Below are positions 1 to 30,714 of a stretch of DNA of 30,714 nucleotides, piece by piece. Position 1 is the stretch's first letter; each line of letters starts with the position of its first letter. The DNA lies in IMG/VR virus record IMGVR_UViG_3300044646_000599, positions 1-30,714 of that record; one strand, written 5' to 3'. Position numbers and translations under genes: made by a program. Source of the DNA: a virus. The notes below the pieces were generated by a model. That model was not told the DNA's origin and made no database searches. It worked only from the letters and a program-made list of their open reading frames with translations.

Positions 1-190
1 CTAGCTTTACAAGGTCACCTACATACTTAAGTTCTGTAGTCTCTGGTGCTTCCACACCTACTTCGTTGTCATTGATGTCAATTACTTCAGGGGCAACTTC
101 GGGTGAAACTGCGTCCGTCTCAGTAAGCTCAATTACTGGGTCTATCTCTACTGCTGGTGTTGTCACCAGTCCCTCATTTGTTGTACTCAT
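1..190 (-). CDS. Partial: N-terminus of a scaffold-like acidic protein
   Basis: Open frame starting at the ATG at 190-188 and running off the left edge of the window (63 codons seen). A good ribosome site (AACAGGAGACT) lies just before the ATG. The visible sequence begins MSTTNEGLVTTPAVEIDPVI and is rich in Glu, Asp, Val and Pro with almost no Lys or Arg, so it is strongly acidic and probably disordered. It follows the portal gene by 17 bases on the same strand, the slot where many podoviruses and siphoviruses carry the capsid scaffold. Scaffold is therefore inferred from position and composition; the informative C-terminal part is outside the window. A decoration or other capsid-assembly protein is possible. 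Confidence 0.6.
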   Translation of the reverse strand, partial: MSTTNEGLVTTPAVEIDPVIELTETDAVSPEVAPEVIDINDNEVGVEAPETTELKYVGDLVKL

Positions 191-207
191 AGTCTCCTGT
201 TGTCAGG

Positions 208-1878
208 TTACGCAAGTGGAGCTTGTACCCCACTTAAATTGGATAGCATGGCTTGCATCTCTGATGGGATGCCACCTTGCATTTGTGTTTCTAAGTCTGG
301 AGAAGTTGTATTAGGTGCTTGAGTAGGTGGAGCCTGTGGTAAGTATTTGTCAGGGTCTTCCACGTTCAATGCCTCAATCATCTTCTTAACTGCTTCTGGA
401 CTTTGAGTAATGGCAAAAATCTTTTCGTACTTAGCTGACTCCATAGCCATCTTAGCAACTGCATCTTGACTAAAGAGTGACTCATCTTCAAAGTAAGGAA
501 TCTTAGCACCTTCCCACACAAGTTCACTTGTTCGCATGGGGTCACCATCATTAAAGCTAATGGACGCTCCAAGGTAGTTCATCGTGAATGGAGCATTATC
601 AAACCTTTCAGCAACCTTAGCGAGCTTAACACAAAAACCTGCATGGCTTCTCGTAAATGTCCGCAATAACGCACGATACTGACTATCCATTCGTGAGTCA
701 ATACTTCGCACCTCAGTAGCCGTAGTCTCTCCAGAGGTTGTAACTCCCGCCGCACTTGCGGATACCGCTGCTTGTTCCCTATTGTCATTGATAGAGATAT
801 TCAACAAGTTCATCACGTCAGGGTTTGCACCTACTCGTGGAATCTCAATAAATGGTCTAGCCCCTAACTGGTACAAGGCTCGTGCTTTCTCTGAGTCAAT
901 TTGCAGGTACTCAACTAGTTTTGTATCTCTATACTTAGCAAGACTCTCGGTCGTAAAGAATCCAGGCTCAATTGCCACAAACCCATCATTGCGTGACTTG
1001 TTGCGAATGTCTGCGGTCATGGATACAATGTCAATAGCGGAGGAAAGCTGTTGCTCAATAAGTCCCATCGGTAGCAACGCACCCGACGGTTTGAAGTTTG
1101 TGTACGACTGGATTGGTATGCAACCGTACTCATTGTCCCCCTCGAATAACGGTTCGTTGGAGAACTGGTCAGGGAACGCAATGTACCTGTCTTGGCTATA
1201 CCACTCGATAACCCTGACTGCTTGGGAGATATACCCAGCAGGATTAAAAAATGTTTGTCGGTATTGGTCAAACTTTTTGCCATCAAACTTGCTCTCAAAT
1301 TCTGCACGTCCCATCAAGGAGATAATGCCAACGCCTTCTGAGTCATCAATGTCCCTGTATGGGTCTGAGATAACATCAAGAGGCGAAACATACTTACCTG
1401 TTGCCCTTTGTGAGTCCTCGTACTTATTAACACAAACCTTGAGGTATCCAATACCAAGCATGGCAAAGTCTAGGAACGCTTGGTCGGAGTCGTTCTTAAA
1501 CGCTGCATACCCATCAGCACCTTTTGAGCGTTGGTTCCACCATGCCTTTCGTGCATCGTTCTGGTAGGTAGGAATACCCTGCCAGTCTGGTGTAATGTCC
1601 ACTCCTCGCACCTGAGAGTTTAAGATTCTCATGTTCTTGAGGATAGGATTGCTCTGACGCATTTGAGCAAAGCTACGTAAGATAGGTGGGAAATAGAAAA
1701 GAGAGGTTGCTCCTGTAGCTGAATTTACTTGAGGGGTCAAGAGTTCAGGAGCATTGTTTTTAACTTCAGATTCATCCAAGCCGTAACCCATCATAATGAG
1801 TTGCAACAAACGGTAATGGCTCACCGTGTTAGGCGAGTACCAGTACTGTAATTGTTCTTGGATATCTTGAAGTTTCAT
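208..1878 (-). CDS. Portal protein (head-tail connector)
   Basis: A 556-residue protein with the size and composition of a podovirus portal, the dodecameric ring at one capsid vertex through which DNA is packaged and ejected. The N-terminal half is mixed alpha/beta with an aromatic-rich segment; a long helical part follows (around residues 270-420, including SSAIDIVSMTADIRNK and the Ala-rich EQAAVSASAAG). The C-terminus is Pro/Gln-rich (PQAPPTQAPNTTS), as in many portals. It lies directly downstream of the terminase large subunit plus one small gene and directly upstream of a scaffold-like gene. Its ATG overlaps the stop of the upstream gene (ATGA), implying translational coupling. The family call combines position, length and general resemblance; I did not see a single decisive motif. 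Confidence 0.8.
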   Translation of the reverse strand: MKLQDIQEQLQYWYSPNTVSHYRLLQLIMMGYGLDESEVKNNAPELLTPQVNSATGATSLFYFPPILRSFAQMRQSNPILKNMRILNSQVRGVDITPDWQGIPTYQNDARKAWWNQRSKGADGYAAFKNDSDQAFLDFAMLGIGYLKVCVNKYEDSQRATGKYVSPLDVISDPYRDIDDSEGVGIISLMGRAEFESKFDGKKFDQYRQTFFNPAGYISQAVRVIEWYSQDRYIAFPDQFSNEPLFEGDNEYGCIPIQSYTNFKPSGALLPMGLIEQQLSSAIDIVSMTADIRNKSRNDGFVAIEPGFFTTESLAKYRDTKLVEYLQIDSEKARALYQLGARPFIEIPRVGANPDVMNLLNISINDNREQAAVSASAAGVTTSGETTATEVRSIDSRMDSQYRALLRTFTRSHAGFCVKLAKVAERFDNAPFTMNYLGASISFNDGDPMRTSELVWEGAKIPYFEDESLFSQDAVAKMAMESAKYEKIFAITQSPEAVKKMIEALNVEDPDKYLPQAPPTQAPNTTSPDLETQMQGGIPSEMQAMLSNLSGVQAPLA

Positions 1879-2447
1879 TGCGTAATCTTAGACAATTCCT
1901 CAACCGTGAATTCCCATTCCTGAGATTCTCTTATGACAGGTAGAACCTTTAGCGATTCCTTTGCATCCTTGACTCTTTGCTGGCAACTTTCAATAGCATT
2001 GGTATATTGTTCAAGAAATGGTAGGTAGTCTCCTAGAAAGGATTCCAGTTCAGCCAATTTCTTTTGTTCAATATCATACATTTCGGGTTGCTTAGCTTTG
2101 TCAATCTTTTGTAAGAGTGAGCGTTTACCTTCTACCTGCTTTACAGACGCTTCAAGTTTGCTAAGTGCATCTCGTGTTAGTGCTTCCTCTTTTTCAGCCA
2201 TTCCAATTTCTCTTTGGAATTTCATAGCCAAATCTTGACGAGTCATTGCAAGATTGATGTCGTATTGACATCGAACAATTACTTTGTTGTCAATAAAATT
2301 TGCAGTCCATGAACCTTCCTCAAGAGTGAATGAAGATTTATAGGCAAATCCTAGCGAGTGAAACCGTTGAAGGTAAACGTATTGGGCGTAAAAGAGTGCA
2401 AATGCACTTCCTGCTTTTGATGTTTTTACTGGTACGGGTTTTTCCAT
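1875..2447 (-). CDS. Hypothetical coiled-coil protein between terminase and portal
   Basis: 190 residues, not recognised. The first 70 residues are mixed, with an aromatic stretch (FALFYAQYVYLQRFHSLGF). Residues about 75-180 are rich in Glu, Lys, Leu and Gln with heptad-like spacing, suggesting a long coiled coil. The start overlaps the end of the terminase large-subunit gene by 22 bases and its stop overlaps the portal ATG by 4 bases, so all three are probably translated as a coupled unit. Position suggests a role in packaging or head assembly, but no function can be assigned. The coupling and the absence of better frames make the gene itself convincing. Confidence 0.75.
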   Translation of the reverse strand: MEKPVPVKTSKAGSAFALFYAQYVYLQRFHSLGFAYKSSFTLEEGSWTANFIDNKVIVRCQYDINLAMTRQDLAMKFQREIGMAEKEEALTRDALSKLEASVKQVEGKRSLLQKIDKAKQPEMYDIEQKKLAELESFLGDYLPFLEQYTNAIESCQQRVKDAKESLKVLPVIRESQEWEFTVEELSKITQ

Positions 2448-3676
2448 GGAAGTTTTTCGGTTAAACTAGGCGATTCTCTCGCCCAGATACTTGCCACCGA
2501 GCAAGCATCAATCAAGTGGTCACGCTCATTTGCTTTCTTAACTCCTGTAAAGGAAGTCAGACAGCTAAACAAATCCTGCCAACCTGGGTCTTTAACAATA
2601 TACAGACGTCCCTTAGACGCTAATGTTGCCAATGGCAATGCACGTTGACGCTTGTCGCCCTGCTTGCCTCCTATCTGTTGCAACTTTACCATAGTTTTTA
2701 AAACATTGTTTCGTTGCAGTTGATTAAAGATTGCATAGCCTGTGTTGTGAGCCTCAACTACCTGATAGGTGTTTAGACCGTCCTGCATGGCTATCTCCTC
2801 CGCTCTAGTGGTCAAGTCCCCAGGACTAAGCCTCATAGAAATTGGGAAGCGTAGATAAGCGTTTCCGTTATCATCAAAGCCTAGCTTTACGCAAGCAGTC
2901 TCATCTGCGGTTTGTTTCTCGCTGGTAGCAGTATCCCATCCTCTGTACCATGTTTTAAGCAAGGGACACTCATTAGGCTCAATAACTCGCTCATGGAAGT
3001 AGCTAGCAAGAAACAGGTAGCTGATATCGTTCTCAACAAACTTGGCTTCGTACTCCTGTTGGAAGGTTGCCTCGTCCATCATGGGGTCATTTCTGGCATC
3101 TTCGACCTCACTAGGTGGAATATATGGATTGCTAAGGGTTGGTCGCCTAAAGGATGCCCAGTCTTTCTTCTCTGGGTTCTCTCCTAGCTGCCATGCTTCA
3201 AAGAACCAGTTCTTCCCCTTAGGGGTTCCGTAGAAGCAACCTTGCCCTTGATAGTCCGACAGAGTAGGACGAATAGCCTCTCGCCATATTGTTCCAAGGT
3301 CATTCACTAGACCTGCTTCATCTATGCCTACCTCGTGGTACTTTCTACCTCGTCCAGCGTTCTCGTCCTCAAGCGTCCAGAACTCTATCTGCCCACCAGT
3401 TATAAACTCAATAACTCTATCGGTTCCATTGGAGCGTTTGATAATTGGCTTGCAATACTTGATAATCTTGCGAAACGGTTCGTCTAGGAACTTATAGTTA
3501 GGGGCAAACCATCCGTAGTATTCGCTATTGATGGCTCGCTTAATGGCACGAATGATTTGATACTCAGTTTTTCCCCAACGTCTGCCACACGCAACGACAT
3601 TAAATCGCTTCATCTGGCTTTCAAGTTCCGCTTGACCCTCGTGCATTTTGGGAAGTTGAATCTCAATCGTTGGCAT
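2426..3676 (-). CDS. terL: Terminase large subunit (DNA-packaging ATPase/nuclease)
   Basis: 416 residues with the classic two-domain order. The ATPase domain shows a Walker A-type loop ACGRRWGKTE at residues 29-38, a Walker B with catalytic acid EVGIDEA at 115-121 (D119, E120), and a coupling-type motif YGTPKG at 149-154. The C-terminal nuclease domain carries GWDTA at 246-250 (D248), a second acidic site around DETAC at 258-262, and HLIDA at 387-391, the usual spaced aspartates of the RNase H-like fold. The motor translocates DNA into the prohead through the portal and cuts concatemers. A good ribosome site (GGAGAATTAATAG) precedes the ATG at 3676, which lies inside the end of the upstream gene (14-base overlap). 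At 416 residues it is on the short side but contains all expected motifs. Confidence 0.93.
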   Translation of the reverse strand: MPTIEIQLPKMHEGQAELESQMKRFNVVACGRRWGKTEYQIIRAIKRAINSEYYGWFAPNYKFLDEPFRKIIKYCKPIIKRSNGTDRVIEFITGGQIEFWTLEDENAGRGRKYHEVGIDEAGLVNDLGTIWREAIRPTLSDYQGQGCFYGTPKGKNWFFEAWQLGENPEKKDWASFRRPTLSNPYIPPSEVEDARNDPMMDEATFQQEYEAKFVENDISYLFLASYFHERVIEPNECPLLKTWYRGWDTATSEKQTADETACVKLGFDDNGNAYLRFPISMRLSPGDLTTRAEEIAMQDGLNTYQVVEAHNTGYAIFNQLQRNNVLKTMVKLQQIGGKQGDKRQRALPLATLASKGRLYIVKDPGWQDLFSCLTSFTGVKKANERDHLIDACSVASIWARESPSLTEKLPWKNPYQ

Positions 3677-4082
3677 CTATTAATTCTCCATCAATGAAGT
3701 TATCATCCTCATCCATTGCCATTAAGGGAGTCTCAACAAACTTGACAAGAATAGCCGTAGACTCTAGCTTTTTTCCATCAGAGGTTATATCCATCTGGTA
3801 GAGTCCAGCAACCTTTGCAAGTTCTGACATGGCAGATATTTTGTCTCTATTGCTGGAGGTATCTGCATCAATGATAGAAGAAAGTACGGGAATTCTCTCA
3901 AGATAGTTTAGCCTTGCAGTTTCTCGAACAAGTTCACGTTGCTCTTTAATGTTAGTAAGGCGTCGTTGCTCAATCTCATGCTTAGTTTCTGCTCTAATCT
4001 TACGCTTTTCAATGGCGTGTTTTTGTTTGCGACTTAACTTAGTCCCTGAATTCTGCGACGAGTTTGTTTGCGATTGCTCCAT
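3663..4082 (-). CDS. Terminase small subunit (probable)
   Basis: 139 residues immediately upstream of the large terminase gene and overlapping it by 14 bases. The N-terminal half is very basic and charged (LSRKQKHAIEKRKIRAETKH), helical and probably DNA-binding or coiled coil. A C-terminal segment, RDKISAMSELAKVAGLYQMD, resembles the segment seen in several small terminase families before the large-subunit interaction region. Small terminase subunits recognise the packaging site and regulate the motor. The call is mainly positional because no clear N-terminal helix-turn-helix is visible. Its 5' end overlaps the preceding small gene by 44 bases, an unusually long overlap. Confidence 0.55.
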   Translation of the reverse strand: MEQSQTNSSQNSGTKLSRKQKHAIEKRKIRAETKHEIEQRRLTNIKEQRELVRETARLNYLERIPVLSSIIDADTSSNRDKISAMSELAKVAGLYQMDITSDGKKLESTAILVKFVETPLMAMDEDDNFIDGELIDAND

Positions 4083-4227
4083 GACCTGCTAGTTTAAGTA
4101 TCTGACGAATGGTATTCATGTTTTCAACAATCTTTTTGCCAACTGCTGGTTCAATGTCAACAACAAAGATAGCAATGTTTGGAAAGATTTGGCTAATGTT
4201 TACGCCGATACGAAAATTTTTCTTCAT
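4039..4227 (-). CDS. Hypothetical 62-residue protein
   Basis: Small protein starting at the ATG at 4227-4225, chosen because a strong ribosome site (TTAGGTGGTTT) sits just upstream and because this ATG overlaps the stop of the preceding membrane-protein gene (ATGA). Upstream in-frame codons are only a shadow of that gene. The product begins MKKNFRIGVNISQIFPNIAI and has a hydrophobic beta-like stretch (IFPNIAIFVVDIEPAVG) followed by a helical, basic C-terminal half (IRQILKLAGHGAIANKLVAEF). I do not recognise it. It overlaps the next gene by 44 bases in another frame. It could be a packaging or lysis accessory protein; nothing in the sequence decides this. Confidence 0.65.
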   Translation of the reverse strand: MKKNFRIGVNISQIFPNIAIFVVDIEPAVGKKIVENMNTIRQILKLAGHGAIANKLVAEFRD

Positions 4228-4412
4228 AAACCACCTAATCCTAAGGCAGTCACCGCACCAGAAACAGCACCAGCTACCCACCGTTTGAATGCCAAGACGT
4301 AGTCGAACTTGGTATCTTCTCCAGACTTCAACCATGCGTTGCAGTCTACTAGAAATGCGGAAACGAATCCACTAATTGCACCTACGATTACTTTTTTGAT
4401 TTCGTTGTTCAT
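4224..4412 (-). CDS. Small membrane protein, holin candidate
   Basis: 62 residues from the ATG at 4412, preceded by AGGGTGAACAAT. Two hydrophobic stretches are visible: VIVGAISGFVSAFLVD near residues 7-22 and VAGAVSGAVTALGLGGL at the C-terminus, separated by a polar loop with Trp, Asp and Lys. This two-helix pattern and length suit a holin, the pore former that releases the endolysin, and small proteins of this kind sit in lysis/packaging cassettes of aquatic phages. A GTG ten bases upstream (VNNMNNE) is an alternative start. Holin is an inference from topology and neighbourhood (CHAP endolysin three genes upstream); small membrane proteins with other roles look the same. Confidence 0.6.
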   Translation of the reverse strand: MNNEIKKVIVGAISGFVSAFLVDCNAWLKSGEDTKFDYVLAFKRWVAGAVSGAVTALGLGGL

Positions 4413-4422
4413 ATTGTTCACC

Positions 4423-5238
4423 CTATAAAATGGCTCTGCACCGTGTAGACAAGGTTGTACTTTTATCCTTGGTAACTTCCTCATGCGATAACTCTAGTAT
4501 AACACCACCAAACTGTTGAGGAGAGAGGTTCCAGCCCATTGCATAAGATGGACTAGCATCTTCTTCCGTCCCGTAGGTGGAAAGGTAGCTGCCTGTCATA
4601 ACGCAGGTTACCTGCTTTGTGGAACTTTTGTTGTGCTGACCGTAGTAGTGCATCTTGGTCGCCAAATCTACAAACTTGTTGTGCTTGTGCCCTATCCACA
4701 CACTATCAACATCTCCAAGCCATGCAAGCATCCGTTGGAAATCAATGATGCCTTTGGTAACTGGAGCCGCCCCACCTGCACCGTGGTGTCTGTACATTGT
4801 CCAAGTGGTCTTCTTGGTGCTTCTTAATAGTTGAATGTTCCAGTATCCGCACCAACCTCCAGGCTTGATGTCTACATTCGGTAGCTGATTCAAGCGGTAG
4901 AGCAGGATAGACATGACGTCTATGTGGTGACGCTTTGCAACGTGTGCTTCGTGGTTTCCAATCCCAATAAATTCAATGAGATGGGCGTATGGTTTGAGGA
5001 ACTCATAGGCAAGGTCAATAGCGGCGTCAATAGGCTTAACACCCTGTTGAATCAATGCTCTGTCCATTGCGTCCAAATCGAACCTCTTGAGGTCGCTTGG
5101 GAGAATGAGGTCAAAGACGTCTCCGTTAATGGCTATCTTGCACTCTGCATCTGCCATTCTTTCTAAGTCGTGCTTAAGTGCGGTCTTAGACATGGAGCTT
5201 GCTCCGAAGTGGAGGTCGCTTAGAAGCCCAAGTTTCAC
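4423..5238 (-). CDS. Calcineurin-like metallophosphoesterase
   Basis: 271 residues with the full set of metallophosphoesterase motifs in order: DLH at 8-10, GDVFD at 39-43, GNHE at 94-97, HH at 151-152 and GHKH at 183-186. These bind two metal ions and hydrolyse phosphoesters; phage members include phosphatases of the lambda type and SbcD/Mre11-like nucleases. No accessory nuclease domain is evident, so the substrate is unknown. The start is a GTG at 5238 (product MKLGLLSDLHFG), because the family motif begins right there and no ATG exists upstream in frame; the only purine-rich stretch (AAAAGG) abuts the GTG, so initiation may be weak. Its place between lysis and packaging genes is odd for a nucleic-acid enzyme. 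Confidence 0.9.
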   Translation of the reverse strand: MKLGLLSDLHFGASSMSKTALKHDLERMADAECKIAINGDVFDLILPSDLKRFDLDAMDRALIQQGVKPIDAAIDLAYEFLKPYAHLIEFIGIGNHEAHVAKRHHIDVMSILLYRLNQLPNVDIKPGGWCGYWNIQLLRSTKKTTWTMYRHHGAGGAAPVTKGIIDFQRMLAWLGDVDSVWIGHKHNKFVDLATKMHYYGQHNKSSTKQVTCVMTGSYLSTYGTEEDASPSYAMGWNLSPQQFGGVILELSHEEVTKDKSTTLSTRCRAIL

Positions 5239-5289
5239 CTTTTGATGAAGCGAGTTAATCTTGAAGGTTGTCTGTATGTTTTTGATGGG

Positions 5290-5508
5290 TCACCCCTGCC
5301 GTCTGTCTTGCAGTAACAAGTCTATTTTAGCCTCAATCTTTGCAACTTGTACAGGAAGGTTCTTTAAGTCAAGGTGCTGGTCTTCCAATTGTTGTACCCG
5401 TGTCTGTATTTTTCCTACCCACATAGCACCTCCAAGGAGTCCAGTAATCCATCCCCAAGCGGATGCGAGAAAGTCAAAAAAATTGTGGGTAGGTGTGGGG
5501 TTTTCCAT
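5290..5508 (-). CDS. Membrane-anchored coiled-coil protein, lysis accessory candidate
   Basis: 72 residues. A hydrophobic, Trp/Gly-rich segment (FLASAWGWITGLLGGAMWVG, about residues 13-32) is followed by a heptad-like helix rich in Gln, Leu, Lys and Asp (VQQLEDQHLDLKNLPVQVAK). One transmembrane helix plus a coiled coil directly downstream of the endolysin fits a holin partner or a spanin-like lysis accessory protein, but there is no lipobox and the family is not recognised. The ATG at 5508 has a ribosome site (TTAGGATATAGTT) located between it and the stop of the endolysin gene, only 2 bases away. Confidence 0.65.
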   Translation of the reverse strand: MENPTPTHNFFDFLASAWGWITGLLGGAMWVGKIQTRVQQLEDQHLDLKNLPVQVAKIEAKIDLLLQDRRQG

Positions 5509-5510
5509 AA

Positions 5511-6056
5511 CTATATCCTAATAAAGTGCGTCCATGCTGACCGTAATCGTGAACGTCTATAGCATCCACCACCGTCTCGCTGAGAACCCGTAGCCCCAGA
5601 GGATGTATTCCCCTCAATGGAGTTAATGTATGATGCTCCAGGTGTTACCACTATACCCATGTGGTTCCCCTCGGTGCGAATCCATACGCACAGGTCTCCC
5701 CTTTTAGGCTTATCAACCACCTTGCCGTTTGCTTTCGCCCACGATAGCCATTGAGCGACAGCCGCACTTGCCCTGTCGGATAGACCAGATTGCTCAACAC
5801 CCGCAACATCACAGCAAAACTCAATCATGGCGGCACACCAAGGATAACCTTCTTTTAGTTTTACGGCTCCAAGGATAGCCTCTATCCATTCTCCATGATT
5901 ATTCTCTCCTTCCTCTCGAACCTTGATATCATCAGCTAGAACGGCAGCGGCAAGCAGTACTCGTTCATTTTTATCTAGGTCGTAGTAGTTAGGATATCTC
6001 ACAAGAAGAATATTCCTCACTCTTGTCATTGCATCGGAAGTAGTCATTTTGGACAA
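5511..6056 (-). CDS. CHAP-type endolysin / peptidoglycan amidase
   Basis: 181 residues. The motif GYPWCAAMIEFCCDVAG (70-86) is the active-site cysteine region of the CHAP/NlpC-P60 amidase family, with C74 the probable nucleophile. NHMGIVV (131-137) supplies the histidine H132, and IEGNTSS (147-153) the third catalytic region. The residues between match the family spacing (SAAVAQWLSWAKANG, KPKRGDLCVW). It should cleave peptide bonds or amide links in the host wall at lysis, or act as a virion hydrolase. The frame opens with a TTG at 6056; GAGGAA lies 11 bases before it. The first ATG (6047) would give MTTSDAMTRVRN but has no ribosome site. It is the first gene of the leftward block, facing the control region. 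Confidence 0.85.
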   Translation of the reverse strand: MSKMTTSDAMTRVRNILLVRYPNYYDLDKNERVLLAAAVLADDIKVREEGENNHGEWIEAILGAVKLKEGYPWCAAMIEFCCDVAGVEQSGLSDRASAAVAQWLSWAKANGKVVDKPKRGDLCVWIRTEGNHMGIVVTPGASYINSIEGNTSSGATGSQRDGGGCYRRSRLRSAWTHFIRI

Positions 6057-6096
6057 ATAGAAATACGTTCCTCAAAAGGAAAAAGTACCATCCCCT

Positions 6097-6102
6097 ATTA
6101 TA
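6097..6102 (-). promoter_or_regulatory. Candidate leftward (late) promoter -10 box
   Basis: On the minus strand this reads TATAAT, about 40 bases upstream of the endolysin start. The expected -35 zone contains only the CAGAAA repeats, with no TTGACA-like hexamer, so the promoter would need an activator or a phage-modified polymerase. The surrounding DNA is alternating TA, which makes chance matches likely. Confidence 0.3.
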
Positions 6103-6146
6103 TATATATTTCTGTTTCTGTTTCTGTTTATAGGAGGGTAGGTATA

Positions 6147-6179
6147 GGCTACCCTTAAGCTACCCTTAGGCTAGCCTTA
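6147..6179 (+). repeat. Iteron array A: three tandem 11-bp units
   Basis: Three abutting units GGCTACCCTTA (6147), AGCTACCCTTA (6158) and GGCTAGCCTTA (6169), consensus RGCTACCCTTA. The 11-base period is about one helical turn, so a protein binding each unit would line up on one face of the DNA. The array sits in AT-rich DNA. Confidence 0.85.
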
Positions 6180-6283
6180 TATATATAATTTGAACCTAAA
6201 ACTAATCAAATATGTAATACAAAGTATATATACTTATACTAAAAAAAATTAGAAAATGAAAGTAAAAAAACAGAAACAAAACA

Positions 6284-6300
6284 ACTAGCTACACGCTAGT
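6284..6300. repeat. Perfect inverted repeat, possible operator
   Basis: ACTAGC-TACAC-GCTAGT, two 6-base arms around a 5-base spacer, 16 bases before iteron array B. Could be an operator or part of the origin; no matching second copy was seen. Confidence 0.45.
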
Positions 6301-6315
6301 CGAAACATAGCCATA

Positions 6316-6359
6316 GGCTACCCTTAGGCTACCCTCAAGCTACCCTATAGCTACCCTTA
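6316..6359 (+). repeat. Iteron array B: four tandem 11-bp units
   Basis: Four abutting units GGCTACCCTTA (6316), GGCTACCCTCA (6327), AGCTACCCTAT (6338) and AGCTACCCTTA (6349), the same family and orientation as array A 137 bases away. A degenerate unit (ACATAGCCATA, 6305-6315) may precede it. Confidence 0.87.
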
Positions 6360-6543
6360 TCTACTACCTAAAATGTACTGTATGTCAAATGTGTAGTATA
6401 AGTGATTTGGATGGTTAAAAATTTTATGGTTGGGTAACGCGAACCGCTCCGCTCCTCATCCCCCCTCCCCCCCCATACCCACAATCCCACAAGCCCACAC
6501 TATATATACATACACTTACATACACTCTATATATACGATTCCT

Positions 6544-6648
6544 ACCTGGTGATTCACAATCTAGCTATAGACGATGGAAGGATAAAAGTTAGCATAGGCT
6601 AACATTTAGCAGCACATTCTATACATTCGAACCTGGTCTCACGATCTA
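6544..6648 (+). repeat. Imperfect direct repeat pair ACCTGGT..TCAC.ATCTA
   Basis: ACCTGGTGATTCACAATCTA begins at 6544 and ACCTGGTCTCACGATCTA at 6631, 87 bases apart. They share ACCTGGT, TCAC and ATCTA with a 2-base length difference. A dyad lies between them (6588-6603). Probably protein-binding sites; function unknown. Confidence 0.4.
6588..6603. repeat. Perfect inverted repeat GTTAGC-ATAG-GCTAAC
   Basis: Two 6-base arms with a 4-base spacer, in the stretch between the second iteron array and the early promoter. Possible operator; too short for a terminator and lacking a T run. Confidence 0.4.
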
Positions 6649-6718
6649 TATCAATAAGCGTACTTTTAACCTAAAACGCACAATTTTTAGACTTTTTTTA
6701 CTTTTTTCTATAACACTA

Positions 6719-6748
6719 TTGACAATCTGCCAAACATAAGCGTATAGT
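6719..6748 (+). promoter_or_regulatory. Early rightward promoter (sigma70-like)
   Basis: A consensus -35 TTGACA (6719-6724) is followed after 18 bases by TATAGT (6743-6748). The predicted start is near 6755, about 35 bases before the first early gene. The core CATAAGCGTATAGTA (6735-6749) recurs almost unchanged at 8914-8928. This is the best sigma70 match in the window and fits an immediate-early promoter. Confidence 0.65.
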
Positions 6749-6754
6749 ACTAAC

Positions 6755-6775
6755 ATAAGCTTAAAGCAAGCTTAT
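6755..6775 (+). promoter_or_regulatory. Dyad at predicted early transcript start
   Basis: ATAAGCTT-AAAGC-AAGCTTAT is a perfect 8-base inverted repeat starting about 7 bases after the -10 box and ending directly before the ribosome site AAGGA (6776). It would form a 5'-terminal stem-loop on the mRNA, or act as an operator. Confidence 0.55.
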
Positions 6776-6788
6776 AAGGAAACATAAC

Positions 6789-7019
6789 ATGACACTTGCA
6801 CAAATTCTCGCAATTGCTATCTCTATCATTGAAGCGGAAGGTTTTAACGTATGGTTAGCAGAAGCTCATGCCGACACAAACACTCTCACAATCGGTGGTG
6901 ACTATTACACGTCAACATCAGGACACAATCGGTACTTTTACGGAAAAATCAACTTCGAAAAATCATTCTTTACTATTTTCGAAGCCAACGGTGACACATT
7001 GCAAGTCGTTAAATTCTGA
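6789..7019 (+). CDS. Hypothetical early protein, 76 residues
   Basis: First gene of the rightward block, with leader AAGGAAACATAAC before the ATG. The N-terminus (MTLAQILAIAISIIEAEGFN) is a hydrophobic helix, probably packed in the fold rather than a signal peptide because a charged, soluble sequence follows (GGDYYTSTSGHNRYFYGKIN) and then alternating beta-like residues. I do not recognise the family. First-expressed small phage genes often encode host-takeover or anti-defence factors, but nothing specific supports that here. Confidence 0.75.
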   Translation: MTLAQILAIAISIIEAEGFNVWLAEAHADTNTLTIGGDYYTSTSGHNRYFYGKINFEKSFFTIFEANGDTLQVVKF

Positions 7020-7041
7020 CACTAACACAAGGAAACATAAC

Positions 7042-7248
7042 ATGGAAAAAAGAAAATCATTCTACAATTCGACAACACGAGAACGTGACGTTAAAACTTT
7101 GATTAACTTCATTCTTGACTTAGTGGACGGAAAAGAGGGTTACGATAAAATCACCCTCACTAAAGCAGACCTAAACCTACTTGCCGATCTAGCAAAGTCT
7201 ATTGATGAAAAATCAGCAGATGGAATTTGGATTACCAAAAATAACTAA
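7042..7248 (+). CDS. Hypothetical early protein, 68 residues
   Basis: The start is the ATG at 7042, which has the same leader (AAGGAAACATAAC) as the previous gene; the longer upstream frame is a shadow of that gene. The product (MEKRKSFYNSTTRERDVKTL...) is charged and mostly helical, with an amphipathic stretch (LINFILDLVDG) and ITLTKADLNLLADLAKSID resembling a small helical protein-interaction domain. Not recognised. Spacing and leader suggest co-transcription with its neighbours. Confidence 0.75.
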   Translation: MEKRKSFYNSTTRERDVKTLINFILDLVDGKEGYDKITLTKADLNLLADLAKSIDEKSADGIWITKNN

Positions 7249-7264
7249 CTAAGGAAACACTAAC

Positions 7265-7618
7265 ATGGAAGCAACACAAACACAATCGACACTTGACAGC
7301 ATCCTAGAACTTGGCAGCAAGTACCTGGGCATTCCTATGGAAGCCCCAAACGATGATAACGAAGGCAGTGACGCCGTATGTAACGCGTTTGACTTCGTAA
7401 ATGCCCTTTATTGGCATTGCGTCAATAATTATGACGGCATGAATTCCATTGAACATTGGATTAAATGCAATTTGGAGTATAAACCTGGTGTATCGGAAAA
7501 TGGAGTCTATCCCGATAATTCGGTAGCTAACATATTTGGTGACTGCACAATGCCCTACTTCATTCATGAGAATTTTCATAAGTTGGCAAACATCAAATTT
7601 AACAGCAGAGGTAACTAA
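7265..7618 (+). CDS. Hypothetical early protein, 117 residues
   Basis: ATG preceded by AAGGAAACACTAAC. The sequence is acidic with several Cys, Trp and His (DAVCNAFDFVNALYWHCVNN, GDCTMPYFIHENFHKL), suggesting a compact, perhaps metal-binding fold, but no standard zinc-finger spacing. Not recognised. It ends one base before the next start codon. Confidence 0.75.
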   Translation: MEATQTQSTLDSILELGSKYLGIPMEAPNDDNEGSDAVCNAFDFVNALYWHCVNNYDGMNSIEHWIKCNLEYKPGVSENGVYPDNSVANIFGDCTMPYFIHENFHKLANIKFNSRGN

Positions 7619-7619
7619 C

Positions 7620-7832
7620 ATGACACAACCACGAACACGAAACGAATACTTACTAAGCATCTTGAAAAATGACCTGAAAAGGGTTCAAGAATCCATAGAT
7701 ATACTTGGCGACCACATAATGAGCCTGCAAAATCAGGGGTTCAAAGTATCAAAAGATAGTACTGATGCTTTTGGATACCTGAACCGTGAAGAGGGTAGGT
7801 TGGAGGGTTTAATCTACGAGCTGACACATTAA
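7620..7832 (+). CDS. Hypothetical helical protein, 70 residues
   Basis: The ATG at 7620 is chosen over an upstream ATG at 7536 because AGAGGTAACTAAC supplies a ribosome site and the upstream part is a shadow of the preceding gene. The product is largely helical (NEYLLSILKNDLKRVQESIDILG, then FGYLNREEGRLEGLIYELTH) and may be a coiled-coil dimer. Not recognised. An 18-base repeat plus hairpin begins at its stop codon. Confidence 0.72.
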   Translation: MTQPRTRNEYLLSILKNDLKRVQESIDILGDHIMSLQNQGFKVSKDSTDAFGYLNREEGRLEGLIYELTH

Positions 7833-7840
7833 CCTAGCCT

Positions 7841-7863
7841 TAGGGTAGCCACAAGCTACCCTA
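7841..7863 (+). repeat. Intercistronic hairpin 1, iteron-related
   Basis: TAGGGTAGC-CACAA-GCTACCCTA: a perfect 9-base stem with a 5-base loop, 8 bases after the stop of the upstream gene. The arms are an inverted pair of the 11-bp iteron core. There is no T run, so it is not a standard terminator. It may stabilise or process mRNA or bind the iteron protein. Confidence 0.65.
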
Positions 7864-7920
7864 CCTTAAACTAGCCTACGGCAGTCTCAAGCCTGCACAA
7901 ATAGTGAGAGAGGACATAAC

Positions 7921-8367
7921 ATGAACAACATGAACAACACTTACATTGATGGGGTTTTCTCGACCCTGAAAGAATCCGCTAAAAGTCAGCAAGTGAACGA
8001 GCCTACGTTTATACTGCAGGCTTTCGCCGCAACATACGGAACCTCTTGCCTGCAACTCCTTCCAGAATTCCAGGTGACTAAGTATCAAGGTATTGGTCTT
8101 CAAGCTTGGGAGATTCTCTATTCAAATAGAGAAAACAACACCCAGGTCGTATGGCTTCTAGAAAAGAACGGTGAGTACGTCACTACCACTTGCTCGTTAA
8201 AAATGTTACTCAATCTAAAGGAGATTGAAACTTCTTTCTCGAATTTACTTTGGAGCGAAGTTGCAGAGGCTTTGCCCCCATTAAACGACAACTTGTGGGT
8301 GGAAAGTAATCAAGAAGCTGTAAAGCTTCTTATAGGCTTCACGAGCCTATACTATCAATCAGTATAA
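7921..8367 (+). CDS. Hypothetical early protein, 148 residues
   Basis: ATG preceded by GAGAGAGGACATAAC. The start repeats MNNMNN, so a second ATG three codons in is possible. The protein is mixed and soluble, with aromatic-rich segments (LQAWEILYSNREN, TQVVWLLEKNGEYVTTTCSL) and a helical C-terminus ending in LIGFTSLYYQSV. I do not recognise a family. It is bracketed by two iteron-like intercistronic hairpins, each associated with a stop codon. Confidence 0.75.
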   Translation: MNNMNNTYIDGVFSTLKESAKSQQVNEPTFILQAFAATYGTSCLQLLPEFQVTKYQGIGLQAWEILYSNRENNTQVVWLLEKNGEYVTTTCSLKMLLNLKEIETSFSNLLWSEVAEALPPLNDNLWVESNQEAVKLLIGFTSLYYQSV

Positions 8368-8376
8368 CCTAGCCTT

Positions 8377-8397
8377 AGGGTAGGTGACAGCTACCCT
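8377..8397 (+). repeat. Intercistronic hairpin 2, iteron-related
   Basis: AGGGTAG-GTGACAG-CTACCCT: a 7-base stem and 7-base loop. It begins 9 bases after the stop codon and is preceded by the same 18 bases (AACCTAGCCTTAGGGTAG) found at 7831-7848. No T run follows. Confidence 0.6.
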
Positions 8398-8437
8398 GAC
8401 ATAAACAGAAAAAAGAAACATAAAAGGATATAGACAG

Positions 8438-8695
8438 ATGAAACAATTCGACATATACGTCAGCAATTCGCCATACCTTAAAATCATGGCATTAACTGAG
8501 GCAGGTATTAAAGCCTACAACGAGATATCCTATCAATGCCTAGAAGCAGGCATGACGATTCATGACATAACCATACATGATCGTGAACGCTTAGTAGGTT
8601 CACTACGAAAGGCAGGTTACAGCGTGACGTCAATCATGCCTAAGCATGAACTCAACATGAGCGATGATGAACTTTTAGAGGAACTAGGAATATGA
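8438..8695 (+). CDS. Hypothetical early protein, 85 residues
   Basis: ATG preceded by AAAAGGATATAGACAG. An acidic, helical protein with possible alpha/beta character (FDIYVSNSPYLKIMALTEAG) and a C-terminal acidic helix (SDDELLEELGI). Not recognised. Its stop overlaps the next ATG (ATGA), indicating coupled translation with a small membrane protein. Confidence 0.72.
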   Translation: MKQFDIYVSNSPYLKIMALTEAGIKAYNEISYQCLEAGMTIHDITIHDRERLVGSLRKAGYSVTSIMPKHELNMSDDELLEELGI

Positions 8696-8898
8696 ACGTA
8701 GTAGACAGAGTTAAACAGCACCAGGAACTTCAACGGAAGTACCCACAACTGACGCCCGATGAGGTTGAACTGATGATCATCAACGGAACACTTCAACCCG
8801 AATCAAAACCCAAAAGCCAGGGTATGACCTGGGCTGATGGATTCTTGATGCTATTTTTGGTAGCTCTCGCCATTTTTGTAGGAATTTTACTAAAATAG
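8692..8898 (+). CDS. Small tail-anchored membrane protein
   Basis: 68 residues. The first two thirds are charged and helical (VKQHQELQRKYPQLTPDEVE, where TPDEVELMI could be a short recognition helix); the C-terminus is one transmembrane helix (FLMLFLVALAIFVGILLK), so it is probably inserted in the inner membrane with its N-terminus in the cytoplasm. It overlaps the preceding gene by ATGA. Early phage membrane proteins of this type can act in superinfection exclusion or in redirecting host processes; the function here is unknown. Confidence 0.72.
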   Translation: MNVVDRVKQHQELQRKYPQLTPDEVELMIINGTLQPESKPKSQGMTWADGFLMLFLVALAIFVGILLK

Positions 8899-8913
8899 TA
8901 AATTCTGACAATT

Positions 8914-8928
8914 CATAAGCGTATAATA
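8914..8928 (+). promoter_or_regulatory. Second early promoter core
   Basis: CATAAGCGTATAATA contains a perfect -10 TATAAT (8922-8927) and matches the first early promoter core at 14 of 15 bases. Here the preceding TGACAAT lies only 11 bases from the -10, instead of 18, and no other -35 is visible. It is either a promoter that does not need a -35, or a regulator-binding copy. Confidence 0.5.
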
Positions 8929-8933
8929 GAACA

Positions 8934-8947
8934 TACGCAAAAGCGTA
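8934..8947 (+). promoter_or_regulatory. Dyad at predicted transcript start of second early promoter
   Basis: TACGC-AAAA-GCGTA begins 7 bases after the -10 box, the same position as the larger dyad at 6755 after the first promoter. Possible operator or 5'-terminal RNA hairpin. Confidence 0.5.
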
Positions 8948-8965
8948 AAACATAGGACACAAAAC

Positions 8966-9205
8966 ATGGAAACAACACAATCACGCGGGATTCCCGTTAT
9001 CGAATTCTACACCTGGTCTAAGACCAACGGTCACACCTCATCTCGTTTATACATCACACTCAATGGTGGGTTTGTATTGGGTGGTCAATTCTTGAACGAT
9101 GGAGATTGTGACACATTGAACATCGTGGCAAGAGTCAAAGTCACCAGGTCTAAGATAAAGGAACTTGCAGCACAAGCAACACCAATCGCTAAACGAGGTT
9201 ACTAA
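8966..9205 (+). CDS. Hypothetical early protein, 79 residues
   Basis: Leader ATAGGACACAAAAC before the ATG. It looks like a small beta-rich protein with a basic helical C-terminus (TRSKIKELAAQATPIAKRGY). The core (SSRLYITLNGGFVLGGQFLN) shows alternating hydrophobic residues with Gly turns. Not recognised. It has its own promoter candidate just upstream and is followed by a structured leader for the next gene. Confidence 0.72.
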   Translation: METTQSRGIPVIEFYTWSKTNGHTSSRLYITLNGGFVLGGQFLNDGDCDTLNIVARVKVTRSKIKELAAQATPIAKRGY

Positions 9206-9212
9206 GGTCGAA

Positions 9213-9265
9213 ACAGGGGGCAACCCCTGTCAGGTGGTGTTGCCACCTCTGATGATGACCATCAG
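9213..9265 (+). ncRNA. Structured leader of three tandem hairpins
   Basis: Three stem-loops lie back to back. Stem 1: ACAGGGG (9213-9219), loop GCAA, CCCCTGT (9224-9230), a 7-base stem with a GNRA-type loop. Stem 2: AGGTGG (9232-9237), loop TGTTG, CCACCT (9243-9248). Stem 3: CTGATG (9249-9254), loop ATGAC, CATCAG (9260-9265). The ribosome site AAAAAGGAAAC follows within a few bases. All stems are perfect and no T run follows, so it is not a terminator. It could be a cis-regulatory RNA, a translation control element or an mRNA-protecting structure; it matches no riboswitch class I know. Confidence 0.6.
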
Positions 9266-9277
9266 CAAAAAGGAAAC

Positions 9278-9463
9278 ATGAAAACATACATTCTACAATC
9301 AAGACACTCACACGCTCAAGGCGTCACCCGATACCTGATGGCAGGTGGCAGGCATCAACTCACACGCTCCCCAAAATGGGCATTGACCTTTACCTCTTTT
9401 GAAGATGCTTGCAACAAGGCTCAAAAGGTTGGCGGGATGAAAGTTGTAGAGGTGGCAGCATGA
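9278..9463 (+). CDS. Hypothetical protein, 61 residues
   Basis: ATG preceded by AAAAAGGAAAC. A small basic protein (MKTYILQSRHSHAQGVTRYL) with a compact beta/alpha look: strand, turn (AGGRHQLTRSPKWALTF), helix (SFEDACNKAQKVG), strand. The pattern resembles small phage proteins with a ferredoxin-like beta-alpha-beta core but no specific family is recognised. Its mRNA leader holds three hairpins. The stop overlaps the next ATG. Confidence 0.7.
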   Translation: MKTYILQSRHSHAQGVTRYLMAGGRHQLTRSPKWALTFTSFEDACNKAQKVGGMKVVEVAA

Positions 9464-9699
9464 AGCAACTATTTAACATGGACTATGTCAACGCTCTGCA
9501 AGAAGGGAATTACTTCGGGTGCGAGATGAATGGTCAAAGCGAGGAGCAACAAGAAGCCATTCAGCAAGCTTGGATAGATGCGATGGCTCGAAGAGGGTGG
9601 ATTCTAAATGAAGACGTCATTGAGTGCCGTTATGACCAAGACGAATTTGATTCTGCTTGCATGGAATCACTTAACGAAGCGTTGGAAGGTGTAGCATGA
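9460..9699 (+). CDS. Hypothetical acidic protein, 79 residues
   Basis: The start is the ATG at 9460 overlapping the upstream stop (ATGA); an in-frame upstream ATG at 9409 lies inside the previous gene and is less likely. The protein is acidic (YDQDEFDSACMESLNEALEG) with a helix rich in Gln and Glu (SEEQQEAIQQAWIDAMARRG). Small acidic phage proteins can mimic DNA or inhibit host nucleases, but that is speculation. Not recognised. Confidence 0.7.
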   Translation: MKQLFNMDYVNALQEGNYFGCEMNGQSEEQQEAIQQAWIDAMARRGWILNEDVIECRYDQDEFDSACMESLNEALEGVA

Positions 9700-9866
9700 A
9701 CATCAAGGCAAAGAATCTCAATTTGGGAGACAAAGTAAAGATGGATGATGATTCTCTTGAGGAGATTGTTTACATTAAGCACTTGACCTCCAAGGTGATG
9801 AAATTGGGTTTCAAAAAATTTAGCGTAGTGATAGGTGCTTATGATCTGGTTGAGGTGGCAGAATGA
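9696..9866 (+). CDS. Hypothetical protein, 56 residues
   Basis: Short frame from ATG 9696 to TGA 9864-9866, overlapping both neighbours by ATGA. The product begins MNIKAKNLNLGDKVKMDDDS and continues as a small, probably all-beta domain (IVYIKHL, FSVVIGAYDLVEVAE). The opening NLNLGDKVKM is similar in style to small SH3-like or KOW-type beta barrels found in phages. The perfect chain of overlaps on both sides supports that it is translated. Confidence 0.65.
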   Translation: MNIKAKNLNLGDKVKMDDDSLEEIVYIKHLTSKVMKLGFKKFSVVIGAYDLVEVAE

Positions 9867-10126
9867 AACGAGCAAATAGAACAACGTCCGAAGTACTTTC
9901 CGACATGGTATCCATCATTGCTAGGAACCTAGCGGATGGACTGCTAACAGAGGAAGGGTTATTTAGCAATGACTTCCGTGACCTCATGGCAGACTCACTC
10001 ATAGTCACCCAAAACATTGACGGGATGAGTACCAAGGAGACGGCGGAATGTCTCGCTATTCATACCATTTACACGAGAGCAATGACGATTCTTGAGGAGC
10101 GAAACAATGCCGAAACCCAAGGGTGA
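9863..10126 (+). CDS. Hypothetical helical protein, 87 residues
   Basis: ATGA overlap with the upstream gene. The sequence is almost wholly helical (TTSEVLSDMVSIIARNLADG, then TKETAECLAIHTIYTRAMTIL), with no cysteine motif or transmembrane segment. Not recognised. The next gene starts inside its last codons, in another frame. Confidence 0.7.
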   Translation: MKRANRTTSEVLSDMVSIIARNLADGLLTEEGLFSNDFRDLMADSLIVTQNIDGMSTKETAECLAIHTIYTRAMTILEERNNAETQG

Positions 10127-10268
10127 ACCACGCAAAACAATCGGTATAAACCTGCCCGTCAGGTACTGGTTGTGGCTCAAGGTGCAACCCGAACCTATGA
10201 GAGCATTGATAATGAGATTGATTGAGCAAGAGATGTACAGAATTAAGGAGATAAAAGACCGTGAGTAA
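10107..10268 (+). CDS. Small ribbon-helix-helix-like DNA-binding protein
   Basis: 53 residues from ATG 10107 (ribosome site GAGGAGCGAAACA) to TAA 10266-10268. The order is a basic tail (MPKPKGEPRKT), a short strand (IGINLP), then two helices (VRYWLWLKVQPEP, MRALIMRLIEQEMYRIKEI). This matches the small MetJ/Arc ribbon-helix-helix fold used by phage and plasmid repressors, with IGINLP as the DNA-contacting strand. It lies directly upstream of the replication initiator candidate and overlaps its GTG start by 8 bases, so it may control that gene. Fold assigned by pattern only. Confidence 0.6.
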   Translation: MPKPKGEPRKTIGINLPVRYWLWLKVQPEPMRALIMRLIEQEMYRIKEIKDRE

Positions 10269-10914
10269 GACAACCCCCACGGGGTGGTTCAAGTTCTATC
10301 ATCGTGATTGGGTGAGTAGTTCGACCATACGCAAGATGAGTATGGCTGCTCAAGGTATCTACCTAAATCTGTTACTCCTTCAATGGGAAGATGGACAAGT
10401 ACCCGACACACTAGAAGAGGCGGGAGAGATATTAAGACTGACAGAAGGCGAAATAGAGGCATTTACGCCCTACTTCTCAAGCCTATTCCCTGATGGTCAG
10501 AACCCTAGACTCGCACTAGAACGCTCGAAATCCGTTGAGTACATTGAGAAGCAGAAAAGTCATGGCAAGCCTAAGGGTAGCTTAAGGGTAGCCACAACTA
10601 AGCCTGAAGGTAGGCAGAAGGTAGCTAAGTTTATCCCGCCAACCGTTGAAGAGGTAGCGGGTCATATGCTAACCCGAAGATGGCGAAACCATGAACGCAA
10701 GGCAGAACAGTTCGTAGCGTGGTACGAGGGCAAGGGATGGAAAATAGGTAAGGCGTTTATGAAGGATTGGAAGTCAGCGGTCATAACTTGGGAGGGCAAA
10801 ATGAATGATGATGATTTTCTACCTAAGCCTAAGACGAGCCACAAACCTGGTGAACTTATCGAAGGTATTCATTATCAGGTCTTACCTAGTGGTGAAAGGG
10901 TGGATATGCTATGA
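10261..10914 (+). CDS. Replication initiator candidate, YdaU/DUF1376-type N-terminus
   Basis: 217 residues starting with GTG at 10261 behind a strong ribosome site (TTAAGGAGATAAAAGACC). Residues about 7-66 (GWFKFYHRDWVSSSTIRKMS, AAQGIYLNLLLLQWEDG) match the N-terminal pattern of DUF1376/YdaU proteins, winged-helix-like replication proteins usually encoded beside a helicase or loader. Residues about 98-125 form a basic linker (KPKGSLRVATTKPEGRQK) encoded by an 11-bp iteron array; the C-terminal half contains a Trp-rich helical domain (RKAEQFVAWYEGKGWKIG). The stop overlaps the start of the DnaB-type helicase gene. By analogy with lambda O, it may bind the iterons inside its own gene and recruit the helicase; that is inference. 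Confidence 0.75.
   Translation: MSKTTPTGWFKFYHRDWVSSSTIRKMSMAAQGIYLNLLLLQWEDGQVPDTLEEAGEILRLTEGEIEAFTPYFSSLFPDGQNPRLALERSKSVEYIEKQKSHGKPKGSLRVATTKPEGRQKVAKFIPPTVEEVAGHMLTRRWRNHERKAEQFVAWYEGKGWKIGKAFMKDWKSAVITWEGKMNDDDFLPKPKTSHKPGELIEGIHYQVLPSGERVDML
10572..10626 (-). repeat. Iteron array C inside the initiator gene
   Basis: Five consecutive 11-base units on the plus strand: TAAGGGTAGCT, TAAGGGTAGCC, ACAACTAAGCC, TGAAGGTAGGC, AGAAGGTAGCT. The first two are the exact reverse complement of the RGCTACCCTTA iteron; the others are degenerate but in register. The array codes for the initiator linker. Confidence 0.7.
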
Positions 10915-12218
10915 ATCCGCACAACCTAGACGCCGAAAGGTGTGTACTTGGGTCGTGTATCTTGTCTACGAAGGCAAGTAGTAAGGCTATTGCACTACTA
11001 AAGGCAGACGACTTCTTTCTACCTGCTCATGGTCTGATATTTGAGAGTATCAAGGCTACGTTATCACAAGGTAGGGAAGTAGACTTTGTGACCGTCCGCA
11101 ATGGGCTAGGCTCAAAGCTAGTGGATGCTGGTGGGATTGATTACCTGATGCAGGTTGCGGAATATGTACCTTCGGCAGCGAACATTGGAACCTATTGCGA
11201 GATAGTCAAGGACAAGGCAACTCGTAGGTCAATCATTCAATCAGCTAAGGGCATTGTATCCCAAGCGGTAGACGATGACGTGTCAACGAGTGAGCTGGTT
11301 CTCAACTATTCCAAAACGGTTAGTGACCTTCATAGAGGGGTAAGCAAGTCACCCATGATAAAGCTAGGTCAAGCCATGAGTCAATGGGATGATGAACTTC
11401 TGAGCGAGGAACCTAGCAAGCTATACACAACGGGGTTCCCAAGTCTTGACAAGGTTTGCGGTGGGTTTGGAGCAGGTGACCAAGTTATCGTGGGGGCATA
11501 CTCAGGAATGGGTAAGACGGCGTTTGCGTTTGAGTCCGTAATGCTATCCAGCAAGAAGACTAACAAGCCTTGGATTATTTTCTCTCTGGAGATGAACGCC
11601 AACCAGCTTATATCACGCTTCGTACAATCCAGAACGGGGATTGGCATAAACCGTCAGCGTCAGCGACAATTCACGGATGCTGAATACACTAGCATGAGTA
11701 ACTACTTAGAGGAGTTCTATCAACTTCCGATATACATTGTAGACTCTGGAAGGGTAGACCCTTCGACCATCAAGGCAAGGTTGCTAGAGGTAGCAGAGCA
11801 ACACGGAGAGGTAGCAGGGTTCGTCATTGACTACCTAGGCATGGCGGTTAAGACTACTAACGCCCAACAACGGGCAACAGCGGTAGAACAGTACTGCTTT
11901 GAAACCAAGTCTCTCGCTAAGGAGTTTGAATGTACGTCCGTGATTCTCTCGCAACTTGCTAGGGATTCCGTCAGGTCTGAGGGTAGGACTCCAGAGGCTC
12001 CAAGTCTATACCATCTTAAGGAATCTGGTGGCATTGAAGCTAGTGCTGATATTGTACTAGGCTTACACCGTCCCGAATATTGGCTTGCTAAGAAAGAGGA
12101 ACGCAAGGAAACCAAGGCTCCAGCCTACGTTCATATCTTGAAGCAGAGGTATGGGGCGACGGATGTTGTCGAACTAGAGTTCACCCCGTGGCAAGCAAGG
12201 TGGCACGAGGCACGATGA
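10911..12218 (+). CDS. dnaB: Replicative DNA helicase (DnaB family)
   Basis: 435 residues. The N-terminal helical domain opens with NLDAERCVLGSCI, typical of DnaB. The RecA-like core has Walker A GAYSGMGKT at 195-203, the FSLEM motif at 224-228, Walker B FVIDYLG at 304-310, the LSQLAR sensor at 346-351 and ESGGIEASADIVL at 371-383, all in the expected order. It should form a hexamer that unwinds DNA at the fork and would recruit host primase and polymerase, as I see no phage primase or DNA polymerase in the window. Its ATG overlaps the stop of the initiator candidate, a common initiator-helicase pairing. Confidence 0.93.
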   Translation: MNPHNLDAERCVLGSCILSTKASSKAIALLKADDFFLPAHGLIFESIKATLSQGREVDFVTVRNGLGSKLVDAGGIDYLMQVAEYVPSAANIGTYCEIVKDKATRRSIIQSAKGIVSQAVDDDVSTSELVLNYSKTVSDLHRGVSKSPMIKLGQAMSQWDDELLSEEPSKLYTTGFPSLDKVCGGFGAGDQVIVGAYSGMGKTAFAFESVMLSSKKTNKPWIIFSLEMNANQLISRFVQSRTGIGINRQRQRQFTDAEYTSMSNYLEEFYQLPIYIVDSGRVDPSTIKARLLEVAEQHGEVAGFVIDYLGMAVKTTNAQQRATAVEQYCFETKSLAKEFECTSVILSQLARDSVRSEGRTPEAPSLYHLKESGGIEASADIVLGLHRPEYWLAKKEERKETKAPAYVHILKQRYGATDVVELEFTPWQARWHEAR

Positions 12219-12394
12219 CCTACAACCCTGATAGAAAAAGCAATGCAAGGAAGAGACAGGAAAGGGTAAAGCTACTTGCATACCACGAGGCAGACAGGTG
12301 GTGGTTAGAGGAAGAAGCAGGGATGCTCACAAAAGATACACTAAAACGACTTGAACTTTACAGAATTGAAAAACAAAGAGGTAAGATAAAATAA
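12215..12394 (+). CDS. Small basic helical protein, 59 residues
   Basis: Start at ATG 12215, overlapping the helicase stop (ATGA). The product (MTYNPDRKSNARKRQERVKL) is highly charged and helical with a Trp pair (ADRWWLEEEAG) and a basic tail (ELYRIEKQRGKIK). Not recognised. Coupled directly to the helicase gene, it may be a helicase accessory or nucleic-acid-binding factor, but that is only context. Its stop overlaps the next start (TAATG). Confidence 0.68.
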   Translation: MTYNPDRKSNARKRQERVKLLAYHEADRWWLEEEAGMLTKDTLKRLELYRIEKQRGKIK

Positions 12395-12543
12395 TGGCAA
12401 TAAAGAAAAACACAAACATTGAACGGTTGCAGTACCTGATTGCTCTTGGGGTTCCCAAGTCAGAGGCTGCAAGACAACTAGGCATATCACGGACTACGGT
12501 CTACTACTATGTCAAGAAGGGGTTGGTGGGATGCAAGCGTTAA
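12394..12543 (+). CDS. Minimal helix-turn-helix protein, 49 residues
   Basis: ATG 12394 (sharing bases with the upstream TAA) to TAA 12541-12543. After a basic start (MAIKKNTNIERLQYLIALG) it has VPKSEAARQLGISRTTVYYY, a textbook helix-turn-helix of the resolvase/Fis type (EAARQLGIS turn, TTVYYYVKKG recognition helix). With nothing else in the protein, it is either a small transcription regulator or an accessory DNA-binding factor. No catalytic recombinase domain is present. The overlap with both neighbours supports translation. Confidence 0.72.
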   Translation: MAIKKNTNIERLQYLIALGVPKSEAARQLGISRTTVYYYVKKGLVGCKR

Positions 12544-12788
12544 GCGAGGGGCAACTGCTTAGGAACCTAGTTCCCCATGCTATGCCCGTCTACGGGAGCA
12601 AGACTCGTGCTATGCTCGCTCACAAGGTAGCAAGGGTGATATGCTTCGACCATACGACAGGTTGCTACAGGGCAGAATCTTGGGTAGACCTCACGGAGAA
12701 GCACCAAGCACTAGGCATGGACAACACCAAGAAAATAATTTACATTGGCAAGAAATGGTGGATAAATTGGAAGCAGATAGACTTCTGA
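12531..12788 (+). CDS. Hypothetical protein, 85 residues
   Basis: The start at ATG 12531 lies 13 bases inside the end of the previous gene, with GGTTGGTGGG as ribosome site. The protein has a basic N-terminal half (SKTRAMLAHKVARVI), a His/Cys-containing centre (CFDHTTGCYRAESWVDL) and an aromatic, basic tail (IIYIGKKWWINWKQIDF). The C-terminal pattern suggests a strand-rich fold. Not recognised. Confidence 0.7.
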   Translation: MQALSEGQLLRNLVPHAMPVYGSKTRAMLAHKVARVICFDHTTGCYRAESWVDLTEKHQALGMDNTKKIIYIGKKWWINWKQIDF

Positions 12789-12818
12789 TTGTGATACTAT
12801 ACTGACAGAGAGGACAAC

Positions 12819-13361
12819 ATGGACAACACATACCAAATAGTTGATAATTTCGTAGTAGACCAGGACGGGGTAGTACTTGGAGAGGTCGTGACAGAAGGAG
12901 CAATCGCTTCTCAAGAGGCACTAGAAGTAGTGCTTGAGAGAATGGCAGACGTTGAGTCCCAACTCGTGGCACTCAAGACCAAGCACGAGGCAATCATTGA
13001 GAATTGCCGAAAGCTGGAAGTCAAGAAGGCAAGCTACCTTGCATACCTCAGGGGGGTATACAGCAATCCGATTGAGGCTTACGCTAAGTCAAGACTGGAA
13101 GGGCAGAAGACAAAGACCTTGACCACTCCTTACGGACAAGTTTCCTTCCGCACCGTGAAAGGTGGGTTGAAGGTAGTTGACCCAAATCTTGCACTTGACT
13201 ATGCTCAACTTAATGGCTTTACCAATGCAATCAAGGTATCCGAGTCATTCCAGATAAGCAAGCTTGACCCCGCTCAAAGAGAACTGATTGAGTCAAAACT
13301 CCCTGAAGGCTTTGAGATGGTAGCTGACCGTGAGTCTATGAGCATCAAGGTGGTGGGCTAA
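12819..13361 (+). CDS. Gam / Gp157-like recombination accessory protein
   Basis: 180 residues. Residues about 30-75 form a long coiled coil (EALEVVLERMADVESQLVAL, KLEVKKASYLAYL). The C-terminal half has a Mu Gam- or Siphovirus Gp157-like pattern: a helix followed by TKTLTTPYGQVSFRTVKGG and KVVDPNLALDYAQ, where a beta hairpin with a Pro/Asp signature packs on the helix. Such proteins protect DNA ends or inhibit RecBCD-type nucleases and are usually next to an annealing protein, as here (Rad52-type, 1-base gap). GAGAGGACAAC precedes the ATG. I rank Gp157/Gam by pattern and context; the two families are hard to separate by eye. Confidence 0.65.
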   Translation: MDNTYQIVDNFVVDQDGVVLGEVVTEGAIASQEALEVVLERMADVESQLVALKTKHEAIIENCRKLEVKKASYLAYLRGVYSNPIEAYAKSRLEGQKTKTLTTPYGQVSFRTVKGGLKVVDPNLALDYAQLNGFTNAIKVSESFQISKLDPAQRELIESKLPEGFEMVADRESMSIKVVG

Positions 13362-13362
13362 G

Positions 13363-14019
13363 ATGGACAAAGACTTTGTTGTTAGGGAACTTCAGAAGCC
13401 ACTTGATAGTAGCGTCATTAAGCAACGTGACCAAGCAGGTCGAAGCCTAAGTTACATTGAGTCGTGGCACGCCATTGCAGAAGCCAACCGTATCTTTGGT
13501 CATCTATCTTGGGATAGACAAACCTATAGCATGAACATGGTTCAATGTGAGCAGAAGGGTGACAAGGGTTTATGGTACGTTAGCTATACAGCACGTTCAG
13601 TCATCACCTTTGATGGGGTCACCAGAGAAGGCACAGGATTTGGTCAAGGTATTGACAAGGACTTAGGCAAGGCTCATGAGTCAGCTATCAAGGAAGCAGA
13701 ATCAGACGCTATGAAGAGGGCGTTGATGACCTTTGGCAACCCGTTTGGGCTAGCCTTGTACGACAAGGAGCAACGTAACGTAGCTAAGGAGATGTCAATG
13801 GAAGATGCTCGAAAGCTGATGATGAAGCAGGTTGCAACTACTTGGAAGAATATGGGTGGGACGGCAGCACAATTCAAGGAGCTGGGTTCTACCCTTGCGG
13901 TAGCCAACATTGATGTGTATGAATTTGTACACTCAAGTATTCTTGACCAGGAACTAGAAACCATTGAAGCTATTCAAGAGTTTGCAAATGAGGTCACTAC
14001 TAAGGGTAAGACTCGTTGA
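13363..14019 (+). CDS. Rad52/Rad22-type single-strand annealing protein
   Basis: 218 residues. Diagnostic segments in order: GRSLSYIESWHAIAEANRIFG (27-46) and GHLSWDRQT (46-54), a beta hairpin (GLWYVSYTARSVITFDG, 69-85), REGTGFGQGI (88-97), then the family hallmark KAHESAIKEAESDAMKRALM (103-122) followed by TFGNPFGLALYDK. This is the N-terminal annealing domain of Rad52. It binds single-stranded DNA and pairs complementary strands; phage members drive replication-linked recombination. The last 70 residues are helical and not conserved. It lies between a Gam/Gp157-like gene and ssb, a typical phage recombination module. Confidence 0.9.
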   Translation: MDKDFVVRELQKPLDSSVIKQRDQAGRSLSYIESWHAIAEANRIFGHLSWDRQTYSMNMVQCEQKGDKGLWYVSYTARSVITFDGVTREGTGFGQGIDKDLGKAHESAIKEAESDAMKRALMTFGNPFGLALYDKEQRNVAKEMSMEDARKLMMKQVATTWKNMGGTAAQFKELGSTLAVANIDVYEFVHSSILDQELETIEAIQEFANEVTTKGKTR

Positions 14020-14257
14020 CGTTTATGAAGGCGAGGCACTATTCATCGTTGACTCTGATTCCGTTTGGGGTCAGAGTTATGAAGTTTATATTAACAAACA
14101 TGGACAAACAACTTGTGAGTGCATGGACTCTATGTACCGCAAGAAAACTCCCCACTTCGTTGACCTTCTCAGAGGCAACAATGACCATGCTTGCAAGCAT
14201 ATGCAAGCGATAAGAAAACTATGTCACTCAATAGAATCACACTCGTCGGAAGGATAA
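13988..14257 (+). CDS. SWIM-type zinc-finger protein
   Basis: 89 residues from ATG 13988; an in-frame ATG at 13964 would add 8 residues, and neither has a strong ribosome site. After a beta-rich part (VDVYEGEALFIVDSDSVWGQ) comes CEC at residues 43-45 and, 24 residues later, CKH at 69-71: the CxC...CxH signature of a SWIM zinc finger. SWIM domains bind DNA or proteins and in archaea and eukaryotes accompany recombination factors. The location, overlapping the Rad52-type gene and upstream of ssb, suggests a recombination accessory role. A stand-alone SWIM protein this small is less common. Confidence 0.7.
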   Translation: MRSLLRVRLVDVYEGEALFIVDSDSVWGQSYEVYINKHGQTTCECMDSMYRKKTPHFVDLLRGNNDHACKHMQAIRKLCHSIESHSSEG

Positions 14258-14610
14258 CTAGGAATCCTGAACTTAAAAACATTGGAGATAAAAAACTAGT
14301 TGAGTTCTCCATTGCAGTCAACAAACGTGTTAAGCCAAAGGAAGGTAATGACGCTGACTTCTTCTATGTCAAGGCATGGGGACAAACTGCTGGTTACGTT
14401 AGTGAGTACCTTGATAAGGGACGCTTAGTAGCCATTGATGGTAGGTTAGATACCAATACCTACGAGAAGGACGGTAAACAAGTCACCTCGTACTACATTA
14501 CCGCTGACAATGTTAACTCACTTGATAGACCAAAGGACAATGCAGGTATAAGCAAGTCCAACAAGTCGAAGTCAAGTGGTGATGAGTACTCACCTTGGGA
14601 CGATGAATAA
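14221..14610 (+). CDS. ssb: Single-stranded DNA-binding protein
   Basis: 129 residues from ATG 14221, where the family begins (MSLNRITLVGRITRNPELK). OB-fold hallmarks follow: LVEFSIAVNKR, DFFYVKAWGQTAGYVSEYLDKG, VAIDGRLDTNTYEKDGK and TSYYITADNVNSLD. A polar linker leads to the acidic tip SPWDDE, the usual partner-docking tail. It coats single-stranded DNA at forks and during annealing. The start lies inside the end of the SWIM gene in another frame. Its stop overlaps the start of the RusA-type gene. Confidence 0.93.
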   Translation: MSLNRITLVGRITRNPELKNIGDKKLVEFSIAVNKRVKPKEGNDADFFYVKAWGQTAGYVSEYLDKGRLVAIDGRLDTNTYEKDGKQVTSYYITADNVNSLDRPKDNAGISKSNKSKSSGDEYSPWDDE

Positions 14611-14962
14611 GGTCACGGTTCCCATCCCACCTAGTCTCAACTCTGCATATTTCAATATAGGCAGGAGACGAGCAAAGGCAAAGTGCTACACCGATTGGGA
14701 GAAGGAAGCACACCCAGTCATCAAGGCAAGCATGAGCAAGGCTACGCAACCAGTCTTCATTGAATACCTATTCACACTTGGAACTTCTTTTCGAGGAGAT
14801 GTTTCAAATAGAATAAAATTAGTTGAAGATGCATTAGTCAAATGTGCTATACTAGAAGATGACAACCACAAGTTTGTAAAGGGTTTTTCAGTTAATCTGG
14901 ACTACGCAAAACAAAAACATTCGACACTTACATTAACGATACATGAATTAGGGACGGACTGA
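14603..14962 (+). CDS. RusA-type Holliday junction resolvase
   Basis: 119 residues from ATG 14603; GTG at 14576 or ATG at 14582 would add up to 9 residues. The family pattern is clear: PIPPSLNSAYFNIGRRR at the N-terminus, a central strand (FIEYLFTLG) and then GDVSNRIKLVEDALVKCAIL with EDDNHKFVKGF. D66, D76 and D86/D87 occupy the catalytic acid positions of RusA. It cuts four-way junctions produced by recombination and helps resolve replication intermediates before packaging. ssb and the methyltransferase overlap it on either side. Confidence 0.88.
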   Translation: MNKVTVPIPPSLNSAYFNIGRRRAKAKCYTDWEKEAHPVIKASMSKATQPVFIEYLFTLGTSFRGDVSNRIKLVEDALVKCAILEDDNHKFVKGFSVNLDYAKQKHSTLTLTIHELGTD

Positions 14963-15945
14963 TGACACACTTATCACTATTTACAGGAATTGGCGGGATT
15001 GATTTGGCAGCCGAATGGGCTGGATTTGAAACCGTTGCAATGGTAGAGCGTGATAAGTTTTGTCAACAAGTGCTAGCAAAGAGATTCCCTAACGTGCCTA
15101 TCTATGATGATGTCACAACCTTTGACGGATACAAGTATGAAAAAGAAATTGACCTACTCTCAGCAGGGTTCCCTTGCCAACCCCACTCCCTTGCAGGAAA
15201 ACGTAAGGCATCTAGTGATGAGCGTGATTTATGGGGTGAAGTCGTCAGAATTTTGGGGGAAACGAAACCAAGATTCTTCTTGGGAGAGAACGTGCCAGGA
15301 CTCCTTACCTCTGAGTCTGGAAGATTCTTCGGAAGAATACTCAATGACTTGGAATCCTTGGGGTATTGCGTCGGGTGGGCTACTTATGGAGCCAAGGATA
15401 TCGGAGCAGTGCACCGTAGAAATCGAGTCTTTATTGTTGCTTACTCCAAGAACTTGTTCTGCAATGGGGGCAGCTATCAATCCAGCGTCTCACCTTTATC
15501 CGAATTTAGAGACGGTAATTGCTCGAGAGTTATTGGCAACTCCAACTGCAAGTCAAGATTACAAGCCAATACGTCAGCTATCACCGAGCGAGGCGAATGG
15601 GACACACGGCAGGACTCTTGTTGCGGACATTGGCAGGGAGATGCTACCGACTCCAACTGCATCAGAGCAGAAATACAGATTGAAGGGCAACTCCCAACAG
15701 AGCAAATGTCTGGAAGCAAAAGCGAGAAGGGGAGAACTTATCAACTCATCCTTGGAGGAGATTGGAGACAATGGGGAATCAGCCCTACGGTTAGGCTTGA
15801 ATCCAGAGTTTGTGGAAGCAATGATGGGGTTCCCAACAGGGTGGACAGACTTAAGGCTTTAGGAAATGCTGTAGTTCCTCAACAGGTGTATCCTATACTT
15901 GTTGAGATTGCAAGACATCTTCAAACATTCGACAACCAGGCGTAA
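14962..15945 (+). CDS. dcm: DNA (cytosine-5) methyltransferase
   Basis: 327 residues with the C5-methyltransferase motifs in order: I LFTGIGGIDLA (6-16), IV GFPCQPHS (69-76, catalytic C72), VI ENVPG (109-113), VIII RRNRVFIVA (152-160) and X RLKALGNAVVPQQ near the C-terminus. It transfers a methyl group from S-adenosylmethionine to cytosine within a short recognition sequence, probably to protect phage DNA from host restriction. No restriction enzyme is next to it, so it is an orphan. The target-recognition region (about 165-290) is poorly conserved and the same DNA carries a long alternative frame with methyltransferase-like sequence (see 15104-15862). Start at ATG 14962, overlapping the RusA-type stop. 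Confidence 0.92.
   Translation: MTHLSLFTGIGGIDLAAEWAGFETVAMVERDKFCQQVLAKRFPNVPIYDDVTTFDGYKYEKEIDLLSAGFPCQPHSLAGKRKASSDERDLWGEVVRILGETKPRFFLGENVPGLLTSESGRFFGRILNDLESLGYCVGWATYGAKDIGAVHRRNRVFIVAYSKNLFCNGGSYQSSVSPLSEFRDGNCSRVIGNSNCKSRLQANTSAITERGEWDTRQDSCCGHWQGDATDSNCIRAEIQIEGQLPTEQMSGSKSEKGRTYQLILGGDWRQWGISPTVRLESRVCGSNDGVPNRVDRLKALGNAVVPQQVYPILVEIARHLQTFDNQA
15104..15862 (+). other. Alternative open frame within the methyltransferase gene
   Basis: A 252-codon frame lies entirely inside the methyltransferase gene in a different phase. Its last 100 residues read like another type of phage C5-methyltransferase C-terminus: two TPTAS boxes (LATPTASQDYKPIRQLSPSE and LPTPTASEQKYRLKGNSQQ), then RLGLNPEFVEAMMGFPTGWT. 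The same bases in the main frame give CGSNDGVPNRVDRLKALGNA, also a recognised ending. Its ATG cluster at 15104 has no ribosome site. It may be a relic of a frameshifted ancestor, a programmed-frameshift product, or a chance consequence of constrained DNA; I do not claim it is translated. Confidence 0.4.
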
Positions 15946-16009
15946 GCCTACGACCAAACATTAGTAACATCAATTCAAGTAACTGAAACTAAAGGAGACA
16001 CTTAGTAAC

Positions 16010-16411
16010 ATGAACAGCACACAACTGAAACTTAAAGAGTATTTCGACGAACTTCTCAAAGAGACAGACCACACCGCCAAGCATGGCGACCACTCAAGCC
16101 ATAGCGGGTATTTCAACTCTGAGTCTGGATATGGCGAACCACCATATACTGGAGAAGGATTGGCAGCTGAGGAAGAACTCAAGGAGTGGGAGGAATTCTT
16201 AAAAGACCCTCTCGCAATGTTCGATTGGGATTGCTTACTCGTCATGCCAGAGTTGGCACAACAAGCCTTTGAGAAGTGGATTGACCTTCACGAAATGTCC
16301 ATGACCTACGTTCAACTTCAACCTGTAATTCTGGTAGCACTTATTGAAAAGTTTGCACGAGACTTCTATCAAGTGGCAACTGGTCACGACTTTGAGGTGG
16401 TGCAGATATGA
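16010..16411 (+). CDS. Hypothetical acidic protein, 133 residues
   Basis: A good ribosome site (AAAGGAGACACTTAGTAAC) precedes the ATG after a 64-base gap, the first real gap since 12.8 kb, so a promoter could lie there. The N-terminal third is polar with His, Ser and Gly (HTAKHGDHSSHSGYFNSESG); the rest is helical and acidic (AAEEELKEWEEFLKDPLAMF) with a hydrophobic helix near the end (LQPVILVALIEKFARDFY). Not recognised. It heads the second run of tiny overlapping genes. Confidence 0.72.
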   Translation: MNSTQLKLKEYFDELLKETDHTAKHGDHSSHSGYFNSESGYGEPPYTGEGLAAEEELKEWEEFLKDPLAMFDWDCLLVMPELAQQAFEKWIDLHEMSMTYVQLQPVILVALIEKFARDFYQVATGHDFEVVQI

Positions 16412-16686
16412 TTGACCGCAACTCACTAGAGTACGGTGACATCATCTGGCAAGTTGACTTTAACGGTAGTGATGTAATGCTTAGAAAAATTAATGTGGGT
16501 CACTTGCATAGAATTGCTGGGAAGTATTGGATTTCGGCAGAGCAAGAAGGTTCAATGGATGGCATCATGTTAAAGGCAGATTCTCATCTATTGTTCCATT
16601 ACCATACTGAAGCGTTAGCATTTCTCAGGAGTATGTACACCTCATTAGATGTTTTGCTGGAAAACCACATGGAGGTTTCAGAATGA
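16408..16686 (+). CDS. Hypothetical protein, 92 residues
   Basis: Overlaps the previous stop by ATGA. The N-terminal part looks beta-rich (YGDIIWQVDFNGSDVMLRKI), the middle has several His (VGHLHRIAGKYWISAEQEGS, DSHLLFHYHTEALAFL) and the C-terminus is a helix (LRSMYTSLDVLLENHMEVSE). Not recognised. The stop overlaps the next tiny gene. Confidence 0.7.
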   Translation: MIDRNSLEYGDIIWQVDFNGSDVMLRKINVGHLHRIAGKYWISAEQEGSMDGIMLKADSHLLFHYHTEALAFLRSMYTSLDVLLENHMEVSE

Positions 16687-16790
16687 GACTCTCTGACCTT
16701 CTCTTCGGTCTTGCCTCTTCCGACAAGGGGGAAGTGGTTAACCCGCCTAGAAAGAGCTTCTGGACGGCAATTCGGAGGTGGTTTAGATGA
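16683..16790 (+). CDS. Tiny basic protein, 35 residues
   Basis: ATG 16683 to TGA 16788-16790, with ATGA overlaps on both sides and a ribosome-like stretch (GGAGGTTTCAGA) before the ATG. The product starts MRLSDLLFGLASSDKGEVVN and ends with a basic aromatic helix (SFWTAIRRWFR). Its reality rests on the unbroken overlap chain and the ribosome site; it could instead be only a translational bridge. Confidence 0.5.
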   Translation: MRLSDLLFGLASSDKGEVVNPPRKSFWTAIRRWFR

Positions 16791-16942
16791 CCATACAAAG
16801 GGCAATAGAAGTCTTGAGCGATTATGAGATTGTTGAAGTAAGTCGGGGTGTATTCACCATAACCTACAATGGTGGTGAATCTGATATTGTCAGCGAGCAG
16901 CAAATCATAGATTTGGCAAGAATCTTGGAGGATGAGGAATGA
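16787..16942 (+). CDS. Hypothetical protein, 51 residues
   Basis: ATG 16787, overlapping the previous stop; a ribosome site (CGGAGGTGGTTTAG) precedes it. The product begins MTIQRAIEVLSDYEIVEVSR and has a beta hairpin (GVFTITYNGG) and a C-terminal helix ending in LEDEE. The last codons double as the ribosome site of the next gene. Not recognised. Confidence 0.62.
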   Translation: MTIQRAIEVLSDYEIVEVSRGVFTITYNGGESDIVSEQQIIDLARILEDEE

Positions 16943-17115
16943 TGCGAGAATATTCAATTTTAGATATGATGCCATTTGGAAAGTATCGTGGGGAACTTGT
17001 TGGAACCGTCATTGAGGAAGACCCCGACTACATTTATTGGGCGATTAACAACACCGACTTTCGGCTTGATGCTCATGGTGAAAAATATCTAAAGCTTTTG
17101 GAGGATGAGGAATGA
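16939..17115 (+). CDS. ExoX C-terminal-like small protein
   Basis: 58 residues from ATG 16939 (a second ATG follows at once), overlapping the upstream stop. The centre MPFGKYRGELVGTV, followed by EEDPDYIYWAINN, matches the short C-terminal domain (FGKY/HxG ... DPxYxxWxxxN) found on exonuclease X-like and DnaQ-type proteins and as a stand-alone phage domain. No nuclease active site is present. It may bind DNA or a replication partner. It ends in the same LEDEE codons as the upstream gene. Confidence 0.68.
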   Translation: MMREYSILDMMPFGKYRGELVGTVIEEDPDYIYWAINNTDFRLDAHGEKYLKLLEDEE

Positions 17116-17360
17116 TGGAAACAACTAAAGAAATGGTCGGCTGGAATAATTGCCAATGCGGTGAACCAGATTGTCAAACGATTTGGAGGGAGTGTCTCAT
17201 GGGGCTGATGACAATTATTCCATCCGAAAAATACATGAACGCTTTTACCGTAAAAGGGCAAGGGGGTAGGGATAAGGTTCAAATTATCCCAGTGCGTTCA
17301 CTCATGAAAGCGGTTCGCGCCGCAGAAGACTTGTCGCGCGAATATGGAGGATGGAAATGA
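17112..17360 (+). CDS. Hypothetical protein with Cys pair cluster, 82 residues
   Basis: Starts at ATG 17112 (a second ATG follows), behind GGAGGATGAGGA. The segment WNNCQCGEPDCQTIWREC has four cysteines (CxC, C, C) and suggests a small zinc site. The rest is mixed, with a basic helix (VRSLMKAVRAAEDLSREYGG). It contains the only GCGC sites I noticed in the window (17317, 17336), hinting at an origin different from its neighbours. Not recognised. Confidence 0.68.
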   Translation: MMETTKEMVGWNNCQCGEPDCQTIWRECLMGLMTIIPSEKYMNAFTVKGQGGRDKVQIIPVRSLMKAVRAAEDLSREYGGWK

Positions 17361-17710
17361 AAAATTTAGACCCAAAAGCATTGAAAGTTAAGCCAGAAGG
17401 ATGGGGAGCAGAAGACCGGGCTAGATATTTGCTAGATGTGTGGAACGATCACTCCAACAAAGAAAAACCTTGGGAATACAACGAGTTCGTAAGGAAGATA
17501 TTCCCGCTTTCTGGGACGCATGATTTTGTCGAAGGAGTTCTGCTTGCGACTCTGTTCATGGCGGAGGTCGTATCTGGTGGCAAAGTTCGGGACCATATCC
17601 GCAAGCGAGACGCTATGGGAGACCTTGACGGGCTCATGCTACAAAGGTTTCTTGACTGGGTTGACACACACAAGGATGTAACGGCAAGAGAAATGGAGGA
17701 TGAGGAATGA
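17357..17710 (+). CDS. Hypothetical protein, 117 residues
   Basis: ATG 17357 is preferred over ATG 17351 because GGAGG lies 6 bases before it and it overlaps the previous stop by ATGA. The product starts MKNLDPKALKVKPEGWGAED and is helical, with a hydrophobic helix (FVEGVLLATLFMAEVVSG) and an acidic end (TAREMEDEE). Not recognised. It contains a CCGG (17416) and a GATC (17447), both rare in this window. Its last codons act as the ribosome site of the next gene. Confidence 0.7.
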   Translation: MKNLDPKALKVKPEGWGAEDRARYLLDVWNDHSNKEKPWEYNEFVRKIFPLSGTHDFVEGVLLATLFMAEVVSGGKVRDHIRKRDAMGDLDGLMLQRFLDWVDTHKDVTAREMEDEE

Positions 17711-17787
17711 AAATTTTAGGAATACTTCGACCCACCGATAATGGTTGGGTATGGGAAACAGAACCACCAGCGGAGGAGAAGAAATGA
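17707..17787 (+). CDS. Tiny protein, 26 residues
   Basis: ATG 17707 to TGA 17785-17787, behind GGAGGATGAGGA and overlapping both neighbours by ATGA. Product: MKILGILRPTDNGWVWETEP followed by PAEEKK. Its last codons (GGAGGAGAAGAA) form the ribosome site for the next gene. A real micro-protein or a coupling device; the clean ribosome site supports translation. Confidence 0.45.
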   Translation: MKILGILRPTDNGWVWETEPPAEEKK

Positions 17788-17987
17788 CACTAGAGGAAGC
17801 GATGAAAAGAATAGAGTTTCTTGAGAAAGCTTTAGATGGAGCCATTGATTTGGCAAAAATCGAACGAGCAAGAGGAATAAATGGGAACAAGCAAGAAGCA
17901 CTTTGCACATCTCATTACTATGAGAGTTGCAATTTTGCAGACGAGCCAGAGTTAGCAAAATACATTATGGTGGAGAAGAAGAAATGA
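17784..17987 (+). CDS. Hypothetical helical protein, 67 residues
   Basis: ATG 17784, overlapping the upstream stop; an in-frame ATG at 17745 lies inside the previous gene without a ribosome site. N-terminal coiled coil (MTLEEAMKRIEFLEKALDGA), then two Cys (EALCTSHYYESCNFAD) and a basic end (EKKK). The first half is a common module in small phage proteins of this style, which helps believe the start. Not recognised functionally. Confidence 0.65.
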   Translation: MTLEEAMKRIEFLEKALDGAIDLAKIERARGINGNKQEALCTSHYYESCNFADEPELAKYIMVEKKK

Positions 17988-18079
17988 AGATTGTTCTTGG
18001 CATTGCAGTCTTTGTCCTAGTAGCTTTTTTTATCATTAGCTTTGCCTTTCTGAGTGCAGAGGAGTTTGGAGAAAAATGA
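17984..18079 (+). CDS. Small single-span membrane protein, 31 residues
   Basis: ATG 17984 to TGA 18077-18079. The product is one transmembrane helix (IVLGIAVFVLVAFFIISFAF) with a short acidic tail (LSAEEFGEK). It overlaps both neighbours by ATGA and has a purine-rich ribosome site (GTGGAGAAGAAGAA). The clean membrane helix in this frame makes translation likely. Small phage membrane peptides often modulate host membrane enzymes or exclude other phages; the role here is unknown. Confidence 0.6.
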   Translation: MKIVLGIAVFVLVAFFIISFAFLSAEEFGEK

Positions 18080-18279
18080 GCCTTGAAAATGCTATCAAGG
18101 TGTTAAGGCAGAACGGATACCGTGTACACGCAACCGTATCTACTCCCCATAATAAGAGAGCTATCCTTGTAACCATCAATGCAACTATGGAAGAAATTCC
18201 AGAGCGAGTAGCTATCAACAAGGCAGAAGAGATACTTAAATTTAATGAGGGTTACACGCAAGAAAGCATGGACTTTTAG
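18076..18279 (+). CDS. Hypothetical protein, 67 residues
   Basis: ATGA overlap with the upstream membrane peptide gene; ribosome site GGAGTTTGGAGAAA. Alpha/beta pattern: helix (MSLENAIKVLRQNGYRV), strand (HATVST), strand (KRAILVTINATMEEIP), helix (AINKAEEILKFNEGY). The length and order suggest a small ferredoxin-like domain. Not recognised. It is the last gene of the coupled chain; an intrinsic terminator follows about 55 bases later. Confidence 0.7.
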   Translation: MSLENAIKVLRQNGYRVHATVSTPHNKRAILVTINATMEEIPERVAINKAEEILKFNEGYTQESMDF

Positions 18280-18333
18280 AGTAGAATAACATTGGATTGT
18301 TGAAAGACAGTTCTGTGTGTGTCCGTTCATGTA

Positions 18334-18366
18334 CCCCACCCCTTAAAAGGTGGGGGTTTCTTTTTA
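18334..18366 (+). terminator. Rho-independent terminator 1
   Basis: CCCCACC (18334-18340) pairs with GGTGGGG (18349-18355), followed by TTTCTTTTT. It closes the chain of early genes. Confidence 0.85.
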
Positions 18367-18389
18367 TTAGGTTCAAACGTCTTAGCATT

Positions 18390-18740
18390 ATGGATAGAAA
18401 ACTCTCGCCGCCAGACGCAATGATTTCCGCTCTTAAGAAAGGGATGGAATTACACAAGATGGGACTCTCAGGAAATGGATTGCAACCTGATACTGTTACA
18501 TGGGCAAAACGGTTTATCGCTGGAGATGATGCAACTCCAGAAAAGATAGCCAAGGGTAACAAGTGGTGGGGTCGAAATGAGAGGTTCTTGAAAGAGCCTG
18601 ACAAGTCTCCTGCAATGGTTGCTGCTTTGCTTTGGGGTGGTGCTCCTGGACGAGACTGGTTCCGAGCTATGTTCAAAGAAATGAACCACGAAAAAAAAGA
18701 AGAAAAGATGAGCTACAAAGATATGGAGGATAAGTCTTAG
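18390..18740 (+). CDS. Hypothetical protein with phage LLWGG-type motif
   Basis: 116 residues from ATG 18390, where the conserved part begins (MDRKLSPPDAMISALKKGME); no ribosome site is visible, so the start is a choice by family pattern. Segments GNGLQPDTVTWAKRFIAG, then SPAMVAALLWGGAPGRDWF, match a module (G-L-P-T-V ... SP-x-x-VA-x-LLWGG-x-G-R-x-W) that I recall from phage structural, protease-linked and ADP-ribosyltransferase-linked proteins, usually as a fused tail domain. Here it stands alone with a charged C-terminus (EKKEEKMSYKDMEDKS). The gene lies between two intrinsic terminators, so it probably has separate transcription or depends on read-through. Confidence 0.7.
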   Translation: MDRKLSPPDAMISALKKGMELHKMGLSGNGLQPDTVTWAKRFIAGDDATPEKIAKGNKWWGRNERFLKEPDKSPAMVAALLWGGAPGRDWFRAMFKEMNHEKKEEKMSYKDMEDKS

Positions 18741-18786
18741 GTAGAATACAAGTGAGCCTAATTGGTTCAGTTGTAGAAGATGGGAT

Positions 18787-18819
18787 AAGCCTCGTGTCAC
18801 AGCGGGGCTTTTTTATTTA
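18787..18819 (+). terminator. Rho-independent terminator 2
   Basis: AAGCCTCG (18787-18794) pairs with CGGGGCTT (18803-18810, one G-T pair) and is followed by TTTTATTTA after the two terminal Ts. It ends the rightward block before the converging late genes. Confidence 0.83.
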
Positions 18820-18831
18820 TGACAAAGTAAG

Positions 18832-18853
18832 AGACCCCACCGAAATGAGGTCT
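18832..18853 (-). terminator. Weak terminator candidate for the late operon
   Basis: Between the converging blocks, AGACC (18832-18836) pairs with GGTCT (18849-18853). Read on the minus strand it is followed by CTTACTTTG, only partly T-rich. It is the only dyad seen downstream of the last late gene. Confidence 0.3.
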
Positions 18854-18879
18854 GGGGAATGGAGTTTAGAGGTATCACG

Positions 18880-19140
18880 TCAAACGTCTTTGGCTTTCGC
18901 AAAAGTTTCGTCTAACTTGATTGCAGTATACACCGAGTTTGCGTCAATGTCTACCATGTCAGCAAGAGCCACCGAGTAATTGGTAAGAGGTGCTTTGTCT
19001 GCCGTTCTCGCCGCCTTATCCTTGTAGCAAGCAAGTTGGGCAATACCTTTGCCTGCTCGAAAGTCGTAGTGAACTTCAACGAGCCGATGGTACATGGCAT
19101 CTACGCCAAACGCTGTTTCAATCTTAATTTCAAGAGCCAT
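18880..19140 (-). CDS. Hypothetical protein, 86 residues
   Basis: ATG 19140 is chosen because AAAGGAAGAAGAAG lies just before it; an earlier in-frame ATG at 19164 is a shadow of the upstream gene. The product begins MALEIKIETAFGVDAMYHRL and looks beta-rich with a helical end (IKLDETFAKAKDV). Last gene of the leftward block and downstream of the fibre-like gene, so perhaps a structural accessory. Not recognised. Confidence 0.68.
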   Translation of the reverse strand: MALEIKIETAFGVDAMYHRLVEVHYDFRAGKGIAQLACYKDKAARTADKAPLTNYSVALADMVDIDANSVYTAIKLDETFAKAKDV

Positions 19141-19306
19141 CTTCTTCTTCCTTTGGTTGTGCAACCAGTTGGTTGCGAATGTCTAGTATCTGTTGAAGTG
19201 CATTGAACACCTCATTTGCTTGCCCTACCGTTCCATTGAATGGGGCGGAGTCGATAACTTGGGTGAGGAGTTCTGCTTGTTCTTGGGTAAGTTCTAGTGT
19301 TACCAT
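19130..19306 (-). CDS. Small helical protein, 58 residues
   Basis: ATG 19306 to TGA 19132-19130, with AAGGAG 12 bases before the ATG. The product MVTLELTQEQAELLTQVIDS is helical with a second helix (ANEVFNALQQILDIRNQLVA) and an acidic tail (PKEEEDGS). The length and two-helix order fit a small dimeric phage protein seen in aquatic phages; function unknown. It overlaps the next gene by 11 bases. Confidence 0.65.
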   Translation of the reverse strand: MVTLELTQEQAELLTQVIDSAPFNGTVGQANEVFNALQQILDIRNQLVAQPKEEEDGS

Positions 19307-19325
19307 GTTTCTAGTTTACTCCTTC

Positions 19326-20234
19326 TTACCACGTTGCAATTGCTACTCGTTTCCATGTATTTGTTGCGGTGCAAACGTAAATGTAACTTGCATCCCAACA
19401 GATAGTTCCAGTTGTTCCAGTTGCTGTTGCTGATGCTGGAGTTTGCGATGTTGAAATAGCTATCTGGTTTGCAGAGAACGTAGTAGTTCCACCACCACCA
19501 TTAAAGGTAATGTTGCCATTTGAGCGTGTAACTGCCATCACCAAACCAAGGTCAGCACCAGCGTCTGAAAATCTGCGAACGTCGAAATCACTTCCAGCAT
19601 TGCTTCCACTTTCTGCCGTTGTGTTTGCACCAATCGTAAACCGCGTTGAAGACGATGTTCTAAAGAAGACCAGCCGTCCATTCCCAGCAGTGTTGTTCAC
19701 TTGAAAACCTGTTGCCACACAGCTTCCATTAAAAGTTGCAAACGTTGGGTCAACAATTGAAAAACTTAAAGTTGAGGTTGCCGACCCGCTTGCAGTTGTG
19801 TAAAAATCAAGTCGTGTGCCTCGAACACTTTCTGTAAATGCTTGAGTAGCCGCCGCTCTAATTTCAGCCGCTCCAACCGTGCCAAAAGTAGATGCACCAT
19901 AACCTTGCCATTGGATTGAACCAAGGATATTTCCAGATTGTACGGCTGTTGGGGAAGCATAGGTTCCTTGCCGTCTCCTGAAAAGGATAGTATTTTGTCC
20001 CGCCGAAGAACTAAAAATATTGAATGAATCAACTGCTTCAGTCCCTTGAAACATTGTAATAGTATTTGCAAGACCTGCAGGGATAGCAGAAATTGTTCCC
20101 GTAGCTTGAAATACTGCACCAGCAGTAATGGTGTCTGGTGCCTTGAAAACTTGCTGTGCGTTCCAAGTATTAGAGGTAGCAAACTTAGAAAGTGCCGCCT
20201 CTCCTGCTGTTGAGTTAACAATCTGTTTAATCAT
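19326..20234 (-). CDS. Tail fibre / receptor-binding-like protein
   Basis: 302 residues from ATG 20234 (GGAG 10 bases before); the longer upstream frame is a shadow. It is rich in Ser, Thr, Gly and Ala with repeated short strands (GSIQWQGYGAS, DFYTTASGSATSTLSFSI, GNITFNGGGGTTTFSANQ), as in trimeric beta-helical fibres. It ends with GTICWDASYIYVCTATNTWK, a C-terminal cap (ICWD..YIYVCTA.NTWKR) I recall from many aquatic phage fibre proteins. It should form part of the adsorption apparatus. Location at the distal end of the virion block supports this. Confidence 0.78.
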   Translation of the reverse strand: MIKQIVNSTAGEAALSKFATSNTWNAQQVFKAPDTITAGAVFQATGTISAIPAGLANTITMFQGTEAVDSFNIFSSSAGQNTILFRRRQGTYASPTAVQSGNILGSIQWQGYGASTFGTVGAAEIRAAATQAFTESVRGTRLDFYTTASGSATSTLSFSIVDPTFATFNGSCVATGFQVNNTAGNGRLVFFRTSSSTRFTIGANTTAESGSNAGSDFDVRRFSDAGADLGLVMAVTRSNGNITFNGGGGTTTFSANQIAISTSQTPASATATGTTGTICWDASYIYVCTATNTWKRVAIATW

Positions 20235-20236
20235 TC

Positions 20237-20545
20237 TTAGCACACTCCGTAAGCGTTGACGGTAATTGAGCCAGCATTTGTACAAACATACATGGCACAA
20301 CCGTAAGGTGGGTCACCCATAACTGAAATTGAAAGTGCAGTTCCAGGATAAATACGGATGCCTCTCAAGTTTTCAGCAGATGTTGGAGCAGTTGCTGCTA
20401 GCGGAATAAGGTGAACAAATACAGAATTGGTTGTATCTGGATTGCAAATAACTACACCTGTCGAACCATTTGGAATATCCAAGATTGCGGGAGTAGTAGT
20501 CACAGATTGACTAGCAAAGGTTCCATTAAGTTGAAAGGTTGTCAT
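20237..20545 (-). CDS. Small structural protein, 102 residues
   Basis: Two bases upstream of the fibre-like gene. It is beta-rich and Thr/Ser-rich (QSVTTTPAILDIPNGSTGVV, GIRIYPGTALSISVMGDPPY), with cysteines at both ends of the final hairpin (CAMYVCTNAGSITVNAYGVC). The pattern resembles small phage decoration or fibre-adaptor domains with an immunoglobulin or jelly-roll-like sandwich. Specific function unknown; the adjacency suggests a fibre partner. Confidence 0.65.
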   Translation of the reverse strand: MTTFQLNGTFASQSVTTTPAILDIPNGSTGVVICNPDTTNSVFVHLIPLAATAPTSAENLRGIRIYPGTALSISVMGDPPYGCAMYVCTNAGSITVNAYGVC

Positions 20546-20608
20546 AATTGTTCTCTTGTTTTTATAGACGTTTGAAAGTATTATTTGGATGTATTGCGTG
20601 ACGTAGGC

Positions 20609-23600
20609 TTACTCATCAGGTCTACCTACCTTTTGGTTTTTGAGAGGAAGTTGTTGACGAAGCCCTGGAATCTTAGATTGGAACTCACCCTTGACAATAT
20701 CAAATGCACCTAAACCCTTAGGATACTTTTCTCTTTCAGGCTCCATCCCTGTTTGGAAACCTTTCTCTGTATCCATACGCATTGCAATTTCTCGAACCAT
20801 AGCTGGAATCAAAGTATTAGATGCTTTCTTGGCTAGCAATTTAGCTATTGCCTTGGGAGCGGGATTATCTAACACGTCAGAAATTTCAGCTACATTACTT
20901 ACAAATGGAGTATTAAGTGGCAGTTTAAGGCTACTTGCCAATACAAAATCATTAACTTTATCTTCAGGCAATTCATTCATTGCACGACCAATAGATGCCC
21001 CATGCAAAAAGATAGCAATAGGACCACCAAGTTTTCCAAGGTCGCCATAGTCAATGTATTTTTGTTGGACGCCTCGAATCTCTCCTTCAATCTTGTCCCA
21101 GTTTTTAATGCCAAGATACATTAGTGGCATACCTACCATGCCCTTAGTTATCATCTTGTTAATTGCTATGCGTTCAGCAACGGTTAAATTTTTGCCCGAC
21201 TTAATAGCATCTGCAATATTGTATACACCTCGTGCAACGCCAAGACCAGTTCTATCTGCTACATCTATTGCAACGTTAGTAATAACTTTTGAGAATCGTC
21301 CAATCAATTCATCATAAGTAAGTTGAGCAGTAGGACTTTTGAATACAGTTCCTTTTAATGCCTTGTTTATTTTGCTTGCCCAGTTTTGATTATTAAACGT
21401 CTCATTAAGTGCATACTCTTCAGCGTTCATAATAACATCAGGATGCTCTTCAATGTTATTAAGAATTTCAGTACGTCTTGCCTCAATATCTTTTTTACCA
21501 AAATTACCTGCACCTAATTCTTCTTTAAGCAATTCTCTTGCTTTGACATCGGCGGCTATAAACTTTCCATCTTCATGATAAACTGCCTTGAATGGAACGT
21601 CGGTAAGTCCAGCAGCTTTACTTCCAAGTCCTGCATTGCCACCAAATTTTTCAATAGTTTCAACGTCACCACCTGCCATAACAATCTTGGCATCTGCTTT
21701 CATTTTTTCCCACGCATTAGTAACAAGATTTTTTGCTCTATCGGGTGCTAGATAACTACTTGAATAAAGTGGTTCAGATTTAAGAATTCTTGATGTTGCT
21801 TGGTCAACTGCCATATTGATTGGAGTAGTCGCAATATTATCAAGCAGCTTAATAGCGTTTGACTGAACATCAGTAAGACGTGAAAATGGATTAAGCAATT
21901 TCATATTTGTAATTACTTGACCTATTTTTGTAGAGGTCGCAACTGGAATCTCGCTATTTAATTTTTGAGTTACCGTTGCTTTATTAACACGAATCGTATT
22001 TTCTTTTTTGGCAATAAGTTTGTCAAGGTTAGCACTTGTTCGAGTACGTCTTACCCGTCCTTCTTGAGTTGCCTCATTGCGTGTTGCTTTCAACTTAGCA
22101 AGTTCTTCTTCAAGTTTCTTATTTTCGCCTATGAGTTTGTCAACCATAGTCTTATAGTTTTCTTGCTCTGCATCAGTTAATTTTCTGCCTTTGCGAAGTT
22201 CTGCTTCTGCAATGATATTGGCTTTAATTTGAGACAACTCGCCAGTAAACAAGTCTGTCTTTTGTTGCAAGACTCGACCAACATCAGACCAACCAGATTT
22301 ACCTCTTTGTATTTGTTTTGCAAAGTTTGTAGCATCTGCTTGTGCCAGTAACCAAGCATCTCTCAACTGGTCAATATCTTGAGCAGATGCACCTGACTTA
22401 ATAGCATTATCTAATGCCTCTCGTGCATTGAATACTTTAAGATTAAATCTGCCTTGACCTACCAGTAGCATTGCAGTTTGCTCAGCATTTAATGCCTCAC
22501 CATTTGCTACCTTACCAGCAAGAATATTAAGTTCTTCATCTGCTGGGTTGCGTTGAATAACATCTTCAACAACCTTAGATGCACTTCTGCCTTGTCCTTG
22601 TGGAGCTTGTGAGATAAGTTCTAGTTCTTGTGCAGATAAATTAGCCTTGTTGGAAATACCAACCTCAATAGGTACATTGCCTGGTTCAGGAATAGCAGTT
22701 GTTGCCGTCTGTGTTGGCGGTACAGGTGGTTGTTCTGCTTGCATGGCAGAAGAGACGGGTGGCTCAGTTGCTACTGTAGATTTGCCTTCTAGACGGTCAA
22801 TGCTATCCTTAATAGCTTGACGGTCTGCATTCGTAAATGCAATGTCTATACCAGTACGCTCTCTAAGTGTGCGAGCAACTAATTGCAAGGCATCATCAAA
22901 GTTGTTGTAACCATACTTAATTGCAAAACTTCTAGCCATTCGAGCCATAGCTTCGTAATCTTCAAGCTCAAAACCTGCTTGACGAGTATTCATCTTGCGA
23001 GCATAATACTGCTCAAGCCATGCGTCGTCCTCATTAGCAATCGCATTGTATCGCTCTCTAGTTGTAGGCGTAATGTCTATAATTCGTTCTTGAGTAGGAG
23101 GAGTTACTTGCCCAGCAATCTCTTGTTCAACCTTAAACGCCTCATCAATGGCAGAGTTGCCAGTAGTAGGTGCTTGATTTGTTATCTCGTCTGCGGTTTT
23201 TAATGCCTCATCAATAACAGGATTACCTGTTTCATCTACAACTCTTGCTCCAGCTTTTGCAGTATATGTAGGTTTACCAGTCTCTGCTGTACGAAGCAGA
23301 TTAAGTTCAGCACCAACTGGTTGGTTAGGAATAGTTTTATCTACTAGTTGTCCTAAGGTTGCTTGAGTAGGACTAGGAATAGATGGTTCGACAGCAACCT
23401 CTGCTTCTTGGAATTTATTCTTTAAGTAGTCAGATGGGTTAACTCCAGAACGCTTTGCCTCTCTACGCAAATCATTCTTGAATCTTAAAACATTCCCTTC
23501 AATTTCTCCCGCATCTCGTAGTTGTCGAACTACTGAGTCAAGAGTAATTTCACGCAAGGCAAGATTACCAAAAAGTGTATCCTTTGCGTACTCTTTTGCA

Positions 23601-24490
23601 CCTACCTTAATTGCATTTCGTAGTCCACCACTTAACCCCTGCTTAAATGCTGATGCTCCTGCGGTAGCAGCTCCAGCAAATTGACCAATAGGAATAGCAG
23701 CCAATGCAAGATTTGCTACGGCTCCACCTCGTTCTTCTAGCGTTGCATTAGGGTCAATAATATTCCCTGTAGACATAGCAAACGTAGTCATAGGATTTGC
23801 TACTGCTTCAACAAATCCACCTGCTACTTGACCTAGAGTGCTGTCTGATTGCTTAGCGTAATCAGCAAGTTCATTAAGTCTTGCTCGAACTCCAAGAACA
23901 TCTAGCTTGCCAAGTGTTGCATCTTCAAACTGCTTGACTCCCTTGCGTGTTTCTTCCTCAACAAAGTTAGGATTGAGTGCAGCATTGACTTCATCAAAGG
24001 TGTACTTCTCTCTTGTATTTTTGACAATAGGTTTTTTACCTTGGTCACGTCCAAGACCTTCAAAGTATTGAACAATATCTTTTGTAAGGTTATTGATTGC
24101 ATTTACATCAGTTCCCTTAAAAATCTTAGACTCTCTTTCATCAGCAACGTAATCAACAACTCCATACTTAGTGTTAAATGTTTTTTTGACAAGACCTTCA
24201 GGAGTTGTTTTTACTGTAGGAGCAACAGTCTTTTTTTGTAACTCAGATACAGGAGGTTGTACATCAGGAAATTGTATTTTAACTTGTTTATCTACTGGTA
24301 GATTTTTATTTAATTCTTCTTGAAGATAAAATTTATCAATTGCTTCTGCCGTTTTTTTATCTTCAATAGCTTTTTCTTTTTCAGTTTGCCTTTTAAGAAT
24401 ATCAAATGCTTTTGCCTGTTCTTCTTTGGAAACAGGTGTAACTTTTTTCTTCTTACTTTTGTCAGCTATAAATGCAGTTGGAATTAACAT
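20609..24490 (-). CDS. Giant internal virion / DNA-ejection protein (probable)
   Basis: 1293 residues, the largest gene in the window. Visible parts: a Lys/Glu-rich N-terminus, a Gly/Ala-rich hydrophobic segment (NLALAAIPIGQFAGAATAGA, about 270), a Pro/Thr-rich region (MQAEQPPVPPTQTATTAIPE, about 610), a strong coiled coil (GENKKLEEELAKLKATRNEA, about 800), and C-terminal hydrophobic helices (GMVGMPLMYLGIKNW; LGGPIAIFLHGASIG). No lytic transglycosylase or peptidase motif was recognised. Size, helical content, membrane-prone patches and its place after the tail gene resemble the large inner-core proteins of podoviruses that extend into the cell envelope on infection. Its ATG shares a base with the upstream stop (TAATG). 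Confidence 0.65.
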   Translation of the reverse strand: MLIPTAFIADKSKKKKVTPVSKEEQAKAFDILKRQTEKEKAIEDKKTAEAIDKFYLQEELNKNLPVDKQVKIQFPDVQPPVSELQKKTVAPTVKTTPEGLVKKTFNTKYGVVDYVADERESKIFKGTDVNAINNLTKDIVQYFEGLGRDQGKKPIVKNTREKYTFDEVNAALNPNFVEEETRKGVKQFEDATLGKLDVLGVRARLNELADYAKQSDSTLGQVAGGFVEAVANPMTTFAMSTGNIIDPNATLEERGGAVANLALAAIPIGQFAGAATAGASAFKQGLSGGLRNAIKVGAKEYAKDTLFGNLALREITLDSVVRQLRDAGEIEGNVLRFKNDLRREAKRSGVNPSDYLKNKFQEAEVAVEPSIPSPTQATLGQLVDKTIPNQPVGAELNLLRTAETGKPTYTAKAGARVVDETGNPVIDEALKTADEITNQAPTTGNSAIDEAFKVEQEIAGQVTPPTQERIIDITPTTRERYNAIANEDDAWLEQYYARKMNTRQAGFELEDYEAMARMARSFAIKYGYNNFDDALQLVARTLRERTGIDIAFTNADRQAIKDSIDRLEGKSTVATEPPVSSAMQAEQPPVPPTQTATTAIPEPGNVPIEVGISNKANLSAQELELISQAPQGQGRSASKVVEDVIQRNPADEELNILAGKVANGEALNAEQTAMLLVGQGRFNLKVFNAREALDNAIKSGASAQDIDQLRDAWLLAQADATNFAKQIQRGKSGWSDVGRVLQQKTDLFTGELSQIKANIIAEAELRKGRKLTDAEQENYKTMVDKLIGENKKLEEELAKLKATRNEATQEGRVRRTRTSANLDKLIAKKENTIRVNKATVTQKLNSEIPVATSTKIGQVITNMKLLNPFSRLTDVQSNAIKLLDNIATTPINMAVDQATSRILKSEPLYSSSYLAPDRAKNLVTNAWEKMKADAKIVMAGGDVETIEKFGGNAGLGSKAAGLTDVPFKAVYHEDGKFIAADVKARELLKEELGAGNFGKKDIEARRTEILNNIEEHPDVIMNAEEYALNETFNNQNWASKINKALKGTVFKSPTAQLTYDELIGRFSKVITNVAIDVADRTGLGVARGVYNIADAIKSGKNLTVAERIAINKMITKGMVGMPLMYLGIKNWDKIEGEIRGVQQKYIDYGDLGKLGGPIAIFLHGASIGRAMNELPEDKVNDFVLASSLKLPLNTPFVSNVAEISDVLDNPAPKAIAKLLAKKASNTLIPAMVREIAMRMDTEKGFQTGMEPEREKYPKGLGAFDIVKGEFQSKIPGLRQQLPLKNQKVGRPDE

Positions 24491-26427
24491 TACCTAAACG
24501 CTCCTTGCCCACCAGGCTTTCGACCACCTTTAGATTTAGGATTTTTTCTAACATCTGCACCCGCAACATCTTCAGGAGATGGAGACGCTGGAGGCAAATT
24601 ACCTGGTAAAGCAGGAGGTCTTGGTGTAGGTTTAGGAGCAGGTTGTGGTTTAGGTGCAGGTTTAGGAGTTCCACCTTGACCTTCAACAATCTTTTTTGCA
24701 GTTTGTTTTGCACTTGCAACTGCTTGAGCTTCTGCTTGAGTCATACCTGCTGGAGCAAATATATTGATAACACTATTCAAGTTGTTTGCTATTTCAGCAT
24801 CTTCCTCGGCGGTACTTACTCCAAGTTTAATCTTTTCATCTCGAACAGTTTTTTGCAATCTCAACATTTCTGCTTTTTGTTCGTCTAATGCTCTTTGCAT
24901 TGATGCAGTTCGGTCTTTACTTGGCAATGCATTATAGGCATACTTCATATCAGCATATTTGCCTTCAGCTTTATTTCTAACATCAATTAACTTTTGAAGG
25001 TCTTTGTTTTGAGTACCATCGCCACCAGATGCAATGCGTAGCTCACGTTGTCTAGCCAATGCAAGACCTGCTTGTGCAATCGCTAGTCGTTGATTGTCAA
25101 CTGCTTGTCGCCATTCAAGTGCAAGTGTCGCCCTTGGCTTACCAGCAATAGCTTTAGGGAACAAGGTTGGGTCTAATCCAAAATTACCAGCAACCTTAGC
25201 TATCTGGTTGTTCAACGTTTGTGCCATTTGTTCAGTAATTACTGGAGCATTTGCAACTGTTTTAAGAATTGAGTCAACGTTTTGCCTAGCAGTAGTTACA
25301 GTTTGTAGTCTCAACTTAGCATTGTCAATTCTTTTCTTTTCTTCAAATGCTTGACCTTTTGCTGTCAATCCTATAGTATCAAATTTAGGGAACATATTAG
25401 GGTCTTCACCAATTGCAATAGCTGCCTTCTGCAATGCCTCAATTGCCTTTTGATGTTCTTCTGTAATCTCGTTTTCAGTCTTTGCTTGGTCAATCAGTTT
25501 TTTGTAAGACTGAGATATTGTTGCCAACTGTTTAGCCTTGACATCTGCCTTCTTTGCGGTCAACAAGTTAATGGCACGTTGCTGGATATTGCTAATTTCT
25601 CGGTAGTTATCTTGCACATTTCGCAGATTAGTTGCATCAATGTTGTACTTAGTAGTCTCTCGCTGAAGAAGTGCTTGTTCAATACTTGCTTGCTTATTGA
25701 AGGCTTGTTGCTCCTGATTAAACTTCTGAGCAGCCAACTGGTTTGCCATTTCTGTACGTTGCTTGGCTCCAGCAATAGCACCTTGAATAGCTTGTGGTAC
25801 TGCTTGATTGCCACCAATAAGACCAGCAAGGAAGATAAGTGCTTGGTCTGCTTCCTTAAGTTCTGGTACTTGCAAGTCAGGTGCAGTAGGTGCCTTTGTT
25901 TGCAAGTCGGCAATGCGTTGTTGAGCGGCAAGAATTCCAGAAGCATCTGATTTCTGCAACATAGAATCCATCATTAGTTTTTGAAGGTCTTGGTTTTCCT
26001 TCATCTTAGCTTTAAGTTGCTCATCAAGAGAGGTAAGTTCTTGAGCACCAGCATTAACAGCGTTCTGGTTTGCCTCAAACTTATTAAGTTCTGTTTGTAT
26101 CGCATCGTAAGGAGTGACACCATTCATAGCATAGTTGGTTATCATGCCCTCTTCAATGCGTTGATTAACCTTGTTTGCTAGACCTGTGTGCATACCTAAG
26201 AACAAGTTAGGCATACTTGATGCTAAGTTTAATGCGGTCATCTGCTTAGAAAGTTGACCTTCAGTAGGTTGAGCAACCCCAACGTTTTGAGTAAATTGGT
26301 TTAGATTGGTAGTTAACTGATTGTCTATTGGAACTGTTGGAGCCATCAACTCATTTGACATAGTGGTAGGAACCTCAGCAGGTTGTGCTAAGTTTGGTGC
26401 AATGTATTGAGGTGAAAGGTCTGCCAT
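24490..26427 (-). CDS. Internal virion protein with Pro-rich tail (probable)
   Basis: 645 residues, mostly helical and rich in Gln, Ala, Lys and Asn, with long coiled-coil stretches (about residues 90-160 and 230-340). An amphipathic Gly-containing helix (LIFLAGLIGGNQAVPQAIQG) lies near 200. The C-terminus is a Lys/Pro ladder (PKPAPKPQPAPKPTPRPPA) followed by a basic end (KNPKSKGGRKPGGQGAFR), which suggests an extended, DNA- or envelope-binding tail. It lies between two other candidate ejection proteins, like the three-gene inner-core set of T7-like phages. No sequence family recognised; role from order and composition. Confidence 0.62.
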   Translation of the reverse strand: MADLSPQYIAPNLAQPAEVPTTMSNELMAPTVPIDNQLTTNLNQFTQNVGVAQPTEGQLSKQMTALNLASSMPNLFLGMHTGLANKVNQRIEEGMITNYAMNGVTPYDAIQTELNKFEANQNAVNAGAQELTSLDEQLKAKMKENQDLQKLMMDSMLQKSDASGILAAQQRIADLQTKAPTAPDLQVPELKEADQALIFLAGLIGGNQAVPQAIQGAIAGAKQRTEMANQLAAQKFNQEQQAFNKQASIEQALLQRETTKYNIDATNLRNVQDNYREISNIQQRAINLLTAKKADVKAKQLATISQSYKKLIDQAKTENEITEEHQKAIEALQKAAIAIGEDPNMFPKFDTIGLTAKGQAFEEKKRIDNAKLRLQTVTTARQNVDSILKTVANAPVITEQMAQTLNNQIAKVAGNFGLDPTLFPKAIAGKPRATLALEWRQAVDNQRLAIAQAGLALARQRELRIASGGDGTQNKDLQKLIDVRNKAEGKYADMKYAYNALPSKDRTASMQRALDEQKAEMLRLQKTVRDEKIKLGVSTAEEDAEIANNLNSVINIFAPAGMTQAEAQAVASAKQTAKKIVEGQGGTPKPAPKPQPAPKPTPRPPALPGNLPPASPSPEDVAGADVRKNPKSKGGRKPGGQGAFR

Positions 26428-26430
26428 TAA

Positions 26431-27144
26431 TTACCTTCGAAATGGGCTGGGAACTCCAGATAGTTGAATATTCTTAAATTGTTCTAGTCCTGCCGCCAAA
26501 GAACCTGTAGCATAAGTGGTTTGTGGTTGGTTTGTGCCAGTTTTAACTTTAGCTTCTTGTTCTTTTTTTTGCTTTTCAAGCATTTGCTGGTACTGAGATG
26601 CAAGACCTTGAATAGTATTTGTTACATTGTTTCCAGGCATAGACAATCCTTCACTCATCATTTGCCCACCTAGTCCTAAACGTGCTTGTGCTTCTCTTGC
26701 CCTTGCTTGGTCTACATACCCTAGTGCTTGTTGTTGTCTATCCTCAAACTGTTGTTGAGCTTGTAGCCGTTGTGCTTGTTCTCTAAGTAGGGCGTCAGAC
26801 GTCATCGCCTTTGTACCCATTTCAATAGGTGTATCTCCAGCTTTGTAACCTAGATTTCTCAAAGAAGTTAACTGATTACCAAGACCTGTTCGTAAATTCT
26901 CAGAAGACATTCTACCAATAAGGTCAAGTGTCTTAGTAGCATCAAACTCCCCTGCTTGGAGTCGTCGTTGATAATCTTGAAATGCTCTATTAGAATCTTG
27001 TGCAAGTTGGTCAATTGCTAAACGTCGCTGACGTGCCGCCTCTGCTAGCTGACGCCTTCGCTCATTGTCAGACTCATTTGCACCAAGCAGTCCTCGAATA
27101 CTATTAACTGCTCCTAATGCTACGTCTACGGGAATCAATGCCAT
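26431..27144 (-). CDS. Internal virion protein, Gln/Arg-rich helical (probable)
   Basis: 237 residues. After a short hydrophobic start (MALIPVDVALGAVNSIRGLL) it is a long, charged, Gln/Arg/Ala-rich helix (RRRQLAEAARQRRLAIDQLA; RAREAQARLGLGG). It has the size and build of the smallest inner-core protein of podoviruses, and its order in front of two larger helical proteins matches that set. Its ATG shares a base with the upstream stop (TAATG) and it ends 3 bases before the next gene. No family motif recognised. Confidence 0.62.
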   Translation of the reverse strand: MALIPVDVALGAVNSIRGLLGANESDNERRRQLAEAARQRRLAIDQLAQDSNRAFQDYQRRLQAGEFDATKTLDLIGRMSSENLRTGLGNQLTSLRNLGYKAGDTPIEMGTKAMTSDALLREQAQRLQAQQQFEDRQQQALGYVDQARAREAQARLGLGGQMMSEGLSMPGNNVTNTIQGLASQYQQMLEKQKKEQEAKVKTGTNQPQTTYATGSLAAGLEQFKNIQLSGVPSPFRR

Positions 27145-30100
27145 TACTTAGGTTTACCTCTTGATTGAATACTAAACTCAAGAGCAAATCCCTTGAGGCT
27201 AGCATCACTTTCGCTACCTGTAAACTTGATATTATGTCTAATACCAGAAGATACAGATGGATGAAACTTATACCATCTAGACGTATTAACGCCTTCTAAT
27301 GTACCACTAACATAAGCAGAACCATCTACGCTGACTGCCGTGTTAATGACATCTGCATAGGACTCACCATGATACTGCACGCTTGCAAGTCGTGCCTTGC
27401 CACCATCCCATTGTACTTGTTGCGTGGTAAAGAACCAGTCAGGAGGAGTAAGACCTGAGTCTCTATTCGTGCCACCAATGAATTGACCGTTGCGAAAATC
27501 TTTTTCAATAATGTCTGTTTCGCCAGTAGACCGAATAGCAATGTACTTACCATTAGGCGAAAAGACTGCTCTATCCCACTTAACATTTGTTCCAGTAGTG
27601 GTTGTATCATAGCAAATTTGCATTGACACGTTATCAACTCGAACGGTCGCAAGCGTTGCAGGGTCGAATACTCCTGTTAAAGTATGAGTGGCTTGGAATT
27701 TGTCTGTAGGCAATGTACCATCAGAAGTCATAGTGACTTGATATGTACCAACTCCAGCGGACATCAATACTTTTTGTCGTACAGTTGTATTAGTAGATAC
27801 TGTATATGCAACTGGTGGGTCAGGCGGGACTGCGGCTAACGTTCCAATTTGACCACTATTAGTGCCACCTAATCCATTGTCAGTTGTTCCTGTTCCAAGT
27901 ATGGGAACTACATCTCCACCAATAGTTGTCTGACCTGTAAGGTTTACAAATGCGTATGGAGGTTTTGAGCCACCTGCTGTGTAAGTTATAGTTACTGTGT
28001 AAACTGTAACGTATGGGATAGGGTCAGCAGGAACTCTTACTTGTGGAGAAGTAGGCGTAATAACAACTGTATAGTTGGCTGGGTCTTGCCAAGCGGCTAA
28101 CCATTCTTCTGACTCGTATCGAATATCTATTCCCATTTGCCCAGAGTTTAATTGAGACAAGGTAGGGAGAGAAACCATTGTAAATGTTTGAGTTACATCA
28201 CTTGTTGTAACTACCCTATTTGTAGCAAGGTTTGAACCTATAGGGGTTCCATTATGAGTAGGATGAGCGTGAATGTTAGTCACTGCTAAGTCGCCCGTCT
28301 TTGAATCCTCAAGCCTCCAAGATACACCTGTGATTGTAGCGTTTGCAGGAATAAGCGGGACGGGAGCATATCCATCGCAATCAAGGTACTTAGTCCTATG
28401 GTTATTTGTACCCGCACCCAAAGAAAAAGTATTTAAGCAATAGCTATCGTCGGACGAGAATGGCAAACCAAAATTAGTCCACGTTGTTCCATTAGAATAT
28501 TCTGTTGCACTTGCTCCATCTGTAAAGTAGGTGGTGCAGGTGTTAATGGTTCCAGTAGATGCTAGTGTAAAGTCATAAAGTTCCCACCCATTTCCTACCA
28601 TATCTTGTCGAAATACCGCACATCTTTTACCTAAGATGACCCATAGGCTTGATGTCTCTTCTTGGAACTCTAGCTTAGTGTCTGCAATATCTAAGTTAGC
28701 AATGGCTAACTTCTGCTGGGTGAATAGGTAGTCCTTAATCTTCCCACGAATTGGCAAACTGATTTCTTGTGGCTTGGCTGACGTATCCTCAATAAAGGTA
28801 GGAACAGAACTTACTACCCAAATATTAAGGTCAGGGTCGGCGTATGCACAACCCCAGTCACCAGTACTTGCTCTAAATCGTGTCCCTGCATAGTAACCTA
28901 CAATTCCTCGACTACCAGGAATCTGTCTTGAAGGAGACATTCCAGAAGGATAATCACCTGACATTGCGTAAGCAGCGTTTTTCCCAATAATAAATGCTGA
29001 TACGCCCGCTTGTGTTCCCCATACAGGCACATCTGCTTGGTCATCTGCAAGTGTGTACTGTGCAGGAATTGTATTGTCAGTAGAGTTGTAAGAACGTGTT
29101 GAATCGTACAATTCTAGAGGGTCACCGACTCTGGAGAACTGCAGGTTCTGGTACGTTTGATTGACTAGCCAGACCATTGACTGCTTGTACGGAAACGCTC
29201 CAACAATACCAGCAGTTCTAAAAGTTGGAGTAGGAGATGGAGCCGTACCAGTAACACCAGTTGCTGTCGTCAATGCAGTTAACTCATGCTCCTGATAAGT
29301 GTCAATGACTTGGAAGTCTGTACCAGAGTTGAGTTTGGTGGCAAGTATCTTCCAAGTGCCACCCACCTGTTGACGAAGAAACTCTATCTCCGTCCAGCTG
29401 GTGTTCTGAGTACCAGAGAGTGTAAGTCTTCCACCAAAGTATGGAGAGGGTGGCAACTGGTATCCAGTCATATTTACCTTACTCGCATTGACAATGGTTG
29501 CAGTGGAATAACTAGCACCTGTTTTGTAACGTGTTGCGTAGTTGACACCACTAGCAGAACCGTCTAGAACCGTTATATCAAAGCTATCCCAAAGCCTTTT
29601 ACCGCTTGTTGTTGCATTGAGGTAGACACCACCTTGCTCGAACGGTTGAATGACCAATACGGGGATAGTAGAGTTTGACTGGTTGACTGATGCAATCGCA
29701 CTAAAGGTAACTCGCTCTAGCTTGTCTCTGTCCGCAAAACCCTTGACGTACATGAAGATAACCAATTCGCTCTGGTCTTCATTTACATAAAGTCGATACT
29801 CTGGGTTCTGGTCAACACCATTAAACCTTAGTACAGGTTTGTCGGAGTTAGGAACGCTATAGAAGTTCTGGAAACTATAAAACGCTCCACCCGTAGTTGG
29901 CAACTTAACTCTAATAGCAATGTAATCGTTCTTAGTAACATCCACATTAGCAGAGAACGTACATTGAATTCTAATCCCACCCTGAGTTCCATTGTCATTG
30001 GAACTAGGAGCAGATGCGGTTATTGTCCCACTTGATGGAGCGGCAAAAGTAATAGGAGTTCCTAAGTTAGTGACCGCAGTTGCAGTAAAGGTATCCGATG

Positions 30101-30653
30101 CGTTCCAAGGTCGAAGCGTTGGAGCGTTGGTAATAATGTTGGTAATGCCACCCGTTGTATTTGTATAGCTAGAGTCCTGTACATTTATCCAAGCATTGGT
30201 TCCTGTTGTCTCACCAATAAGGTGCTTGTATACCGTCTTGACTGCTCCAGGGTTTATGGCATAAATATAGTCGTTATAGCTTGCAAAATTCCACTTCCCT
30301 GAAACCAGAGTATCAGTCCCAATTTGAGTAGGAGCAAGCGTCGTAGCATTACGCAGGTAAGGTCGAATAACTGCTGGTGACCCAACGTCTTCAATCGTAA
30401 TAAATTCTTCCTTTGCCGTAGGGCTTGTCTCAGCCGACGTTTGAGATACACCCTGAGCCCAACCAAGACCATAGATACCGTTCTCAACAAAGTTGGTTTG
30501 CTTGGCTTGTATCGTCGTGTACCCATATCTCATCCAGTAGTCGTAACCCTGCAACCGCAGGTTCTGTACGTCAAATGGATTCTCCAACTTTGCAGAACCG
30601 TCTAAAACCGCTACTACTCGGTCAAGTCTTGGTAGAGTAATAGTACGTTTCAT
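27144..30653 (-). CDS. Large beta-rich tail protein, tubular-B/stabilisation-like candidate
   Basis: 1169 residues, nearly all beta. The start resembles tail tubular or stabilisation proteins (LENPFDVQNLRLQGYDYWMR); the middle shows a propeller-like run of Trp/Gly-rich strands (AFPYKQSMVWLVNQTYQNLQ; SRVGDPLELYDS; YYAGTRFRASTGDWGCAYAD; SLWVILGKRCAVFRQD). Residues about 760-1000 look like inserted sandwich domains (TITGVSWRLEDSKTGDLAVT; SGQMGIDIRYESEEW). The C-terminus (GFALEFSIQSRGKPK) is of a kind common in podovirus tail proteins. It precedes the ejection-type genes. Tail nozzle function is likely but unproven; it is much longer than T7 gp12, probably because of the inserted domains. Start ATG at 30653 with a weak site (CTAAGAT). 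Confidence 0.7.
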   Translation of the reverse strand: MKRTITLPRLDRVVAVLDGSAKLENPFDVQNLRLQGYDYWMRYGYTTIQAKQTNFVENGIYGLGWAQGVSQTSAETSPTAKEEFITIEDVGSPAVIRPYLRNATTLAPTQIGTDTLVSGKWNFASYNDYIYAINPGAVKTVYKHLIGETTGTNAWINVQDSSYTNTTGGITNIITNAPTLRPWNASDTFTATAVTNLGTPITFAAPSSGTITASAPSSNDNGTQGGIRIQCTFSANVDVTKNDYIAIRVKLPTTGGAFYSFQNFYSVPNSDKPVLRFNGVDQNPEYRLYVNEDQSELVIFMYVKGFADRDKLERVTFSAIASVNQSNSTIPVLVIQPFEQGGVYLNATTSGKRLWDSFDITVLDGSASGVNYATRYKTGASYSTATIVNASKVNMTGYQLPPSPYFGGRLTLSGTQNTSWTEIEFLRQQVGGTWKILATKLNSGTDFQVIDTYQEHELTALTTATGVTGTAPSPTPTFRTAGIVGAFPYKQSMVWLVNQTYQNLQFSRVGDPLELYDSTRSYNSTDNTIPAQYTLADDQADVPVWGTQAGVSAFIIGKNAAYAMSGDYPSGMSPSRQIPGSRGIVGYYAGTRFRASTGDWGCAYADPDLNIWVVSSVPTFIEDTSAKPQEISLPIRGKIKDYLFTQQKLAIANLDIADTKLEFQEETSSLWVILGKRCAVFRQDMVGNGWELYDFTLASTGTINTCTTYFTDGASATEYSNGTTWTNFGLPFSSDDSYCLNTFSLGAGTNNHRTKYLDCDGYAPVPLIPANATITGVSWRLEDSKTGDLAVTNIHAHPTHNGTPIGSNLATNRVVTTSDVTQTFTMVSLPTLSQLNSGQMGIDIRYESEEWLAAWQDPANYTVVITPTSPQVRVPADPIPYVTVYTVTITYTAGGSKPPYAFVNLTGQTTIGGDVVPILGTGTTDNGLGGTNSGQIGTLAAVPPDPPVAYTVSTNTTVRQKVLMSAGVGTYQVTMTSDGTLPTDKFQATHTLTGVFDPATLATVRVDNVSMQICYDTTTTGTNVKWDRAVFSPNGKYIAIRSTGETDIIEKDFRNGQFIGGTNRDSGLTPPDWFFTTQQVQWDGGKARLASVQYHGESYADVINTAVSVDGSAYVSGTLEGVNTSRWYKFHPSVSSGIRHNIKFTGSESDASLKGFALEFSIQSRGKPK

Positions 30654-30656
30654 ATC

Positions 30657-30714
30657 TTAGAATGGGAAGTCAACACGGGATTGAATCTGAGCGTAAGCCA
30701 TGACTCGTTGTGTT
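30657..30714 (-). CDS. Partial: C-terminus of an upstream late gene
   Basis: Open on the minus strand from the window edge to TAA at 30659-30657. The 18 visible residues are TQRVMAYAQIQSRVDFPF. The ending is of a kind seen on tail adaptor or tubular-A-like proteins placed before the large tail gene; the assignment is inferred from position only. Confidence 0.55.
   Translation of the reverse strand, partial: TQRVMAYAQIQSRVDFPF

Follow-up and report, generated by a model that had tools for sequence, protein, structure and literature searches.

The 11-bp repeats in the stretch of viral DNA analysed here (the window, a viral record of 30,714 bp that lacks terminal repeats) are best interpreted as iterons for the phage replication initiator, the predicted product of the gene at 10261-10914. 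Taken as a whole, the sequence makes it likely that the initiator binds these iterons through its N-terminal domain and that they form part of a relocated module, with the intergenic block 6057-6430 probably being the main origin and the copy within the gene having degenerated. This block probably arose when the origin within the initiator gene was duplicated or relocated; the array that remains there appears to be an older, degenerate remainder that may still bind the protein. A single main origin in the intergenic region is more probable than two of equal rank, given that the in-gene array has degenerated and no longer has the (AAACAG)n tract of the relatives. A change from the in-gene to the intergenic position is suggested, since all relatives have the in-gene form.

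The iteron family and the divergent intergenic region

Sites matching RGCTACCCTTA with no more than one mismatch occur 10 times in the window, against 0.89 expected and a maximum of 4 in shuffled sequences, and all of them are confined to 6147-10593. When two mismatches are allowed, 11 sites are scattered over the approximately 26 kb beyond this region, which corresponds to the chance level. With the same threshold, the window contains six pairs of sites at a distance of 11 bp, while none appeared in 300 dinucleotide shuffles, and among the spacings from 6 to 24 bp just 11 and 22 bp occur. An earlier sequence-only reading had proposed that these 11-mers are shared by the intergenic region and the initiator gene in exact 11-base register, and had named equal density in shuffled sequence as a finding that would speak against it. 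The excess over chance, the register and the presence of the same 11-mers at both places were all borne out, and its array coordinates (6147/6158/6169 and 6316/6327/6338/6349, with 10572 and 10583 on the minus strand) are correct.

Two relatives served for most comparisons. G001 (IMGVR_UViG_3300044678_001328) is close to the window, with a nucleotide identity of about 93% across large parts of the genome; a segment of about 2.3 kb (18664-20990 of G001) has no counterpart in the window. G001 is probably circular, because it ends in a 127-bp direct repeat. G002 (IMGVR_UViG_3300008261_000079) has a 114-bp repeat and reaches about 76% identity across the structural genes. In both circular relatives, the GC skew has its minima within the early region, but these follow gene orientation and are not decisive.

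The proposed origin block (6057-6430) occupies the divergent intergenic region between the endolysin and late genes on the minus strand and the early genes on the plus strand. Iteron array 1 (6147-6179, plus strand) consists of three 11-mers, the third of which, at 6169, reads GGCTAGCCTTA. Array 2 (6316-6359, plus strand) has four units, at 6316, 6327, 6338 and 6349, two of them exact, one with one mismatch and one with two. An (AAACAG)3.5 array (6109-6129, minus strand, TTTCTG on the plus strand) comes after the iterons, the same order as in the in-gene origins of the relatives. The least stable 120-bp segment of the genome, a candidate unwinding element, lies between the arrays at 6171-6290, and the least stable segments of 60, 100 and 120 bp in both the window and G001 genomes all fall between the two arrays. 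A second AAACAGAAACA motif (6268-6281, plus strand) and a short hairpin, ACTAGC-TACAC-GCTAGT (6284-6300, fold z -3.3), which is terminator-like on the minus strand, are also located there. The AAACAGAAACA sequence occurs in the window at 6113, 6119 and 6268 only, and in G001 at the equivalent places and beside an iteron site at 28425; in both genomes, it is found exclusively beside iterons. In G002, it is restricted to the in-gene array. A candidate unwinding element is present at 6100-6290; beside the in-gene iterons, the relatives have an AT- or A-rich array of this kind, and the window and G001 have none.

The block is identical in the window and G001 at 367 of 374 positions (98%), versus 323 of 421 (77%) in the neighbouring non-coding stretch 6360-6780. 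Identity extends to all 44 positions of array 2, all 21 of the hexamers, 32 of 33 in array 1 and 134 of 136 between the arrays. The in-gene array is identical at 54 of 63 positions (86%), compared with about 90% in the rest of the initiator gene, but this lower value is no clean comparison, because the array is also under coding constraint. The high identity of the block could reflect recent exchange instead of selection, since about one in ten equally long segments of the compared arm is as well conserved and the local identity peak spans approximately 5800-6450. Close to the block, a C-tract CCCCCCTCCCCCCCC at 6459-6475 (7430-7446 in G002, L114) is common to the divergent intergenic regions of the window, G001 and G002 despite their differing surroundings.

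The initiator gene and linker repeats in its relatives

The initiator candidate (10261-10914, plus strand) comprises a DUF1376-like N-terminal domain, scoring below the Pfam cutoff, a linker, and a C-terminal domain (10627-10800) of the helicase-loader type, which belongs to phrog_15768 and has weak similarity to DnaD-like loaders. This C-terminal domain is common to initiators of Vibrio, Porphyromonas, Flavonifractor and Psychrobacter phages, where the genes carrying it mostly adjoin a helicase or loader gene. In the window, the next gene encodes a DnaB-type replicative helicase (10911-12218, plus strand), and the module continues with genes for a Gam-like protein, a Rad52-type single-strand annealing protein (SSAP; 13363-14019, plus strand) and SSB (14191-14610, plus strand). 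A separate helicase loader was not recognised, and the C-terminal domain of the initiator may serve as one. The predicted structure of the N-terminal domain is helical, with good confidence. PDB fold searches gave no significant match, the nearest solved structures being mostly helix-turn-helix proteins (E about 0.3-2), and PDB profile searches with both domains gave nothing useful. The protein had no Pfam match to Rep_3 or RepA_N initiator domains. In the literature searched, DUF1376 and phages come up together in four papers, with a single mention in each; judged by title or abstract, none of the four deals with its function.

The in-gene array (10564-10626, minus strand) is the linker-coding part of the initiator gene, as the earlier reading had it. 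It contains two exact units at 10572-10593, with 26 of 26 nucleotides identical to 6147-6172, followed by degenerate sequence; G001 has mismatches in both units that are exact in the window. Three degenerate units had been proposed downstream, and two of them, at 10605 and 10616, are recognisable. The one at 10594-10604 is in itself no iteron and is the counterpart of the spacer unit in the 33-bp (3 × 11) in-gene repeat of the relatives. An AAACAG-like array is absent from the initiator gene in both the window and G001.

Besides G001, the N-terminal domain is common to 11 contigs of about six lineages. All of them carry 11-bp iterons within the gene and, after these, a short-period array rich in C and A, which is of the AAACAG type in nine contigs, (CAAACA)3.5 in L253 and (CAA)n in L248. 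Relatives with the N-domain tail most similar to that of the window have the same iteron core, AGGGTAGC or AGGCTAGC. In L244, L245 and L247, the N-terminal domain is about 50% identical and the C-terminal domain is different; their in-gene AGGGTAGC iterons lie in a 33-bp unit CAAGCCTAAGGCTAGGTCAAGGGTAGCTAACAG (one base varies) that contains the iteron core of the window, and this core falls at the same place of the protein (KPKARSRVANS versus KPKGSLRVATT in the window). Iterons of the GTTCAAC type are found in L246 and in G002, which has the C-terminal domain of the window. The type of iteron varies with the final helix of the N-terminal domain (residues about 76-105, YIExQ versus DREQQ type), not with the C-terminal domain or the first 75 residues. 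This association could be plain physical linkage instead of specificity, because the last helix is encoded beside the array.

Linker repeats are a more general feature. Tandem repeats were present in the linkers of the 12 phages looked at in the annotated collection. In 67 distinct metagenomic relatives with the C-terminal domain, they cover 22.2% of the linker versus 0.82% of the sequence outside it, most often with periods of 11 and 12 bp. Repeats of 9-45 bp were found in 56 of these relatives and arrays of 4-7 bp in 32, and where both classes occur, the long repeats start first in 26 cases out of 30. Scanning for exact (AAACAG)4 returned 115 viral stretches, 76 of them inside open reading frames of 120-420 aa in the Thr-Glu repeat frame, which among annotated families most often matched replication initiation and primosomal proteins; like the linker-repeat counts, these numbers are not independent, many sequences being close relatives of each other. 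The Thr-Glu-encoding (AAACAG)n recurs in replication initiator genes of many viral contigs (L116-L230), often straight after iteron-like repeats.

G001 is the only other genome in which intergenic arrays were found. Copies of the linker repeats outside the gene at the level seen in the window did not occur in the examined stretches of seven N-domain relatives, G002 and 56 C-domain relatives, and endolysin-gene relatives with an initiator of this kind had no such arrays upstream of the endolysin gene. The earlier reading had considered that relatives keeping the initiator and lacking the arrays would count against it. This applies in part to G002, where the intergenic arrays are absent, but iterons of its own, of different sequence, are found in the gene. 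A nucleotide search of the phage collection gave no match. A collection-wide search with the bare 11-bp dimer returned 81 genome and six viral stretches; among the 13 sequences read, only the close relative has a comparable array, and the other matches were rejected as unrelated repeats.

The proposed origin, known systems and alternative explanations

It is proposed that the N-terminal domain of the initiator would bind the iterons, so that on arrays 1 and 2 the initiator molecules would be aligned along the same side of the double helix. Opening would then occur in the weak duplex between the arrays, the AAACAG strand would be kept single-stranded, and the C-terminal domain would recruit the phage DnaB helicase. 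A further, more tentative suggestion, somewhat short of an even chance, is that this is an origin in transit: the full module has been rebuilt in the divergent promoter region, the in-gene copy is being lost with the linker set free, and the AAACAG array is itself a functional origin element.

The pairing of in-gene and non-coding origins is not new. The Bacillus phage SPP1 has oriL within gene 38 and oriR outside coding sequence; each contains repeats and an AT-rich element, and gp38 binds to both (PMC6316719). The window resembles SPP1 in carrying repeats both within the initiator gene and outside coding sequence, in the combination of repeats with an AT-rich element, and in the genes of a phage DnaB-type helicase, SSAP and SSB (PMC6316719). 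However, no sequence relation is apparent, no separate counterpart of the loader gp39 was recognised in the window, the two sites are 4.2 kb apart versus about 13 kb in SPP1, and the in-gene array of the window is degenerate and without an unwinding element. In lambdoid phages, the central part of the O gene contains iterons and, next to them, an AT-rich tract (PMC7466680). The comparison with λ O made in the earlier reading is supported by the central position of iterons within the initiator gene and by the O-like C-terminal domains of relatives having the N-terminal domain of the window. The protein of the window itself has no λ O-like match, showing instead DUF1376 (weakly) and phrog_15768 or DnaD-like loader similarity; moreover, the λ iterons are 19-bp imperfect inverted repeats, and an intergenic copy is not described in PMC7466680. 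In the RepA_N plasmid pSK41, the origin lies inside rep and encodes the linker, the N-terminal domain binds the boxes, and DnaD-like domains are present (PMC5703833). The window is similar in the iteron array inside the initiator gene, which encodes the linker, in the proposed binding by the N-terminal domain and in the DnaD-like domain, but RepA_N is a plasmid family to which it has no match.

The SPP1 precedent, the two exact iterons retained in the gene, and the SSAP and SSB genes would all suit a pair of active origins, one intragenic and the other intergenic, with the second array acting as a late origin or as a fork barrier triggering the switch to concatemers. This seems unlikely, as the in-gene AAACAG-like array present in all eleven relatives outside the window and G001 pair is missing, and G001 has mismatches in both otherwise exact in-gene units. 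Handcuffing that couples replication to an early/late switch, also raised in the earlier reading, is a speculative possibility drawn from the geometry of the arrays. Somewhat less probable still is that the arrays are operators through which a regulator, perhaps the initiator, controls divergent early and late promoters, the intergenic site being unrelated to replication. The arrays do lie between divergent transcription units, and single sites occur in other early-gene spacers, but the motif is that of the in-gene iterons of the relatives, and AAACAG and a weak duplex are attached to the arrays. In addition, no Pfam regulator was found in eight of the early genes, and the best promoter match (6719-6748) is distant from the arrays. 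That the arrays are neutral, microsatellite-like sequence or a small mobile repeat dispersed in the phage might be suggested by copies in several spacers and by slippage-prone hexamers, but the restriction of the sites to the replication and early region, the fixed 11-bp register with units differing by substitutions, the strong conservation and the link to the initiator type make this explanation highly improbable.

A relocated main origin would be of wider interest, as in-gene phage origins are constrained by simultaneous protein coding. A lineage with repeats in both places, together with relatives having the in-gene form only, allows a test of which origin parts are needed and how origins move. 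By the simple rule of linker iterons with a short A-rich array behind them, origins and initiators can be predicted in many uncultured phages, and the comparison suggests a role for DUF1376-type proteins.

Early-gene spacer sites and other observations

Two smaller iteron sites lie immediately past stop codons, at 7832-7864 (units at 7832 on the plus, 7840 on the minus and 7854 on the plus strand) and at 8367-8399 (8367 plus, 8375 minus, 8389 plus), the latter being kept in G001. The inverted pairs noticed earlier are present at both, but a third unit had been missed at each (7832 and 8367), exactly 22 bp from the plus-strand unit, so that these sites also hold the 11-bp phase. They belong to related elements of 33-42 nt (7830-7871 and 8365-8406) combining iteron units with a hairpin in two early-gene spacers, one of the two being kept in G001. 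The idea that the inverted pairs are intrinsic terminators was rejected, because hairpins do form there but no T-run comes after them. Most small early genes of 6789-8350 have little or no counterpart in G001, which marks an exchange hot spot adjoining the proposed origin.

Neither tRNA genes nor Rfam families were found. The C-5 cytosine methylase gene (14962-15945) is overlapped on the same strand by a long open frame (15104-15862). In L337, L338 and L339, which have a related endolysin and, by sequence reading, a D5/P4-like primase-helicase, 11-bp arrays AACTATACACC and AAACTATCCGT lie beside the primase-helicase gene; apparently, they represent another origin type with the same repeat length.
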